This document shows, one piece after another, positions 1 through 64,000 of a stretch of DNA of 64,000 nucleotides. Both the position numbers and the translations under genes were made by a program. The DNA lies in contig NZ_MTQP01000050.1 of the NCBI RefSeq assembly GCF_001984175.1, positions 1 to 64,000 on the forward strand, given 5' to 3'. This DNA comes from Saccharothrix sp. ALI-22-I (GTDB taxonomy: Bacteria > Actinomycetota > Actinomycetes > Mycobacteriales > Pseudonocardiaceae). Position 1 is the first letter of the stretch, and each line of letters begins with the position of its first letter. The notes below the pieces were generated by a model. It made no database searches. It saw only the letters and a list, made by a program, of their open reading frames with translations, and was not told the origin of the DNA.

Positions 1-62
1 AGCCTTCCAGCGCCGATGGTACTGCACTCGTGAGGGTGTGGGAGAGTAGGACGCCGCCGAAC
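1..62 (+). rRNA. rrf: 5S ribosomal RNA, 3' part
   Basis: The first ~62 bases match the conserved 3' half of actinobacterial 5S rRNA: CGCCGATGGTACTGC, then GTGGGAGAGTAGGACGCCGC. The 5' half lies outside the window. A strong hairpin terminator follows at once, as expected for the end of an rRNA operon. The exact 3' end is estimated. Confidence 0.9.
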
Positions 63-69
63 ATTCCTT

Positions 70-115
70 CCCTCAGGGGCACTCGACATGTCGAGTGCCC
101 CTGAGGGCTTTTTGC
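70..115 (+). terminator. Intrinsic terminator after the 5S rRNA
   Basis: A perfect stem of about 17 bp pairs 70-86 with 91-107 around a CATG loop and is followed by GCTTTTTGCG. It lies just after the 5S rRNA and before the next gene, so it most likely ends the rRNA operon transcript. Confidence 0.9.
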
Positions 116-167
116 GTTACCGGCCTCCCAACCTGCTGCGGGACTGGGCAGTGACTAGATTTCGACT

Positions 168-1736
168 ATGCGCCACGAGCCCGTCGACCCCCGGACGCAG
201 CGCCGCTCGGGCGGTAACGCCTCCGTTCAAGCCGACCTCGCCACGAGCCCGTTCCGGGTGGACCGGGACCGTGTCGCCAGCTCGCCGTTCTTCGCGCGGC
301 TCGGCGGTGTGACGCAGGTCGTCAGCTCCACCGGCTCCGGTCTGCTGGTGCACAACCGCCTCACGCACAGCCTGAAGGTCGCCCAGGCGGCGCGGGCCAT
401 CGCCGAACGCCTCAACACCCGGCCCGAGTTGGCCAACCTGCTCGACAAGCTCGGTGGCTGCGACCCGGACGTGGTGGAGGCCGCTTCGCTGGCCCACGAC
501 CTGGGCCACCCGCCGTTCGGGCACCTCGGTGAGGAGGTCCTGGACCGGCTGGCCCGGCACCGGTTCGGCCTGTCGGACGGGTTCGAGGGCAACGCCCAGT
601 CGTTCCGCATCGTCACCACCACGGACGTGCGCGGCCCGGCGGCGGTCGGGCTGGATCTCACGGTGGCGGTGCGCGCGGCGATGCTGAAGTACCCGTGGAC
701 GCGCCTGTCGTACCCGCGGCCGCACCCCAAGGACCTCGCCGCACCGCCCCGAGGCGCCGCCGAACCGGCCGACGCGCCGGGCACCGGCTCCGGCAAGTTC
801 TCCGCCTACGTCACCGAACTGGAAGACGTCGAGCAGTCCCGCGCGTTCTACGCGGGCCGGCTGGAGTCGTGGCAGCAGACGGTCGAGGCGTCGGTGATGG
901 ACACCGCCGACGACATCGCCTACGCCATCCACGACCTGGAGGACTTCCACCGCGTAGGTGTGCTCCAGCACGCCGCGGTGTCCACCGAGTTGAACACGTG
1001 GCTGGAGCACGCGGTCGACCTGGCGGGCCTGAGCGCCGCCGACCTGGCCGCGCAGGAACGCCGACCCGGCCGTTCGCTGGAATCCCTGCGCCGCCGGCTG
1101 CACGCGAAGGACTCGTGGGCGGTGGACGACGACGCGTTCGCGCACGCCGTGGCCAAGGTGCGTGCCGAGCTGGTCGACGGTCTGCTGGCCGTCCCGTTCG
1201 ACGGCTCGGTGGAGGCCGAGCAGTCCGTCGCCGGGTTCTCCTCCCGCTGGACGCGCCGGTTGGTCGACGCGGTCGGCGTGATCGAGGAGCCGACGACCCG
1301 CTCGGGGCACGTGGTGCTGGCCGTGCCGCAGTGGCACGAGGTGCAGGTGCTGAAGTTCGTGCACCGCCGGTTCGTGCTCCTGCGCCCCGACCTCGCGCTG
1401 CACCAGCGCGGCCAGGCCCGGATGCTGACCGCGTTGGTGGAGGCGCTGGAGCAGTGGGTCACCGACCGGCACGAGGCGAACCGGTTGCCGCGCCGGCTGC
1501 ACGACCTGGTCGAGCTGGCGGGCGCCGAGTACGCGGCACTCGCCCGGACGGACCCGTCGGTGCTGGTGGGGGCCACGGGCGAGACACCGTCCGGACCGGA
1601 CGCCGTTCGGGCGCTCGCCCGCGGCCGGGCGGTGGTCGACTTCATCGCCTCGCTCACCGACAACCAGGCCGCGGCGCTGCTCGACGCACTGTCCGGACGA
1701 ACCGGTCAGCTGTGGACAGATGCGTTCGTACTGTGA
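168..1736 (+). CDS. dgt: Deoxyguanosinetriphosphate triphosphohydrolase-like HD protein
   Basis: This 522-residue protein belongs to the HD-domain dNTP triphosphohydrolases, which cleave dGTP and other dNTPs to the nucleoside and triphosphate. The metal-binding pattern is visible: a His in HNRLTHSLKV near residue 60, the HD pair in SLAHDLGHPPFGH near residue 110, and a later Asp in DTADDIAYAIHDLEDF near residue 250. The length is a little above the usual 420-500 for dgt-like proteins. The ATG at 168 gives an N-terminus rich in polar residues before the conserved SPFRVDRDRV segment. It stands alone between the rRNA terminator and a secreted protease gene. The dGTPase family is clear, but the real substrate preference cannot be read from sequence. 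Confidence 0.9.
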   Translation: MRHEPVDPRTQRRSGGNASVQADLATSPFRVDRDRVASSPFFARLGGVTQVVSSTGSGLLVHNRLTHSLKVAQAARAIAERLNTRPELANLLDKLGGCDPDVVEAASLAHDLGHPPFGHLGEEVLDRLARHRFGLSDGFEGNAQSFRIVTTTDVRGPAAVGLDLTVAVRAAMLKYPWTRLSYPRPHPKDLAAPPRGAAEPADAPGTGSGKFSAYVTELEDVEQSRAFYAGRLESWQQTVEASVMDTADDIAYAIHDLEDFHRVGVLQHAAVSTELNTWLEHAVDLAGLSAADLAAQERRPGRSLESLRRRLHAKDSWAVDDDAFAHAVAKVRAELVDGLLAVPFDGSVEAEQSVAGFSSRWTRRLVDAVGVIEEPTTRSGHVVLAVPQWHEVQVLKFVHRRFVLLRPDLALHQRGQARMLTALVEALEQWVTDRHEANRLPRRLHDLVELAGAEYAALARTDPSVLVGATGETPSGPDAVRALARGRAVVDFIASLTDNQAAALLDALSGRTGQLWTDAFVL

Positions 1737-1816
1737 ATTGTGATCGAAAAAACCGTCTGAGAAGTAGGCCGAACGGTGGCAGACGGTACTTAGCTGTGCG
1801 CAATACGTTGGCCCCT

Positions 1817-1834
1817 GATCGGTGACATCCGATC
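1817..1834. promoter_or_regulatory. Inverted repeat upstream of the secreted protease
   Basis: GATCGG-TGACAT-CCGATC is a perfect 6-6 inverted repeat. A second inverted pair, ACCGTCTG (1752-1759) and CAGACGGT (1780-1787), lies just upstream. Both fall between the dgt-like gene and the preferred protease start at 1882, so they may be operators or leader structure. The repeat covers a possible GTG start at 1822, which argues for the later start. Confidence 0.35.
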
Positions 1835-1881
1835 AAGAGGGCCGCGTGCGTCGGGGGCACGCCCAACTGGGGGAGACGCCT

Positions 1882-4671
1882 GTGCGCTCACCGAGACGTC
1901 GATTCCGAAGAGACATCCTGCTGGCGGCGGGTACCGCCTTACTTCTGACCGCGGGCATCGCATCGCCCGCTTCCGCCGATCCGACCAAGGCGTCCAAGGG
2001 CGTCGAGGACAAGACCGCCGCGCAGATCGCCGCGCTCCAGGACATCAAGAAGTCGCTTTCCGGCGCAGAGTCCAAAGTAGACAGCGCGCTCGTCGTCGAG
2101 CAGCGCCGCCGCGCGAACGCCGGCACGTTCAACAAGCTCCCCGCGCTCCAGACGGGTGTGAAGGTCCAAAGCGGAAACACCGTGGTGGTGGACATCCGTG
2201 CCGTCAAGGTCACCGACGACCTGGTGAACGCCGTGAAGGCGGCGGGCGGCGGCATCCGTTCCGTTTCCACCGAGGGCGCGACGGTCCGCGCCCAGCTACC
2301 CCTGAACTCCCTCGCCAAGCTGTCCGCACGCGCCGATGTGCGCCGCGTGGAGACCGCGGTCGAGGCCATGACGTTCAACAAGAAGGACCGCAAGGCCGAG
2401 CCGGCCCTCTCCAAGGAGGAGAAGGCCGCGCAGATCGAGGCCCGCACCCGGGAAGCGCTGATCGCGCCGCAGGCGGTCCGGACCAATGAGGGCGACCGCG
2501 CGCACGCCGCCGACACCGCCCGCGACGACTTCCGCGTCACCGGCACGGGCGTGAAGCTGTGCGCGCTGTCCGACGGCGTCGACTCGCTCGCCGCGTCGCA
2601 GGCCGCCGGTGAACTGCCCGCCGGCGTCGAGGTCCTGCCCGGTCAGGAGGGCAGCGGCGACGAGGGCACCGCGATGCTGGAGATCCTGCACGACATCGCG
2701 CCCAACGCCGCCCTCGGCTTCGCCACCGCGTTCAACGGCGACGCGAGCTTCGCCGACAACATCCGCGGCCTGCGCTTCCAGATGGGCTGCGACGTCATCG
2801 TGGACGACGTCCTGTACTTCAACGAGTCGCCGTTCCAGGACGGCGTGATCGCCCGGGCCGTGGACGCGGTCACCGCCGACGGCGCGATGTTCTTCTCCTC
2901 CGCCGGCAACCAGGGCAACGTCGCCGACGGCACGTCCGGCCACTGGGAAGGCCAGTTCGTCGACTCCGGTGTCGGCATCGGCAAGTTCGCCGGCACCGCG
3001 CACGACTTCAACCCCTCGCCCGACGCCAAGCAGGTGTTCAACCCGCTGTCGGAGAGCTCCACCGGCGTCCCGGTGACGCTGTTCTGGGCCGACCCGCTGG
3101 CCTCGTCGTTCAACGACTACGACCTGTACCTGGCCAACTCCCAGGGCAACGTGGTGGCGTTCAGCCAGAGCGTGCAGGACGGCAGCCAGGACCCGTACGA
3201 GCGGCTGAACACGCCGGCGAGCGGTTCCGGCCTGCGACTGGCCGTGGTGAAGTTCCGCGGTGAGGACAAGTACCTGTCGCTGTCCGCGCTGAACGGTCGC
3301 TTCAAGGACTCCTCCGACGGGCTCAAGAAGTACGCGACGCCCGGTGTGACCCGCGGCCACTCCGCGGCCAAGGGCGCGATCAGCGTCGCGGCGGCGCCGG
3401 CGAAGGACGGCCTGCCGTTCGACCTGGAGCCGGGTGACCCGGCCAACCCGAAGGGCCCGTACCCGAACGCCTTCGACAGCACGCAGAAGCCCGAGCGGTT
3501 CACTTCGGACGGTCCGCGCCGGGTGTTCTTCGCGCCCGACGGCACGCCGAGCCCCGAGGTCCGGCAGAAGCCCGATCTGACCGCGGCGGACGGCGTGCAG
3601 ACCAGCGTGCCCGGCTTCAACCCGTTCTTCGGCACGTCGGCGTCCGCGCCGAACGCCGCGGCCATCGCGGGTCTGGTGCTGTCCGGCAACCCCGGCCTCT
3701 CCCCGGCCGAGGTGCGCGAGGCGATGACCGCCACCGCGCTGGACATCGTCGAGGCCGGCGTGGACAACCGCACCGGCGCCGGCATCGTGCGCGCCGACCT
3801 GGTGCTGGCCTACACCGGCGCCTCGCCGCAGCCGCTGGCGAAGGCGGCCAAGCCGTCCGTGGTCAACGACAGCGACGGCAGCCAGTTCCTCAAGCCGGGC
3901 ACCACGGCCACGATCACCGTGCCGGTGGTCAACACCGGTGACGGCACCGCCGCGTCGACCAGCCTCGTGCTCACCTCGCCCACCGCGGGCGTGACGATCG
4001 CGCCGCGGTCGAAGTACTACGGCAACGTCGAGGTCGGCCAGACGGTGACCAACACGTTCAAGGTGACCGTGCCCACCACGGCGCCGGTCGGCACGGCGAT
4101 CCGGTTGGACGCGCGGGTGACGTTCGCGGGTTCGACGTCACCGACCACGAGCGTGTTCGCGCTCAACGTCGGCGAGCCGTCCCGCGACGCGAAGACGTTC
4201 GCGTACGGCGGGCCGGCGGTGGCCATCCCGGACAACGACGCCACCGGTGCGTCGGTGCAGATCCCGGTCAGCGGCATCGGCCGCGGGTCGAAGATCTCGC
4301 TGACGATCGACGGCGAGACGTGCAACGCGAACACGGGTGCGACGACGGTCGGCATCGACCACACGTTCGTCGGTGACCTGGTCGGCACGCTGACCTCACC
4401 GTCCGGCGCGACGGCCACGGTGTTCCAGCGCAACGGCAGCACCGGCAACAACCTGTGCCAGGTCGTGTTCGACGACTCCGCGGCGCAGCCGTTCTCGTCG
4501 GTGACCAGCGCGCAGGCGCCGTTCACCGGCACGTGGCGGCCCACCACCTCGCTGGGCGCTTTGCTCGCCGCGCCGGTGGACGGCACGTGGACGTTCAAGG
4601 TCGTGGACACGGCCGGATCCGACCTCGGCTCGATCCGCGCGGTCTCGCTGAAGCTCAACGGTTACGTCTAA
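1882..4671 (+). CDS. Secreted subtilisin/sedolisin-like serine protease with C-terminal P domain
   Basis: The product (929 residues from GTG 1882) is an exported serine protease. I chose 1882 over the in-frame GTG 1822 because GGGGGA sits 8 bases upstream and the protein then opens with a signal peptide: RRRFRR, a hydrophobic stretch, then ASPASA. The RR pair could suit the Tat route. A pro-region covers about residues 30-200. The catalytic domain shows the Asp strand LCALSDGVDS and the Ser motif GTSASAPNAAA. Where subtilisins have HGT, this protein reads GDEGTAMLEILHD, with Glu in place of His, as in S53-like members of the clan. The C-terminal ~160 residues form a proprotein-convertase P domain (HTFVGDLVGTLTSPSG), common in secreted actinobacterial proteases. 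Its substrate is unknown. Confidence 0.85.
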   Translation: MRSPRRRFRRDILLAAGTALLLTAGIASPASADPTKASKGVEDKTAAQIAALQDIKKSLSGAESKVDSALVVEQRRRANAGTFNKLPALQTGVKVQSGNTVVVDIRAVKVTDDLVNAVKAAGGGIRSVSTEGATVRAQLPLNSLAKLSARADVRRVETAVEAMTFNKKDRKAEPALSKEEKAAQIEARTREALIAPQAVRTNEGDRAHAADTARDDFRVTGTGVKLCALSDGVDSLAASQAAGELPAGVEVLPGQEGSGDEGTAMLEILHDIAPNAALGFATAFNGDASFADNIRGLRFQMGCDVIVDDVLYFNESPFQDGVIARAVDAVTADGAMFFSSAGNQGNVADGTSGHWEGQFVDSGVGIGKFAGTAHDFNPSPDAKQVFNPLSESSTGVPVTLFWADPLASSFNDYDLYLANSQGNVVAFSQSVQDGSQDPYERLNTPASGSGLRLAVVKFRGEDKYLSLSALNGRFKDSSDGLKKYATPGVTRGHSAAKGAISVAAAPAKDGLPFDLEPGDPANPKGPYPNAFDSTQKPERFTSDGPRRVFFAPDGTPSPEVRQKPDLTAADGVQTSVPGFNPFFGTSASAPNAAAIAGLVLSGNPGLSPAEVREAMTATALDIVEAGVDNRTGAGIVRADLVLAYTGASPQPLAKAAKPSVVNDSDGSQFLKPGTTATITVPVVNTGDGTAASTSLVLTSPTAGVTIAPRSKYYGNVEVGQTVTNTFKVTVPTTAPVGTAIRLDARVTFAGSTSPTTSVFALNVGEPSRDAKTFAYGGPAVAIPDNDATGASVQIPVSGIGRGSKISLTIDGETCNANTGATTVGIDHTFVGDLVGTLTSPSGATATVFQRNGSTGNNLCQVVFDDSAAQPFSSVTSAQAPFTGTWRPTTSLGALLAAPVDGTWTFKVVDTAGSDLGSIRAVSLKLNGYV

Positions 4672-4687
4672 CAGTTCGATTGGTGTG

Positions 4688-4725
4688 AAGAAGGGCTCCG
4701 GGAGCACGCTCCCGGAGCCCTTCTT
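4688..4725. terminator. Bidirectional terminator between convergent genes
   Basis: A perfect 17-bp stem (4688-4704 with 4709-4725) with a CACG loop lies between the convergent protease and HTH genes. The arms carry AA and TT ends on both sides, so it can terminate both transcripts. Confidence 0.85.
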
Positions 4726-4735
4726 ATTGCACACG

Positions 4736-5713
4736 TTACTTCGGCCACTCCCACCGGATGCCGAACACGCCGGGCCCGAAGCCGAGCGCCACGGCGTGCA
4801 CGCCGCCCGCGGCGTCCAGAGCCAGGTTGCGGCGCCGGGACGGGGTGTCGTCACCGGCGGGCACGCTGAACTGCTGGCAGCGGGCGGGCAGGTTGGACTG
4901 GTCGAACCGCACCTCGATCACGTACTCGCGCACCGGCAGCCGGAACTTCCGGGCGAAGGTGTTGTTGCCCGCCGGGTAGTGGCCCTCGGCGAACAGCAGC
5001 TCGTACTCCATGATGATCGTCTCGCCCCTGGTCAGGGGTCGGTCGAACATCATCTCGGCGGCCATGATGTTGGCCTCGGTGTCCTCGACCACCCGACCCA
5101 GGTGGCAGTTGCGCAGGTTCACCACCTGCGGCAGCACGTTGGCCTGCTCGGTCTCGAAGACCAGCGCCCACCGGTCCGGGCCGTCCTGCTCGGCGCGCAG
5201 GATCTGGCGCACCCACACCGAACGCTGACCGCCGTCCGCGGCGATCTCGATCCGGTCGTGCTGGCTGATCCGACCCAGCTTGACGTCCGAGGACGTGTCC
5301 ACCTTCGTGAGCAGGTTCGCCACCCGCTCACGACGCGCCCACAGCGCGTCGATCGGCATCATCGTCGTCGGCCGGGACCGCCTGCCACGCGGGCGCGGCG
5401 GGCCGAGCAGGGCCGACAGACCGGCCTGCGGCACGCCGAGCACGGTCTCCAGGTGGCGCAGCGCCTCCAGCGACTCGGGTCGCTCGGGTCGGCGTCGGCC
5501 GGACTGCCAGTAGCTCAGCGTCGCGACGCTGATGGTGACCCCGCGCAGCGCGAGCCGGTGCTGGATGCGGTCGAGACTCAGCCTGCTGGCTTTGATCGCG
5601 GCTCTCAGCGCCTCGGGAAACGGTCCCGTGGTGAGAAGCTGCGCAAGACTGCCGTGTCCCGTCGAGTCGAGTTCGTCGACGGACAGGTTGGGTCGACCGG
5701 CAGCGTTGGTCAT
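4736..5713 (-). CDS. XRE-like helix-turn-helix DNA-binding protein of unknown role
   Basis: This 325-residue protein has an N-terminal lambda-repressor-like helix-turn-helix at about residues 30-90. Its order is LRAAIKASRLSLDRIQHRL, then VSTATLS-like VATLSYWQSGRRRPERPES, then a LRHLETVLGV helix. The remaining ~220 residues are a predicted beta-rich domain with no motif I recognise; it carries several Trp and acidic residues and no membrane segment. The ATG at 5713 has GGGGAG upstream. The gene is convergent with the protease and divergent from the next gene, with about 300 bp between. It is probably a transcription factor sensing something through the C-terminal domain; the regulon and ligand are unknown. 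Confidence 0.7.
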   Translation of the reverse strand: MTNAAGRPNLSVDELDSTGHGSLAQLLTTGPFPEALRAAIKASRLSLDRIQHRLALRGVTISVATLSYWQSGRRRPERPESLEALRHLETVLGVPQAGLSALLGPPRPRGRRSRPTTMMPIDALWARRERVANLLTKVDTSSDVKLGRISQHDRIEIAADGGQRSVWVRQILRAEQDGPDRWALVFETEQANVLPQVVNLRNCHLGRVVEDTEANIMAAEMMFDRPLTRGETIIMEYELLFAEGHYPAGNNTFARKFRLPVREYVIEVRFDQSNLPARCQQFSVPAGDDTPSRRRNLALDAAGGVHAVALGFGPGVFGIRWEWPK

Positions 5714-6017
5714 TGTGACTCCCCGCTGTCATGAGATCACGCCCCAGTGACCCTACCCGCCAACGCACGGCGTTGGTGCCTACCAGGTGGAGTCATTGAT
5801 TGGGCCGTACGGGTTACGAGTTCACTGGGATGGGCATCGATCTGTCAAGTGGTGAACAACTTCGCTCCGCCCTTTGTAAACCCGTCGGTAACATTGTGCA
5901 ACGTGCACTTCGGGAGCGTGCCGGCGGCCCCTTCGGGCTGGTAGGGGTATCGGTGATCGTCCGGGTGGCCTACGGGCCGTTGGCGGTCGGTGATCCGTTG
6001 GCCCTACTGTGTGCCCG
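5714..6017. other. Divergent intergenic region
   Basis: No gene is seen in these 304 bases. GTGCA-ACG-TGCAC (5896-5908) is a perfect 13-bp inverted repeat placed between divergent promoters and could be an operator, perhaps for the HTH protein to its left. A TACTGT -10-like hexamer (6005-6010) is about 7 bases before the preferred GTG 6018 of the next gene, compatible with leaderless translation. Confidence 0.35.
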
Positions 6018-6593
6018 GTGACCGCCGCCCAGGACCTCGTGCCCCTGCCGGAGGACCCGTTGACGGAGGTCGCCGCCGCGGTGCTCGGTGACGGCCACCA
6101 CGTGGTGCTCGACCTGCTCGACGTCGTGCGCCACCACGACGGGCCGCCGGTGGACGTGGTCCGCGCGGGCGACGACCTGCTGCCCCGGTTGGCCCACGAG
6201 AACGCGTTGGACCAGGCGCTGCTGATGGCCCGGCAGGTGCTGCGGGCCGGTGGGCTGTTCGTCGCCGCCGTGCCCGAGCTGGACAAACTCGGTCGGCTCC
6301 GGCCCACCGCGCCGCCGCCGAAGGTGACCGGGCGCGGTGCGGAGCGGCAGGTGACCGTGCAGCTGTGGGACTGGGCGGCCGATGGCGAGTCCTACGCGCT
6401 GGAGGTCGTGCGGCTGGTGCGCGGCGCGGAGACGTGGGAGGTGGCGAACACCGTGGCCACCCGGCACCGGGTGCTGTCGCCCGAGCAGATCTCCGCCTCG
6501 CTGACCGACGCCGGGTTCGGCACGGTGCAGCGGCTCTCGCCCGCCGAGTGCGGGCACCCGCTGCCGGTGTGGGTCGCGGTAGCCCCGGCATGA
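6018..6593 (+). CDS. Methyltransferase-like protein lacking the SAM-binding half
   Basis: The 191-residue product resembles the C-terminal half of small class I SAM-dependent methyltransferases. It has a strand-helix element ALLMARQVLRAGGLFVAAVPE, then WDWAADGESYALEVVRLVRG, then TRHRVLSPEQISASLTDAGF, the usual order of the last Rossmann strands. The N-terminal glycine-rich motif I that binds SAM is not visible, and the protein is shorter than the usual ~250 residues. Either the gene has lost its catalytic half or the family has diverged. The start at GTG 6018 is preferred over 6009 because of a -10-like box 7 bases upstream. Function is unknown; it is followed by the acVLRF1 gene about 90 bp on. 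Confidence 0.55.
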   Translation: MTAAQDLVPLPEDPLTEVAAAVLGDGHHVVLDLLDVVRHHDGPPVDVVRAGDDLLPRLAHENALDQALLMARQVLRAGGLFVAAVPELDKLGRLRPTAPPPKVTGRGAERQVTVQLWDWAADGESYALEVVRLVRGAETWEVANTVATRHRVLSPEQISASLTDAGFGTVQRLSPAECGHPLPVWVAVAPA

Positions 6594-6683
6594 GCGTCGT
6601 GTCGGCATGAGCGAGCTCGCGAGCGAATCGTTCAACACGGCGTCCGGGGCTCTTGCCACGCCGAGCCCCGGCGAGGCGTGTGC

Positions 6684-7367
6684 ATGAGTCGGGTCCGCCC
6701 GGTCGCCGGCGGTGGACGGGCGGTGGAGGTCCCGCCGGAACGCCTGGAAGGGTGGTTCTCCCGGTTCGGCGCCCGGCACGGCGGGGTCGTCTCGACCTCG
6801 GTGACGCCCGGTCGCTGTGTGGTCACAGCGGTGGACGGGACTACGGCCTCCGCTTCGGCCGCCTTCGGTGAATTCACCCCAACGGGTGAGGCTGACGGTC
6901 TTGTGCTCGACGCGTTGCTCGCTCACGCGCTCGCTTCGCGTCGGATCGGGCTGCTGCTGGTGCGGCTCGGCGGGCACAGCATCGGCATCGCGCAGGACGG
7001 CGTGGTGCTCGTGTCGACTACCGACAGTCGTCAGGTCCACGGGCGCAACAAGGCCGGTGGGTGGTCGCAGCAGCGGTTCGCGCGGCGTCGGGAGGGGCAG
7101 GCGCGGGTCGCCCTCCAGGCCGCGGCGGACGACGCGGCGCGGGTGTTGGCGCCTCGGGTGGGTGAGCTGGACGCCGTGGTGCTCGGTGGTGACCGTCAGG
7201 CGTTGGACGCCCTGCGGGGTGACCGCCGGCTGGACGAGGTGTTCGCGCTGGCGTCATCGCGGGTGTTGGACGTGCCGGAGCCTCGGCGGGCGGTGTTGGA
7301 CGAGGCCGCCGTCCGGGCCCGTGCGGTGGAGATCGTCGTCCGGGACCAGCCGCTCCGAAATTCATGA
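6684..7367 (+). CDS. acVLRF1 family peptidyl-tRNA hydrolase (Vms1/ANKZF1-like)
   Basis: The 227-residue protein matches the actinobacterial VLRF1 family, a bacterial branch of the eRF1-like Vms1/ANKZF1 proteins that release nascent chains from peptidyl-tRNA on stalled large ribosomal subunits. The diagnostic stretch GRNKAGGWSQQRFARRREGQ near residues 115-135 corresponds to the catalytic Gln-containing loop of the family. It is followed by the helical core LQAAADDAARVLAPR and the strand LDAVVLGGDRQAL. The ATG at 6684 is preferred over GTG 6678 because GCGAGG sits 7 bases upstream. It is a single-domain protein, unlike the eukaryotic forms. The role in ribosome rescue is inferred from the family. 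Confidence 0.8.
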   Translation: MSRVRPVAGGGRAVEVPPERLEGWFSRFGARHGGVVSTSVTPGRCVVTAVDGTTASASAAFGEFTPTGEADGLVLDALLAHALASRRIGLLLVRLGGHSIGIAQDGVVLVSTTDSRQVHGRNKAGGWSQQRFARRREGQARVALQAAADDAARVLAPRVGELDAVVLGGDRQALDALRGDRRLDEVFALASSRVLDVPEPRRAVLDEAAVRARAVEIVVRDQPLRNS

Positions 7368-7449
7368 CAACCCCCGCCGCCCCCGACCGCATTCATAAGG
7401 GTGAGGGGGGCACCGAACCGCGGTGACCTCACAAGCCCGAGGAGCAGTC

Positions 7450-7869
7450 TTGCTGCGCAAACGAGTCGCACTGATCGCGGCGGGGGCCGTCGTGGTCGGC
7501 GGTCTGGCCGTGGCGGGGACCGCGCTGGCGTCCGGCGGTGGTGACGAGGAGCCCACGTCGGCCACGAGCACGCCTGCCACCACCGCGCCCAGTCGGCCGA
7601 CCACCATCGAGTCGACGCCGCGTCCGACCACGATCGAACCGACGTCATCCCGTCCGCCCACGATCGAGCCGACGCCGCGTCCGACCACCAACGCGCCGAC
7701 GCCGACCTGGACCACGCGTCCGGAGCCGACCGTGTCGCAGCCGCTGCCGAGCCCGACGTACACGACGTCCCCCGGGGCGTCGTACCCGGTCGAGGTCACG
7801 CCGCGGCCGACGACGACCGTCGAGACGACCAGGCCGGCGCCGACGACGGCGGAGACCACGAGGCGCTGA
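7450..7869 (+). CDS. Small Thr/Pro-rich exported or membrane-anchored protein
   Basis: The TTG at 7450 follows GAGGAG by a few bases and gives a 139-residue protein that opens with LRKRVALIAAGAVVVGGLAV, a signal peptide or anchor. The remainder is a low-complexity Thr-Pro-Ser tail with repeats of PTTIEPTPRPTT type, expected to sit outside the membrane. GTG 7423 is an in-frame alternative. It lies 4 bases before a sigma factor gene, and a second Thr/Pro-rich membrane protein follows that gene, so the three probably form one operon. No enzymatic motif is seen and the function is unknown; a cell-wall spacer or signal sensor is possible. Confidence 0.6.
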   Translation: MLRKRVALIAAGAVVVGGLAVAGTALASGGGDEEPTSATSTPATTAPSRPTTIESTPRPTTIEPTSSRPPTIEPTPRPTTNAPTPTWTTRPEPTVSQPLPSPTYTTSPGASYPVEVTPRPTTTVETTRPAPTTAETTRR

Positions 7870-7873
7870 CGTC

Positions 7874-8389
7874 GTGAGCTGGGACGCGGAATTCACCCAC
7901 TACTTCGACCGGTGCGCCGACTCGATGCGCTTCACCGCGTTCTTGTTGTGCGGCAACCACCACGAGGCCGAAGACGTGGTGCAGTCCGCGTTCCTCAAGC
8001 TCTACCTGGCGGGGCCGAAGCTGGCGCAGCGCGAGGGGCTGGACGCCTACCTCCGGCAGATCGTGGTGCGCACGTTCCTGGCCGAACGCCGCCGGGTGCG
8101 CTGGAAACGGGAGAAGCTCACCGACTCGCTGCCGGAAATGCCGGCGGCGGAGTCGTTGAGCGAGGACAAGCTGGTCGTGTGGCACGCGCTGGGGGCGGTG
8201 CCCGCCAAGCAGCGGGCGACGCTGGTGCTGCGGTACTGGCACGACCTGGGGGTGGAGGAGACGGCCGCGGCGCTCGGTTGCTCGGTGGGCACGGTGAAGA
8301 GCAACACGAGCCGCGGCCTCAAGGCGTTGCGGCAGAGACTGGGACCGGAGTTCGGCGCGTTGTGGCAGGAGGTGTCGCGCGGTGCTTGA
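7874..8389 (+). CDS. ECF-type RNA polymerase sigma factor (SigE-like family)
   Basis: The 171-residue product is a small sigma-70 family factor with only regions 2 and 4. Region 2 shows HYFDRCADSMRFTAFLLCG and HHEAEDVVQSAFLKLYLAGP. Region 4 shows AVPAKQRATLVLRYWHDLGV followed by the helix-turn-helix ETAAALGCSVGTVKSNTSRG. It directs RNA polymerase to a dedicated promoter set. The GTG 7874 start lies 4 bases after the preceding gene. The 3' end overlaps the next gene, which encodes a single-pass membrane protein that may act as its anti-sigma factor. No -35/-10 autoregulatory site could be assigned. Confidence 0.88.
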   Translation: MSWDAEFTHYFDRCADSMRFTAFLLCGNHHEAEDVVQSAFLKLYLAGPKLAQREGLDAYLRQIVVRTFLAERRRVRWKREKLTDSLPEMPAAESLSEDKLVVWHALGAVPAKQRATLVLRYWHDLGVEETAAALGCSVGTVKSNTSRGLKALRQRLGPEFGALWQEVSRGA

Positions 8390-8873
8390 GGATGAGCTGA
8401 AGAAGACATTCGAACAACTGAACACCCAGCCGCCGCCACGCACGTTCGGTGCGCTGGACATCGTCCACCGAGGCGCCGCCGTCAGGCGCCGCCGCCGTGC
8501 CTACGCGGTAGCCGCGACGGGCACCGGCACAGCCGTGATGGTCGCCGTGGTCGTCGCCTTCGCCCTGAACCAGTCGCCGAGCCAGAAGGACAACAGCCCG
8601 GCGGGGCCCCCGGCGCCGGAGAGCACCACCAGCACCCCGGCAGAGCCCACCTCCACCGTCACCGAGCCGGACGGCGCCCCCGCGCCGACCGTGCAACCCC
8701 CGTCGACCACGACCCGCCCCTCACTCCAGCAGACCAACACGGCAAGCCCGAGACCTACGACCACCACGACCAGGACCGGGACCACCATCGAAAGCATCCG
8801 CACCACCGTCCCGGACCTCCAGACCACAGCCCGATCGAGCCAAGGCCCCCCGCAGACCACCACCGGCAACTGA
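8382..8873 (+). CDS. Single-pass membrane protein, possible anti-sigma factor
   Basis: The 163-residue protein overlaps the sigma gene by 8 bases; AGGAGG 8 bases before GTG 8382 suggests translational coupling. Residues 1-40 are cytoplasmic and charged (MLEDELKKTFEQL...). A membrane segment follows near residues 42-62 (AVMVAVVVAFAL region). The rest is a Thr/Pro/Ser-rich tail outside the cell. This layout is that of many small anti-sigma-like partners of SigE-family factors, but no ASD or zinc-binding HxxxCxxC motif is visible. The anti-sigma role therefore rests on position and topology only. Confidence 0.6.
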   Translation: MLEDELKKTFEQLNTQPPPRTFGALDIVHRGAAVRRRRRAYAVAATGTGTAVMVAVVVAFALNQSPSQKDNSPAGPPAPESTTSTPAEPTSTVTEPDGAPAPTVQPPSTTTRPSLQQTNTASPRPTTTTTRTGTTIESIRTTVPDLQTTARSSQGPPQTTTGN

Positions 8874-8885
8874 CCGCCCCCGGCC

Positions 8886-9659
8886 CTATCCCAGAGTGCC
8901 GGTGGCCAGCAGCCCGCCGTCCACGCGCACGGTCTCCCCGGTGATCCACTCCGCCGCGTCCGAGGCCAGGAACGCCACCAAACGGGCGACATCCTCCGGT
9001 GTCCCCAACCGCTTCATCGGGTATTCGGCCGCCGCCTCCTCCTCACGCCCCGAGTAGAGCGCCTGCGCGAAACGCGTCTTCACCACCGCCGGCGCGACGG
9101 CGTTCACCCGCACCTTCGGCCCGAGCTGCCACGCCAACTCCTCCGTCAACCGGATCAGCGCGGCCTTGCTCGCCCCGTACGCCCCGATCACCCCGGTCGA
9201 CCGCAGCCCGCTCACCGAGGCGATGTTCACCACCGCCCCGCCGTGCTCCTGCAGCCACGCCTTCCACGCCAGCTGCACGAACCCCAACGCGGCCACCACG
9301 TTCACGTCGAAGATCTTCCGCACCGCGTTCAGGTCGGCATCCACCAGAGCGCCGAACACGGGATTGATGCCGGCGTTGTTCACGAGCACGTCCAGCCGCC
9401 CGAACCGCTCCACGGTCAACCCGACCGCCTCCGCGCGGTCGTCGGCGCTGCCCGCGTTCCCCGGCACCGCCAACACCCGGTCGGGTGACACGCCGGCCGT
9501 CGACGCCAACGACTCGGCCGCCGCCGCGACCGCCTCGGCCTTGCGCGCCGTGATCGTCACCGACGCACCGCGTGACAGCAGCTCCAGCGCGATCCGGTGC
9601 CCGATACCCCGACTGGCGCCCGTGACCAGGGCCGCCCTGCCCGTGAAGTCCGAAGTCAT
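8886..9659 (-). CDS. Short-chain dehydrogenase/reductase (SDR)
   Basis: A 257-residue classical SDR oxidoreductase. The NAD(P)-binding TGASRGIGH lies near residue 12, NNAG near residue 90, the catalytic Ser in NIASVSGLRST near residue 140, and the YGASK Tyr-Lys pair near residue 155. The C-terminus ends in ITGETVRVDGGLLATGTLG, typical of FabG-like members. I chose the ATG at 9659 (MTSDFTGRAALV); upstream in-frame codons carry no domain. Arg rather than Asp after the glycine motif region (ITARKAEA) suggests NADP(H). It is convergent with the sigma operon and divergent from the ABC-F gene. The substrate is unknown. Confidence 0.88.
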   Translation of the reverse strand: MTSDFTGRAALVTGASRGIGHRIALELLSRGASVTITARKAEAVAAAAESLASTAGVSPDRVLAVPGNAGSADDRAEAVGLTVERFGRLDVLVNNAGINPVFGALVDADLNAVRKIFDVNVVAALGFVQLAWKAWLQEHGGAVVNIASVSGLRSTGVIGAYGASKAALIRLTEELAWQLGPKVRVNAVAPAVVKTRFAQALYSGREEEAAAEYPMKRLGTPEDVARLVAFLASDAAEWITGETVRVDGGLLATGTLG

Positions 9660-9726
9660 AGCGGGCAATGTATGCCGGTGGACACACCGTGATAATCCAC
9701 TGGCGGTCACCCCGTAGACTGGGTCC

Positions 9727-9747
9727 GTGGTCATCCTGATCGAGTAG
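9727..9747 (+). other. Possible leaderless mini-ORF upstream of the ABC-F gene
   Basis: GTG GTC ATC CTG ATC GAG TAG would encode VVILIE. A TAGACT -10-like hexamer (9715-9720) ends 6 bases before the GTG, so transcription could begin on it. ABC-F genes are often controlled by short upstream ORFs that sense ribosome stalling, but I see no clear terminator between the mini-ORF and the gene. Confidence 0.25.
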
Positions 9748-9801
9748 GTCCCGCGCGAGCTGCGCCGTTGACCCCGCACGACCACACACCCGGAGTAAAA
9801 C

Positions 9802-11430
9802 TTGATCACCGCAACCGATATCGAGTTGCGCGCGGGTTCGCGCATCCTGCTGTCCGACGCCACCCTGCGCGTCCAGCCCGGCGACCGCATCGGCCTGGTC
9901 GGCCGCAACGGCGCGGGCAAGACGACCTCCCTGCGCGTCCTCGCGGGCGAGGGCCAGCCGTACGCGGGCGAGGTGCGTCGCACCGGTGAGCTGGGCTATC
10001 TGCCGCAGGACCCGCGCGAAGGCGACCTGTCGGTCATCGCCAAGGACCGCGTGCTCTCCGCCCGAGGCCTGGACCAGCTGCTCCGCGACATCGAGAAGAT
10101 GCAGTCCGCGATGGCCGAGCTGGTGGACGACGCCGAGCTGCAGGAGGCCGTGCGCAAGTACGGCCGGCTGGAGGAGCGGTTCTCCGCCCTCGGCGGGTAC
10201 GCGGCCGAGAGCGAAGCCGCCCGGATCTGCGCGAACCTGGGCCTCGCCGACCGCGTGCTGGCCCAGCCGCTGCGCACCCTGTCCGGTGGTCAACGCCGCC
10301 GCGTCGAGCTGGCCCGCATCCTGTTCGCCGCCTCCGAGGGCGGCGTGGGCGCGAAGTCCAGCACGATCCTGCTGATCGACGAGCCGACCAACCACCTCGA
10401 CGCGGACTCGATCGCGTGGCTGCGCGGGTTCCTCAAGTCCCACGAGGGCGGCCTGGTCGTGATCAGCCACGACGTCGAGCTGCTCGACGACGTGGTCAAC
10501 AAGGTGTGGTTCCTCGACGCGACGCGCGGCGAGGTCGACATCTACAACATGGGCTGGAAGAAGTACCTCGAAGCGCGCGCCGCGGACGAGAAGCGCCGCC
10601 GTCGAGAGCGCGCCAACGCGGAGAAGAAGGCCGGCGCGCTCATGGCGCAGGCGGACAAGATGCGCGCGAAGGCCACCAAGGCCGTCGCCGCGCAGAACAT
10701 GGCCCGCCGCGCCGAGAAGCTGCTGTCGAACCTGGAGGACACCCGCCAGGCCGACAAGGTCGCCCGGATCCGCTTCCCGCAGCCCGCCGCGTGCGGCAAG
10801 ACGCCGTTGACCGCCGAGGGCCTGAGCAAGTCGTACGGCTCGCTGGAGGTCTTCACCGGCGTGGACCTGGCCATCGACCGCGGCTCGCGGGTGGTCATCC
10901 TCGGGCTGAACGGCGCGGGCAAGACCACGCTGCTGCGGCTGATCGGCTCGATGGAACGCCCGGACGCCGGCGAGGTGATCGCCGGTCACGGCCTCAAGCT
11001 CGGCTACTTCGCCCAGGAGCACGAGACTCTGGACCACGAGGCCACGGTGTGGCAGAACATCCGCCACGCCGCGCCGGACGTGGGGGAACAGCAGCTGCGT
11101 TCGCTGCTCGGCACGTTCCTGTTCAGCGGTGAGCAGCTGGAACAGGCCGCGGGCACCCTGTCGGGTGGCGAGAAGACCCGGTTGGCGCTTGCCGGCCTGG
11201 TGTCGAGCGCGGCGAACGTGCTGCTGCTGGACGAGCCGACCAACAACCTCGACCCGGCCAGCCGCGAGCAGGTGCTCGACGCGCTGCGCCGCTACGAGGG
11301 CGCCGTCGTGCTCGTCACCCACGACCCGGGAGCGGTCGAGGCGCTTGAGCCCGAGCGGGTGATCCTGCTGCCCGACGGAACCGAGGACCACTGGTCGCAG
11401 GAGTACCTGGAACTCGTGCAGTTGGCCTGA
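9802..11430 (+). CDS. ABC-F family ATPase (ribosome-associated)
   Basis: A 542-residue protein with two ABC ATPase domains and no membrane domain, the ABC-F arrangement. Walker A sequences are GRNGAGKTTS (near residue 35) and GLNGAGKTTL (near residue 373). The signatures are LSGGQRRRVELAR and LSGGEKTRLALAG, and the Walker B/D-loop motifs are LLIDEPTNHLD and LLLDEPTNNLD. The linker of ~80 residues is rich in Lys, Arg and Glu (KRRRRERANAEKKAG), the P-site tRNA interaction region. ABC-F proteins act on the ribosome, either as translation factors like EttA or in antibiotic resistance; which applies here cannot be told. The TTG 9802 start gives MITATDIELRAG, the usual N-terminus of this actinobacterial group. 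Confidence 0.92.
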   Translation: MITATDIELRAGSRILLSDATLRVQPGDRIGLVGRNGAGKTTSLRVLAGEGQPYAGEVRRTGELGYLPQDPREGDLSVIAKDRVLSARGLDQLLRDIEKMQSAMAELVDDAELQEAVRKYGRLEERFSALGGYAAESEAARICANLGLADRVLAQPLRTLSGGQRRRVELARILFAASEGGVGAKSSTILLIDEPTNHLDADSIAWLRGFLKSHEGGLVVISHDVELLDDVVNKVWFLDATRGEVDIYNMGWKKYLEARAADEKRRRRERANAEKKAGALMAQADKMRAKATKAVAAQNMARRAEKLLSNLEDTRQADKVARIRFPQPAACGKTPLTAEGLSKSYGSLEVFTGVDLAIDRGSRVVILGLNGAGKTTLLRLIGSMERPDAGEVIAGHGLKLGYFAQEHETLDHEATVWQNIRHAAPDVGEQQLRSLLGTFLFSGEQLEQAAGTLSGGEKTRLALAGLVSSAANVLLLDEPTNNLDPASREQVLDALRRYEGAVVLVTHDPGAVEALEPERVILLPDGTEDHWSQEYLELVQLA

Positions 11431-11606
11431 GCCAAGGGTTTCCGCCGCCAATCCCGTAACGTGAGCACTGATCGACTCTCGGTGATCTAACGACCGCTCG
11501 CAGATCATTTCGCTTGATCACCTGGCGTTCTTGGTCTCCGTGTTCGATCATTGCCCCGACAGGGGCTTTCAAGGCCCGACCTGCTGTCTACGGAAGGCGG
11601 GACAAG

Positions 11607-11816
11607 GTGGCTGACCTGAAGAAGGGCGCCCGGATCACCGGCGCCACGCGGGACAAGCTGGCCGCTGACCTGAAGAAGAAGTACGAAAAGGGCGCGAGCA
11701 TCCGGGCATTGGCCGAGTCCACCGGACGCTCCTACGGCTTCGTGCACCGGGTTCTCAGCGAGTCCGGTGTGCAGCTGCGCGGTCGCGGTGGCGCCACCCG
11801 CACGAAGAAGAAGTAA
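11607..11816 (+). CDS. Small conserved actinobacterial helix-turn-helix protein
   Basis: A 69-residue basic protein starting at GTG 11607, with GGAAGG about 10 bases upstream. The core IRALAESTGRSYGFVHRVLS is a helix-turn-helix, flanked by Lys-rich ends (ADLKKGARITG and TRTKKK). Proteins of this size and pattern are widespread in actinobacteria as single-domain DNA-binding factors; a nucleoid or transcriptional role is likely but not defined. It is followed ~65 bp later by the enoyl-CoA hydratase gene. Confidence 0.8.
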   Translation: MADLKKGARITGATRDKLAADLKKKYEKGASIRALAESTGRSYGFVHRVLSESGVQLRGRGGATRTKKK

Positions 11817-11882
11817 GCTACCCTCCGGTAACCACAGGGTGTCGAGGAGAGACGACGCCTGACGAAACCCGGAGGTTCGCGC

Positions 11883-12698
11883 ATGTCGGCACCGACCACC
11901 ATCGACGCCGGCCTGCTGGAACGCGGAGGCGTGCGGCTCGTCGTGGACGGACCGCGCGCGACGATCACGCTTGATCGTCCCGATGTGCTCAACGCACAGA
12001 CGCCGTCGATGTGGGCGGCGTTGCGGACGATCGGCGAGCAGCTGGGCCCGGACGTCCGCGTGGTGGTCGTCCGGGGTTCCGGTCGTGCCTTCTCCGCCGG
12101 CCTCGACCGGAGGATGTTCACCGGTGCCCCGGTGGAGGGTGAGCCGGGTCTGCCGGACATCATCCGACGGGGACCCGAAGGCGGTGCCGCGCTGATCGCG
12201 GAGTTCCAGGAGGGCTTCCGCTGGCTGCGCGACCCGGCTCGGGTGACGATCGCCGCGGTGCGCGGGCACGCGATCGGCGCGGGCTTCCAGCTCGCCCTCG
12301 CGTGCGACTTCCGCGTGGCCGTCGACGACGTCAAGTTCAGCATGGCCGAGACCTCCCTCGGCCTGGTGCCCGACCTGGGCGGCACGCTGCCCTTGGTGCG
12401 GCTGATCGGGTACTCGCGCGCGGCCGAGATCTGCCTGACCGGACGGCGGGTGGGCGCCGACGAGGCGCTGCGGATCGGCCTCGCGAACTCCGTCGTGCCC
12501 GCGGACGGTCTGGACGAGGCGGTGGACGACCTGGTCGCCCAAGTGCTGCGCCCGATGCCGGGTGCCGTGCGCGAGACGCTGGCCCTGCTGGTGTCGGCGG
12601 CGGACGGCGCGTCCGAAGCGGAGCAGCTGCGGGTCGAACGTGAGGCCCAGCTGCGCCGACTGGCCGAGCTGACCGCCCTGGCCGGCGTCCAGAACTGA
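11883..12698 (+). CDS. Enoyl-CoA hydratase/isomerase family protein
   Basis: A 271-residue crotonase-fold protein acting on acyl-CoA thioesters, typically hydrating trans-2-enoyl-CoA in beta-oxidation. The CoA-binding oxyanion segments are visible: GSGRAFSAGLDRRMF near residue 65 and AAVRGHAIGAGFQLALACDF near residue 125. MAETSLGLVPDLGGTLPLVR near residue 155 places Glu or Asp near the active site. The conserved RIGLANSVVP segment follows. ATG 11883 has GGAGG upstream (CCGGAGG). It stands alone on the plus strand before a repeat-bearing intergenic region. Which CoA ester it uses is not clear. Confidence 0.88.
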   Translation: MSAPTTIDAGLLERGGVRLVVDGPRATITLDRPDVLNAQTPSMWAALRTIGEQLGPDVRVVVVRGSGRAFSAGLDRRMFTGAPVEGEPGLPDIIRRGPEGGAALIAEFQEGFRWLRDPARVTIAAVRGHAIGAGFQLALACDFRVAVDDVKFSMAETSLGLVPDLGGTLPLVRLIGYSRAAEICLTGRRVGADEALRIGLANSVVPADGLDEAVDDLVAQVLRPMPGAVRETLALLVSAADGASEAEQLRVEREAQLRRLAELTALAGVQN

Positions 12699-12933
12699 GC
12701 CGCGGTAATTCGGGCTGCGCCGAACCGGGCCACGATCGGGTGAGATCAGGGCAAAAATGTACGGAAACACTGTTCCCGTACATCGGTTGATATGACCGAG
12801 CCCCGAACCACCCCGCCCCGCCGCCCCGCCCCGCCGACCCATCCCACCCCGCCGAACCACTCACGATGCCGACCCGCCGAGCCCGGCCGCCGAGTCCGGC
12901 CGCGGTGCCCAAGCCGCGCTCGCCCGCGAGCCC

Positions 12934-13010
12934 GGAATTGTCGGACCCCGTCGGTAAGATCAAAACAAGGGATCCCCTGGGCGGGGACCCCTGCGGAGCG
13001 CTTCCCCGGC
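12934..13010 (+). repeat. Dispersed hairpin element, copy A
   Basis: This stretch matches 45061-45135 over about 70 bases. The first 32 bases differ at one or two positions (GGAATTGTCGGACCCCG then CGGTAAGATCAAA), followed by a diverged GC-rich hairpin (GGGATCCCC...GGGGACCCC) and a CCTGCG(G/A)AGC tail. It lies upstream of an ABC exporter gene. Read in the exporter frame it gives ELSDPVGKIK, almost the same peptide as copy B gives in TreY. It may be a mobile palindromic element or a shared regulatory RNA signal. Confidence 0.6.
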
Positions 13011-13117
13011 GGTGTTCGGCGTGGCCCCAGGGGTACAGCGCGTGCCACGTGCGCGAAACGGGAACGTCACGAGCCCCGCCGGCGTTGCTGTCTGTCGTGG
13101 ACGGTTCCTGGAGCTTG

Positions 13118-14974
13118 ATGCGCAGTGCGATGCAGGCGTCCGACGCGCCCAGCGGGGTGCGGCGGGGCACGTTCCGCCGAGTGCTCGGCTTCGCGCGCCC
13201 GCACCGGGCGAAGTTGGTCGTGTTCCTGCTGCTGACCGTGGTCTCGGCGGTGCTGGCGGTGAGCACGCCGGTACTCGCGGGGCGGGTGGTGGACACCATC
13301 GTCGGTGGCCGGGACGTGTCCGTCGTGGTGTGGCTGGCGGTGGCGATCGCGGGGATCGCGGTCGTGGACGCGGGGCTCGGGCTGGTCGAGCGGTGGCAGT
13401 CGTCGCGGATCGGGGAGGGGCTGATCCACGACCTGCGCCGGGTGGTCTACGAGCACGTGCAGCGCATGCCCATCGCGTTCTTCACCCGCACCCGCACCGG
13501 CGCGTTGGTGAGCCGGCTGAACAACGACGTGATCGGCGCGCAGCGGGCGTTCACCTCGACGCTGTCCGGCGTGGTCACCAACGTGATCCAGCTCGGCCTC
13601 TCCCTCGGCGTGATGTTCACCCTTTCGTGGCAGGTGACGGCGCTCGCCCTGCTGCTGCTGCCGGTGTTCGTGCTGCCCGCGCGCCGGATGGGCAGCCGGA
13701 TGGCCGACCTCCAGCGTGAGGCGTCCACCCTCAACGCCGGCATGACGACCCAGATGACCGAGCGGTTCTCCGCGCCGGGCGCGACGTTGGTGAAGCTGTT
13801 CGGCCGGCCGGAAGCCGAGACGGCCGAGTTCACCGACCGCGCCGCGCGCGTCCGCGACATCGGCATCCGCACCGCGATGGCCACCCGCTGGTTCATGACC
13901 GGCCTGACCCTGGTGTCGGCGCTCGCCCAAGCCCTGGTCTACGGGCTCGGCGGCTACCTGGCGCTGACCGGCCACCTGGCCGCCGGCACCGTGGTCTCCC
14001 TCGCCCTGCTCCTGACCCGCCTGTACTCGCCGCTCACCGCGCTGGCCAACGCGCGCGTCGACGTGATGACCGCGCTGGTGTCGTTCGAACGGGTCTTCGA
14101 GGTGCTCGACCTCAAGCCGATGATCGCCGAGTCGGACAAGCCCCGGGAAGTGCCGGACGGCCCGGTGTCGGTCGAGTTCGACGACGTCCGCTTCGCCTAC
14201 CCGTCCGCGGACAAGGTGTCCCTGGCCTCACTGGAATCAGTGGCCACCCTGGACGCCCGCGGCGGCGAGGAAGTCCTGCACGGCATCAGCTTCCGCGCCG
14301 AACCGGGCCAGTTGGTGGCGCTCGTCGGGTCGTCCGGCGCGGGCAAGTCGACCATCGCCTCGCTCGTCCCACGACTGTACGACGTGGATGAAGGCGCGGT
14401 CCGACTGTCCGGTGTGGACGTGCGCGACCTGTCGTTCGACTCGCTGCGCGGCGCCGTCGGCGTCGTCACCCAGGACGGTCACCTGTTCCACGACACGATC
14501 CGCGCCAACCTGAGCTACCCGCGCCCGGAGGCCACCGAGGAAGAGCTGTGGGACGCGCTGCGCCGCGCACGCCTGGACCACATGGTCGAATCGCTGCCCG
14601 ACGGCCTGGACACGGTGGTGGGGGAGCGCGGCTACCGGCTCTCCGGCGGTGAACGGCAGCGCCTGACCATCGCCCGCCTGCTGCTGGCCCGGCCGCGCGT
14701 GGTGATCCTGGACGAGGCCACCGCCCACCTCGACTCCGAGTCGGAGGCCGCGGTCCAGGTCGCGTTGACCGAGGCGCTGCGCGGCCGGACCGCGCTGGTG
14801 ATCGCGCACCGCCTGTCCACGGTCCGCGCGGCCGACCAGATCCTGGTCGTGGAGCAGGGCCGTGTGGTGGAACGCGGCACGCACACCGAACTGCTGGCCG
14901 CCGACGGGCGCTACGCCGAGCTGTACCACACGCAGTTCGACGAAGCGCCCGCCACAGAACCTCTCGTCGTCTAG
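13118..14974 (+). CDS. ABC exporter, fused membrane and ATPase domains
   Basis: The 618-residue protein is a half-transporter of the multidrug/lipid exporter type. Six membrane helices lie in about residues 20-310 (LVVFLLLTVVSAVLAVSTPV is the first). The ATPase has Walker A GSSGAGKSTIA, signature LSGGERQRLTIAR, Walker B VVILDEATAHLDSES and the H-loop IAHRLS. I chose ATG 13118 with GGAG upstream. The open frame extends back to 12866, but that part carries the repeat element and no domain, so it is probably untranslated. No partner half-transporter lies next to it, so it may act as a homodimer. Cargo is unknown. Confidence 0.88.
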   Translation: MRSAMQASDAPSGVRRGTFRRVLGFARPHRAKLVVFLLLTVVSAVLAVSTPVLAGRVVDTIVGGRDVSVVVWLAVAIAGIAVVDAGLGLVERWQSSRIGEGLIHDLRRVVYEHVQRMPIAFFTRTRTGALVSRLNNDVIGAQRAFTSTLSGVVTNVIQLGLSLGVMFTLSWQVTALALLLLPVFVLPARRMGSRMADLQREASTLNAGMTTQMTERFSAPGATLVKLFGRPEAETAEFTDRAARVRDIGIRTAMATRWFMTGLTLVSALAQALVYGLGGYLALTGHLAAGTVVSLALLLTRLYSPLTALANARVDVMTALVSFERVFEVLDLKPMIAESDKPREVPDGPVSVEFDDVRFAYPSADKVSLASLESVATLDARGGEEVLHGISFRAEPGQLVALVGSSGAGKSTIASLVPRLYDVDEGAVRLSGVDVRDLSFDSLRGAVGVVTQDGHLFHDTIRANLSYPRPEATEEELWDALRRARLDHMVESLPDGLDTVVGERGYRLSGGERQRLTIARLLLARPRVVILDEATAHLDSESEAAVQVALTEALRGRTALVIAHRLSTVRAADQILVVEQGRVVERGTHTELLAADGRYAELYHTQFDEAPATEPLVV

Positions 14975-14987
14975 AGCCCGGAGTCGC

Positions 14988-16556
14988 CTAGAGCCCGGAG
15001 AGGAACGTGCCGGTGGCGGCCACCGCGACCTTCGACGAGCCGCCACCCACCACCAGCACCGAGAACGCCAGGTCGCCCCGGTACCCGATGAACCAGCCGT
15101 GCGACTGCGTGCCGTCACCGAACTGGGCGGTGCCGGTCTTGCCGCGAACCCCGCCGAAGCCGGCCAGCTCCCGCGCCGTGCCACCGGTGACGACCTCGCC
15201 CATCATCGACCGCAGCGCCCCCGCGACCCCGCCGGGCAACGGCGCCGGCAGTTGGCCCTCGGTGGGGACCTCGCGGATGAGCTGCGGCATCGGCGTGCGA
15301 CCGTTCGCCACCGTGGCCGCGACCAGCGCCATGCCGAACGGCGTGGTCTGCACCTGGCCCTGGCCGATGCCCGCCTCCACCCGGGCCGGCACCGACTCGG
15401 CGGCCGGGATCTTGCCGGTGTTCGTGGTGATGCCCGCGACGGTGAAGTCCGACGCCAGCCCGAAGTACGCGGCGGCATCCGGCAACGCCGTGGCGGGCAG
15501 TGTCGCCGCCAACTGGCTGAAGCTGGTGTTGCACGAGGCCGCGAACGCCCGGCGCAGCGGCACGGTGCCCAGCTCGAACGAGTTCTCGTTGGTGATCTGC
15601 CGGGTGCCGATGGTCGCCTTGCCCGGGCACTCCACCGGCGTGTCGGCCGTGGCCAGGCCGCCGGTCAACGCCGCCGTGGCGGTGACGACCTTGAACGTCG
15701 AGCCCGGCTCGAAGTAGTTCTGCAGCGCGATCGGGCCCTGCCCGTCGGCGACCGCGTTCTGCGCCACCGCCAGGATCTCGCCGTTCGACGGCTGGATCGC
15801 CACCAGCACGGCCGCCTGCCCGACCTGGTCGACCGCGGCCTGCGCGGCGGCCTGCGTCTTCGGGTCCAGCGTCACCGTCATCGACTGCTTGGTCTGCGCC
15901 TTCAGCTCTTGCAGCACGGTGACCGGCCTGCCGGCCGCGTCCACGGTGGCGACCTGCCAGCCGGGCGTACCGGTCAGCGTGCCGACGTTCTGCCGCACCG
16001 AGTTCATCACCGCCGACGCGAAGCCCGGCGGCACCGGCTGGCCGGTGCGGTCGAGCAGCGCGCCGTCACCCGACGTCGTGGTGTAGGCCAGGTTCTGTCC
16101 CTCGGCCAGCTGCGGGTGCAGCACGGTCGGCGACCAGTGCACCCGCCACTGGTCGTCCGCCAGCCGCAGCTCGATCTTCGTCTGGTACTTGAACGGCTCA
16201 CCGCCGGGCAGCGTCCAGGTGACGTCCGCGTCGAGCGTGGTCGTGGTGGCGCCCTCGGGCAGCTTCGGGTTGGGGCCGAGTTGGACGCGGTACGACGCGC
16301 CCGGCATGCCCTGCTGCGTCCGGGAGATCGCGGTACCGGCCACGTCCACCGCGTCGGTGACCGCGGCGGCCTGTCCCGCCTGGCCGGACATCATCGCGGT
16401 GGCGAACTGCTGGGCCACGACACCCGGCCCAGGCCGGTCGGGCTTGCTCACCGCCCCCGGTTCCCCCGGCCACAGCACCACCGCCCCCGCGACGATCACC
16501 GCGACCGCGACGACGCCCCCACCGGCCAGCACCCAGCGCTTCGTTCTCTTGTTCAC
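14988..16556 (-). CDS. Penicillin-binding transpeptidase with NTF2-like N-terminal domain
   Basis: A 522-residue membrane-anchored class B PBP. An uncleaved signal anchor (residues 8-30) precedes a MecA_N/NTF2-like domain (about 40-150), then a dimerisation region and the transpeptidase domain. All three active-site motifs are present: SxxK in PGSTFKVV, SxN in SCNTS, and KTG in GKTGTAQ. It cross-links peptidoglycan stem peptides outside the membrane. The MecA_N type is shared with low-affinity PBPs such as PBP2a, so reduced beta-lactam sensitivity is possible but not shown. It is convergent with the exporter gene; CTAGAGCCCGGAG is duplicated across the junction at 14972-15000. Confidence 0.88.
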   Translation of the reverse strand: MNKRTKRWVLAGGGVVAVAVIVAGAVVLWPGEPGAVSKPDRPGPGVVAQQFATAMMSGQAGQAAAVTDAVDVAGTAISRTQQGMPGASYRVQLGPNPKLPEGATTTTLDADVTWTLPGGEPFKYQTKIELRLADDQWRVHWSPTVLHPQLAEGQNLAYTTTSGDGALLDRTGQPVPPGFASAVMNSVRQNVGTLTGTPGWQVATVDAAGRPVTVLQELKAQTKQSMTVTLDPKTQAAAQAAVDQVGQAAVLVAIQPSNGEILAVAQNAVADGQGPIALQNYFEPGSTFKVVTATAALTGGLATADTPVECPGKATIGTRQITNENSFELGTVPLRRAFAASCNTSFSQLAATLPATALPDAAAYFGLASDFTVAGITTNTGKIPAAESVPARVEAGIGQGQVQTTPFGMALVAATVANGRTPMPQLIREVPTEGQLPAPLPGGVAGALRSMMGEVVTGGTARELAGFGGVRGKTGTAQFGDGTQSHGWFIGYRGDLAFSVLVVGGGSSKVAVAATGTFLSGL

Positions 16557-16631
16557 GAGTAATCCCCCTTATGAGATCGGAGATTAACTCGGACGTGTGG
16601 AGGATTCGTGAACAACGAGTCATCCCCGGAC

Positions 16632-17372
16632 TCATCCCAGTTGGGGCACCCGCGTCTGGTACTTGCGCAGCAGTTCCGCGTTGGCCGCGTCGCCGCCCTC
16701 GACGTTCGCGCTGCGCCACAGCGGCAGCGGCACGCCGGCCTCGGCGGCCTTGTCGAACAGCCGCACCATCAGCAGGTTCCACAGGAACGTGGTCGCGAGC
16801 GTGGACACGGCGGCGGTGACCGGGTTGTCGGCCGGGTAGGTGGCGTCACCCGGCGGGACCATGTTGTCCAGCACGACGGTGGCGTTCTCGGCGAGCGTCG
16901 TGCCCGCACGGCGCGGGGCGAGCGCGCTGGCCGCGACCGACGTGACCGCGACCACCGGGCAGCCGGCGTCCGCCGCGAGGATCGCCAGTTCCACCGGGTA
17001 CGGGTTCACGCCCGAGGTGGAGAAGACGATCAGCACGTCGTGCGCGGCCAGACCGGCTTCGCGCAGCACCTCGGCGGCCAGCCCGGAGCGGCGTTCGGCG
17101 GCGGTGCTGCTGACCGCGCCGTGCATCGGCAGCAGTTCCGGGTGGTAGACGGGGCGGACGCAGGCCAGGCCGCCCGCGCGGTAGAAGGTCTCGGCGACCG
17201 CGGCGAGCGAGTGGCCGGCGCCCGCGGTGAGCACCATGCCGTCGGCGCGCACGCTGGCCAGCACCAGTTCGGCCACGTCGTCCAGGGCGGCCGCGTTCTG
17301 CTGCTCCACCCTGGTCAGGTGGGTGCGCACGACGTCGCCGTAGTCGGAGTCGGTCACGGTGTCGGTCGTCAT
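16632..17372 (-). CDS. SIS-domain protein (phosphosugar-binding)
   Basis: The 246-residue protein is a single SIS domain of the UPF0309-like group that binds phosphorylated sugars or sugar acids. The fold marks are the N-terminal helix DVVRTHLTRVEQQNAAALDD, the loop TAGAGHSLAAVAETFYRAGG, the phosphate-binding VLIVFSTSGVNPYPVELA, and PVVAVTS. It is divergent from a DeoR-type regulator and MFS transporter, and a palindromic operator lies between them. The set looks like a small sugar-utilisation unit: uptake, sugar-phosphate handling and repression. The sugar is unknown. Confidence 0.85.
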   Translation of the reverse strand: MTTDTVTDSDYGDVVRTHLTRVEQQNAAALDDVAELVLASVRADGMVLTAGAGHSLAAVAETFYRAGGLACVRPVYHPELLPMHGAVSSTAAERRSGLAAEVLREAGLAAHDVLIVFSTSGVNPYPVELAILAADAGCPVVAVTSVAASALAPRRAGTTLAENATVVLDNMVPPGDATYPADNPVTAAVSTLATTFLWNLLMVRLFDKAAEAGVPLPLWRSANVEGGDAANAELLRKYQTRVPQLG

Positions 17373-17449
17373 GCGGTCCTCCAGTGGTCTATACCAACCT
17401 GTGCTCGCCAGTCCTACCGGATCGTCCCATCACCCGCCAGGGTGTTGAC

Positions 17450-17478
17450 GTTCGAACATGTATGATGTTCAAATGAAC
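17450..17478. promoter_or_regulatory. Operator-like array between the SIS and DeoR genes
   Basis: Alternating GTTC/GAAC half-sites form nested palindromes: GTTCGAAC (17450-17457), GAACAT-GTATG-ATGTTC (17454-17470) and GTTCA-AA-TGAAC (17467-17478). TTGACG (17445-17450) is a -35-like box. The array sits between divergent genes and just before a DeoR-family start, the usual place for an autoregulated operator. It also shows that translation from ATG 17458 is unlikely. Confidence 0.6.
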
Positions 17479-17481
17479 ACC

Positions 17482-18237
17482 ATGGATGTTTCGTGGCGAC
17501 ACGAGAAGATCCTCCAGCGACTCCGGGGCGGCGAGCGGGTGGCCGTGGGCACCCTGGCCGCGCTGGTGGACGCCTCGGAGATGACGGTGCGGCGCGATCT
17601 CGACGCGTTGGAGCGGGAGGGGCTGCTGCGGCGCGTGCGCGGTGCGGCGGTCGGCATGCTGACGGGGGAGGAGACGCCGTACGCGGCGCGGTCCCGGCAG
17701 CGGCTGGAGGCCAAGCGGCGCATCGGCGGCGCGGTCGCCGAACTGCTCGACGACGGCGAGACGGTCGTGCTCGACGGCGGCAGCACCACGGTGGAGGTGG
17801 CGCGCAAGCTGACCGACCGGCGGCTGACCGTGCTGCCGCTGTCCCTGCACTCGGCGGACGTGCTGCGCGGCGCGGAGCACGTGCGGCTCGTGCTGCCGGG
17901 CGGCGACATCCGGCCCGGTGAGCTGGCGTTCGTCGGGCCGCTCACCGAGCACGCGTTCACAATGATGCGGTTCGACACGATGGTGCTCGGCAGCTGCGGG
18001 CTGAGCGCGCGCAACGGCGTTTCGGCGCACGACCTCGCCGAGGGCGCGGTGAAGAAGGCGGCCGTCGAGGCGTCCGCGCGGGTCGTCGCGGCGATCGACA
18101 GCTCGAAGTTCGGCCGCACCGCGTTCGGCCGGGTGTGCCCGGTGGAGCGGATCGACGTCCTGGTCACCGACTCGGACGCCCCGCAGGACGAGGTGTCCCG
18201 GATGCGGGAGGCCGGCGTGGAGGTGCGCCTTGTCTGA
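17482..18237 (+). CDS. DeoR family transcriptional regulator
   Basis: A 251-residue repressor-type protein. The N-terminal DeoR helix-turn-helix is clear: RHEKILQRLRGGERV, then LAALVDASEMTVRRDLDALE and GLLRRVRGAAV. The C-terminal sensor domain has the DeoR phosphosugar-binding features LDGGSTTVEVARKL and VLPGGDIRPGELAFVGP. ATG 17482 is preferred over 17458 and 17473 because the operator palindromes cover those codons. It overlaps the MFS gene by 8 bases. It probably represses itself, the MFS transporter and the divergent SIS gene until a sugar phosphate binds. Confidence 0.88.
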   Translation: MDVSWRHEKILQRLRGGERVAVGTLAALVDASEMTVRRDLDALEREGLLRRVRGAAVGMLTGEETPYAARSRQRLEAKRRIGGAVAELLDDGETVVLDGGSTTVEVARKLTDRRLTVLPLSLHSADVLRGAEHVRLVLPGGDIRPGELAFVGPLTEHAFTMMRFDTMVLGSCGLSARNGVSAHDLAEGAVKKAAVEASARVVAAIDSSKFGRTAFGRVCPVERIDVLVTDSDAPQDEVSRMREAGVEVRLV

Positions 18238-19390
18238 CGTCACGGTGCACCCGCCACCCCGCCGCGCGCGGGTGGCGACGGCGATCGTGTTCGCCGTGCA
18301 CGCCGCCGTGTTCGCCGCCTGGACGCCCCACATCCCGGCGGTGAAGGACCGGCTGGAGCTCAACGACGGCACGCTGGGGCTGACGCTGCTCGGCGCGCCG
18401 GTCGGGTCGGTGATCGCGATGCTGCTCGTCGGCGGGTGGGTGGCGCGGTGGGGCAGCAGGCGGGTCGTGCTGGCGATGTTCGTCGCGTACGGGGTGGCGT
18501 CGCCGTTACTGGGGCTGGCGTGGGAGCCGTGGGCGCTGTTCGTGGGGCTGGCCCTGTGGGGCGGGTTCCAGGGCGCGCTGGACGTGGCGATGAACTCGCA
18601 GGGCATCGCGGTGGAGGCGGGGTACGGCCGGCCGATCCTGTCCAGCTTCCACGCGTGGTGGAGCTTCGGCGGGTTCCTCGGTGTCGGGCTGGGCGCGGTG
18701 GCGATCGCGGTGGGGCTGGACCTGACCACGCAGATGTTCGTCGTGACCGGTCTGGTGCTGCTGCTGGCGTTGCCGCTGACCAGGGCGATGCTCGGCGACG
18801 ACCACGCGGTGGACGAGCACAAGCTCGGCTTGCCGTGGCGCGACAAGCGGGTGCTGCTGCTGGGCGCGATCATGTTCGCCGGCCTGCTGTGCGAGGGCGC
18901 GGTGGGCGACTGGGCGGCGCTGTACCTGCGCGAGACCGTCGGGGTGACGGCGGAACGCGCGGGCTGGGGTTACGCCGTGTTCGCCGCGCTGATGTTCCTC
19001 GGGCGCGTGATGGGCGACCGGTGGGTGGTGCGCTTCGGCGCGGCCAGGGTCGTCGGCGGCCTGGCCGCGGTCGGCGCGCTCGGCATGGCGGTGGCGTTGG
19101 TGGTGGGCGAGTTCTGGATGGCGCTGGTCGGCTTCGGCGCCTTCGGCCTCGGCTTGGCGTGCATCGTGCCGGTGGCGTTCACCGCGGCGGCGGCGCAGTC
19201 CGATGCCCACGCCGCGCAGGCGATCGCGGGCGTGGCCACGGCGGGCTGGGCGGGCTTCCTGCTCGGGCCGCCGCTGATCGGCCTGCTGTCGCACGTGAGC
19301 TCGCAGAGCTGGGCGTTGGCGATCCTCCCGGTCCTGTGCCTGGGCGTGGTGCTGGGCGCCAGGTCCCTCGGCGGGCGGCCCCACCCCTGA
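18230..19390 (+). CDS. MFS transporter
   Basis: A 386-residue membrane protein with about 12 hydrophobic segments. Between helices 2 and 3 it has the MFS loop motif GGWVARWGSRRVVLA, repeated in weaker form in the second half (GRVMGDRWVVRFGAARVVGG). A conserved DVAMNSQGIAVE segment and SSFHAWWSFGGFLG in helix 4-5 recall YbjJ-like members. TTG 18230 overlaps the DeoR gene, so the two are co-transcribed. The DeoR and SIS neighbours suggest a sugar or sugar-derived substrate; direction of transport is not known. Confidence 0.87.
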   Translation: MSDVTVHPPPRRARVATAIVFAVHAAVFAAWTPHIPAVKDRLELNDGTLGLTLLGAPVGSVIAMLLVGGWVARWGSRRVVLAMFVAYGVASPLLGLAWEPWALFVGLALWGGFQGALDVAMNSQGIAVEAGYGRPILSSFHAWWSFGGFLGVGLGAVAIAVGLDLTTQMFVVTGLVLLLALPLTRAMLGDDHAVDEHKLGLPWRDKRVLLLGAIMFAGLLCEGAVGDWAALYLRETVGVTAERAGWGYAVFAALMFLGRVMGDRWVVRFGAARVVGGLAAVGALGMAVALVVGEFWMALVGFGAFGLGLACIVPVAFTAAAAQSDAHAAQAIAGVATAGWAGFLLGPPLIGLLSHVSSQSWALAILPVLCLGVVLGARSLGGRPHP

Positions 19391-19391
19391 G

Positions 19392-21518
19392 TCAGGGCCT
19401 GATGTAGCGCGGCTCCACCGGTGGCAAGGGCTTCTCCGGCAGGCCGGCGTGCGCCTTGGTCATGAAGTCGAACCACGTCCGTGCGGGCAGGGTGCCGCCG
19501 AAGATGTTGCCCTCCCCGCACAACGTGGGCGCTCCGCCGCCGATGCAGATGCCGCTGGGCGAGGTGCTGTCGTTGAACACCTGGACGGCGCCCGCGTAAT
19601 CCGGCGTGGCGCCGAGGAACGCGGCCGACTTGTACGCCTCCGTCGTCCCGGTCTTGCCCAGCCCCGGGCGCTTCCAGCCGAACTGGCTCGCCGCCGCCGC
19701 GGCCGTGCCCCGGCCCGAGAAGTCCGCGCTCAGCCCGGCCACCAGCGCGTTCGCCAACGGCTCCTCCACCGCCTGCTCGCACGGCGGCTCGACGAACTCC
19801 ACCTGCTTGCCGTGCCGGTCGAGGATCTTGCTGATCGGCGACGGTCGGCACCACGTACCGCCGGACATGATCGTCGCCGCCACGTTCGCCAGCTCCAACG
19901 TGCTCGTCGGCGCGGGACTCAACGTGAACGACGCGTTCTTGTTCACCTTGAAGAACTCCGACTGCGACACCCGCAGTTCCTTCTGCTCCGCCTTCGGGTC
20001 CGGCGGCACGCCCGCGATGTTCGTCGCCATCGTCTCCCGCATCCCGAGTCGGGACGCCATGTCGACCGCCGCGTCCAGCCCGACCTTCTCCTCCAGGATC
20101 ACGAACGCGGTGTTGGGCGAGGTCGCCAACGCCTCCTTCAACGTCATCTGAGGCGGGTAGCTGTCGTCGTAGTTGCGCAGGCAGTACCAGTACGTGAACG
20201 GCTCTCCGGTAGGCGGGCAGTTCGGCGCGCCACCGCGGAACACGCTCGACGTGTGCGAGGTGGGCGACTGGACGACGGTCTCGATCCCGTGCCCCTTCTC
20301 CAGCGCCGCCGCGGCGGTGAACACCTTGTACACCGACCCGGCGCCGAACTTGTTCTCCACGCCGCTGGGCAGGTCGAACTGCGTCTGGAACTCTTCCTTC
20401 TTGAGCCCGTAGTCGCGGTTGGCCACCAGCGCCACCACGTCGTGCCGCTGCTTGCCCGGCTTCACCACCGCCGCCGTGTTCGCGATACCCGGCGTCAACT
20501 TCGGCACCTGCGTCTCGGCGGCCTGCTTCGCGTGGATCGTGAGCTTCCGGTCCAACGGGGTCTGGATGGTGTAGCCGCCGACCTTCAGCTCTTCCAACGT
20601 GTAACCGTTGCTCGTCAGGTAGTTCACCACGTATGAGCAGTAGAACCCGAACTCCGGCCCGGCCCCGACGCACCCGGTCGGCAGCGGGCGCACGGGCGTG
20701 CTCAGGCCCAGCGGCGCGCGCTTGTGCATCTCGGCGTCTTCGGGGGACAGCTTGGCGTTCTCCAGCATGAGGTCGATGACCATGTTCCGGCGCTCGATCG
20801 CCTTGTCCGGTCGGGCCTCCGGGTCCAGGAACGTCGGGCTGTTGACCAGACCGGCGAGCATCGCGGCCTGCGGCACGGTCAGCTTGTCCGGCGTGGTCTC
20901 GAAGTACGCCTGCGACGCCGCCGCGATGCCGAAGATCGTGCCGCCGAACGGCACCACGTCCAGGTACCGCGCCAGGATCTCTTCCTTGGTCAGCTGGGTC
21001 TCCACGTGCATCGCGATGCGCGCCTCGCGCAGCTTGCGGGCGATCGTCTGCTCCTGCGCCTCCTTCTGGCCGGCGACGTCCTTCCGTGCCGCGACGTGCA
21101 CGAGGTGGTTCTTGACGTACTGCTGCGTGATCGTCGACGCGCCCTGGGAGACGGTGCCCTCGGACTGGTTCCGCATCGCGGCGCGGGCGGTGGCCAGCCA
21201 GTCGACGCCGTTGTGCTCGTAGAACCGGCGGTCCTCGGCGGAGATCAACGCGTCCTTCATGGTCTGCGCGATCCGGTCCGGCGGGGTGAGCACGCGGTAC
21301 TGGTCGTAGAGGTAGGCGAACGGGACGCCGTCCTTGTCCGTGATGGTCGTCATCAACGGCGGCGGCGTGTCGATCATGTTGACCGACATCGTGGCGACGT
21401 AGTCGCTCAGCCGGTTGGAGACGATGCCGGCCGCACCCACCACGGGGAGCGCGATCCCGGCGAGCAGCAACCCGGCCACCAGGCAGAGGCCGGCGAGTTT
21501 AGCGAATGGAGTTCGCAT
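19392..21518 (-). CDS. Class A penicillin-binding protein (transglycosylase/transpeptidase)
   Basis: A 708-residue bifunctional peptidoglycan synthase with one N-terminal membrane anchor (residues 7-30). The GT51 domain shows EDRRFYEHNGVD with the catalytic Glu and QGASTITQQYVKN near residue 125. The transpeptidase domain shows SxxK in GAGSVYKVF, SxN in SPNTAF, and KTG in GKTGTTE. A second gene of the same type lies at 28068-30185; both share PFAYLYDQYR after the anchor and cysteine pairs in the C-terminal part, so they are paralogues. It is convergent with the MFS gene, the two stops being 2 bases apart. Confidence 0.93.
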   Translation of the reverse strand: MRTPFAKLAGLCLVAGLLLAGIALPVVGAAGIVSNRLSDYVATMSVNMIDTPPPLMTTITDKDGVPFAYLYDQYRVLTPPDRIAQTMKDALISAEDRRFYEHNGVDWLATARAAMRNQSEGTVSQGASTITQQYVKNHLVHVAARKDVAGQKEAQEQTIARKLREARIAMHVETQLTKEEILARYLDVVPFGGTIFGIAAASQAYFETTPDKLTVPQAAMLAGLVNSPTFLDPEARPDKAIERRNMVIDLMLENAKLSPEDAEMHKRAPLGLSTPVRPLPTGCVGAGPEFGFYCSYVVNYLTSNGYTLEELKVGGYTIQTPLDRKLTIHAKQAAETQVPKLTPGIANTAAVVKPGKQRHDVVALVANRDYGLKKEEFQTQFDLPSGVENKFGAGSVYKVFTAAAALEKGHGIETVVQSPTSHTSSVFRGGAPNCPPTGEPFTYWYCLRNYDDSYPPQMTLKEALATSPNTAFVILEEKVGLDAAVDMASRLGMRETMATNIAGVPPDPKAEQKELRVSQSEFFKVNKNASFTLSPAPTSTLELANVAATIMSGGTWCRPSPISKILDRHGKQVEFVEPPCEQAVEEPLANALVAGLSADFSGRGTAAAAASQFGWKRPGLGKTGTTEAYKSAAFLGATPDYAGAVQVFNDSTSPSGICIGGGAPTLCGEGNIFGGTLPARTWFDFMTKAHAGLPEKPLPPVEPRYIRP

Positions 21519-21638
21519 GGGATGACCGTACGCTCGGATCGGTGGCCGAAAAAGCCGACAGAACCGGGTTCACTGTAACGTACGGATAATGCGCCCGGAC
21601 GTTTAACCCGGCATTGTTCACCCGATCGTGGATGATTT

Positions 21639-22052
21639 CTACGCGGCGTCAGAACGGTTGAAGGCGGCACTGGCGAGATCGGCCGCGTGCCGCATAGCGG
21701 CGGCGTGCAGCGCGGTCAGCGACAGCGCGTCGGCCTGGGCCGAGGAGTCGCCCTCGGCAGGCTCCAGGCGCGACTCGGCGGTCATGTAGACGACGCACTC
21801 GGCGGCCACGCTCAGCCGCCGCGCGAGGAACGCCACGGCCCTCATCAGCCGTTCGGCCTCGGCTTCGGTGATCGGCACGACCCGCGGCGGGTCGGCGTCG
21901 ACCTCCGCGTCGAGGTCGCGCCGGCTCGCCCGGCACGCCAGGCCGCGGTCCCACAGGCCGGCCGCCTCGTGCAGCGACTCGATGAACGGCTCCCAGTCCA
22001 CCCCCGCCGGGCGGTCCACTCCCGTCGGGCGATCCACTTGGGTCGAGGTCAT
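21639..22052 (-). CDS. Hypothetical protein
   Basis: A 137-residue, mostly helical acidic protein. I chose ATG 22052, with GGAAGG about 8 bases upstream, over GTG 22061, which abuts that site. The N-terminus has a short repeat, VDRPTGVDRPAGVDW, then a helical region (EAEAERLMRAVAFLARRLSVAAE and SLTALHAAAMRHAADLASAA). No membrane segment or known motif is seen. It lies between the class A PBP and the GH25 lysozyme genes, but nothing ties it to the envelope. Function is unknown. Confidence 0.6.
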   Translation of the reverse strand: MTSTQVDRPTGVDRPAGVDWEPFIESLHEAAGLWDRGLACRASRRDLDAEVDADPPRVVPITEAEAERLMRAVAFLARRLSVAAECVVYMTAESRLEPAEGDSSAQADALSLTALHAAAMRHAADLASAAFNRSDAA

Positions 22053-22335
22053 GGTTCTCACCTTCCGTGCCTGGCGCTCATCACGTCGCGCCTAGCACTG
22101 AGTGCCCAAGGAAGAGTCCGTTCATGCCGGCTTTTCCTTCTGGTGGGAATTGATCGTGAGCGCCCGCGCCGAACGGTCACGTCGCGTGCCTTAAAAGACA
22201 CCTTGCGTCATTCGTTCAGGTGGGAAAAAGATCCTCAGGTTGTCCGGGTCTCCGCGGTGGTAGCCGTTCGGCAGAAGTCATCCCGATGAAGCACGGCTCC
22301 GCGGAAGACCGGGCGGAGAAGGGGAGGAATGTCCA
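22053..22335. other. Divergent intergenic region upstream of the lysozyme
   Basis: No gene or clear signal is seen in these 283 bases other than the GGGGAGGA ribosome binding site at 22321-22328. Confidence 0.4.
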
Positions 22336-23163
22336 ATGCCGGCGCGATCCCACAGGTGGGTGTCCCGCACTACCGCTTCCGCGGTCGTGCTGGCCTGCCT
22401 CGCGGCCCTGCACACCCCCGCGACCGCTGCTCCGGCGACCGCGGCCCCGTCCGAGGGGTCCGCCGACCACTCCGCGGGTTCGCAGATCGCCATGCACGAG
22501 GACGCGGCCCCGGTCGACACGGCGGATCTCGTCGTCAACGGGCCCACCGTCCCCGGCATGGATGTGAGCAGCCACCAGGGCGATGTGGACTGGCCGCACT
22601 GGTGGGGCCAGGGCAAGCGGTTCGCCTACGTCAAGGCCACCGAGGGCACCGGCTACCGCAATCCCAAGTTCGGCCAGCAGTACGACGGCTCGTACCAGAT
22701 CGGCATGGTCCGCGGCGCCTACCACTTCGCGCTGCCCGACCGTTCCGACGGCGCCGCGCAGGCGAACTACTTCGTGGACAACGGCGGCGGCTGGAGCCCT
22801 GACGGCCGGACCTTGCCCGGCACCCTCGACATCGAGTACAACCCGTACAGCGACGACAAGTGCTACGGCCTCACGCCGGAGGCGATGGTGGCCTGGATCC
22901 GCCAGTTCAGCGATACCTACCGGGCTCGCACCGGTCGCTGGCCGATGATCTACACGTCCACCCTGTGGTGGGACAAGTGCACCGGCCGCGGCGGCGACTT
23001 CACCGTGACGAACCCGGTCTGGGTGGCGCGGTACGCCGACAGCGTCGGCCCGCTGCCGCACCGCTGGGCGGCGCACGCCATCTGGCAGCACACGTCCACC
23101 CCGATCGACCAGGACCTGTTCAACGGCACCATGGACGACCTCGTGGCGCTGGCCCGGGGCTGA
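22336..23163 (+). CDS. Secreted GH25 lysozyme
   Basis: A 275-residue exported muramidase. The signal peptide runs to about residue 32 (VVLACLAALHTPATAA), followed by a linker and a GH25 domain from residue 70. The catalytic and fold motifs are GMDVSSHQGDVDW with the first Asp, FAYVKATEGTGYRNPKF, the MVRGAYHFALP strand and the DxE pair in LDIEYNPY. WQHTSTPIDQDLFNG is the usual end of the barrel. GH25 enzymes cut the MurNAc-GlcNAc bond. ATG 22336 has GGAGG 8 bases upstream. It may remodel the producer's own wall or attack others; no wall-binding module is present. Confidence 0.92.
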   Translation: MPARSHRWVSRTTASAVVLACLAALHTPATAAPATAAPSEGSADHSAGSQIAMHEDAAPVDTADLVVNGPTVPGMDVSSHQGDVDWPHWWGQGKRFAYVKATEGTGYRNPKFGQQYDGSYQIGMVRGAYHFALPDRSDGAAQANYFVDNGGGWSPDGRTLPGTLDIEYNPYSDDKCYGLTPEAMVAWIRQFSDTYRARTGRWPMIYTSTLWWDKCTGRGGDFTVTNPVWVARYADSVGPLPHRWAAHAIWQHTSTPIDQDLFNGTMDDLVALARG

Positions 23164-23185
23164 GTCGTCCGGAACGGCGGCAGCC

Positions 23186-23830
23186 ATGCACAACAACAAC
23201 TCCCAGGGCGACTTCTTCACCGTGCGGTGGCGCGGCTACGACCGGCGCGAGGTGGAAGCGGAGCTGGACCGCCTGTGGCAGGACCTCGACGCGCTCCAGG
23301 GGGAACTGGACGCGCTGCGCCGGGAACTGGACGTGCTCCGGGTGGACCGGGACGCCGCGGTGGCCACCGCCGAGGACCTGATCCGGGAGCTGGAGGACGC
23401 GCGCAGCGAAATCGCCGAGTACCGGGTGCTGCACGCGGGCTATTCCAAGGACAACGCCGTGTCCGCGTGCATCCGCTACCTGATGCACGTGGCCCGGCAG
23501 AAGGCGGACGCCTTCGAGACCGACGCGCGGGAACGCAGCGAGCAGATGCTCAAGCGGGCCGAGGAGGTGGCGCGACAGCAGGCCGTGCTGCTCGACGAGA
23601 CCGAGCAGGAGACGCAACGCCGGCTCGCCGAGGCCGAGCAGCGCGCCCGCGAGATCGTGCAGGAGGCGACGGCGGAGGCCCGCGCCCTGCTGGCCGGCCA
23701 GGCGGACACGCCGGACCGGTGGACCGTCGAGACCGAGCCGCAGCTGGACGTGCCGATGCCCCGGATCATCTCCGGTCCGCTGCCCGTGGCCCAACCGGAC
23801 GCGGAGGAGCAACGCCCGACGACGGCCTGA
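23186..23830 (+). CDS. DivIVA-like coiled-coil protein
   Basis: The 214-residue protein begins with a short DivIVA-type domain (FFTVRWRGYDRREVEAELDRL). Two long coiled coils rich in Leu, Glu and Arg follow (about residues 28-80 and 110-175, for example LQGELDALRRELDVLRVDRD). A Pro-rich tail ends the protein. DivIVA/Wag31 relatives in actinobacteria mark curved membrane at poles and septa. This protein is shorter than Wag31 and lacks its second conserved block, so it is a paralogue rather than the main polar protein. It starts 22 bases after the GH25 gene and may be co-transcribed with it. Confidence 0.7.
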   Translation: MHNNNSQGDFFTVRWRGYDRREVEAELDRLWQDLDALQGELDALRRELDVLRVDRDAAVATAEDLIRELEDARSEIAEYRVLHAGYSKDNAVSACIRYLMHVARQKADAFETDARERSEQMLKRAEEVARQQAVLLDETEQETQRRLAEAEQRAREIVQEATAEARALLAGQADTPDRWTVETEPQLDVPMPRIISGPLPVAQPDAEEQRPTTA

Positions 23831-23833
23831 CCC

Positions 23834-24457
23834 TCACCGGTCGGGAGCCGTCCGGGTGGTGAGGTCCCGCGGGTGGTCCACGTCGGCGCCGTCGGCCACG
23901 TCCGAGCAAGGCACGTCGAGCGTGCCGTGGGCACGCAGGTAGTCCCGTGCCCCGGCGTCACCGACGGCCGACGCGGACACGCCCGCCCAGTGCTCGAACC
24001 CGATCAGCACCGGGTGGCCGGGCGCGCCGTCGTACGAGGCGCGCGCCAGCGCCGAGGGTGACGCCAGAGCACGGAACCGCTCCACCGCCGCCACGGTGAC
24101 GCCCGGCGTGTCCACCGGCAGCACAACCACCGCGTCCACGCCGGCAGCGTCCACGATCGCCGCATCCACGTCGACTGCGTCCACGTCGGTCAGCGCGCCG
24201 AGTCCGGCACGCAGGGACGACCCCATGCCGGTGGCCCAGTCGGGGTTGTCCACCACGACGCAGCCCTCCAGCGCCGCCCGTGCGCGCACCGAGGACGCCG
24301 AGGCGCCGAGCACCACGACGACCGGCGAGCACCCGGCGTCGCGCAGCACCGCCGCGGCCCGGTCGACCCACAGCACGCCGCCGTGCGTCACCAGCGCTTT
24401 GGGCCCGCCGAACCGCCTCCCGGCGCCCGCGGCGAGCAGCAACCCCGCGACCCGCAT
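23834..24457 (-). CDS. MobA-like NTP transferase (MocA type)
   Basis: A 207-residue nucleotidyltransferase of the MobA/MocA group, which adds CMP or GMP to molybdopterin. The N-terminal LLLAAGAGRRFGGPKAL carries the GxGxRxGxxK nucleotide-binding motif. VVLGASASSVRARAAL, the DNPDWATGMGSSLRAGL segment and LPVDTPGVT (metal-binding Asp) follow in the family order. GAPGHPVLIG matches the late conserved motif. The inserted stretch rich in Val, Asp and Ala (DVDAVDVDAAIVDAAGVDAV) is a low-complexity expansion. No other molybdenum-cofactor gene is nearby, so the substrate is uncertain. Confidence 0.82.
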   Translation of the reverse strand: MRVAGLLLAAGAGRRFGGPKALVTHGGVLWVDRAAAVLRDAGCSPVVVVLGASASSVRARAALEGCVVVDNPDWATGMGSSLRAGLGALTDVDAVDVDAAIVDAAGVDAVVVLPVDTPGVTVAAVERFRALASPSALARASYDGAPGHPVLIGFEHWAGVSASAVGDAGARDYLRAHGTLDVPCSDVADGADVDHPRDLTTRTAPDR

Positions 24458-24461
24458 GGGG

Positions 24462-24647
24462 TCACACTAGGGCTTGGTGGCCTTTCAACTCCGTCCGGCT
24501 GGCTACCGCCAACTTCCGGTAGACCCTGGTGAGGTGTTGTTCCACCGTGCTCACGGTGATGTGCAGCCGCATCGCGATCGCGCGGTTGCTGTGGCCACAC
24601 GCGGCGAGGGTCGCGACCCTGCGCTCCGAGTAGGTCAACTCCGTCAT
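24462..24647 (-). CDS. LuxR-type helix-turn-helix domain, stand-alone or remnant
   Basis: Only 61 residues, all of them a LuxR C-terminal helix-turn-helix: LTYSERRVATLAACGHSNRA, then IAMRLHITVSTVEQHLTRVY and RKLAVASRTEL. This is the C-terminus of large LAL-type regulators, usually 900 residues long. No upstream regulatory domain is present; the neighbouring hydrolase gene starts 37 bases away from the longest start (24683, TTG). It is either a single-domain regulator or the surviving end of a deleted LuxR gene. Confidence 0.55.
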   Translation of the reverse strand: MTELTYSERRVATLAACGHSNRAIAMRLHITVSTVEQHLTRVYRKLAVASRTELKGHQALV

Positions 24648-24683
24648 ACGGGGAACACGTGCCGCACCTCGGCAACGGTTCAA

Positions 24684-25529
24684 TCACGATGAGAGATGCT
24701 CCAAAAGGAGTGACGTCAACACCTCCGGCGCCTCCTCCGGAACCCAGTGCGAGACGTCCTCCAGCATCTCGAACCGGTACGGCCCGCTGACCCAGTCTCC
24801 GGTGGTCAGCGCCGCCGTCGAGCCGAACGCCACGTCCTCCGTGCTCCACACGTACATCGTCGGCACGGACACCTTCTCGGCCTTCCCGCCCGGCCGGCCG
24901 GCCCGGTACCAGTTCAGGGCCGCCGTCAACGCGCCCGGCTCGGACAGCCGCCGCACGTACTCGTCCACCCGGCTCGGCGGCACCCGCCACTCGAACATCT
25001 GCCGCAACGCCGCGCCGTCGTCGGCCAGCATCCGCTTCTCGGTGTTGCTGTTGCGCCACTCGGTCATGTAGCCGGACCGCATGTGCTGGTCCTCGTCGGT
25101 GCGCAGCGCCTCGACGTACGCGCCGGGGTGCGGCGTGGACACCACCGCGAGCTTTCGCAGCCGTTCCGGGTGATCGCACGCGGTCCACCACGCCACCGCG
25201 CCCCCCCAGTCGTGGCCGACCAGGTCGAACACCGACCAGCCGAACGAGTCCGCCACCGCGAGCACGTCGCCGACCAGCGCGTCCACGCCGTAGTCGGCGG
25301 CACGCTCCGGCCGCACGCCGGGGGAGTAGCCGCGCTGGTCGAACGCCACCGCCCGGTAGCCCTCACGGCCCAGCACCGCCACCTGGTGCTCCCACTCGAC
25401 GGCCGCCTCGGGGAAGCCGTGCAGCAGCAACACCGGCCGTCCGTCCTCCGGGCCCGCCGCGATGGCGTCGAAATCGCCCTCGTCCGTCCGCACGCTCAGC
25501 TGTTCGATCACGGTGATCTTCAGTCCCAT
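24684..25529 (-). CDS. Alpha/beta hydrolase (epoxide hydrolase-like)
   Basis: A 281-residue alpha/beta-fold hydrolase. The oxyanion motif HGFPEAAVEW follows strand 3, the nucleophile elbow is GHDWGG with Asp as nucleophile, and the active-site His is in DVSHWVPEEAPEV. Asp as nucleophile and the HGFPE motif place it with epoxide hydrolases and haloalkane dehalogenase-like enzymes. The acid is probably Asp or Glu in WSTEDVAFG. A cap domain occupies residues 135-205. I chose the ATG at 25529 (MGLKITVIEQ); the longer frame adds a non-conserved Cys- and Arg-rich end. It is next to the LuxR fragment, which could once have regulated it. The substrate is unknown. Confidence 0.85.
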   Translation of the reverse strand: MGLKITVIEQLSVRTDEGDFDAIAAGPEDGRPVLLLHGFPEAAVEWEHQVAVLGREGYRAVAFDQRGYSPGVRPERAADYGVDALVGDVLAVADSFGWSVFDLVGHDWGGAVAWWTACDHPERLRKLAVVSTPHPGAYVEALRTDEDQHMRSGYMTEWRNSNTEKRMLADDGAALRQMFEWRVPPSRVDEYVRRLSEPGALTAALNWYRAGRPGGKAEKVSVPTMYVWSTEDVAFGSTAALTTGDWVSGPYRFEMLEDVSHWVPEEAPEVLTSLLLEHLSS

Positions 25530-25836
25530 CCCTCGTCCGGTCCACGCGCTTGAGCATTCTCGCGTGCAGCCGCGCGCCGACGTCCCGCTCACTCCCTTAC
25601 TCCGAAACGGGGTTCGGAGTGGGCTACCCGGGTGTCAGGCGGTTCGGCAGGGTGAAGCAGCCCCGGTCGGCACTCGGCCGATCGGCTCATCCGGGGTCCC
25701 GGCCGGGTGCCGTTCCCACCATGCGGACCCCGATCGTGGTCAGCTTTGACCCATCCGGTATCAGGAGCGCCGTTGCGTGCTCCTCATCAGTGAGCCGGGA
25801 TGGGCCGGGAGTTGACGAGCGTGAGGAGGTCGCCGG
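25530..25836. other. Divergent intergenic region with a hairpin
   Basis: These 307 bases hold no gene. ACTCCGAA-ACGGGG-TTCGGAGT (25599-25620) is a perfect 8-bp hairpin or operator between the hydrolase and the sigma factor genes. GAGGAGG before 25837 is the ribosome binding site of the sigma gene. Confidence 0.4.
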
Positions 25837-26535
25837 ATGGTGCAGCACGCATCCGTGCGGGCCGACGTCGAGATCGAGGTCGGCGCGGTTCGCGACGACG
25901 CGGGCGTGCCCGGCCGTCCCGAGGTCAGGCTGGTCGTGGGCGGTGCCCCGGACCAGGTGACCACCCGGTGGCTGGCCGAGGCCGACCTGTCCGAACTGGT
26001 CGACCGGGCGCTGCTGGGCGAGCCGCGCGCGATCGGGCAGCTGCTGGCGCGCATCCAGCCGCTGGTGCTGCGCTACTGCCGGGCGCGGGTCGGCTCGCGG
26101 GAGCGCACGCTGGTCTCGGCCGAGGACATCGCCCAGGAGGTCTGCCTGGCCGTGGTGTCGGCGCTGGGCAAGTACCGGTACGAGCCCGGCTCGTTCCTGG
26201 CGTTCGTGTACGGGATCGCCGCGCACAAGGTCGCCGACGCGCGAAGACGGGCGGTGCGCAGCCGGTCCGAGGTCGTGCCCGAGCTGCCCGACACGCCGAC
26301 CCTGGAGGACGGCCCGGAGCAGCGGGCCATGACCGGGGAGATGATCGGGCACATCACCCAGCTGCTCCAGAAGCTGCCCGAACGGCAGCGCGAGATCCTG
26401 GTGCTGCGGGTCGCGGTGGGTCTGTCGGCCGAGGAGACGGCGGCGGCGGTGGGTTCGACGGCCGGGGCGGTGCGCGTCGCGCAGCACCGTGCACTGGCCC
26501 GTATGCGCGAGATGTTCGCGGCTGTCGAGGGCTGA
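25837..26535 (+). CDS. ECF sigma factor, ShbA/SigD-like
   Basis: The 232-residue protein carries sigma region 2 (AIGQLLARIQPLVLRYCRAR and SAEDIAQEVCLAVVSALGKY) and region 4 (KLPERQREILVLRVAVGLSA and ETAAAVGSTAGAVRVAQHRA). A ~45-residue extension precedes region 2. The pattern ELVDRALLGEPRAIGQLLARI is typical of the ShbA/SigD group, which in Streptomyces transcribes the gene for the principal sigma factor HrdB. ATG 25837 has GAGGAGG 7 bases upstream. No anti-sigma gene is adjacent. The ShbA label is a family judgement by eye. Confidence 0.8.
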   Translation: MVQHASVRADVEIEVGAVRDDAGVPGRPEVRLVVGGAPDQVTTRWLAEADLSELVDRALLGEPRAIGQLLARIQPLVLRYCRARVGSRERTLVSAEDIAQEVCLAVVSALGKYRYEPGSFLAFVYGIAAHKVADARRRAVRSRSEVVPELPDTPTLEDGPEQRAMTGEMIGHITQLLQKLPERQREILVLRVAVGLSAEETAAAVGSTAGAVRVAQHRALARMREMFAAVEG

Positions 26536-26557
26536 TCCGGCCTGGCATCGTTGGGGC

Positions 26558-27649
26558 ATGGCCGCCACGCCTCCGTTCGTGCCTCCGCCAGTGCCCCCGC
26601 TCGTGCCGTCGTCACCGGGGCCGGCTGCACCTGTTTTCGACGTGCTGCTGTCCGGGACGGTGTTCCTGGACATCATCTTCACCGGCCTGCCCCGTCCGCC
26701 CGCGCCGGGCACGGAGGTGTGGGCCGAGGGCCTGGGCTCGTGCCCGGGCGGTATCGCCAACCTCGCGGTGGCGTTGAGCAGACTGCAATTGCGGACGGCG
26801 CTGTCCGCCGCGTTCGGTGAGGACGCCTACGGCGACTTCTGCTGGGAGGTCCTGGCCGAGCAGGAGGGTGTCGACCTCTCTTATTGCCGCCGGTTCTACG
26901 GCTGGCACTCCCCGGTGACCGTGTCCATGGCGATGGACCGCGACCGTTCGATGGTGACCCACGGGCACCGGCCGCCGGTGTCGGCCGACGAGATGCTGAA
27001 CCCGCCGCCCCGGACGCGGGCGTGCTTCGTGCACGTGGGCACAGAGGACGAGCGGTGGGTGTCGCAGGCCAAGGAGCAGGGCGCGCTGCTGTTCGCCGAC
27101 ATCGGGTGGGACCGGACCGAGCTGTGGGCTCCTGAGCTGCTCAAACGGCTGGAGCTGTACGACGTTTTCCTGCCCAACGACGCGGAGGCCCAGCGGTACA
27201 CGCGGTCCGAGACGCCCGAGCGCGCTGCATTGGCGTTGGCCGAGCACGTGCCCGTGGTGGTGGTGACGCGGGGCGGTGGGGGTGCGGTGGCGGTCGATTC
27301 CGGCACCGGCGAGGTGGTGGACGTGCCGGGGCTGAACGTCGCGCCGTTGGACTCGACCGGGGCCGGTGACGTGTTCGGGGCCGGGTTCGTGCTGGGGACG
27401 TTGGCCGGGTGGCCGTTGGCGCATCGGGTGCGGTTCGCGAACCTGTGCGCCGCGCTGTCGGTGCAGCACTTCGGGGGGTCGCTGTCCGCGCCGGGGTGGG
27501 TGGACATCGCGACGTGGTGGCGGACGGTGTCGCGGCGGCCGGACGACGAGTTGAAGGAGTACGCGTTCCTGGAGGACGTGCTGCCGCACCACGCGGGGGT
27601 GGAGGTGCGGCGGGCCAGCGCGACGATCCGGCTGCGCGCTTCCGACTGA
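26558..27649 (+). CDS. PfkB family carbohydrate kinase
   Basis: A 363-residue sugar kinase of the ribokinase/PfkB family, which phosphorylates sugars or nucleosides with ATP. It has the N-terminal GGIANLAVALSRL signature and the C-terminal DSTGAGDVFGAGFV signature, including the catalytic Asp and anion hole. The first 30 residues are a Pro-rich extension (PPFVPPPVPPLVP). ATG 26558 is used; the frame runs further up into the sigma gene and is not conserved there. It starts 22 bases after the sigma gene. The substrate cannot be told from sequence. Confidence 0.87.
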   Translation: MAATPPFVPPPVPPLVPSSPGPAAPVFDVLLSGTVFLDIIFTGLPRPPAPGTEVWAEGLGSCPGGIANLAVALSRLQLRTALSAAFGEDAYGDFCWEVLAEQEGVDLSYCRRFYGWHSPVTVSMAMDRDRSMVTHGHRPPVSADEMLNPPPRTRACFVHVGTEDERWVSQAKEQGALLFADIGWDRTELWAPELLKRLELYDVFLPNDAEAQRYTRSETPERAALALAEHVPVVVVTRGGGGAVAVDSGTGEVVDVPGLNVAPLDSTGAGDVFGAGFVLGTLAGWPLAHRVRFANLCAALSVQHFGGSLSAPGWVDIATWWRTVSRRPDDELKEYAFLEDVLPHHAGVEVRRASATIRLRASD

Positions 27650-28067
27650 CCTCTTATCGCGCGTTATCGCGCGGGGCTGTCTTGGGGGCTTGGGGCTGGG
27701 CTGTCTTGGGGCTGTCTTGGGGCCGACACGCCGGGCGCCTCACCAAGATCACTCGATCGTGATCTTGCCGGCAGGCGAACACCTGTTCGATCATTGACGT
27801 GTCGCAGAACCGACCGAACCTTCGCGGCGAGGGGATGGCCACGCCTTCGGCCAGGGTGAGGCTGATCACTCTCGCGTGCCTGGCGGGCTCCCCCGTCCGG
27901 CCCAACGGGGTTTGACCACGGCTTCAGGTGGGCAGGAGTAACTTCGACGGCTGTCGTCGACAGATCGCGCCGGAAACTTCTGCTCGCCACCGAGCAACCC
28001 GCGGTGGTCGTCGTGCGACTTAAGCAATGGGGGATTTCCGCGCTGCTTGGAAGGGGTTGCTGGTTCA
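27650..28067. other. Intergenic region with short repeats and a hairpin
   Basis: No gene is supported in these 418 bases. Three imperfect copies of GGGGCTGTCTTGGGG lie at about 27672-27724, and AAGATCAC-TCGATC-GTGATCTT (27745-27766) is a perfect 8-bp hairpin that could terminate the kinase transcript. GGAAGGGG at 28049-28056 precedes the PBP start. Confidence 0.45.
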
Positions 28068-30185
28068 GTGTTCGCCGCGCGCGCGACAGGTCTGGTCAAG
28101 TTGGTGGGGTTGTGCCTGATGGCGGGGGTGCTCGTCGCGGCGGTGATGTTTCCCGCGGTGGGCGGCCTCGGGCTGGCCTCCAACCGGGCCGCGGACACCG
28201 TGGACCAGACTTCCGGTGAGTTGACCAAGGCCGAGCTGCCTCTCGTGACCACCGTGCTGGACATGAACGGCCAGCCGTTCGCCTACCTCTACGACCAGTA
28301 CCGCATCCCGGTGCCGTCCGAGGGCATCAACGACACCATGAAGGCCGCGATCATCGCGATCGAGGACAAGCGGTTCTTCGAGCACAAGGGCGTCGACTGG
28401 CAGGGCATCGCCCGTGCCGCCGCCAAGGCCGGTGTGGACGGCGAGACGTCGCAGGGCGCCTCGACGCTGACCCAGCAGTACGTGAAGAACTACCTCGCGT
28501 TCGTCGTCGGCAAGGGCTCCGACGAGGCGTACGAGAAGGCGACCGAGGCCACGATCGGCCGCAAGATCAGCGAGGCGCGCATCGCCACGCAGCTCGAACA
28601 GAAGATGACCAAGGACGAGATCCTCACGGCGTACCTCAACGTCGTCCCGTTCGGCAACGGCGCGTTCGGCGTCGGCGCGGCGGCCCGCACCTACTTCGAC
28701 ACCACCCCGGACAAGCTGACCGTGCCGCAGGCCGCGATGCTCGCCGGCCTGGTCAACGAGCCGAGCCGGCTCAACCCGGGCTCCGACGTGGACGCCGCGA
28801 TCAAGCGCCGCAACACCGTGATCGACCGGATGCGCGAGAACGGCGCGTTCGGCCCGGACGCGAAGATCGCCGAGGCGGAGGCCAACGAGTACAAGGCCGC
28901 CGACATCGGCGTCGTGCCCGACCTCAAGCTGCTGCCGCACGGCTGCGTCGGCGCCGGTGACGGCCCGATCTACGGCTTCTTCTGCCGTTACATGCTCGAC
29001 TACCTGGAGAAGTCCGGCCTCCCGATCGACGAGCTGCTGCGCGGCGGCTACACGATCACCACCACCATGGACCCGGTCGCCACCCGGGCCGCGAAGACCG
29101 CCGCCGAGGAGCAGGTGCCCAAGACCCAGCCGGGTGTCGCCAACGCGATGGCCGTGGTGCAGCCGGGTCCGGACAAGCACCGGGTGCGGGCGCTGGCCGC
29201 CAACCGCGACTTCGGCAACAACGCCGACGCCGGGCAGAGCGCCTACTCGATCCCGGCCGAGGTGACCAAGTTCGGCGCGGGCTCCATCTACAAGGTGTTC
29301 ACCGCCGCGTCGGCGCTGGAGCGCGGCGTCACGGGTATCGACAAGCAGATCGACGTGCCGAAGGAGTACGCGTCGAGGGTCTACAAGGACGGCAACAAGC
29401 CGTACACCGTGAAGAACGCGGGCATCTACCCGGACAAGATGACGTTGACCGAAGCGTTGGCGAAGTCGCCCAACACCGGGTTCGTCATCCTGGAGGAGAA
29501 GGCCGGCCTGAACAACGTGGTCGACATGGCCTACCGGCTGGGGCTGCGCGAGTCGATGCAGGGCGTCGACCGGGAGGGCAACCCGCTCAAGGCCGACGGC
29601 TCCAACGGCCCGTCCCAGGGTGACGTGTACAAACGGGACAACAGCGGCTCGTTCACCCTCGGCGCGGGCCCGACCAGCGTGTTGGAGCTGGCGAACGTCT
29701 CCGCCACGATCATGAGCGGCGGCAAGTGGTGCCCGCCGACGCCGGTGGAGAAGGTCGTGGACCGCAACGGGCAGCCCGTGCAGCTGAAGGAAGCGCCGTG
29801 CGACCAGGCCGTCGCGCCCGAGGTGGCGAACGCGTTGGCCGTCGGAATGGGCGCGGACACCACGATCGGCACGGCCGCGCAGGCGGCGAGGAACGCGGGC
29901 TGGACCCGGCCGATGATCGGCAAGACCGGCACCACCGAGAACCACTGGTCGGTGGCGTTCATGGGGGCCACCCCGCAGTTCGGCGGCGCGGTCATGACGT
30001 TCACCGACGGCGTATCGCCCCAGGTGATCTGCAACAGCACCCCGCCGAGGCTGTGCGGCACGAACGACGCGAACGGTGTTTTCGGTGGTCAGGTGGCCGC
30101 GCCGACGTGGTTCAAGGCCATGCAGGTGATCCACGGGGCCCTGCCTCCGGCGGGGCTGCCGGCGGTGGACCCGCGCTACCGGTAA
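28068..30185 (+). CDS. Class A penicillin-binding protein, second paralogue
   Basis: A bifunctional peptidoglycan synthase of 705 residues from GTG 28068; TTG 28047 is an alternative but lies on the GGAAGGGG ribosome binding site. A membrane anchor (LVKLVGLCLMAGVLVAAVMF) is followed by the GT51 domain with EDKRFFEHKGVDW and QGASTLTQQYVKN. The transpeptidase domain has GAGSIYKVF, SPNTGF and GKTGTTE. It is clearly related to the product of 19392-21518 (shared PFAYLYDQYR, the DTTPDKLTVPQAAMLAGLVN block and the Cys-bearing C-terminus), so one arose by duplication. The two may act at different growth stages. Confidence 0.93.
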   Translation: MFAARATGLVKLVGLCLMAGVLVAAVMFPAVGGLGLASNRAADTVDQTSGELTKAELPLVTTVLDMNGQPFAYLYDQYRIPVPSEGINDTMKAAIIAIEDKRFFEHKGVDWQGIARAAAKAGVDGETSQGASTLTQQYVKNYLAFVVGKGSDEAYEKATEATIGRKISEARIATQLEQKMTKDEILTAYLNVVPFGNGAFGVGAAARTYFDTTPDKLTVPQAAMLAGLVNEPSRLNPGSDVDAAIKRRNTVIDRMRENGAFGPDAKIAEAEANEYKAADIGVVPDLKLLPHGCVGAGDGPIYGFFCRYMLDYLEKSGLPIDELLRGGYTITTTMDPVATRAAKTAAEEQVPKTQPGVANAMAVVQPGPDKHRVRALAANRDFGNNADAGQSAYSIPAEVTKFGAGSIYKVFTAASALERGVTGIDKQIDVPKEYASRVYKDGNKPYTVKNAGIYPDKMTLTEALAKSPNTGFVILEEKAGLNNVVDMAYRLGLRESMQGVDREGNPLKADGSNGPSQGDVYKRDNSGSFTLGAGPTSVLELANVSATIMSGGKWCPPTPVEKVVDRNGQPVQLKEAPCDQAVAPEVANALAVGMGADTTIGTAAQAARNAGWTRPMIGKTGTTENHWSVAFMGATPQFGGAVMTFTDGVSPQVICNSTPPRLCGTNDANGVFGGQVAAPTWFKAMQVIHGALPPAGLPAVDPRYR

Positions 30186-30492
30186 TCGCCCCCGTTACTC
30201 GTTACGTCACGCCTTACGTCACCTCTGACCAGGGGATTTATAACGACCTAATCTGGAACGCATGAGTATCTGAACACACTGAGTGACGATCAGTGGTTTA
30301 TCTCACCAAAAGGCGCAGCAACCCCGCTGAGGGTTGCCCTTCCTCGTCACATCGGGTTACGGTCCCGGCCGCATGTCACGGTTCGGTCACCAAAGGGACA
30401 CGACGCCGCTTTCTTGGGAGCGGTGCCACCTGGATCCCCCGCCAGGCGTTCCCGCGGCCGGGCCGTGCTCCCCGATGCAGGAAGGCAGCACC
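30186..30492 (+). promoter_or_regulatory. Structured leader upstream of the M23 peptidase
   Basis: The 307 bases before the M23 gene hold no gene but several hairpins: GCAACCC-CGCTGA-GGGTTGC (30318-30337), CCGCT...AGCGG near 30408-30425 and CCTGG...CCAGG near 30430-30448. TTACGTCAC occurs twice near 30203-30222. Actinobacterial wall hydrolase genes often carry c-di-AMP (ydaO-type) riboswitches in such leaders; I could not match its conserved core here, so this is only a candidate. Confidence 0.35.
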
Positions 30493-31371
30493 TTGGCACG
30501 GCACACGAAGGCCAGTGGTCGACGCGCGTTCACAGCGCCCCCCAATCCCAACGGCACCCGCCGCTCCCACCGCGCGGAGTGCGACCGAAAGCCCGTCAGC
30601 GGCCGCGTCGCGGCCGTCGTCGTCGCGGCAGGTGCCCTGGCCACCGGCGTAGGCGCCACCGGCGGCCTCGGCAGCGGCGAAACCCAGTTCCTCCCGCTAG
30701 GCGCCAGCGCCGACCTGACCGCGGCACTGGCCCACTCCGCCGCCCCCCGGCAGGCCGAGATCCAGACCGTCCACGCCGTTGATCCCGGCCTCGAAGCCGC
30801 GAAGCTCATGCGCTCCGAAGGCCTACTGGCCAAGCAACACGTCGACGAGGCCATCAAGTACGCCTCCGACGACTACACCGCGCGTCAGGCCGAGCTGAAG
30901 CGGCAGAAGGACGCCGAGGATGCCGAGAAGGCCCGCGTCGCCGAGGAACAGGCCCGCATCGCCGCCGAGGAAGCCGCGAAGCGCCCGAAGGTCGTCAAGC
31001 CCGCCGAAGGCACGTTCACATCCGGCTTCGGTGGCCGATGGGGCACGACGCACTACGGCGTCGACATCGCGAACCCCATCGGCACCCCGATCCTTTCGGT
31101 GATGGACGGCGTCGTCGTAGAGGCAGGCCCAGCGTCCGGTTTCGGCCTGTGGGTGCGCGTCCGGCACAACGACGGCACGATCACCATCTACGGCCACGTC
31201 AACGAGACCCTCGTCTCCGCGGGCCAGCAGGTCCATGCCGGCCAGCAAATCGCCACCATGGGCAACCGAGGCCAGTCCACTGGCCCCCACCTGCACTTCG
31301 AGGTGTGGATCAACGGCTCCCAGAAGATCAACCCGGTAGGCTGGCTGGGCGAGCGAGGCATCTCCCTCTAA
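30493..31371 (+). CDS. M23 family metallopeptidase (LytM-type wall hydrolase)
   Basis: The TTG at 30493 follows GGAAGG by 7 bases and yields 292 residues; upstream in-frame ATGs (30334, 30475) add sequence with no domain. A membrane anchor or signal (AAVVVAAGALATGVGATG) lies near residues 37-55. A charged coiled coil follows (ARQAELKRQKDAEDAEKARV onwards). The C-terminal LytM domain has HYGVDIANP, with zinc His and Asp, and the HLHFEVW HxH pair. M23 enzymes cut peptide cross-bridges in peptidoglycan. The coiled coil may keep the domain in check or position it at the division site, as in EnvC-like proteins. Confidence 0.88.
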   Translation: MARHTKASGRRAFTAPPNPNGTRRSHRAECDRKPVSGRVAAVVVAAGALATGVGATGGLGSGETQFLPLGASADLTAALAHSAAPRQAEIQTVHAVDPGLEAAKLMRSEGLLAKQHVDEAIKYASDDYTARQAELKRQKDAEDAEKARVAEEQARIAAEEAAKRPKVVKPAEGTFTSGFGGRWGTTHYGVDIANPIGTPILSVMDGVVVEAGPASGFGLWVRVRHNDGTITIYGHVNETLVSAGQQVHAGQQIATMGNRGQSTGPHLHFEVWINGSQKINPVGWLGERGISL

Positions 31372-32211
31372 CCCTCAAGCCCCTCACCTCCACCCCCGCC
31401 ACACGCTCCTCAAGGTCACCCAGACGAGCGAACAAAGCGTCAACCGGCAACTTTCAGCACACCATTGACGTTGCCGGGTTAAGAAGGAGGCGGCACACCC
31501 CGGAAGGGCACCCAAGACACCACGGACCCACGGGCCAAGCAAGCAGCCCACGGACCCACAAAAGGCGCAGGCGCGCACACGAGATGCACAAGGCCCAGCG
31601 AAAGACACGCAGGCCCAAGCACCCGCACCGCGCCCACAACAGCGCCCCAACCCCAGCCACGACCAGGCGCGCACGACACCCACAGCGGTGCAAGCGCCCA
31701 GCCACACCCACCGCCCAGCCACACCCACCAGAGCCCGCACCCAGCAGAGCCCGCACCCAGCAGAGGCCAGCGGCACCCCAGCGCCACCCCCGCGCTTGCG
31801 GCCCGCGACCCAGTGGTGCGGCCCGCACAGCGAGAAGGCGGCGAAGGCGGCCCCTCAGCGCGAGGGCGGGCGGGAGTGGGAGCGGCAGAGGCGCAAAGCG
31901 GTGCAGCCTCATCGGTAGGCCATGCCAGAGCCGCGCAGGCCCGCGAGTAGGCGTGCGAACGCGGACGTTCGGATGCAGGCGGGACGCGGACGGACGGCGC
32001 GGACGGACGGCGCGGACGGACGGCGCGGACGGACGGCGCGGACGGACGGCGCGGACGGACGGCGCGGACGGACGGCGCGGGTAGCGGCGTGTGCGAGTGG
32101 TGCGTGACTTGGTGCGGCGGCCGGTGGTGCGGTGGCTGGCGGGTGGGTGTTGGGTTTGTTTGTGAGGGTGTGGGTTGGGTGCATGGGGGCGGGCGAGGTG
32201 GTTGAGGGGCA
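31372..32211. other. Long non-coding region with strong strand skew
   Basis: About 840 bases without a believable gene. From about 31500 to 31800 the plus strand is rich in C and A and poor in G and T, with short direct repeats (CAGCCACACCCACC twice near 31697-31730 and GAGCCCGCACCCAGCA twice near 31732-31764). Frames here give only low-complexity protein on either strand. GGCAAC (31446-31451) and GTTGCC (31470-31475) form a weak hairpin after the M23 gene. A 13-bp minisatellite lies at the right end. Confidence 0.5.
31986..32076. repeat. 13-bp minisatellite, seven perfect copies
   Basis: The unit GCGGACGGACGGC repeats seven times without error (91 bases), then breaks off at GCGGGTAGC. The unit length is not a multiple of three, so translation gives a shifting RTDGADGRR pattern and it is unlikely to be coding. 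Perfect copies suggest recent expansion by slippage. Confidence 0.9.
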
Positions 32212-32227
32212 TACCGACTGGTCGGTA
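32212..32227. promoter_or_regulatory. TetR-type operator upstream of the LLM oxidoreductase
   Basis: TACCGAC-TG-GTCGGTA is a perfect 16-bp palindrome of the size and ACCGAC...GTCGGT pattern bound by many actinobacterial TetR repressors. It lies 41 bases before the oxidoreductase start, and a TetR gene follows in the same operon, which suggests autoregulation. Confidence 0.6.
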
Positions 32228-32268
32228 CCTGGGGTACGGTGGCGGTTGGACATCCTCGGGAGGCGATT

Positions 32269-33219
32269 GTGGGTCGTTGGGGAATCACGCTGCCGTTGAC
32301 TGGCGTGCCGGTGCTTGATCATCGGGCGTTGGTCGCCGAGTTGGCTGATCTTGGCTACACCGATGTGTGGTCTGCCGAGACGGCGGGTACGGATGCGTTT
32401 ACGCCGTTGGCTCTCGCTGCCCAGTGGTCCGAGCGGGTTCGGTTGGGGACGGCTATTGCGCCCGTCTACACGCGTGGGCCGGCTACGCTTGCGATGACGG
32501 CGGCTACGTTGGCCGAGGTGTCCGGTGGGCGGTTCGTGTTGGGGATCGGGTCGTCGTCCCCGGCGATCGTGCAGCGGTGGAACGGGGTGCCGTTCAGCGA
32601 GCCCTTCAAGCGGACGCGGGATACGTTGCGGTTTTTGAAGGCCGCGCTTGCCGGTGAGAAGGTGTCCGAGGAGTACGAGACGTTCTCCGTGCGTGGGTTC
32701 CGCTTGGAGCGGGTGCCGGAGCACCGGGTGCCGATCATGCTCGCGGCCCTGCGTCCTGGGATGTTGCGGTTGGCCGCCCGGGAAGCCGACGGTGCGATCA
32801 CCAACTGGCTCGGTGCCGACGACGTGCCCAAGGTGCGCGCTGAGATGGGTGGGGGTGAACTCGCTGCGCGGATCTTTGTCTGCCCGACCGAGGACGCCGC
32901 TGCCGCGCGTGCGTTGGGGCGGATGTTGATCAGCACCTACCTCACCGTCCCCGCTTACGCCGCGTTCCACGACTGGTTGGGGCGTGGTGAGGCGTTGCGT
33001 CCGATGCACGAGGCGTGGGCCGCCGGTGATCGGCGTGGCGCCGGGGCGCTCATCCCGGACGAGGTCGTGGACGCGTTGATCGTGCACGGCAGCGTGGACG
33101 AGTGCCGGGCCCGGGTGGCGAAGTACGCGTCCAACGGTGTCGACACGCCCGTCATCGCCCTGCTGCCCACCGGGGCGGACCAGCTCGACCTGGTGCGCGC
33201 ACTGGCGCCAGGAGCCTGA
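32269..33219 (+). CDS. LLM class (probably F420-dependent) oxidoreductase
   Basis: A 316-residue luciferase-like (alpha/beta)8 flavoprotein. The family marks are the N-terminal GITLPLTGVPVLDHRALV, DLGYTDVWSAET, LGTAIAPVYTRGPATLAMTA, the GGRFVLGIGSSSP loop and EHRVPIMLAALRPGMLRLA. Actinobacterial members mostly use reduced coenzyme F420. GTG 32269 has GGGAGG 5 bases upstream, so the in-frame GTG 32239 is not needed. The TetR gene follows 2 bases after the stop, and a TetR operator precedes the pair. The substrate is unknown. Confidence 0.87.
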   Translation: MGRWGITLPLTGVPVLDHRALVAELADLGYTDVWSAETAGTDAFTPLALAAQWSERVRLGTAIAPVYTRGPATLAMTAATLAEVSGGRFVLGIGSSSPAIVQRWNGVPFSEPFKRTRDTLRFLKAALAGEKVSEEYETFSVRGFRLERVPEHRVPIMLAALRPGMLRLAAREADGAITNWLGADDVPKVRAEMGGGELAARIFVCPTEDAAAARALGRMLISTYLTVPAYAAFHDWLGRGEALRPMHEAWAAGDRRGAGALIPDEVVDALIVHGSVDECRARVAKYASNGVDTPVIALLPTGADQLDLVRALAPGA

Positions 33220-33221
33220 CG

Positions 33222-33851
33222 TTGGCGCGGCGGACAAAGGCAAGGGCCGGGGCCGCGGCTGGGGCTGGGGCCGGGGCAAGGGCCGGCGCCACGCCGGAGC
33301 GGATCGTGGGCGCGGCCGTGCGGTTGTTCGCCGCCAAGGGGTTCGACGCGACGACGGTGCAGGAGGTGGTGGATGCCGCCTCGGTCACCAAAGGCGCGCT
33401 CTACCACTACTTCGGGTCCAAGGACGACCTGCTGTTCGAGATCTACCGGTCACTGATCGGACGGCAGATGGCCGATCTCGACCGGATCGTGGCGGCCCGG
33501 CTGGATGCGGCCACCACGGTGCGGCGCATCCTGGTCAGCCTGGTCGAGACGACTGCCGAGAGCGTGGACGAGACCGCCGTCTTCGTGCGCGAGATGCACC
33601 GGCTGAACGCCGACCGGATGACCAGCTTCCGGGCCGAACGCCGGCGCTACCACGAGACGTTCCGCTCGGTGGTCGAGCAGGCGCAGGAGGCGGGGGAGTT
33701 CAGCTCCGCGGTGCCGGCCGACACCGCGGTGTTGATCGCGCTGGGCGTGGTCAACCAGCTGCCCACCTGGTACCGGCCGGACGGGCCCAAGTCGCCCACC
33801 CAGCTCGGTGCGGAGATCGCCGACTTCATCCTGGCCGGACTCCGCCCCTGA
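33222..33851 (+). CDS. TetR/AcrR family transcriptional regulator
   Basis: A 209-residue repressor starting at TTG 33222, with GGAG 7 bases upstream inside the preceding gene's end. An Ala-Gly-Arg low-complexity tail (RAGAAAGAGAGARAGA) precedes the TetR helix-turn-helix ERIVGAAVRLFAAKGFDATT, then VQEVVDAASVTKGALYHYFG and SKDDLLFEIYRS. The C-terminal ligand domain is helical, ending in IADFILAGLRP. It likely binds the palindrome at 32212-32227 and controls its own operon. The ligand is unknown, perhaps a substrate of the oxidoreductase. Confidence 0.88.
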   Translation: MARRTKARAGAAAGAGAGARAGATPERIVGAAVRLFAAKGFDATTVQEVVDAASVTKGALYHYFGSKDDLLFEIYRSLIGRQMADLDRIVAARLDAATTVRRILVSLVETTAESVDETAVFVREMHRLNADRMTSFRAERRRYHETFRSVVEQAQEAGEFSSAVPADTAVLIALGVVNQLPTWYRPDGPKSPTQLGAEIADFILAGLRP

Positions 33852-33895
33852 ACCCTCGGCGCCTGAACGACTCCGCCCCTGAACACCGAATCCGC

Positions 33896-34936
33896 TCAAT
33901 GATCGCGGTGGGTGGCCAGTTCGGCCAGGGCGAACAGTTCGTCGGCGGCCCTGGCGACGAGGCCGGCCGCGCGCAGGTGGTAGCGGGCACGGGCGAGCAG
34001 GGTGTCCACCTGGCCCTGGCTCCACGCCCGCCCGCCCGCATCGGTGACCAGGTCCGCCACGTGCCGCAGTTCCGCGGCGGACAGGTCGTCGTCACGGTGG
34101 TAGAGCGCCGCGAGCTCACGTCCGGCCGGTGTGCCGGAGCGCATCGCGGCCAGCACCGGCAGCGACTTCTTGCGGTTGCGCAGGTCTGAGTGGATCGGTT
34201 TGCCGGTCACGGCCGGGTCGCCCCAGATCCCCAGCAGGTCGTCGACGTGCTGGAACGCCACCCCGACGTCCTCGCCGAACGCCCGCAGGTGCTTGACCTG
34301 CGCGGGCCGCCCACCTCCGAACGCCGCACCGAGCGCACAAGCGCACGCCATCAGCGCACCGGTCTTCGTCGTGCTCATCCGCACGCACTCGGCCACGTCG
34401 ACGTCCGTGCGCTGCTCGAACGCCATGTCCGCGGCCTGCCCGTCCACCAACGCCAGCACGGCGGCGGTGAGCATCCGTGATCCGCGCGTGGCGGCCGGGT
34501 GCCCGCTGCCCGCGAGGACGTCGAACGCCAGGGCGAGCAACGCGTCACCGGCCTGGATCGCGTTGTTGACACCGAACACGGTCCAGGCGGTCGGCCGGTG
34601 CCGCCGGGTGGCGTCACGGTCCATCACGTCGTCGTGGACCAGCGAGTGGTTGTGCGCCAACTCGACCGCCGCCGCGGCGGTCACGGCCTGCGCCGCGTCA
34701 CCGCCGACGGCTTCGGCGGCGAGCAGCGTGAAGGCCGGGCGGATGGCCTTGCCGCTGCCGCCGCGGGCTGTCCGCCCGGCCGCGTCCCACCAGCCGAAGT
34801 GGTAGCCGACCACGAGTCGCGTCGACGCCGGGAGGGTGTCGACCGCCTCGTGCAGCACGGGCGTGATGGCGACGCGGCTCCACGCCAGCACCTCACCCGC
34901 CGTCCGACGAGTGGTCGGCACGTCGATTCCGGTCAT
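33896..34936 (-). CDS. Polyprenyl synthetase, encapsulin-associated (probable GPP synthase)
   Basis: A 346-residue trans-prenyltransferase. The two Asp-rich motifs are present: DDVMD in HNHSLVHDDVMDRDATRRH and DDLLGIWGD in VAFQHVDDLLGIWGDPAVT. They bind Mg-diphosphate for head-to-tail condensation of IPP with an allylic diphosphate. It is the last gene of the 2-methylisoborneol operon, so geranyl diphosphate is the logical product. Polyprenyl transferases are known cargo of family 2 encapsulins, and a shell gene is in this operon. ATG 34936 with GGAGG upstream is chosen over GTG 34948. Product length is inferred from context. Confidence 0.88.
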   Translation of the reverse strand: MTGIDVPTTRRTAGEVLAWSRVAITPVLHEAVDTLPASTRLVVGYHFGWWDAAGRTARGGSGKAIRPAFTLLAAEAVGGDAAQAVTAAAAVELAHNHSLVHDDVMDRDATRRHRPTAWTVFGVNNAIQAGDALLALAFDVLAGSGHPAATRGSRMLTAAVLALVDGQAADMAFEQRTDVDVAECVRMSTTKTGALMACACALGAAFGGGRPAQVKHLRAFGEDVGVAFQHVDDLLGIWGDPAVTGKPIHSDLRNRKKSLPVLAAMRSGTPAGRELAALYHRDDDLSAAELRHVADLVTDAGGRAWSQGQVDTLLARARYHLRAAGLVARAADELFALAELATHRDH

Positions 34937-34996
34937 CGGTCCTCCCAACGCAGAACGCGGAACCCAGCACGAACGGACAGCCGCGGAACAGAGGGC

Positions 34997-35860
34997 TCAG
35001 AGCCGGCTGTCGACCCGGTCGGCGACGATGAGCAGGTAGTGGAAACTGCCCTCGCGGTAGGCGGTGAGGAACGACTCCTCGACACCGGTCGCCACCGAGG
35101 ACTTGGCCCGCAGTTCCCAGTACGGGATGGTCTGCGCGGTCAGGTCGATCACGTTGATCGGCACGAGGTTGTTGGCCGCCAACGCCTTGAAGTACTCGCT
35201 GCGCGGGTGGACGCTGCACGTGTACCGCTCGTCGATCTGGCTGACCGCCTTGGACCGGCCGCCCGTCACGTCGTTGTAGCAGCCGGTGACGCACACGTAC
35301 CGGCCGCCGTGCTCCAGCAGCCGGGAGAACTCGCCGAACACGTCGAACAGGTTGACGTACATGGTGGTCTCGTTGGTCCACACACCGCGGAACGACCCGG
35401 TCTCGAACCCGGTGTCCAGCATGTTCCGGAAGTGGAACCGCACCTTGTCCGCGACCCCCCACCGCTGCGCCTGCTCACTCGCGAACGCGACCTGCTTCTC
35501 GGAGATGGTCACGCCGTCCACTCGGCACCCGAACCGGCGGTTGGCCATGAAGCTCGTGCCGCCCCGGCCGGATCCGCCGTCCAGCAACCGGTCGTCCGGG
35601 GTGACCCCGCCGAGCTGGTCGAGCAGCACGTCCGCCTGCGCGGTCTCCAGCCGGTGCAGTTCGGCGATGACCCGCGCGTCACGCGTCTCCTCCGGGCCCT
35701 CCAGCACCGAGCGGTCGTACTCGCCGATGCCGTAGTGGTGGTGGTAGAGGCCGTCGACCTCCCCGAGCCGGATGTTGACCGGGTCCTGCTCCAGGTTCCA
35801 GTACGTCGCAACGGACTTTTGGTAGTCGGTGCGCAGGACACGCGGGACAACAGTGGTCAT
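34997..35860 (-). CDS. Geranyl diphosphate 2-C-methyltransferase
   Basis: A 287-residue SAM-dependent methyltransferase. It methylates C2 of geranyl diphosphate, the committed step to 2-methylisoborneol. The SAM motif is LLDGGSGRGGTSFMANRRFG near residue 95; VDGVTISEKQVAFASEQAQR follows. The N-terminal NIRLGEVDGLYHHHYGIGEY and the MYVNLFDVFGEFSRLLEHGG segment are typical of the family, close to sterol methyltransferases in fold. ATG 35860 has AAGGAG upstream. The stop of the synthase gene is 26 bases before it, so they are co-transcribed. Identity rests on pattern and on the operon. Confidence 0.92.
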   Translation of the reverse strand: MTTVVPRVLRTDYQKSVATYWNLEQDPVNIRLGEVDGLYHHHYGIGEYDRSVLEGPEETRDARVIAELHRLETAQADVLLDQLGGVTPDDRLLDGGSGRGGTSFMANRRFGCRVDGVTISEKQVAFASEQAQRWGVADKVRFHFRNMLDTGFETGSFRGVWTNETTMYVNLFDVFGEFSRLLEHGGRYVCVTGCYNDVTGGRSKAVSQIDERYTCSVHPRSEYFKALAANNLVPINVIDLTAQTIPYWELRAKSSVATGVEESFLTAYREGSFHYLLIVADRVDSRL

Positions 35861-35886
35861 GGTGTGTTGCTCCTTGGGGGTCGTTC

Positions 35887-37101
35887 TCAGCGGGCGGCTT
35901 GGTCTCCGTGGTAGCGGGCGGTGGTGCTGTGCCATTCGCGGTTGCCGCCCAGCCAGGCCCACAGGTCGACGAGGAAGCGCCGCAGTTGCGGTGAGCCCAC
36001 GTGGCTGAGGACGGCGGCTTCGGCGACGAACGCGTGCATCAGCTCGTTGTGGATCCGCACGGTGCGGTCGAGCGCTTCGCGCGGTGAGCAGTTCTCCTCG
36101 GCGGCGATGACCTTGGGCAGGTCGAAGTCGTCGTCGGATTCCTTGGCCTTGGAGTAGACGTCGTTGAGGATCACACTCGCGGTGCCGGCCAGGGAGAAGA
36201 CGCGGCGCACGCGTGGGTCGGCGAACTCGTGGGCGGACAGCTCGTAGCCGGCGATCGGGTCGACCAGGGTCATCGGCGGCAGGAAGCTGTTCTGGTGGCG
36301 GTGCGTCAGGTACTCCCAGACGGCCGGCACGCGTCCGGTGCGGCGCCAGTTGCCTTCGTGGTTGTAGGCCATGAACATGATCGACAGCTGGTGGCGCAGC
36401 CGGAGGCACTGGGCCGGTGTCGCGTACTGGGCGAGGTGTTCGAACGCCGAGCGGTACGCGACCGCGACGGGTTCGGCGTCGAGCGCCTTCTCCAGGTCGG
36501 GCACGTAGCCGGTCGGCAGGTCGACCGGGTCCATCGCGGCGTGGGTGATGCCCAGCCTGCGCCCCAGCTGTTCGGGGTCGGCGCCCATGGACTCCTCGTC
36601 GACGAAGTGGTCGTCGGTGGCCCATTCGGCGAGGACGCACTTGGCCGCCGCGAGCAGCCGGTCGGGGTTGTCGGTGCCGGGGTGGGTGAGCATCATGAGC
36701 CGCCCGAAGTCGGCCTTGTGCAGTTTGTCGACCTGGTCGGGGTAGATCCCGACCTGCTGGGCCCACGTGATCAGGTCGTCGTTGACCTGCTTGCCGAGCG
36801 CCGGGTCGTCGCGCACCGCGCCGGGGCAGAACAGTCCCTCTTCCGGGCTGTCCTCGACGGGTTCGGCGGGCACGTCGGCCGGTCGGTGCCCGAGCAGCGA
36901 CGGCAGCCTGGCGCCGGCCGTGCCGAGGCCGGTGGGGCCGCCGAGGATCCGGCGCGCGGCCGGGTCCGGTTGCGGCGGTGTCGGGAAGGACTCGGCCAGG
37001 TCGCCTTTCGGGGCTCTGGCCATGTCGGCGAGGAGCGAGGCCGCGACGTCGGCCAGGCCGTCGGTGGCCGCCGGTGCGAACACACGCGACAGGACGGACA
37101 C
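35887..37101 (-). CDS. 2-Methylisoborneol synthase
   Basis: A 404-residue class I terpene cyclase converting 2-methyl-GPP into 2-methylisoborneol. The metal-binding DDHFVDE is at residues 163-169 and the NSE triad is NDVYSKAKE at 313-321. The first ~105 residues are Pro/Ala-rich and probably disordered, with the conserved GPTGLGTAGARLPSLL; such leaders load the enzyme into family 2B encapsulin shells. GTG 37101 has AAGGAG 7 bases upstream. A longer open frame reaching 38502 is a different reading of the shell gene and not a real fusion. It is a little shorter than the ~440 residues of Streptomyces enzymes. Confidence 0.93.
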   Translation of the reverse strand: MSVLSRVFAPAATDGLADVAASLLADMARAPKGDLAESFPTPPQPDPAARRILGGPTGLGTAGARLPSLLGHRPADVPAEPVEDSPEEGLFCPGAVRDDPALGKQVNDDLITWAQQVGIYPDQVDKLHKADFGRLMMLTHPGTDNPDRLLAAAKCVLAEWATDDHFVDEESMGADPEQLGRRLGITHAAMDPVDLPTGYVPDLEKALDAEPVAVAYRSAFEHLAQYATPAQCLRLRHQLSIMFMAYNHEGNWRRTGRVPAVWEYLTHRHQNSFLPPMTLVDPIAGYELSAHEFADPRVRRVFSLAGTASVILNDVYSKAKESDDDFDLPKVIAAEENCSPREALDRTVRIHNELMHAFVAEAAVLSHVGSPQLRRFLVDLWAWLGGNREWHSTTARYHGDQAAR

Positions 37102-37217
37102 GTTAGTTCTCCTTGGGTGCTCGGCGTCGATCTCGACGCGGTCGATCGACGCCGGTGGTCGTGATCGCCACTCGGCGTGCTGCCCGGTCGGAATTCCGCG
37201 ACGGTGCGCGGGCGGGC

Positions 37218-38639
37218 TCAGTCTTCCCGGCCGATTTCGACCCGTTCCAGGATGGCCAGCGCGTCGGGCACCAGGACGGCCGCCGAGTAGTACGCGCTGA
37301 CGAGATAGGACATGATCGCCTTCTCGTCGATGCCCATGAATCGCACGGACAGCCCCGGCCGGTATTCGTCGGGCAGTCCGGTCTGGTGCAGCCCGATCAC
37401 GCCCTGGTTCTCCAACCCGGTGCGCATGAGCATGATCGAGCTGGTGTTGGTGTCGCTGATCGGGATCTTGCCGCATGGCAGGATGGGCACGCCCCGCCAG
37501 GCGGGCACCTGGTGGCCGTTGAGCTGGATCGGATCCGGCGTGATGCCCCGGCGGTTCCACTCGCGGCCGATGGCCGCGATCGCGCGCGGGTGCGCCAGGA
37601 AGCAGGTCGGCTCTTTCCACACCAGGGCGAGCAGCTGGTCCAGGTCGTCGGGCGTCGGCGGGCCGGTGCGGGTGTGGATGCGCTGCTTCAGGTCGGCGTT
37701 GTGCAGCAGCCCGACCTGCGGGTTGTTGACCAGTTCGCGTTCCTGGCGTTCGCGCAGCGCCTCGATGGTCAGCCGGAGCTGCTGCTCGACCTGGTCCATC
37801 GGCTCGTTGTAGAGGTCCGCGACCCTCGTGTGCACGCGCAGCACGGTCTGGGCGACGCTGAGCTCGTACTGGCGGGGTGAGAGCTCGTAGTCCACGTACG
37901 TGGCGGGCAGGTCGGGCTCGCCGTCGTGGCCCGACGCCAGGTCGATCTCGGCCTCGCCGTAGGCGTTGCGCGCCGGCAGCCGGCCCGCGTGGAAGCGTGC
38001 GAGCTGGGCGCGCAGCGCCTCGGACTGCTCCACCACCGCGTCGAAGGCGGGCTGCGGCAACACCAGCACCGTGCACCGGGTGGCCGCCTTGGCGGTGAAC
38101 TCCCAGGTGCTGGTCGGGTCGGCCAGCGTCTCGTCGCCGAAGTGGTCGCCGTCGGCCAGCACGCCGAGCACGGTCCGGTCGCCGTACTCGCCGGTGCCGA
38201 TCTTGTCCACCTTGCCGTGGGCGATCAGGAACACCTGGTCCGACGGCCGGCCGAACTCGACGATGACCTCGCCCGCCTCGTACTCCCGCTGCTCGAACCG
38301 GTCGGCCAGGGCGCTGAGCACGTCGATGTCGTCGAACCCGCGCAGCAGCGGCAGTTCGCACAGCTCGGGCGGGACGACGTCGATCTCGGACCCGGTGTTG
38401 GTGAAGGTGATCCGGCCGTCGCCCACCTCGTAGCTCAGCCTGCGGTTGACCCGGTACACGCCGCCCTTGGTCTCGACCCACGGCAGCACGCGCAACAGCC
38501 ACCGCGAGGAGATGCCCTGCATCTGAGGCTCGGACTTGGTGGTCGTGGCCAGATTGCGCGCGGCGCCCGTCGCGAGACTCGTGCGCGCCTGGCCGCCCTC
38601 CGTTCCGGAATACGACTCCACCGAATCAGTCAGGGTCAC
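37218..38639 (-). CDS. Family 2B encapsulin shell protein with cyclic-nucleotide-binding domain
   Basis: The 473-residue protein is the HK97-fold shell protein found with 2-methylisoborneol synthase genes, formerly annotated as a Crp/Fnr-like regulator or EshA. A cyclic-nucleotide-binding domain occupies about residues 95-215 ([50 protein letters not shown]). The HK97-like shell part follows, with [40 protein letters not shown] and the C-terminal [20 protein letters not shown]. There is no helix-turn-helix. It heads the operon; its GTG 38639 has no strong ribosome binding site, and a later start is possible. Confidence 0.9.
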
Positions 38640-38661
38640 CTATGACACCGCCCGTCATGTG

Positions 38662-38678
38662 TGGAACAATGTGTTCCA
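38662..38678. promoter_or_regulatory. Palindrome upstream of the 2-methylisoborneol operon
   Basis: TGGAACA-ATG-TGTTCCA is a perfect 7-3-7 inverted repeat 22 bases upstream of the shell gene start, where a regulator could block or recruit RNA polymerase. It does not match the CRP consensus. No regulator gene is adjacent to the operon. Confidence 0.5.
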
Positions 38679-38851
38679 GGGGAGTGGGATGGTTTTGTGG
38701 GAAATGGCGGCGGCGCATTTCAGTTGCCGGTTTGGAAGCCAGATCCGACGTTAGCACCCACAATTCGACGGTGTATAGTCACTCGAATGTGTGCACAACG
38801 CAGGGAAACGGAAATCCCGTTCGGGTGAACACATTCAGGTGGTGTCGGGGC

Positions 38852-39310
38852 TTATGGGTCAACCCGCTGCCGCAGCACGGTCAGCGCTTTGTCGGCGTGG
38901 GTGTTCATGGCGAACTCCGACTTGACCACCTCGATCACGGTCCGGTCGGTGTCGATCACGAACGTGTGCCGCTTCACCGGCAGCGGCCCGAACCGGCGCT
39001 TCACGCCGAACTGCGCGGCCACCTCGCCGTCAGCGTCGGACAGCAGTGGGTAGTCGAAGTCGTTCGTCGTCGCGAACTGGTTCTGCCGCTCCACCGAGTC
39101 CGGGCTGATCCCCACCCGCTGCGCGCCGACCTCGGCGAACTCCGCCGCCAAGTCCCGGAAGTGGCAGCTCTCCGCGGTGCACCCGGCGGTCATCGCGGCC
39201 GGGTAGAAGAACAGCACCACGGGCCCGTTGGTGAGCAGGTCGGACAGGGTGCGCGGCTTGCCGTCCTGGTCGGGCAGGGTGAAGTCGGGTGCCTTGTCGC
39301 CGGGCTTCAT
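38852..39310 (-). CDS. Peroxiredoxin, Bcp/PrxQ type
   Basis: A 152-residue thiol peroxidase reducing H2O2 and organic hydroperoxides. The peroxidatic site lies in FFYPAAMTAGCTAESCHFRD, with peroxidatic Cys44 and resolving Cys49 five residues on, the atypical 2-Cys arrangement of Bcp/PrxQ. The usual PxxxTxxC reads PAAMTAGC. RHTFVIDTDRTV follows as in the family. ATG 39310 has AAGGA upstream. It is divergent from the LacI-type gene with a 100-base gap. Confidence 0.92.
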   Translation of the reverse strand: MKPGDKAPDFTLPDQDGKPRTLSDLLTNGPVVLFFYPAAMTAGCTAESCHFRDLAAEFAEVGAQRVGISPDSVERQNQFATTNDFDYPLLSDADGEVAAQFGVKRRFGPLPVKRHTFVIDTDRTVIEVVKSEFAMNTHADKALTVLRQRVDP

Positions 39311-39410
39311 GGGGGTCCTTCCGCAGGGTGTCGATCACATGTCGCAGGGTGTGGGCGAAGGGCCAACCGTACGGTTCTCGATAGGCTCGTACCAGGCCGG
39401 GAGGTGTGAC

Positions 39411-40370
39411 TTGACGAGCATGTCCGACGTCGCGCGGGCCGCCGGGGTGTCCGCCGCGACGGTGTCGCGGGCGCTGCGCGGCGAGCCTGGTGTGTCCGAG
39501 GCGACCCGCCGGTACGTCACCGAGGTGGCCAAGCGGATGCGGTACGCGATCGCGCGGGACGCGTCCAGCCTCGCGGGCGGCCGGCGGTACGCCATCGCCG
39601 TGCTGACCGCGGACGTGGGGCGGGGTGATCTGCTGGCGGGCGCGGAGGGCGCGTTGCGGCAGGCCGGGTACGACGTCCTGCTCTACGTGCTGCGGGACGA
39701 CGACGCGCGCAAGCGTTTCTTCGAGGAGCTGCCGCTGGGCCGGCGCGTGGACGGTGTGCTGGCGCTGGCGGTCAACCTCACCGAGACCGAGGACGCCGCG
39801 CTGCGGGGCCTGGACGTGCCGGTGGTCGCGGTGTGGGACGACGACCTGCGCGAGGCGTTGCGGCTGGCCGCCGGGCACCTCATGGAGCTGGGGCACCGGG
39901 ACGTCGCGCTGGTGCTGGCCGGGGACATCGACGAGTCCTACGACGAGCTGCTGGTCGCCGAGGGCCTGTCGGTCCGTCCGGAGTGGACGCTGTGGTCGTC
40001 CTCGACGGTGGCGGGCGGCGAGCAGGTGGTGGACGCGCTGCTGGACGGCGAACGCCTGCCCACCGCCATCGTCAGCACCAGCGGCGAGGTGGCGCTGGGC
40101 GTGTTCCTGCGGCTGCGCCGGGACGGGCGGGACGTGCCCGGTGACGTGTCGATCGTCAGCCTGGAGGGCCCGGACCTGGCCCGCGCGGTGGGCATCACCG
40201 CGGTCGAGGGCGCGTGGCGGGAACGCGGCGAGCACGCCGTGGAGGTGTTGCTGGCCGGGCTGCGCGGCGAGCAGGACGAGACCGAGCCGCCGTCGGTGCA
40301 GCTCGTGGTCCGTGACTCGACGGGGCCGAGACCGGAACGGGCACCGGATCGGTTACCACCCGGCATCTGA
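39411..40370 (+). CDS. LacI family transcriptional regulator
   Basis: A 319-residue repressor. The LacI helix-turn-helix and hinge are clear: MSDVARAAGVSAATVSRALR, GEPGVSEATRRYVTEVAKRM, then RYAIARDASSLAGGRRYAIA. The C-terminal periplasmic-binding-like domain shows RRVDGVLALAVN and GHLMELGHRDVALVLAGDID. TTG 39411 with GGGAGG 6 bases upstream is chosen; ATG 39420 is too far from that site. The next genes encode amylomaltase and the treX-Y-Z set, so it may control alpha-glucan metabolism, as MalR-type LacI proteins do; this is inference. Confidence 0.87.
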   Translation: MTSMSDVARAAGVSAATVSRALRGEPGVSEATRRYVTEVAKRMRYAIARDASSLAGGRRYAIAVLTADVGRGDLLAGAEGALRQAGYDVLLYVLRDDDARKRFFEELPLGRRVDGVLALAVNLTETEDAALRGLDVPVVAVWDDDLREALRLAAGHLMELGHRDVALVLAGDIDESYDELLVAEGLSVRPEWTLWSSSTVAGGEQVVDALLDGERLPTAIVSTSGEVALGVFLRLRRDGRDVPGDVSIVSLEGPDLARAVGITAVEGAWRERGEHAVEVLLAGLRGEQDETEPPSVQLVVRDSTGPRPERAPDRLPPGI

Positions 40371-40474
40371 TCACTCGGCTGGTGCATTGACCACGGAGAA
40401 CTTCCTGCAACCTTCGGGTGACCAAACGTCACCGGTCTGGATTCGAACCGACGCGGAAGGCAAGGCTGTCCAGC

Positions 40475-42364
40475 GTGGACGACGAGCTCGCGGCACTGGC
40501 CGAGGCCCACGGCGTGGCCACCTACTACGAGGACGCCGGACAACGCCGAGCGGATGTCGATGCCGATGTGGTGGTGGCGGTGCTCGCGCAGTTGGACGTG
40601 GACGCCTCGACACCGGAGGCGGTGCGCCGCGCCCTCGCCGCGCCCAAAGCACCACCCCGGACGCTCGTCCTGCGCGAGGGCGAGGTCCTCGACGAGGCCG
40701 GCACGGTGGAGTTGGAGGACGGCGGCCGGGTCGAACTGCCCGCCGCGCTCCCGCTCGGCTACCACCGGCTCGGTGAACGCACCGTCATCGTCGCCCCGAG
40801 CAAGCTGGCGCCCGTCCCCCGGTCGTGGGGTTGGATGCTCCAGCTCTACGCGATGCGCTCGGCCGAGTCGTGGGGCATGGGCGACTACGGCGACCTGGCC
40901 ACCCTGGCCCGCCGCAGTGCCGCCGAACTGCACGCGGGCGTGCTGCTGGTCAACCCGGTGCAGGCGATCAGCCCCACCTCGCCGGTCGAGCGCTCCCCGT
41001 ACTCGCCGTCGAGCCGCCGCTTCGCCAACCCGCTCTACCTGCGGATCGCCGACATCCCGGCCTACGCGAACGCCGACCCGCGCACCCGCGCGGAGATCGA
41101 CGCGCTGCGCCCGCCGAACGACACCGAACTGATCGACTACGACGCCGTGTGGTCGGCCAAGGCACGCGCGCTCGAACTGCTCTGGCAGCACGAGGAGCAC
41201 CGCGCGCCCGAGGGCGAGCTGCTGGACTTCGCCCGGTTCTGCGCGCTGGCCGAGGTGCACGGCCCGGACTGGAGGGAGTGGCCCGCCGGACAACAGGACC
41301 CGGCCACCGCCACCGCCGATCCCGAACGGGTGGCGTTCCACGCGTGGCTCCAGGAGCTGTGCGAGCAGCAGTTGGCCGCCGCACGCCAAGCCGCGCACGA
41401 CGCGGGCATGGCCGTGGGCGTGGTGCACGACCTGCCGGTGGGCGTGCACCCCGGCGGCGCGGACACGTGGGCGGTGCGCGACGCGTTCGCCGCGGACGTC
41501 ACGGTCGGCGCGCCGCCGGACGCGTTCAGCAGGCTGGGCCAGGACTGGGGCCTGCCGCCGTGGCGGCCGGACCGGCTCGCCGAGCAGGGCTACGAGCCGT
41601 TCCGGGCCGTGGTGCGCAGCGTGCTGCGGCACGCCGACGGCATCCGCATCGACCACGTCGCGGGCCTGTGGCGGCTGTGGTGGATCCCGCCGGGCGAGCC
41701 GCCGAAGCGCGGCACCTACGTGCACTACGACCCGGACGCGATGCTGGCGGTGCTGACCCTGGAGGCGCACCGCGCCCGAGCGGTCGTGGTGGGGGAGGAC
41801 CTGGGCACGATCGAGCCGAAGGTCACCCGGGCGTTGCACGAGCACGGCGTGCTCAGCTCCGCGGTGCTGTGGTTCCAGCGCGAGTACGACCTGCCCGGCC
41901 ACCCGCTGATCCCGCCGGAGAAGTGGACCGCGTCGGCGATGGCCAGCATCTCCACCCACGACCTACCGACCGTAGCCGGATTCCTGCGCGCCGAACACGT
42001 TCGGGTGCGAGCCGAATTGGGGCAGTTCGCGGGGCCGGTGGAGGCGGAATACCAGTCGGCCGAGCGCGAGCGCGGAGAATTGGTCGAGCTGCTCAAGCAG
42101 GAGGGCGTTCGTGCCGATGACCTGGTTACCGCGTTCCACGCCCTCCTCGCGAAGGCCGGTTCCGTGCTCGTGCTGACATCGCCACAGGATGCGCTGGGTG
42201 AGATCCGCCAACCCAACCTCCCCGGCACCACCGACCAGTACCCGAACTGGCGGATCCCGCTGCCCGTCGCGCTCGCCGACCTGTTCGGCGACCCGAGGGT
42301 GCGGCGCGTCGCCGCCGTGCTGGCCGAGGGTCGTGTGCCGGGAGGCGAGGTGAGCGGACCGTGA
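40475..42364 (+). CDS. malQ: 4-alpha-glucanotransferase (amylomaltase)
   Basis: A 629-residue GH77 enzyme that transfers alpha-1,4-glucan segments between maltodextrins. The catalytic nucleophile is the Asp in DGIRIDHVAGLWRLWWIP and the acid/base is the Glu in VVVGEDLGTIEP. The third carboxylate lies in ASISTHDLPTVAGF. The active-site SPVERSPYSPSSRRFANPLY loop is present. The N-terminal ~130 residues form the extra domain typical of actinobacterial MalQ. I chose GTG 40475; the open frame extends to 40418. It feeds maltodextrins to the downstream treX-treY-treZ genes. Confidence 0.92.
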   Translation: MDDELAALAEAHGVATYYEDAGQRRADVDADVVVAVLAQLDVDASTPEAVRRALAAPKAPPRTLVLREGEVLDEAGTVELEDGGRVELPAALPLGYHRLGERTVIVAPSKLAPVPRSWGWMLQLYAMRSAESWGMGDYGDLATLARRSAAELHAGVLLVNPVQAISPTSPVERSPYSPSSRRFANPLYLRIADIPAYANADPRTRAEIDALRPPNDTELIDYDAVWSAKARALELLWQHEEHRAPEGELLDFARFCALAEVHGPDWREWPAGQQDPATATADPERVAFHAWLQELCEQQLAAARQAAHDAGMAVGVVHDLPVGVHPGGADTWAVRDAFAADVTVGAPPDAFSRLGQDWGLPPWRPDRLAEQGYEPFRAVVRSVLRHADGIRIDHVAGLWRLWWIPPGEPPKRGTYVHYDPDAMLAVLTLEAHRARAVVVGEDLGTIEPKVTRALHEHGVLSSAVLWFQREYDLPGHPLIPPEKWTASAMASISTHDLPTVAGFLRAEHVRVRAELGQFAGPVEAEYQSAERERGELVELLKQEGVRADDLVTAFHALLAKAGSVLVLTSPQDALGEIRQPNLPGTTDQYPNWRIPLPVALADLFGDPRVRRVAAVLAEGRVPGGEVSGP

Positions 42365-42452
42365 AGCGAAACATCCACGTCACCGCACGCGGCCCAGCCG
42401 CGGAGTATCGTCAAACCGTCACCCGCGCCATGGTTGGAGGTGGCATTCACCC

Positions 42453-42791
42453 GTGAACACCGACTTGGTGTCCCGCACCGGGCTGATGCCCGACCAGATC
42501 ATTCCCCAGAGCACTCCCGCCGACGTGTTGGAAGTGACCGTCGAGCGGGCCCTCGTGGCCGTCAGACCGTCGAACCTCGCCGATCCGCTGTCCACCGTGC
42601 GCCGTGCCGAGGAATCCCTCCGCGACGCGCTGCGGCGCACGGACGTCGGCTCGGACGACGCCCTCGTCCAGGCGGTGGCCTGCGTCGAGGCCGCCTGCGA
42701 ACACCTGCGCTACTTCGAGCTACAGGAGGCGCGCCTGCTGCTGGTCGCCGCGCGCGGTCAGCTCGTCAGGTCGCACGCCGGCCATACATGA
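42453..42791 (+). CDS. Hypothetical protein
   Basis: A 112-residue, mostly helical protein starting at GTG 42453 after a GGAGG site. It has several Leu/Ala/Arg helices (LSTVRRAEESLRDALRRTDV and VACVEAACEHLRYFELQEAR). No membrane segment, cysteine motif or known domain is seen. It lies between malQ and treX, close to both, and is probably co-transcribed, so a link with glucan metabolism is possible but not shown. Confidence 0.6.
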   Translation: MNTDLVSRTGLMPDQIIPQSTPADVLEVTVERALVAVRPSNLADPLSTVRRAEESLRDALRRTDVGSDDALVQAVACVEAACEHLRYFELQEARLLLVAARGQLVRSHAGHT

Positions 42792-42839
42792 TCTAGAACG
42801 GTAGGGGTCGGATCGTCCCAGTTCGTCGGAGGAATCCCA

Positions 42840-44959
<2,120 letters not shown>

Positions 44960-44963
<4 letters not shown>

Positions 44964-47293
44964 CGGGCGCCCGCGAATCGGCTGAGGGCGCCCGCGAAGA
45001 CGCCCCCGAATCGGCCGGGGACGCCCGCGAATCGGCTGAGGGCGCCAGCGGATCGGCCACGGAATTGTCGGACCCCGCCGGTAAGATCAAAGCAGGGGTC
45101 CCCCAGGGGGGACGCCTGCGAAGCCGTTCGGCGGGGGAGGTCGCGCCCGCGTCGACCTACCGCGTCCAGTTCACCCCCGATTTCACCTTCGCCCACGCGG
45201 AGGCGGTGGTGGACTACCTGGACGCGCTGGGTGTCGGCGCGCTGTACGCGTCGCCGGTGCTGGAGGCCGTGCCCGGCTCCACGCACGGCTACGACGTGGT
45301 CGACCCGACGCGGGCCCGCGAGGAGTTGGGCGGCGAGTCGGGGCGGGTCGCGCTGCACAAGGCGCTCAAACGGGCGGGCCTCGGGTTCGTGCTCGACATC
45401 GTGCCCAACCACATGGCGGTCGACCACAACGACGTCAACGCGTGGTGGTGGGACGTCCTCCAGCACGGACGGGACTCGGCGTACGCGAAGTACTTCGACA
45501 TCGACTGGGACTCCGGGCCGCTGCTGCTGCCGTTCGCCGCCGACGAGGCGTCGGAGGAGGAGCACGAGCACTACCGGCTGGTCTACTGGCGGCGCGGCAA
45601 CACCGAGCTGAACTACCGGCGGTTCTTCGACATCACCACGCTGGCCGCGCTGCGGGTCGAGGACCCGGAGGTGTTCGAGGCCACCCACGGCGAGGTGCTG
45701 CGGTGGGTGGCGGCGGGCGAGGTGACCGGGCTGCGGGTGGACCACCCGGACGGCCTGGCCGACCCCGACGGGTACGCGCGGCGGCTCAAACGACGCGCGG
45801 GCGTGTGGCTGGTGGTGGAGAAGATCCTCGGCGCGGACGAGCGGCTGCCGGTGAGCTGGCCGGTCGACGGCACCACGGGCTACGACGCGTTGCGCGAGGT
45901 GTGCGGGCTGTTCGTGGACCCGGCCGGCGAGGCGGGTTTCACCGCGCTGGCCGACGAGTTCGGCGTGCCCACGGACTTCGCCGCGGTCGAGCAGGAGTGC
46001 CGTGAGCTGGTGACCCGCACGATCCTGCGCGCCGAGGTGCGCCGGATCGCGGCCCTGGTCCGGCACCCGGACCGGGAACTGGCCGAACGGGCCGTCGCCG
46101 AGGTGATGGTCCACTTCCCGGTCTACCGCTCCTACCTGCCCGAAGGGCTGGACGCGTGGACGGCGGCGGTCGGCGCGGCGACGTGCCCGGCGGCGCGGGC
46201 GCTGGACCGGCAGGTGCGGGCCGAGCCGCACGGCGAACTGGCCACCCGCATCCAGCAGACGTCCGGCATGGTCGTGGCCAAGGGCACCGAGGACACCGCG
46301 TTCTACCGGTACACCCGGTTCGTGGCGCTCAACGAGGTCGGCGGCGCGCCGGACCGGTTCGGGGTGCCGGTCGCCGAGTTCCACGCGCGGGCGGCGTCGC
46401 GCGAGGCGGGGTCTCCCGCGTCGATGACGGCGTTGTCGACGCACGACACCAAGCGGTCGGAGGACGTGCGGGCGCGGCTCGCGGTGCTGGCCGAACTGCC
46501 CGACGAGTTCGCCGGGCTGGTGCGCCGGTGGACCGCCGCGCACCCGATCGACGAGCCGTCGCTGAACATGCTGGCCTGGCAGTCGCTGGTCGGCGCGTGG
46601 CCGATCACCGCCGACCGGATGCGCGCCTACCTGGACAAGGCCGCCAAGGAGTCGAAGGTCCGCACCACGTGGGTCGACCACGACGAGGAGTTCGAGGCGG
46701 CCGTGGCGGCGTGGCCGGAGCAGGTGCTGGCCGGTCCGGTGGCGGCCGAGGTGGCGTCGTTCGTCGACCGGGTCGTGGCGCCGGGCTGGTCCAACGCGCT
46801 GGGGCAGAAGCTGGTGCAGCTGACCGCGCCCGGTGTGCCGGACGTCTACCAGGGCACCGAGCTGTGGGACCTGTCGCTGGTCGACCCGGACAACCGCCGC
46901 CCGGTGGACTACGAGGTGCGGCGGCGGCTGCTGGAGCGGATCGAGGACGGTTGGCTGCCCTCCGTGGACGACTCGGGCGCGGCCAAGCTGCTCGTCGTGC
47001 AGCGCGCGCTGCGGTTGCGCCGGGACCGGCCCGAGCTGTTCCGCGGCTACCGGCCGCTGTCGGCGTCCGGTCCGACCGGATCTCACGTAGTCGCGTTCGA
47101 GCGGACCGGTCTGGTTGCGGTGGCGACCCGGCTTCCGGTGGGCTTGGCGAAGGCGGGCGGCTGGGGCGACGCGGTGCTGCCGCTGCCGCCGGGGGAGTGG
47201 ACCGACGTGCTCACCTCCCGTCCCGCGGCCTCGCGGCTGGCCGATCTGTTGGACCACTACCCGGTGGCACTGTTGGTGCGAGGAGATCAGTGA
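44960..47293 (+). CDS. treY: Maltooligosyl trehalose synthase
   Basis: A 777-residue GH13 enzyme turning the reducing-end alpha-1,4 bond of maltodextrins into an alpha,alpha-1,1 bond. The conserved start of the fold is [20 protein letters not shown] near residue 66. Catalytic regions are [37 protein letters not shown] and [16 protein letters not shown]. The ATG overlaps the debranching gene by 4 bases. The first ~60 residues are unusual: an ARESAEGA-like repeat, then [10 protein letters not shown] from a hairpin element that also occurs at 12934. The only later in-frame option before the domain is TTG 45065. Confidence 0.93.
45061..45135 (+). repeat. Dispersed hairpin element, copy B, inside treY
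   Basis: It matches copy A at 12934 over about 70 bases. The hairpin is GTCCCC-CAGG-GGGGAC. It lies in frame within the translated N-terminus of TreY, as palindromic elements in Rickettsia genes do. Just upstream, 44967-45060 holds degenerate tandem copies of GCCCGCGAATCGGCTGAGGGC-type units. Confidence 0.6.
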
Positions 47294-49065
47294 GTTTCTC
47301 GGTGTGGGCGCCGTCGTGCGAGCGCGTCCAGGTTCGGGTCGACGGTCGGGACCACGAGATGTCGGCAGGGGACGGCGGGTGGTGGCACTCGGAGGTCTCG
47401 GGGACGGACTACGCGTTCGTGCTCGACGGGTCCGGTGACGCACTGCCCGACCCGCGGTCGCGGTGGCAGCCGGACGGGGTGCACGCGGCGTCGCGGGTGT
47501 ACGACCACGCCGCGTTCTCGTGGACCGATCAAGCGTGGACCGGGCGTGGGCTGCCAGGGGCGGTGGTCTACGAGCTGCACATCGGCACGTTCACGTCGGC
47601 CGGCACGTTCGACGGCGCGGTGGAGCGGCTGGACCACCTGGTGGAGCTGGGTGTCACGCACGTCGAGGTGATGCCGGTCAACTCGTTCGACGGCACGGCG
47701 GGCTGGGGTTACGACGGCGTGCTGTGGGGCGCGGTGCACGAGCCGTACGGCGGGCCGGACGGGTTCAAGCGGTTCGTGGACGCCTGTCACGCGCGCGGGC
47801 TGGCCGTGCTGCTGGACGTGGTCTACAACCACCTCGGGCCGTCCGGCGCGTACCTGGACCGGTTCGGGCCGTACTTCGCGGGCAGCAACGACTGGGGCCC
47901 CGGCCTGAACCTGGACGGCGCGGATTCCGACGAGGTGCGCCGGTACGTCGTGGACAACGCGTTGGGCTGGCTGCGGGACTTCCACGTGGACGGGTTGCGG
48001 CTGGACGCCGTGCACGCGCTCGTGGACCGCAGCGCGCTGCACGTGCTGGAGCAGCTGGCGGTCGAGGTGGACGCGCTGTCGGCCGCCGTGAGGCGTCCGC
48101 TGACGTTGATCGCCGAGTCGGACCTGAACGACGCCCGGCTGGTGACCGCGCGTGAGGGCGGCGGCTACGGCCTGCACGCCCAGTGGTCCGACGACCTGCA
48201 CCACGCGCTGCACGTGGCGTTGAGCGGCGAGACGTTCGGCTACTACCCGGACTTCGAGGGCGCGCTCGGCAAGACCCTGCGCGAGGTGTTCTTCCACGCG
48301 GGCACGTGGTCGTCGTTCCGGGGCAGGCACCACGGCCGCCCGGTGGACCGCGACCGGCTGCCCGGCTACCGGTTCCTCGCCTACCTGCAGAACCACGACC
48401 AGATCGGCAACCGCGCGGTCGGCGACCGGCTGTCGGCCACCGTGCCGTGGCAGCGGCTGGCGGTGGGCGCGGCGATCGTGTTCAGCACGCCGTACACGCC
48501 GATGATCTTCATGGGCGAGGAGTGGGCGGCGAGCACGCCGTGGCAGTTCTTCGCGTCGTTCCCGGACCCGGAATTGGCCGAGGCCGTGCGCACCGGACGG
48601 CGGCGCGAGTTCGGCCGGCACGGGTGGGGCGAGTCGGAGGTGCCCGACCCGATCGACCCGGAGACCGTGCGGCGATCCACGCTGCGCTGGGACGAGGTGT
48701 CCGCGCCCGGCCACCGGGAGCTGTTCGAGGTGTACCGGGCGCTGATCGCGCTGCGCCGGTCACGGCCGGAGCTGTCCGATCCGCGGCTGGACCGGTTCGT
48801 GGTGCGGGAAGAGGGTTCGGTGCTGGTGCTGCACCGGGGTGCGCTGCGGGTGGTGTGCAACCTGGGTGAGGACGCCGAGGTGCGGCTGGACGTGGAGGCG
48901 GGCGAGGTGCTGCTCGCGTCGGCGGAGGTGAAGGTGGACGGACAGGCGGTACACCTGCCCGCCGACAGCTTCGCTGTGCTTGATTGCCGCTCCTCCGGAG
49001 ACGGCGGGCTCGGTCGCCTGGAAGTCGGTCGTTCGCGCCTGATTTCCGACGATCGAAAAGCGTGA
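47290..49065 (+). CDS. treZ: Maltooligosyl trehalose trehalohydrolase
   Basis: A 591-residue GH13 enzyme that cuts the alpha-1,4 bond next to the trehalosyl end and so frees trehalose. The N-terminal beta domain ([19 protein letters not shown]) leads to the barrel. Catalytic regions are LDVVYNHLGPSG, VDGLRLDAVHALVD with the nucleophile, LIAESDLND with the acid Glu, and LQNHDQIGNRA. GTG 47290 overlaps the treY stop (GTGA). The last ~11 codons form the left arm of a 31-bp hairpin that crosses the stop codon. Trehalose is a stress protectant and storage sugar. Confidence 0.94.
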   Translation: MSFSVWAPSCERVQVRVDGRDHEMSAGDGGWWHSEVSGTDYAFVLDGSGDALPDPRSRWQPDGVHAASRVYDHAAFSWTDQAWTGRGLPGAVVYELHIGTFTSAGTFDGAVERLDHLVELGVTHVEVMPVNSFDGTAGWGYDGVLWGAVHEPYGGPDGFKRFVDACHARGLAVLLDVVYNHLGPSGAYLDRFGPYFAGSNDWGPGLNLDGADSDEVRRYVVDNALGWLRDFHVDGLRLDAVHALVDRSALHVLEQLAVEVDALSAAVRRPLTLIAESDLNDARLVTAREGGGYGLHAQWSDDLHHALHVALSGETFGYYPDFEGALGKTLREVFFHAGTWSSFRGRHHGRPVDRDRLPGYRFLAYLQNHDQIGNRAVGDRLSATVPWQRLAVGAAIVFSTPYTPMIFMGEEWAASTPWQFFASFPDPELAEAVRTGRRREFGRHGWGESEVPDPIDPETVRRSTLRWDEVSAPGHRELFEVYRALIALRRSRPELSDPRLDRFVVREEGSVLVLHRGALRVVCNLGEDAEVRLDVEAGEVLLASAEVKVDGQAVHLPADSFAVLDCRSSGDGGLGRLEVGRSRLISDDRKA

Positions 49066-49094
49066 TCGTCGGAAATCAGGCGCGAACGACCGAC
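49024..49094. terminator. Perfect 31-bp hairpin across the treZ stop codon
   Basis: 49024-49054 pairs without mismatch to 49064-49094 around a 9-base loop that contains the start of the TGA stop (49063-49065). No T-run follows, so it may block 3' exonucleases or attenuate rather than act as a classic terminator. The left arm encodes the last residues of TreZ (VGRSRLISDD), which are not conserved in the family. Confidence 0.6.
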
Positions 49095-49244
49095 GCGACC
49101 TCGCGTGGTGGTTCGGTTCGGGGGCTGACCTGGTCGGATGGGGTTGGCGGGGGTGGAGGTGAGGTGTGCGGGTGGGTGGTCGGAGTTTCCCCGTTCGGGC
49201 GTCGGGTATCCGTCGGGGGAAGGAAGTCCGACGAGAGGACGGTC

Positions 49245-49427
49245 ATGGGGACCGACGACAAGGCCAGGAACAAGGCTGAAGAACTCAAGGGCAAGGCGAA
49301 GGAAGCGGTCGGTGACGCCACCGACAACGAGCAGTGGCAGGCCGAGGGGCGCACCGAGCGCGCCAAGGGCTCGCTGAAGCAGGCCGGGGAGAAGGTCAAG
49401 GACGCCTTCCGTGGCGACGACCGCTAG
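49245..49427 (+). CDS. CsbD family stress protein
   Basis: A 60-residue hydrophilic protein of the CsbD family, small general-stress proteins of unknown mechanism. The repeats are clear: DKARNKAEELKGKAKEAVGD and ERAKGSLKQAGEKVKDAFRG, amphipathic Lys/Ala/Glu helices. ATG 49245 with GAGAGGA 5 bases upstream is the only sensible start. It overlaps the following glycosylase gene by 17 bases. Confidence 0.88.
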   Translation: MGTDDKARNKAEELKGKAKEAVGDATDNEQWQAEGRTERAKGSLKQAGEKVKDAFRGDDR

Positions 49428-50043
49428 TCGCACCTCCAGCGCCGCCTCGTTCGTGCCAGAAGGCGCGGACCTGGCGGCGCTGCGCCGTGCGGCTGCCGGG
49501 TGCCGTGGCTGTGAGCTGTACAAACCGGCCACGCAGACGGTGTTCGGCGCGGGACCGGAGGACGCCCGGCTGATGCTGGTCGGCGAGCAGCCCGGTGACG
49601 TGGAGGACCGGCAGGGCGAGCCGTTCGTGGGGCCCGCCGGTCGGTTGTTGGACAAGGCGCTGGACGAGGCCGACCTGGCCCGTGAGGGCGTCTACCTGAC
49701 CAACGCGGTCAAGCACTTCAAGTTCGTGCCCGCCGAGCGCGGGAAGCGGCGCATCCACAAGACGCCGTCACGCGGCGAGGTCGCGGCCTGCCTGCCGTGG
49801 CTGCACGCAGAGTTGACGCGGGTGCGGCCCGCGCTGGTGGTGTGCCTCGGTGCGACGGCGGCCAAGGCCGTGCTGGGGAACACCTTCAAGGTCACCGAAC
49901 GCCGAGGTCAGGTGGAGCGCGTCGAGGATTACGACGTCATCGCCACGGTGCACCCGTCGGCGGTGCTCCGCGCTCCGGACCGGGACGAGGCGTACCAGGG
50001 CTTCCTGGCCGACCTCCGGGTCGTGCGGGCGCATCTCGGTTGA
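49411..50043 (+). CDS. UdgX-type uracil-DNA glycosylase
   Basis: A 210-residue family 4-like uracil-DNA glycosylase with an iron-sulfur cluster (CRGC, Cys31 and Cys34, plus later Cys). Motif A reads GEQPGDVEDRQGEPFVGPAG and motif B is VHPSAVLRAP. The insert GKRRIHKTP at residues 111-119 is the signature of UdgX. In that family the loop His, here His116, becomes covalently bound to the abasic sugar after uracil removal, so the enzyme stays on the DNA. GTG 49411 overlaps the CsbD gene. It probably protects against uracil in DNA; the role in the cell is not settled. Confidence 0.92.
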   Translation: MATTASRTSSAASFVPEGADLAALRRAAAGCRGCELYKPATQTVFGAGPEDARLMLVGEQPGDVEDRQGEPFVGPAGRLLDKALDEADLAREGVYLTNAVKHFKFVPAERGKRRIHKTPSRGEVAACLPWLHAELTRVRPALVVCLGATAAKAVLGNTFKVTERRGQVERVEDYDVIATVHPSAVLRAPDRDEAYQGFLADLRVVRAHLG

Positions 50044-50384
50044 ACTGCCCGGAAACGTGAAGCGGCCCCCTGACCGCTTCCCACACCAGGTGCGGGCCGA
50101 GCTGGACTGGGCTCGGGGTCACGGGGGCCGGGTGGCTGCCTGGGATTCGCCCAGACCACCTGGGAAAGGTCGGTCCTAGCGGACAGCCACCTCACGACGA
50201 GTCCTATAGCTATTCAACTTCGGACCACCTCCTTCCTCGTGTACTGCGAACGCTATGCGAGCCCGGGCGTGCCTCGCAACGTGAATTATTCGTCGGTCCT
50301 GGGGAGCCTGGTCACACGTGCGGCGGGAACGTGAGGTCTGTTTCCCGCCGGACTGGAATGTGTTGGGCCAGCAGGATCTCCGGC
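50044..50384. other. Intergenic region without a recognised feature
   Basis: These 341 bases between UdgX and an SDR gene hold no supported gene or RNA. CCTATAGCTATTCAACTT near 50202-50219 is AT-rich and may be promoter sequence. The direction of any signal is unclear. Confidence 0.35.
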
Positions 50385-51113
50385 ATGAACTTCGACGGCA
50401 AGGTCGCCCTCGTCACGGGCGGCAGCAGGGGTATCGGTGCGGCGATCGCGGTGCGGTTGGCGGAGTTGGGCGCGGATGTGGCGGTCACGTACCAGAACAG
50501 TGCGGGGGACGTGGTCGACCGGGTGAAGGGGTTGGGGCGGCGGGTGGTCGCCGTTCAGGCGGACAGCGGTGACGCGGACGCGGTGGTCGCGGTGGTCGAG
50601 GAGACCGTGGCGGTGTTGGGGCGGTTGGACGTGCTGGTGAACAACGCCGGGGCGTTCATCGTCGGGCCGGTGGAGGAGCTGGGGGCGGCGGAGTTCGGCC
50701 GGACGTTCGACGTGAACGTGCGGGGTGCGTTCTTGGCGGTGCGGGCGGCGTTGCCGCACCTCGGTGACGGCGGGCGGATCATCGGGATCGGCAGCAACGT
50801 CGCCGAGCGCGCGGTGTTCCCCGGGTTCTCGCTGTACGCCGCGAGCAAGGCCGCGTTGGTGGGGTTGACGAAGGCGTTGGCGCGGGAGTTGGGGCCGCGG
50901 GGGATCACGGTGAACCTGGTGCACCCCGGTGCGACCGACACCGACTCGAACCCGGCGGACGGGCCGGGCGCCGACGTGGTCCGCGGCTTCACGGCGGTGG
51001 GGCGTTACGCCGAGCCCGAGGAGGTCGCCGCGGCGGTGGCTTTCCTGGCTTCTGACGGAGCCCGGTACGTGACCGGCGCGCAGCTGCACGTAGACGGCGG
51101 CTTCACCAGCTGA
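50385..51113 (+). CDS. Short-chain dehydrogenase/reductase (SDR), FabG-like
   Basis: A 242-residue classical SDR. The coenzyme motif is TGGSRGIGAAIAVRLAELG, NNAG lies near residue 85, the catalytic Ser is in GIGSNVAERAVFP and YAASK holds the Tyr-Lys pair. YVTGAQLHVDGGFTS is the common C-terminus. ATG 50385 is chosen; the open frame to 50331 carries no domain. It is probably a 3-oxoacyl reductase-like or alcohol-oxidising enzyme. The other SDR in this window (8886-9659) is related but not adjacent. Confidence 0.87.
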   Translation: MNFDGKVALVTGGSRGIGAAIAVRLAELGADVAVTYQNSAGDVVDRVKGLGRRVVAVQADSGDADAVVAVVEETVAVLGRLDVLVNNAGAFIVGPVEELGAAEFGRTFDVNVRGAFLAVRAALPHLGDGGRIIGIGSNVAERAVFPGFSLYAASKAALVGLTKALARELGPRGITVNLVHPGATDTDSNPADGPGADVVRGFTAVGRYAEPEEVAAAVAFLASDGARYVTGAQLHVDGGFTS

Positions 51114-51312
51114 AACCCGAGAGTCGAACGTCCAAGACCCCCGAGTTCAACACCTGAGCGTTGAACTCGGGGGTTCTGAACGTTGGACACGCGCGTTCTG
51201 AACGTAGGACACGCGGGACTTGGGGGGTTCGACTCTCGCGTCTTGGGGGTTCGACTCTCGGGGAGTTGGGGGTGGGCGGGGCGTGCCGGGTGTGCGCGCC
51301 CCGCCCACCTGG
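51114..51312. repeat. Cluster of short direct and inverted repeats
   Basis: Between convergent genes. A 15-bp perfect stem (51137-51151 with 51160-51174) with an 8-base loop may terminate the SDR transcript, though without a T-run. Two copies each of TTCTGAACGT(T/A)GGACACGCG and of GGGTTCGACTCTCG follow. GAGAGTCGAAC at the left is the complement of the latter. Confidence 0.6.
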
Positions 51313-51828
51313 TCAGCTCGCGTTCACGTCGATGCAGGCGTAGAACGCGTTGGAGGTGTCACCGATGTTCCAGATGGCGAGCACGGTCTGGCGGCCGGAG
51401 GCACCCAGGTTCACCGTGTGCGACACGGTGGCCGGGGGCTGCTGGTTGCCGCCGTCGAAGGAGCCGACCCGCCGGCCGCCCACGTAGTACTCGTAGTTGG
51501 CGGTGCGGTGCCGTGCGGTGAAGGTCCAGTTGAACGTGACGGTCCGGCCGGTGCTCGTGACCTTCCAGCCCTTGTTGTTGTCGTTCAGCTCGGCGAACCG
51601 GGCGACGCCGCCGTTGCAGCTGCGCAGGCCCTTCGGGCCTTCGACGCTCTGCGGCTCGTACTTGATGTCGCCACAGGACACCTGACCGCGGGCGCACTGC
51701 GCCTGACGGCTCGGCGGTGACGACACGTATCCGTGTGCGAAAGCGGGCGCCGATGGCAGGGCGACCGTCACGAGCGGCGCGGCGAGAACGCCTGCCGCCA
51801 CCGCGGCGATCCTTCGGCGGAGTGGCAT
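51313..51828 (-). CDS. Secreted AA10 lytic polysaccharide monooxygenase
   Basis: A 171-residue exported copper enzyme that oxidatively cuts chitin or cellulose. The signal peptide ends in SAPAFA and the mature protein begins with HGYVSSPPSRQAQC, so His1 forms the copper histidine brace. The second His is probably that in FTARHRTANYEYYV. The domain is a bare AA10 module with about 140 mature residues, no binding module. ATG 51828 has AGGAG upstream; the longer frame lacks a signal. The four Cys would form two disulfides. The substrate, chitin or cellulose, is not certain. Confidence 0.93.
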   Translation of the reverse strand: MPLRRRIAAVAAGVLAAPLVTVALPSAPAFAHGYVSSPPSRQAQCARGQVSCGDIKYEPQSVEGPKGLRSCNGGVARFAELNDNNKGWKVTSTGRTVTFNWTFTARHRTANYEYYVGGRRVGSFDGGNQQPPATVSHTVNLGASGRQTVLAIWNIGDTSNAFYACIDVNAS

Positions 51829-52006
51829 GGGGACTCCTCTGGTCGGATGGGCGGAAACGCTTGTGGCGAACGCCAACCCGAGTGCGCGTGGGGGAAACAG
51901 GCGTTCACCCAACGCGGCGGCAGGTCTAGACCATACTCTCTGTGAGCGCCCGGTGACAACGGTCCACCCGACCAGGAAGACCCCAATTGTCCTGTTCGGG
52001 TGAACC

Positions 52007-52070
52007 TTGCGGGGTTCACACCTAGTTTGCGGGGGTGGTTGCGGGGTTCGGGGCTAGTTTGCGGGCGTGG
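52007..52070. repeat. Two tandem 32-bp repeats at the start of the Tn7-like module
   Basis: Units 52007-52038 and 52039-52070 share TTGCGGGGTTC, then CTAGTTTGCGGG and GTGG, with 4-5 mismatches. They end at the TnsA start codon. Direct repeats just outside a tns operon are typical of TnsB-binding sites near a transposon end, so this may be the left end region. No matching copy was found to the right. Confidence 0.5.
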
Positions 52071-52816
52071 CGAAGCTGAGTGTGGTCGCCGGTGGCGCTG
52101 CCGCAGCTCCCGGCGGAGAGTTCGAGGTTGCCTTCGTGCCCGCCGACCAGGGCGTTGAGCAGCGCTTGGAGCTGTCTCGTGCGTGGTCGGTGCCGTTCGA
52201 GTCATGTCTGCCAGTACGCGGCTTCCCCTCGTACAAGGGGCAGCGCCACTACGTGGGCCGCTGGTGGACGGCCACGACGGGCTCGTTGGTGGGGTACGAG
52301 TCGTGGTTGGAACGGGACCGGCTGATCCTGTTGGACTTCGCGCCCGAGGTCGTGGGTATCGCCTCACAGCCGTTCTGGCTGTTCTTCACCGCCGCTGAGG
52401 GCAAGCGACGTTCACACGTGCCGGACTACTTCGCCCGACTGGCCGACGGGTCCGCACTGGTGCTGGACTGTCGCCCGGCCGACCGAGTCAGGTCGCGTGA
52501 TCAAGTGGCCTTCGAGGCCACCTTGGCGGCGTGCGCGACGATGGGCTGGCGCTACAGGGTGGTGGACGCGCCACCGCCGCCACTGATCGGGAACGTGCGC
52601 TGGCTGGCCGGTTACCGGCATCCACGTCACCTGCTGCCAGAAGTTGCCGCAGCATTGCGCGTGATCTTCGCCGAACCGCGTGCACTACTGGAAGGGGCGG
52701 AGACGGTCGGTGACCCGATAGCCGTGCTGCCGGTGCTGTTCCACCTGCTGTGGCGCCAAGAGTTGCACGTCGAACTGTCGGTGCCGCTGCACACGGAGAC
52801 GGTGGTGATCCCGTGA
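52067..52816 (+). CDS. tnsA: TnsA-like transposon endonuclease
   Basis: A 249-residue protein of the TnsA-like heteromeric transposase endonuclease group, which cuts the 5' ends of Tn7-type elements. The restriction-like core is YESWLERDRLILLDF (Glu78), SHVPDYFARLADGSALVLDC (Asp120) and DCRPADR (Asp134, Arg136). The last motif replaces the usual QxK with DxR, as several actinobacterial relatives seem to have. A conserved VVGIASQPFWLFF strand lies between. The stop overlaps the next start (GTGA). It would work only with TnsB. Confidence 0.85.
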   Translation: MAKLSVVAGGAAAAPGGEFEVAFVPADQGVEQRLELSRAWSVPFESCLPVRGFPSYKGQRHYVGRWWTATTGSLVGYESWLERDRLILLDFAPEVVGIASQPFWLFFTAAEGKRRSHVPDYFARLADGSALVLDCRPADRVRSRDQVAFEATLAACATMGWRYRVVDAPPPPLIGNVRWLAGYRHPRHLLPEVAAALRVIFAEPRALLEGAETVGDPIAVLPVLFHLLWRQELHVELSVPLHTETVVIP

Positions 52817-54849
52817 CAGGCACGGCGCGACCGGCACTGAGGGTGGGCGACCGGGTGGCCTTCGACGGTGAAGAGCACCTCGTCATCGGGTTGGCGGGCA
52901 CATCGGTGCGGTTGCACGCGGACTCCGGCACACAGCAAGTGATGTTGGCTGGGCATCTGATGGCAGCACCGGACTTCGCGGTCCTCAACGCTGGCGGAGA
53001 ACCAGTAGCCGTGCCGGTGGCTGAGCCATTCGGGCTACTGGCGGCGCTCCCGGAAGAGGTCGTCGTCGAAGCCGAGCGCTGGCGGGACCACCTGGTCGAG
53101 GTCGAGACCGGCCTGCTACCCGGCACCGCTCCGGGCTCCCAGCCGCGCCCGGGTTATGACCCTCAGACCACCAGCCTGGCGGATCGACAGCGGGCCAAGG
53201 CCGCCGAGTTGGGAATCGGGTTCCGCACGATCGAACTCAAGCGGGCCCGCTATACCGCGCAAGGGTTGTGGGGGTTGATCGACCAACGCGCGGCCCGCAC
53301 ATTCGACGTCGCCGGGCAGGCCGATCCCCGGCTGGTCGAGGTGTTGCGGGAGTTGATCGCGGCGGAGACCGACGCCTCTACCGGCACCCGATCGCGCCTA
53401 ATCCGCCGCGCGGTCAAGCAAGTGGAAGAGCTGCATGGGCCTGGGACGATCCCGCTGCCGGGCAAGACCTCCTTCTACGCGCTGATCGACCGGCTCAGCG
53501 TTGGACGGCACACCTTCGGCTCGGCGATTACTCGACGCCAGACGGCGAACCGGCCGTCCGGCGCGTTCACCGCGACGGACGCCTCGCGCCCCGGTGAGCA
53601 GGTCCAGATCGACTCCACCCCGATCGACGTGATGGTCCTGGCCGCCGACGGCGTCCCGGTCCGCGCCGATCTGACGATCGCGGTCGACGTCGCCACCCGC
53701 ACCATCGCCGCGGCGGTGCTGCGCCCGGTCGGCACCAAGGCCGTCGACGCGTCGCTGCTGCTGGCCAAGATGCTCGTCCCGGAGCCGATGAGACCCGGCT
53801 GGACCGCCGCGCTGCGGATGTCGGCATCCCGGCTGCCGTTCCAGCGGCTGCTCGACATCGACGCACGGATGCGCGAGGCCGCAGCACGGCCGGTCATCGT
53901 CCCCGACCAGGTCGTGATCGACCACGGACGGGTGTTCGTCTCCGAAACCTTCACCCGTGCCTGCGAACGCCTGGGCATTTCCATCCAGCCCGCGCGCAAG
54001 GACACCCCGACCGACAAGGCCGTGGTCGAGGCGACGTTCAAGGCGATCAAAACACTGTTTGCCCAGCACGTCGCTGGCTTCAAGGGAGCGAACACCACCC
54101 AACGCGGACGCGACGTCACTGCCGTCTGGACCGTCGACGAGCTGCAAGACCTGCTGGACGAGTGGCTGATCGTCGGCTGGCAACACCGCCCGCATGACGC
54201 GCTGCGCGACCCACACGCCCCGCGCCGGATGCTCACCCCCAACGAGCGCTATGCCGCCCTGGTCGCCATCGCCGGTTACTTGCCCATCACGCTGACCGGC
54301 AACGACTACCTGGAGCTGCTACCGGTGAAGTGGCGGGCGATCAACGACTACGGCATCCGCATCGACTACCGCACCTACAACAGCCCTGAACTGGGCGCTT
54401 ACCGCCGCCAACACTCCGGCCTCACCGGCAAGCGCGGCCTCTGGGAAGTCCACTACGACCCCTACGACCTGTCACAGGTGTTCATCCGCACTCCCGGCGG
54501 CTGGATCACCGCGCCCTGGACACACCGGTCGATGATCACCGCGCCGTTCGCCGACTTCACCTGGCGACACGCCCGCCGCTTGACCGCTGAATCCGGGCGG
54601 GACGTCACCGAGACCGAGATCGCCCGTGCACTGGATGCGCTGCTCACTCGCGCCGAACATGGCCCGGACCGGACCGGCGCGCGGATCATCGCCCGCACCC
54701 GCGCCGCAGGGACATCCCACCGGCCGACACTGCCCGACCCGGTTACCACCCCGGAACAACCCACGCCGTCGACGGCCGAGTTCGCGGGCGGGCAGGTGAT
54801 CGAGTTTGGCGTGTTCGACGCCGAAGCCGAAGCAGAAAGGTGGACATGA
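52813..54849 (+). CDS. tnsB: TnsB-like DDE transposase
   Basis: A 678-residue Mu/TnsB-type transposase that joins the 3' ends to the target. The N-terminal half holds DNA-binding helices (ERQRAKAAELGIGFRTIELK-like, with DRQRAKAAELGIGFRTIELK here). The RNase H core has the triad DDE: VQIDSTPIDVMVL, then QVVIDHGRVFVS, and TDKAVVEATFKAIK. A Mu-transposase C-terminal beta barrel follows (LPVKWRAINDYGIRIDYRTY, GLWEVHYDPYDLSQVFI). It overlaps tnsA by 4 bases (GTGA) and tnsC by 4 bases (ATGA), so all are translated together. Confidence 0.92.
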   Translation: MTGTARPALRVGDRVAFDGEEHLVIGLAGTSVRLHADSGTQQVMLAGHLMAAPDFAVLNAGGEPVAVPVAEPFGLLAALPEEVVVEAERWRDHLVEVETGLLPGTAPGSQPRPGYDPQTTSLADRQRAKAAELGIGFRTIELKRARYTAQGLWGLIDQRAARTFDVAGQADPRLVEVLRELIAAETDASTGTRSRLIRRAVKQVEELHGPGTIPLPGKTSFYALIDRLSVGRHTFGSAITRRQTANRPSGAFTATDASRPGEQVQIDSTPIDVMVLAADGVPVRADLTIAVDVATRTIAAAVLRPVGTKAVDASLLLAKMLVPEPMRPGWTAALRMSASRLPFQRLLDIDARMREAAARPVIVPDQVVIDHGRVFVSETFTRACERLGISIQPARKDTPTDKAVVEATFKAIKTLFAQHVAGFKGANTTQRGRDVTAVWTVDELQDLLDEWLIVGWQHRPHDALRDPHAPRRMLTPNERYAALVAIAGYLPITLTGNDYLELLPVKWRAINDYGIRIDYRTYNSPELGAYRRQHSGLTGKRGLWEVHYDPYDLSQVFIRTPGGWITAPWTHRSMITAPFADFTWRHARRLTAESGRDVTETEIARALDALLTRAEHGPDRTGARIIARTRAAGTSHRPTLPDPVTTPEQPTPSTAEFAGGQVIEFGVFDAEAEAERWT

Positions 54850-55919
54850 CCAGCCAGCCGACCTCGCCCGACTCCGACGATGAGCTGGTCCCGGACGAGC
54901 CGCTGACCACTAAGGAAGGCTGGCGTCGGTTCACCGACCACCGCACCGAACCACCTGCCGAACCGGACTCGACAACTCTGTCCGAGCGCGGTCGGACAGA
55001 GTTGGAGCAAGCACGCCGCGATTACCACTCGGATCTGCCGCTGGCCAACACCCCAACCATCCGGCAGGTACTGTCCACCGGCCGGCTGCTGATCCAGCTC
55101 AACCGCCGCCAGATCTCCGCCCGCCGCGGCCTGATCGTCTCCGGTGATTCGGGGACTGGGAAGACCACCGCGCTGACCCAGTTCGGCCGCACCCACGAAC
55201 ACGTCGTCCGCCGCCGTCACCCCGGCCCGGCCGGGCAACATCGGATCCCGGTCGTCTATGTCACCGTACCGACCGCGGCGACGCCAAAGATGCTGGCGGT
55301 CGAACTAGCACGCTTCTACGGCCTGGCCTTCAACTCTCGGGCGACCATGCCCGAGATCGTCAACACCGTCTGCGCTGTCGCCGCCCGCACCCACGTCGAA
55401 CTGGTACTGGTCGACGAGATCCACAATCTCGACCTGGCCACCCGCTCCGGCGCGGAAGTCTCCGACCAACTCAAATACTTCGCCGAACGGCTGCCCGCGA
55501 CCTTCGCCTACGCCGGGATCGAGGTCGAGGAACGCGGCATGTTCGCCGGAGCCCGCGGGCGCCAGATCGCCGGACGGTTCAGCCTGATCCGCTCCACGCC
55601 GTTTGACTACGGCACCGACCAGCAGCGCACCGCCTGGAAGGCGCTCATTGGAACCCTGGAATCCACGCTGCGGCTGCACCACCACAAGCCCGGCACGCTG
55701 GTCGGCCTGGCCGACTACCTGTTCGAGCGCACTGGCGGCATGATCGGCAGCCTCTCCCAACTCGTCCGCGGTAGCGCGGTCCTGGCCATTGACGACGGCG
55801 GCGAGTACATCACCCGCGACCTGCTGGACCGTGTCCCGGTCGACCACGCTGCAGTCCTGTCCCGTCCGCAACGCCGCAAGCGCACCCGGCCCGCGCCCAC
55901 GACGCAGGCTGGTGCCTGA
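54846..55919 (+). CDS. tnsC: TnsC/TniB-like AAA+ ATPase
   Basis: A 357-residue AAA+ regulator that links target selection to the transposase. Walker A is GDSGTGKTT near residue 100, and Walker B is LVLVDEIHNLDLATRSG near residue 180. The sensor regions FAYAGIEVEERGMFAG and GRQIAGRFSLIRSTPFDY follow, as in TniB and TnsC. ATG 54846 overlaps the tnsB stop; GTG 54840 is an alternative. The N-terminal ~60 acidic residues probably contact TnsB. Confidence 0.9.
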   Translation: MTSQPTSPDSDDELVPDEPLTTKEGWRRFTDHRTEPPAEPDSTTLSERGRTELEQARRDYHSDLPLANTPTIRQVLSTGRLLIQLNRRQISARRGLIVSGDSGTGKTTALTQFGRTHEHVVRRRHPGPAGQHRIPVVYVTVPTAATPKMLAVELARFYGLAFNSRATMPEIVNTVCAVAARTHVELVLVDEIHNLDLATRSGAEVSDQLKYFAERLPATFAYAGIEVEERGMFAGARGRQIAGRFSLIRSTPFDYGTDQQRTAWKALIGTLESTLRLHHHKPGTLVGLADYLFERTGGMIGSLSQLVRGSAVLAIDDGGEYITRDLLDRVPVDHAAVLSRPQRRKRTRPAPTTQAGA

Positions 55920-57172
55920 TGGTCTCTCGGTTGCCGATCAACGTTCCGCCCGCCAGCGATGAGATCGCCGTGTCCTACCTCGCCAGGCTCGCCACCCTGC
56001 ACGACATGCCCTTCGACGAACTCTGGGCACAGGTCAGCAGGCCACGCAGCAAAGGCAGCCCCACCCGTCGCCTGGATGGCGACCTGCTGGCCACTGTCGC
56101 CGACCAATCCCGCGCCCAACTGGCCCGCACGGTCGTCGAACTGCGTGACCCGGAACCGGACTGGCTTGCCTTCCGACACGAACCCCAGCGCGGCTGCCGC
56201 CGCTGCACCGCCCGTCATCCCGGCGGCCCGGTCCTGCAACTGCTGCCGCACCATCGCTGGGTGTGCACCCGTCACAGGGCCTGGATCGGCCCACCCGACC
56301 AGGAAGACCACCGCCAACCTGACCTGCACACGTTGCCCGAGATTGTCACAGCCCAGCACCGACACCTACGGCTGATCCGCCGCCTCGGCTTCGCCGCGAC
56401 CTTCGACGCGGTGCTCACCGGCTTTCTCATCTGCGCGCACCGCTGGAACTTCGCCGACCTCGCCTTCCCCGGCGACGCCTGGATCGAATGGCGCCGCCGC
56501 GCCGAACTACTCATCCCACCCGGCACCGAAAGCGACACCTTCAGCACCTCACGACTGTTCGCCTGCACCTACCCCGAAGCAGTCGCCCTCGCCGAACTGA
56601 TCGGCTCGCTGCCTTGGCGACGTCTCGTTGCGGCCGGTCCCGACGGCCAGCGTGCGTTCGCCATCGAGATCGGTCGTCGCCTTGGCGTGCAGGACTACCG
56701 CCCGGCCGTGATCAAAGACGCCGTCGCCCACTGGATGGAACAGGACTGCTGGCGACCACCCAGCCCACCCAACACCGACTACCGCAGCCTCAGAACCTTC
56801 GGCGGACCCACCTTCCGTAAACCCAGCCAGGACAGCGACACCAAACGCCGCGAGAGCGCCCTCTGGTTCAGTCGCCACCGCCGCGGCGGTGATGCCATCC
56901 TGCGCCACCGCACTCTCAACCCAGTCGTCGTCCGAGACTGGTCACACAAGACCGAAGTCTTCAACGTCGCGGTGGAACGGACCGCGCACACCTACGTGGA
57001 CCCACGCAGACACCGAACCGTCAAGGACCTCACCGCACTAGCGACCACCGACTGGGTTAGGCCTGATCCGATCTCGTCGACATGGCTGAACACCGCCACC
57101 GAACCTCTCGACTGGCAGCGACGGACCGGACCGCGCCCGTCGACTGGCGGGCAGCCGTCCCCTCGCAAGTAA
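55919..57172 (+). CDS. tniQ: TniQ/TnsD family target-recognition protein
   Basis: A 417-residue TniQ-family protein. The TniQ domain starts with SDEIAVSYLARLATLHDMPF, followed by a zinc-binding region CRRCTARHPG...HRWVCTRH (CxxC and CxxxH spacing). Members pick the target DNA, as TnsD does for the glmS site, or bridge to CRISPR effectors. It ends in a DNA-binding-like C-terminus rich in Arg. Start overlaps tnsC (TGATG). No CRISPR or Cas gene lies nearby, so sequence-specific DNA recognition is the simpler idea. Its target site is unknown. Confidence 0.9.
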   Translation: MVSRLPINVPPASDEIAVSYLARLATLHDMPFDELWAQVSRPRSKGSPTRRLDGDLLATVADQSRAQLARTVVELRDPEPDWLAFRHEPQRGCRRCTARHPGGPVLQLLPHHRWVCTRHRAWIGPPDQEDHRQPDLHTLPEIVTAQHRHLRLIRRLGFAATFDAVLTGFLICAHRWNFADLAFPGDAWIEWRRRAELLIPPGTESDTFSTSRLFACTYPEAVALAELIGSLPWRRLVAAGPDGQRAFAIEIGRRLGVQDYRPAVIKDAVAHWMEQDCWRPPSPPNTDYRSLRTFGGPTFRKPSQDSDTKRRESALWFSRHRRGGDAILRHRTLNPVVVRDWSHKTEVFNVAVERTAHTYVDPRRHRTVKDLTALATTDWVRPDPISSTWLNTATEPLDWQRRTGPRPSTGGQPSPRK

Positions 57173-57244
57173 CCTTTCAGCCCACTTGCACCGACTACTG
57201 GTTAGACCACTACCGCGGTGTCCCAGACAGATAGGAGGGCGCGA

Positions 57245-57877
57245 GTGCCGGGTTCCGCTAGTCGCGTGCAGCATGCGATTCGGCTGCTGGCTCTTCTCCG
57301 GCAGGCTGGAGAAGACGTCGGGACACCTGGAGATCCACCAGGAGCAGTGCTTGCCGTACGCAGCGAACTACGGCTACAGGCGCTGGACTTCTGGCTGCGC
57401 AACCCCGACTACCTGGCCGACGAACTGGTAACCGAAGTGGAGACGGGCCAGCTCGACCCGTCGTATCTCGAAGTGGCGTCCAGGCTGTTGACCGACCCAG
57501 AGCCGACGCTGCGGCACTACCCGATGCCCCGGTGGCTCTTCGGCGCCTACGAACCACTCGACGACGCTTTCGCTCATCTTGAGGCATACGGCTTGGCAAT
57601 CATGCGCCGTACCCCCGCGGGGTACCGCAACCAGTTCTTCCTACTGCAAGCGGGTGTGGAAGCTGGCGACACCCTGACTGACACCGATTCAGCACTCAGT
57701 TGGTACCCGCGGCAAGTGAAGTTGGTACTGCTGGTCGCACGAAACCAGACAGGCAGCCAGCTCAAGGCTAGGCAGTACCAGCAAGCGTCCTACGCGGGTA
57801 CGGAGTTGGGCACCCACATCGGCCCGATCGCCGACCGGGTGAGTCAGCGGCTGACGGAGGCAAGGAGAGCGTCGTGA
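57245..57877 (+). CDS. Small helical protein, probable middle component of a three-part ABC system
   Basis: A 210-residue protein with no known catalytic motif. The start GTG 57245 has AGGAGGG 5 bases upstream, so the in-frame GTG 57218 is less likely. The sequence is helical with a conserved-looking core: RLQALDFWLRNPDYLADELV, then YEPLDDAFAHLEAYGLAIMR, GYRNQFFLLQAG and AISWYPRQVKLV-like LSWYPRQVKLVLLVARN. This recalls the small middle components of ABC-3C systems, which have an LDFxLRxPxYL-like helix. It overlaps the ATPase gene by 4 bases (GTGA). Identity rests on position and general resemblance. Confidence 0.55.
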   Translation: MPGSASRVQHAIRLLALLRQAGEDVGTPGDPPGAVLAVRSELRLQALDFWLRNPDYLADELVTEVETGQLDPSYLEVASRLLTDPEPTLRHYPMPRWLFGAYEPLDDAFAHLEAYGLAIMRRTPAGYRNQFFLLQAGVEAGDTLTDTDSALSWYPRQVKLVLLVARNQTGSQLKARQYQQASYAGTELGTHIGPIADRVSQRLTEARRAS

Positions 57878-59919
57878 GCGAACTGGGACGAGCAGTCACG
57901 GAGAAGCTGAAAGGTGCCGTGCCGGAAGAAGAGGTCGAAGTCATCCTCCGCGACTCGCGGGTCACCGTCAGCGCTGCCGTTCCGACGCCAGTTCGGTTGC
58001 GGGTCGAAGAGATTGAGTTCTCCGGTGTCAAACGTCTGCGGCAGCCGGATGCGGATGTCACCGAGCTCACCATACGTGAACCTTTCAAGTTCTCCTGGTG
58101 TATGGGGCCGGGCTTGTACGTGGTCGGCAGCCACGAGAACCTACGAGGTAAGAGCACCGTGCTAGAAGTGATCCGCTGGGCACTTCGAGGTCGCTCCCGC
58201 CTTGCAGAGGACGTCCGCTCCTGGCTGGAACATGTCCGAGTGGTCTTCATGGTCGGCGAGGAACACGTCATCGTTGACTTCGCGGTGCACGCCGGACGCC
58301 CTCAAGGCACGGTTCGCCGGGAGAACCCGAGTGGCTCCGGGCAGGTCGAGTTGGCTCGCTTCGATGATGAGGATGCGTTCGAACAGGCGATGGACGCCGT
58401 GATGATGACCCGACTGCACCTTCAGCGCATCGCGGCGTGGCAGGAGGACCAGGCCATTGAGCACGCCTGGACGGCTTACTCTGGCGCTCTCTCAATCTCA
58501 TCCCGAGGGCTGGATTTTTTGCTCGGCGACATCGCGTATTCCGGGATGGCCAGCCGGTTGCTTCAGATGTTCGTGGGCGCGGCGTGGGCGGCTAGCCGAG
58601 CACAGGCCGCGACGGCGGTGAAGACGGTCGAGGCAGCTATCCAGCGGCTACAGCAACAGGCCGACCAGAATCAACAGGCAACCGCAGCGAAACGGGCGGA
58701 CGCTGAGACAGCGGTCAAGGCTGCTCAAGAAGCTCTGAGTGAACTCCCATACAGTGATCAACTGCAAAAGGCCGAAGATGCTGTCGTTCAGGTGCCCCGC
58801 CTTGGTGTTCAAATAACGAATCTGCGGTTGCAACTGGAAGGTCTGCGCGACACCGAGCGAGAGACACGGAAGCAACTGCAGGAAGAACAGAAGCGCAAGC
58901 ACGCGCAGTTGGAAGACGCACTGGCTCGCCGGTTCTTCAACGCCCTACGTCCAACCGCCTGCCCGCGGTGCGCCGCACCGGTGACCGAGGAGCGACGGGT
59001 ACAGGAGTCGCAGGGGCACGAGTGCTCGGTGTGTACGACCGATTTGGATCTCGAGGCTTTCGGTCAAGAGGTTCTTGTTGCTGCCTCCGCACCGCCTCAG
59101 GAACGAGAGGCGGCGCTGCGTAGCGCGACTCTGACTACCCGCGCCCAAGATGATGGAGAGGACGCACCCGAAGACGGGGAGACCGCGCTGCGGCAGGCAT
59201 TGGACAGTACCTCCAGGGCGGCCGACGGTATCGAGGCCCAACTCCGGGCACTGATCGAGCAACGCGATGAAGTCGCAGCGCTGGTACATGCCGGAGGCGA
59301 GTTCGCCGACTTGTTGCAGCGCAGGCACAACGCTGAGTTGGCGCTTGCCCGCGCACAAGGTGCCTTGGACGCTCTGGAGTCCCCTGCCACGCCTGGCGAG
59401 GCCGCCGAGCACGAGGTGCTGAAGCGCAGGCGCGACGTGCTGAAGGCCGCGGAGAAGGTGACCGCTGCCTGGGTCCAAGATGCCCAGCGGGAGGCACTCG
59501 CCGAGCTGTCCAGGGAGATCGCCACGCTAGCCAGGAACTTCGGAATGCAAGAGCTGGTGTCGGTGGAGTTGGGCGGCGGTGCCACCCTGAAGGTCCGCAA
59601 GACCGACGTCACCACCCCGTACAGCAAATGTGTACCGGGGGAGCAGCTACGGTTGAAGGTGGCCACGGCCGTCGCGCTGCTGCGTGCTGGCTTCACCACA
59701 CAGATCGGCCGGCACCCGGGTCTGTTGTTGGTGGACTCTCCCGGTTCAGAGGAAGCGACGAAGACCAGCCTCGACGCGATGCTCCATGCCCTACAGGACG
59801 TGGCAGCCGACTCGACACAGATGCAGATCATCATCGCTACCACCAGGACCGAACTCCTCGACGACCTGATCACCGAAGAGCGCCAGCGGGTAGCCCCGCC
59901 CGGCGGCTACGTCTGGTAG
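57874..59919 (+). CDS. SMC/RecN-like ABC ATPase with CxxC hook
   Basis: A 681-residue protein with a split ABC ATPase head and a coiled-coil arm. Walker A is GSHENLRGKST (85-95), a variant of GxNxxGKST. The arm has long coils (LQQQADQNQQATAAKRADAE; LRLQLEGLRDTERETRKQLQ) around a zinc-like pair CPRCAAP...HECSVC near residues 365-390. The ABC signature region is KCVPGEQLRLKVA and Walker B is LLLVDSPGSEE, with Ser after the Asp in place of Glu. MQIIIATTRTELL is the last strand. Relatives sense DNA or phage structures in ABC-3C and Lamassu defence systems; that role is inferred here. Confidence 0.75.
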   Translation: MSELGRAVTEKLKGAVPEEEVEVILRDSRVTVSAAVPTPVRLRVEEIEFSGVKRLRQPDADVTELTIREPFKFSWCMGPGLYVVGSHENLRGKSTVLEVIRWALRGRSRLAEDVRSWLEHVRVVFMVGEEHVIVDFAVHAGRPQGTVRRENPSGSGQVELARFDDEDAFEQAMDAVMMTRLHLQRIAAWQEDQAIEHAWTAYSGALSISSRGLDFLLGDIAYSGMASRLLQMFVGAAWAASRAQAATAVKTVEAAIQRLQQQADQNQQATAAKRADAETAVKAAQEALSELPYSDQLQKAEDAVVQVPRLGVQITNLRLQLEGLRDTERETRKQLQEEQKRKHAQLEDALARRFFNALRPTACPRCAAPVTEERRVQESQGHECSVCTTDLDLEAFGQEVLVAASAPPQEREAALRSATLTTRAQDDGEDAPEDGETALRQALDSTSRAADGIEAQLRALIEQRDEVAALVHAGGEFADLLQRRHNAELALARAQGALDALESPATPGEAAEHEVLKRRRDVLKAAEKVTAAWVQDAQREALAELSREIATLARNFGMQELVSVELGGGATLKVRKTDVTTPYSKCVPGEQLRLKVATAVALLRAGFTTQIGRHPGLLLVDSPGSEEATKTSLDAMLHALQDVAADSTQMQIIIATTRTELLDDLITEERQRVAPPGGYVW

Positions 59920-59992
59920 GTGCGCTCGCCGATGAGCTGAGGCAGGGTGTCACGAGACGGAGCCATAGCAGAAGCCCGAAAGGAGGTAGAGG

Positions 59993-62092
59993 GTGAACGA
60001 CGACATCCTGCCCCGCACCGCTTCTCCAGAGCCAACCGCTGAAGGGCCGACGATCGCCGCCATCGGCGGCTGGCCACAGATCCCAGAACGAGCGGCGGCT
60101 CTGGTCGACGACCCAGAACTCGTCGACCTCACCCGCTTGGTCGTCGACGACGAACCTCCAACCGATCTTGCTGGTGCCGTTCATGCTGCGCTGATCGACG
60201 CGTTGGACCGATGCGCCAGCCCGGCCATCGTGCACGAGTGTCTCGAGATCCTGCTGGAAAGCAGTTCAGTTCTACAGCAGGTTGGAGAGCGGCTGTATCG
60301 CATGTGTCTGACCCGTGCGAAACCTCCCGCGTTCGACGCCAGCCCTCGATCATGGCTGCTGGCTGCCGATGCGCTCGAAGCTGCAACCCGCCTCGCTCTC
60401 GGCGGCTGGGGGCAACGGTTCTTTCTCCTTGCTGAACTGATGCAACTGCCGCCAGTCGCTCCTCCGTTGTTCGTACGCTCGGCACTGCGGTGCCTGGCGG
60501 CCAGCTACGAACAGTGGCGAGAACCTGAACTCGTCGGCGTACTCGAGCAACTGGCTGGCATCCGGCCATCGGCCAACCCGGTGCAAGTTGATACGGCCAC
60601 TGCCGAGCAGTGGGCTCATGACATCGCCCCGGATGCCGCTTACGAACTCGGCTGCGCGTCACTGCTGCAGGCGTTTGGCGTGAGCACGCTACTTGAAGCC
60701 GAGGAGCATCTGCAGGCCGCAGAACGCCGCCTGGCCAACGCCGCCGCTGACCGTGAAGACGCCGCCGTCCTAGCCGACGTGGTCCGCCTTCTGTCCGCAC
60801 AATTACCTACCGATACAGGTCGCAACGTGCGTGCCTCCATCGACCTGACCGCTTTGGCCGACCACCTCGAACAGCGAGTGAAAGAGCACGTCCTCGGCTA
60901 CGCAGGGTTGAATCACTGGCGCACACCACGGCTAGACGCCGAAGTCGCATGGGCACAACTGGCTCACGATGTCGCCCACACCAGCACAGCTCTGGCAGAA
61001 GCGAGCTGGTACCACGCCGAAGAGACATTGGCCAACGTCCTAGCCGCCTACACCGCCTCTCGCTGCAGCCGTGTCTTGCGACGCGAGGACCAGATCGGTG
61101 TACGGGCGATCCTTGCGCCCTCGATCGAGTCTGGTATCGCGGTTCAAGCTGGCTTGATGAAACACCTAGAGGATCACATCCGCGCCCTCGAAGCAGGTTC
61201 AGACGCTCTCCTTTCTGGCACGGAGGGCGCCCGTGTGGAGACGCGTCGCGACAGCGAACGTACAACCGAATTGGCAGCAGCTCGATCCTTGCTGGCCGAG
61301 GCACGTACACAACTCGCCACCGCGGACCACGTCCCAAAATCGCATGGCAGCGCCGCTACCTCGCCTGATCGCCCCGCGACGCTGCCCTTGCTGCACCGGC
61401 TACTCGGAGGCGACAGCGCCACTATGAACGCTCTACCTTCCGAAATCGCCCACCGATTGGAGAGCGCCCTCTCCGGACGTAATGAGTTTCACGATGGGGC
61501 GCTCGCTGCGCGCGACACGCTTGTTGTTCAGGATACATTTATCCAATTGCAGCACGGTCTGCGCGGTAGCGAGTATTATTGCGGCGAAGTTAAAGAGGTC
61601 GTCGATGAGTTGATGCTGATATTGCTGCGATTCTGGCGAAGCCGGGATGGTTTCGGTCCCAGTAGAATGCCGTATCTATTCAACCCCAAGGCGGTAGAGG
61701 AGGACCTTGCGCGGGACCTCAAGACGTTCTTCGACGGTAACTCAATCTCGACACTAATGGCAACTGAGGTTCGCGATGTTGGAGGCGGCCGCGTGGATGT
61801 GGCTTGCCTTTACCCGCGCTTCCGCCTGTATATAGAGTTGAAGCAGGATGATCGGAAGCTCGATATGGTCGAAAAGCGGCGTTATCTAGCTCAAACCGCT
61901 GGCTATCAAGGGGCCGATGTTCCGATAGGTTTCCTGGCGGTCCTCGACCTCCAGCGACGGACTGGCCCAACGCCACACCTGAAATCTTGCTTCGGCGTCG
62001 TCGTCCGCGATAACCCTGATCTAGGGCGGCCGCGGCACATTGTGACGATGTCTGTTCCCGGTAATCGGACCGAGCCGTCCTCCATGCGGTGA
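59993..62092 (+). CDS. Helical protein with C-terminal PD-(D/E)XK nuclease-like domain
   Basis: A 699-residue protein with a strong AAAGGAGG site before GTG 59993. Residues 1-570 are mostly alpha-helical with no known motif. The last ~120 carry a restriction-like core: DLKTFFDGNSISTLMATEVR, then GGGRVDVACLYPRFRLYIEL with the Asp, and the ELK of YIELKQDDRKLDM 14 residues on. This is the D...ExK layout of PD-(D/E)XK nucleases. Base use turns AT-rich from about 61480. It lies 73 bases after the ATPase gene, in the same operon, and is the probable effector. Confidence 0.7.
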   Translation: MNDDILPRTASPEPTAEGPTIAAIGGWPQIPERAAALVDDPELVDLTRLVVDDEPPTDLAGAVHAALIDALDRCASPAIVHECLEILLESSSVLQQVGERLYRMCLTRAKPPAFDASPRSWLLAADALEAATRLALGGWGQRFFLLAELMQLPPVAPPLFVRSALRCLAASYEQWREPELVGVLEQLAGIRPSANPVQVDTATAEQWAHDIAPDAAYELGCASLLQAFGVSTLLEAEEHLQAAERRLANAAADREDAAVLADVVRLLSAQLPTDTGRNVRASIDLTALADHLEQRVKEHVLGYAGLNHWRTPRLDAEVAWAQLAHDVAHTSTALAEASWYHAEETLANVLAAYTASRCSRVLRREDQIGVRAILAPSIESGIAVQAGLMKHLEDHIRALEAGSDALLSGTEGARVETRRDSERTTELAAARSLLAEARTQLATADHVPKSHGSAATSPDRPATLPLLHRLLGGDSATMNALPSEIAHRLESALSGRNEFHDGALAARDTLVVQDTFIQLQHGLRGSEYYCGEVKEVVDELMLILLRFWRSRDGFGPSRMPYLFNPKAVEEDLARDLKTFFDGNSISTLMATEVRDVGGGRVDVACLYPRFRLYIELKQDDRKLDMVEKRRYLAQTAGYQGADVPIGFLAVLDLQRRTGPTPHLKSCFGVVVRDNPDLGRPRHIVTMSVPGNRTEPSSMR

Positions 62093-62131
62093 CGTCTAAC
62101 GTGCGGAGGCAGGCGTTGACAAGTCATCGAA

Positions 62132-62982
62132 CGTTATTCAGAAGTCACCAGCCGAAGCGGTAGTGCTTGAGGCTGGTGACGATGCGGATGATCGTTGGTG
62201 GTTCGGTCAGGCGGGCGTGGTAGCCGGTGGCGAGGATCTTCCAGTTCTTCAGGTGGGCGATGGCCTGCTCGACGGCCCACCGGATCTGGTTGACTCTGCG
62301 GTTGTGGATCTTGTCCTGCGGGGGTGTGCTGGTGTGGCCGGGGCGTTTGCGGCGGGGCCGGATCGCGGTGGTGCCCAGGTCGCCGAGGGACTGCGTGTCG
62401 ACCAAGAGGGTGTCGTAGCCGGCGGTGGTGAAGGCGTGCCGGTCATGGGTGCGGCCTTCGACTGGGTCGGCGACGTGCAGCAGGGTGCCGGGATCTGCAG
62501 GCTCAGGCCGTGTCTGCGGTGTTTGCCGTTGTAGTCGGTCTTGAATCGGCCGGTGAGACCAGGATGCCGTCGACGATGACGACCCGGCCGCGCAGTGCCT
62601 ACGGTATCAGCGGGGTGTGCAGGCAGATGCCCTGGCCGAGCAGTGGTGCGATGCGGCAGAAGACCCGCGACACGGTGGCTTGGGAGACGCCGAACAGGTC
62701 CGCCGCGAGGGTTTGGGGCAGGTTGTGGCGCAGCAGGAGCAGGGTGAGTTGCACCGAGCGGCGCAGGTCCAGTGCCGGAGGGCGCCCTGTCGGGCGGCCC
62801 GGGGTGTTTGTGATCTGCTCGATCCGGGCGACCAACTCCCGGATCTGGTCGCGGTCGAGTCCAGTCGGAGACTGGTAGCGCAACAGTCCCGCCTCGTGGT
62901 GGATCGTTTCTGTGAAGGGAAACCGATCCTACCCGGACGGGGCTGTTGCGCTGTCGGCCAAGCTCAGAGGTTCTGAATAACG
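62132..62982 (-). mobile_element. Decayed IS5-type insertion sequence
   Basis: The element has perfect 12-bp terminal inverted repeats, CGTTATTCAGAA at 62132-62143 and its complement at 62971-62982. It is about 850 bp, the usual size for this group. It holds one disrupted transposase on the minus strand. No clear target duplication was recognised at the flanks. Confidence 0.75.
62145..62883 (-). pseudogene. Broken IS5-type transposase
   Basis: The N-terminal part (62599-62883) reads YQSPTGLDRDQIRELVARIE and has the IS5-type helix-turn-helix LAADLFGVSQATVSRVFCRI. The C-terminal part (62145-62405) reads VDTQSLGDLGTTAIRPRRKR and ends with the DDE_Tnp_4-like Glu region IRWAVEQAIAHLKNWKILAT. The middle carries VVIVDGILV and DYNGKHRRHGLSLQIP in other frames, with a stop after LHTPLIP. 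At least two frame breaks make it non-functional. Confidence 0.8.
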
Positions 62983-62997
62983 ATTATTGGCATCCGA

Positions 62998-64000
62998 TTA
63001 ATCCTGATCCCAGGCAGTAATTCCTTTGATGACTATTTCGTGTATTTTCTTAGTGCCCTGGGTGGGGTTGTCAGCTACATCATCGGAACTTTCGCTATTC
63101 TTCGCCTCATTGTCATCGTCAATGACGATCTGGCGCCATCTGCCTTCCAAGCCCTCGACGTCGACGTGTTGGTCGGATACGCGCAAGCCAGGCGGTAGTA
63201 TGCGGTGCTTCTCGATATCCTTGAACAAGCATCCGTCGATTGAAAGCTCGCCGTCGAACCGCGCATTTAGGTAGACTTCCCCGCTGAACCGTGCTGCGTA
63301 AGAAAATTCATCTTCCAAATTGTCGGTACGTTTCGTGCTGAACGAGGGTCCGCCTAGATATAAATTTCCGGAAAAAAGGGCCAGGCCGACGAACCATGCA
63401 CCTTGGAATATGGCGGCTTGGTTGAAAAGGGCTCCGGTGAAGAATGTTGCTGTACCGAACCGTGCAGCGCTGAAGTCGGCATCTCCATCGAAGTGTGTCT
63501 CGTAGAATACTGCCCGTTCGTCAAACTTTGTCCGGAAGAACCGAACATTTTTGGAGAATCGCGCGTTGCCGAATGAGGCGAGGCTTTCGAATCGCACATT
63601 ATCGAAGGCAGGCGATTCATTAAATCTCGTCCCGACGAACAGTGCGTCTCCAGTGAAATTCGCTTTGTGAAATGTGCAGCCGGAGTCGAAAATGGCGGAG
63701 CTTGCCGTGAATGAGCGTAGCCTGCATTTGCTCAGGTCGAAGTCGACGAGAAGGGCACCGGAGAGATTGAGATCGATGTCGGGCCAGAAGGAGGTGGCGG
63801 GGACAGTTGGGTTGTCGCCGGGCCGCAGATGCTCGCGGAGGATCCGCTGGGCCGCGACGCGGACTTCGCGTTCTTGGACCCGCCGATGATGGTCGGCGAG
63901 GACGTCGTCTCCATTGCCGGGCGCGTCGGTAGGCGCGTCGAACGGCATCCGCAAGTACGCGCACAGCACATTGACGATGGTCTGCCGCTGGTGTGGGTTG
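62998..64000 (-). CDS. Pentapeptide-repeat protein, N-terminus beyond the window
   Basis: The frame is open to the right edge, and the upstream reading QRQTIVNVLCAYLRMPF suggests the true start lies outside. About 170 residues are degenerate pentapeptide-type repeats with a Phe every fifth position (FTGDALFVGTRFNESPAFDN; RFFRTKFDERAVFYETHFDG), which form a right-handed beta helix. The C-terminus is acidic. Such proteins in actinobacteria are common and mostly of unknown function; some protect gyrase. The gene is AT-richer than the chromosome and ends 15 bases from the IS remnant. Confidence 0.75.
   Translation of the reverse strand, partial: NPHQRQTIVNVLCAYLRMPFDAPTDAPGNGDDVLADHHRRVQEREVRVAAQRILREHLRPGDNPTVPATSFWPDIDLNLSGALLVDFDLSKCRLRSFTASSAIFDSGCTFHKANFTGDALFVGTRFNESPAFDNVRFESLASFGNARFSKNVRFFRTKFDERAVFYETHFDGDADFSAARFGTATFFTGALFNQAAIFQGAWFVGLALFSGNLYLGGPSFSTKRTDNLEDEFSYAARFSGEVYLNARFDGELSIDGCLFKDIEKHRILPPGLRVSDQHVDVEGLEGRWRQIVIDDDNEAKNSESSDDVADNPTQGTKKIHEIVIKGITAWDQD

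Follow-up and report, generated by a model that had tools for sequence, protein, structure and literature searches.

The operon at positions 33896–38639 of the 64-kb stretch of DNA analyzed here (the window) comprises four intact genes on the minus strand in the order shell, cyclase, methyltransferase and encapsulin-associated polyprenyl transferase (PT), and its lone family 2B encapsulin shell is of the Enc1 type, as read from diagnostic motif 1 and the shell tree. We interpret it, with roughly even confidence, as a TC/PT-type family 2B operon for a C11 monoterpenoid, in which the cyclase would be held in the shell and the orphan Enc1 would share a mixed shell with the Enc2 encoded on another contig (C67). 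This reading builds on the gene identities, the cyclase leader, the motif classes, the gene trees, an empty site in relatives and a single Enc2 in the genome, all taken from the sequence. The reason for two shell types in family 2B is a question that an Enc1-only operon addresses, and together with a single Enc2 elsewhere it provides a natural test of Enc1 dependence and of shell sharing between loci.

The identities of the genes, which are separated by gaps of 116, 26, and 60 bases, were settled by sequence, with all profile scores above the cut-offs. The shell (473 aa, 37218–38639, GTG start at 38639) scored 776.9 bits against NF041163 (cut-off 400) and carries PF19307 and PF00027, i.e., an intact SrpI-like HK97-type domain (452.9 bits) with a CNB-fold insertion (residues 118–205, 38025–38288, PF00027 60.2 bits), the architecture of family 2B. 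The 2-methylisoborneol-synthase-like terpene cyclase (404 aa, 35887–37101, GTG start at 37101) matched NF041167 with 519.4 bits (cut-off 400), the geranyl diphosphate 2-C-methyltransferase (287 aa, 34997–35860, ATG start at 35860) matched NF041943 with 530.5 bits (cut-off 400) and PDB 4f84 with 345.5 bits, and the PT (346 aa, 33896–34936) matched NF041169 with 474 bits (cut-off 450), which places it in the encapsulin cargo PT family. The PT start was taken as the ATG at 34936 because GGGAGG precedes it; the listed alternative, a TTG at 34948, lies 4 codons further upstream, the most by which the protein could be extended. The initial annotation had proposed these four linked genes, which our analysis bears out; it had also called the operon complete, which is doubtful, as an Enc2-type shell gene is missing.

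Genes of this kind were described as Crp-Fnr regulators in older work (excerpts of PMC3072421 and PMC3827479), and the CNB domain would agree with the shell gene being a transcription factor of the operon. However, its domain content all but rules this reading out, and we give it next to no credence: the SrpI-like HK97 match is strong, the top PDB hits are encapsulin shell structures (9bje, Sl-Enc1, 671.6 bits; 9bhu, 635.7 bits), and the domain search found no DNA-binding domain. An Rfam match to RF02735 (Sernc350, an antisense RNA) at 38089–38585 on the plus strand was read as coding homology and not as RNA evidence; the same model matched 8/8 family 2B shell genes that include this 5′ portion (10 further sources) and 0/3 sources that lack it. 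The source paper for Sernc350 (PMC3827479) used double-stranded cDNA and SYBR qPCR, and a term search of its excerpted text found no strand-specific step.

Motif 1 of the window shell reads LVWK (residues 339–342, 37614–37625), which is Enc1 type under the definition given in an excerpt of PMC12407261. In the shell tree, it falls inside a five-row clade of first shells (support 95/81), with the shell of the same-genus locus L118 as its sister (100/97). Among 77 loci with a readable motif (5 of them outside our 80-locus MIB-type set), an Enc1-type first shell was followed by an RR-type second shell in 17/17 two-shell loci (16 first shells with VWK, while L040 reads TV-R), and single shells were RR-type in 59/60, the exception being L063 (Fisher 3.7e-16, kinship ignored). 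The window breaks this pattern, being a single shell yet Enc1 type, which we report as new. The 9bhu structure, which we take to be the self-assembling single shell of Streptomyces griseus, reads RR at motif 1. The S. griseus single-shell 2-MIB system combines a family 2B shell, a 2-MIBS-like cyclase with a disordered leader, and a GPP methyltransferase, all of which recur in the window operon; it differs in having RR instead of LVWK, and a PT is present in the window in addition.

No trace of an Enc2 was found anywhere in the window, which holds one shell gene only, and the two shell genes within 10 kb that characterize two-component TC/PT operons are thus not found here; the pair sits on another contig. 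The genome encodes three family 2B shells, of which one is RR-type, so that its only Enc2 belongs to another locus (G000:C67, L005). This second locus, with two shells and a PT, looks core in the genus, where 25/25 genomes gave at least two shell matches plus a PT match. According to an excerpt of PMC12407261, Sl-Enc1 alone formed no shells, Sl-Enc2 assembled alone, and both co-assembled; the failure was seen in E. coli with a single Enc1, which belongs to a putative xylulose-kinase system. Motif 1 is at most a candidate cause of this failure, and the motif class argues only by analogy against homomeric assembly of the window shell. Because the published Enc1 did not assemble alone, the window operon may depend on the single Enc2 of the genome, encoded at the other locus.

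The main rival to a shared shell is that the Enc1-type protein self-assembles and packages the cyclase as the S. griseus single shell does, with no partner in trans, for which we see a probability noticeably short of even. Single shells are the rule (60/77 MIB-type loci with a readable motif), the HK97 domain is intact, the shell matches Sl-Enc1 with 671.6 bits, and L063, with a lone VWK-type shell (48% identical, no methyltransferase in that locus), shows that lone Enc1-type genes exist; G152 also has a full-length orphan Enc1, without recognized cargo genes. Self-assembly is opposed by the RR type of nearly all single shells and by the behavior of Sl-Enc1 noted above, while a shared mixed shell has against it the absence of pairwise co-evolution between the window shell and those of C67.

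The cyclase is 39.8% identical over 352 residues to the proven 2-MIB synthase SCO7700 of S. coelicolor (3v1v) and possesses both metal motifs (DDHFVDE and NDVYSKAKE, matching DDxxxD/E and NDxxSxxxE). Its leader was predicted by AlphaFold2 to be disordered over residues 1–87 (36841–37101; pLDDT < 50 for residues 1–23 and 25–87), in agreement with the cargo-type leader of the initial annotation, if shorter than the approximately 105 residues stated there. It contains GPTGLGT (residues 55–61, 36919–36939), a putative cargo-loading motif that PMC8346489 describes for 2-MIBS-like cyclases. With up to two mismatches, the motif occurred in 61/72 loci with a shell vs. 5/8 without one (exact form: 39/72 vs. 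2/8), so its loss in shell-less loci is suggestive only. The modest identity to SCO7700 leaves some room for another product derived from 2-methyl-GPP, e.g., 2-methylenebornane, since excerpts of PMC5908152 derive both this compound and 2-methylisoborneol from that precursor. We consider such a product unlikely: the metal motifs and the N-terminal motif of 2-MIBS-like enzymes are present, and class-B cyclases are more distant from SCO7700 (34.7–35.5%).

Among the three enzymes of the operon, a disordered leader with GPTGLGT is confined to the cyclase. The motif is absent from both the methyltransferase and the PT, and the PT has no disordered N-terminal domain of 50–100 residues as described in PMC8346489, with pLDDT < 50 only at residues 1–7 and an ordered chain from residue 13. 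Other PTs, read by eye, also begin near the first helix, and the idea that PTs linked to shells carry a short N-terminal tag was dropped as weak, as linked and unlinked N-termini are about equally long and their letters differ by clade only. The initial annotation had suggested that the GPP synthase, the methyltransferase, and the cyclase may be packaged in one shell whose gate is its cyclic-nucleotide-binding domain; this is in line with the four genes sharing one operon and with the PT family being encapsulin cargo according to NCBIfam and putative cargo in PMC8346489. Three-enzyme packaging is nevertheless left without support, because order in the PT begins as early as residue 13 and neither the PT nor the methyltransferase has a leader. 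Regarding the gate, the CNB domain lacks the phosphate-binding-cassette Arg and has FGD in place of FGE, which makes the nucleotide site appear degenerate and gating unlikely; an excerpt of PMC12407261 likewise states that this domain binds no cyclic nucleotide in family 2B shells. The degenerate site speaks against cyclic-nucleotide control in this operon, and the combined scheme seems very improbable.

The first Asp-rich motif of the PT is DDVMD (residues 102–106, 34619–34633), and the fifth residue before it, a chain-length position, is His97 (codon 34646–34648), where 68/68 comparison PTs have Phe. This otherwise invariant Phe is lost in 9/14 MIB-linked PTs vs. 0/68 others, and all pattern hits for the changed pocket across 390 genomes were MIB-linked (8/8); we report its frequent loss in MIB-linked PTs as new. 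The initial annotation had taken the PT as GPP-producing, which our analysis does not support: His at this position does not indicate a short product by the rule quoted in an excerpt of PMC6214179, and both Asp-rich motifs lack the Arg found in the mycobacterial GPP synthase. The PT could instead stand outside the pathway, as a relic of a TC/PT cluster with a longer-chain product, while GPP comes from the general pool. This is a somewhat less than even prospect, as 70/80 MIB-type loci show no PT, and the folds closest after 3nf2 (TM 0.91) are mostly GGPP and longer-chain synthases. Against it, the pocket change is confined to MIB-linked PTs among those tested, and therefore a pathway-linked role is suggested. 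The change amounts to a one-residue prediction on precursor supply. A broader and more tentative proposal, which we consider less likely than not, is that mixed shells of MIB-operon Enc1 and PT-locus Enc2 hold the cargo of both loci, and that MIB-joined PTs were repeatedly re-tuned at the main chain-length residue (Phe to His/Ser), giving a pathway-specific prenyl diphosphate supply.

The earlier remark that many 2-MIB loci lack a linked synthase agrees with our sample, in which a PT was present in 10/80 MIB-type loci, or 4/65 after dropping loci with the cluster < 1.5 kb from an end. PTs accompanied two shells in 8/13 two-shell loci vs. 2/67 others (Fisher 1.8e-6); on the tree, this association comes down to three independent contrasts, without significance. 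Linked TC and PT operons have already been published (165 systems, PMC8346489), as has the two-component TC/PT class of family 2B operons (excerpt of PMC12407261). The window resembles such operons (L036–L038, L041, L042, L045, and L055) in its cyclase, methyltransferase, PT, and Enc1-type shell, while it lacks Enc2 and has the order shell–cyclase–methyltransferase–PT. FastTree suggested that cyclase and PT had moved as one pair, an idea that was dropped, as careful trees did not single out one placement for either gene, with AU p 0.41–0.47 for the PT groupings and 0.41 for the cyclase with L036–L042. The only separations that hold are those of the cyclase from the class-B cyclases of the genus (p 1e-90) and of the methyltransferase (p 0.0002) and the shell (p 0.028 and 8.5e-7) from the L036–L042 group, the groups having been chosen partly after the FastTree result was known. 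Within the genus, the MIB-type locus L118 (G143) shares the sister shell and a methyltransferase of the same clade; it differs from the window in that it carries two shells, its cyclase is of class B (46%), and a PT is absent from 20 kb of sequence. L005, in the same genome, has a PT 62.7% identical over 346 residues and an Enc1-type shell at 72%; it differs by its Enc2 and IspH gene, and no cyclase or methyltransferase was found there.

In our preferred reading, that of a TC/PT-type operon with a mixed shell, we infer product, packaging, shell composition, and enzyme location as follows. The methyltransferase would make 2-methyl-GPP, and the cyclase would enter the shell lumen through its disordered leader with GPTGLGT and cyclize 2-methyl-GPP within the compartment to a C11 monoterpenoid, most likely 2-methylisoborneol. 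The methyltransferase and the PT would probably act outside the shell, or at least not be packaged by a leader. The operon would derive from a two-shell (Enc1 plus Enc2) type, now located between tetR and bcp, and a proper shell would probably be formed with the genome's only Enc2, from the two-shell PT locus, so that two loci would share one mixed shell.

Upstream of the operon, the presumed promoter region up to the bcp stop (38640–38851) contains a perfect palindrome, TGGAACA-CAT-TGTTCCA (38662–38678), which was absent upstream of the other shells tested. The inserted segment spans 33852–38851, between the convergent tetR (ending at 33851) and bcp (stop at 38852), and no flanking duplication was recognized among inverted and direct repeats. 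In 15/16 regions of relatives examined, tetR and bcp are adjacent with a gap of 14–236 bp, i.e., an empty site, and we report the placement of the operon between these two genes as new.

The operon of Saccharothrix sp. ALI-22-I (own genome of 10.3 Mb in 69 contigs, with the window at G000:C47:1-64000) was correctly placed at 33896-38639 by the initial annotation and consists of four minus-strand genes separated by intergenic gaps of 116, 26 and 60 bases. In a profile search all four proteins exceeded the curated NCBIfam cut-offs, i.e., the family 2B shell (776.9 bits), the encapsulin cargo terpene cyclase (519.4 bits), the GPP 2-C-methyltransferase (530.5 bits) and the encapsulin cargo polyprenyl transferase (PT; 474 bits), and we hold the gene identities and operon structure, as read, with very high confidence. 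A perfect, operator-like palindrome (TGGAACA-CAT-TGTTCCA, 38662-38678) is located 22 bases 5' of the shell start; none was seen in relatives. The Rfam family RF02735 (Sernc350) matched at 38089-38585 (+), as it did in L005 (the two-shell PT locus at C67 of the own genome), L007, L008, L009, L013, L024 and L025; its matches track the antisense strand of the 5' half of family 2B shell genes, as though it detected these, and the text searched for its founding evidence contained no strand-specific step.

According to the accessible part of PMC12407261, two shell types are defined in two-component operons, with motif 1 reading TVWK in Sl-Enc1 (9BJE) and RRRK in Sl-Enc2 (9BIX); Sl-Enc1 alone forms no shells, Sl-Enc2 alone does, and the two co-assemble. 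At motif 1 the window shell carries LVWK and at motif 2 NGHQVP. Both are Enc1-like; the second by itself does not discriminate, as GHxxP is common to many single shells. Motif 1 was read in 77 loci whose shell match spans at least 230 residues, comprising 72 of the 80 loci of the cyclase scan (in the other eight the shell match is shorter, as in L050, or absent) plus L005, L118, L124, L126 and L129. An Enc1-type first shell and a second shell with the Enc2-like, RR-type motif were present in all two-shell loci (17/17; the first shell of L040 reads TV-R), and 59 of the 60 single-shell loci were RR-type, counting L096 and L111, where the region reads MRRNT; 9bhu has RR as well. The one departure is L063, with 48% identity and a locus in which no methyltransferase occurs. 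Since the window shell has LVWK and no second shell in its locus, this is a single-shell operon with an Enc1 motif. In the careful tree the window shell had as its sister the L118 first shell (support 100/97), L118 being a two-shell 2-methylisoborneol (MIB)-type locus of the same genus; this pair fell among the first shells from two-shell loci of Saccharopolyspora and Actinophytocola (95/81). The window shell is very probably of the Enc1 type.

Three family 2B shells were found in the own genome, namely the window shell and a pair at C67:268425-271233, in which Enc1 (TVWK) and Enc2 (RRRK) are followed by a PT and IspH; a fourth, weak match is a 31% CNB match. All 25 genus genomes searched had two or more shell matches and one or more PT matches, and no trace of an Enc2 was found within the 64-kb window. 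Whether the window shell needs an Enc2 supplied in trans is close to balanced, and we lean slightly against it. Shells without recognised cargo genes alongside were found in G152 (a full-length orphan Enc1, L263 8419-9831) and G155 (a fragment, L264 9795-10271), and the MIB-type loci of G088 and G160 hold shell remnants only; shells have therefore been orphaned and have decayed repeatedly here. Shell-gene remnants adjoin a methyltransferase and a cyclase of another class (class B) in two same-genus genomes (L116 7801-8400; L159 10177-11020), motif 2 of the L159 remnant being Enc2-like.

Bcp and TetR matches are adjacent in most of the genus, with a spacing of 14-236 bp and nothing in between in 15 of the 16 regions fetched (the 16th, from G160, had no Bcp inside the 2.5 kb taken), and in the window the two genes are separated by 5.0 kb including the operon. 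None of the other genus loci tested had these flanking genes as neighbours. Same-genus kin were found for the window methyltransferase and shell; a cyclase of the window's class occurred in the own genome alone among 25 genus genomes, 13 others having matches at 39-46%, and the window cyclase was well separated from those of the genus (AU p 1e-90). Read most simply, an older cyclase has been retained in the operon, and relatives of the same shell and methyltransferase lineage have another. In the clusters L124 and L126 the class-A cyclase is a fragment and a class-B cyclase lies alongside on the opposite strand, an apparent cyclase replacement. In two Pseudonocardiales clusters a second, distant terpene-cyclase-like gene (L007 2888-4003, L008 2948-4045; 23-24% identity to the window cyclase) adjoins the cyclase.

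The residue five positions before DDxxD was Phe in 68/68 PTs without MIB-gene linkage (26 from genus two-shell loci, 16 unlinked from the genus and 26 from the order-wide set, in which linkage was called from 1.5 kb flanks only, so that some are possibly misfiled); 9 of the 14 MIB-linked PTs, among them the window PT (His97), have His or Ser instead. Duplicates L207, L214 and L215 were left out of the order-wide loci, and L223 was classed as MIB-linked by its adjoining methyltransferase match. Among 76 positions at least 97% conserved in other PTs this pocket position was the most deviant, followed by residue 173 (6/14). The PT tree required four Phe/not-Phe changes, all in MIB-labelled lineages, which make up 24% of the branch length (rough chance 0.003); with just one starred independent pair, the phylogenetic test is powerless. 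DNA patterns for the His and Ser forms, the only two run, hit six and two of 390 family genomes, all eight places being PTs already known as MIB-linked (the G594 hit of the Ser pattern is identical to L045). A link between the pocket change and the MIB pathway seems rather likely. By the chain-length rule in the available text of PMC6214179, small residues at this position are associated with GGPP and aromatic residues with shorter products, and the change from Phe to His or Ser therefore does not predict GPP; unlike the GPP synthase described there, whose product is due to Arg in both Asp-rich motifs, the window PT has no Arg in these motifs. GPP as its product is a tentative assignment that we regard as doubtful.

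Co-packaging of all three enzymes had been proposed, and the part concerning the cyclase stood. AlphaFold2 gave pLDDT < 50 at residues 1-23 and 25-87, followed by a confident all-helical core, and residues 55-61 form the GPTGLGT motif, which the accessible text of PMC8346489 names for 2-MIBS-like cyclases. The cyclase is predicted to be shell cargo with good confidence; the Pro-rich N-terminal domain of the S. coelicolor 2-MIBS raises solubility and lowers activity (PMC10520479, in the part available). No copy of GPTGLGT, with up to two mismatches, occurs in the window methyltransferase, PT or shell, and co-loading of the first two found no such backing. Compared with the encapsulin-linked PTs of PMC8346489, which are credited in the text available with a disordered 50-100-residue domain, the window PT lacks such a domain: in the predicted structure order begins at residue 13, with pLDDT < 50 for residues 1-7 only, and its open frame can be extended upstream by at most four codons.

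In an alignment with cAMP-dependent kinase subunits, the shell cassette has FGD where FGE is expected and lacks the Arg. The S. griseus family 2B system study reportedly agrees with absent cyclic-nucleotide binding. In the accessible text of PMC12407261, nucleotide-binding residues are divergent across family 2B and earlier work in another system is said to have shown no cyclic nucleotide bound by this domain; together with the cassette residues, this speaks against the suggested cyclic-nucleotide gating.

The remark that many MIB-type loci lack a linked synthase was borne out, as 10 of the 80 named loci of the cyclase-alignment scan had a PT and 13 had two shells; these loci are the best 80 of 250 relatives and hence biased to close kin of the window cyclase. 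The available text of PMC8346489 counts 904 TC, 900 PT and 165 TC+PT family 2B systems, and TC/PT two-component operons are already described in that of PMC12407261. We recognised no work on an orphan Enc1 or the PT pocket residue in the encapsulin literature covered, which mostly excludes subscription papers.

Elsewhere in the window, an ARAGORN tRNA call at 6695-6785 (+) lacks an amino acid and has an anticodon of four bases; it was taken as a false positive. A TniB-like gene (PF05621) opens a lower-GC stretch at 54840-62092 (+; 0.60-0.68 vs. about 0.70), possibly a Tn7/Tn5053-like element; no Pfam match at 1e-8 was obtained for the long ORFs next to this gene. Ms_IGR-5 (Rfam RF02471) matched at 50057-50242 (-) with 102.2 bits.
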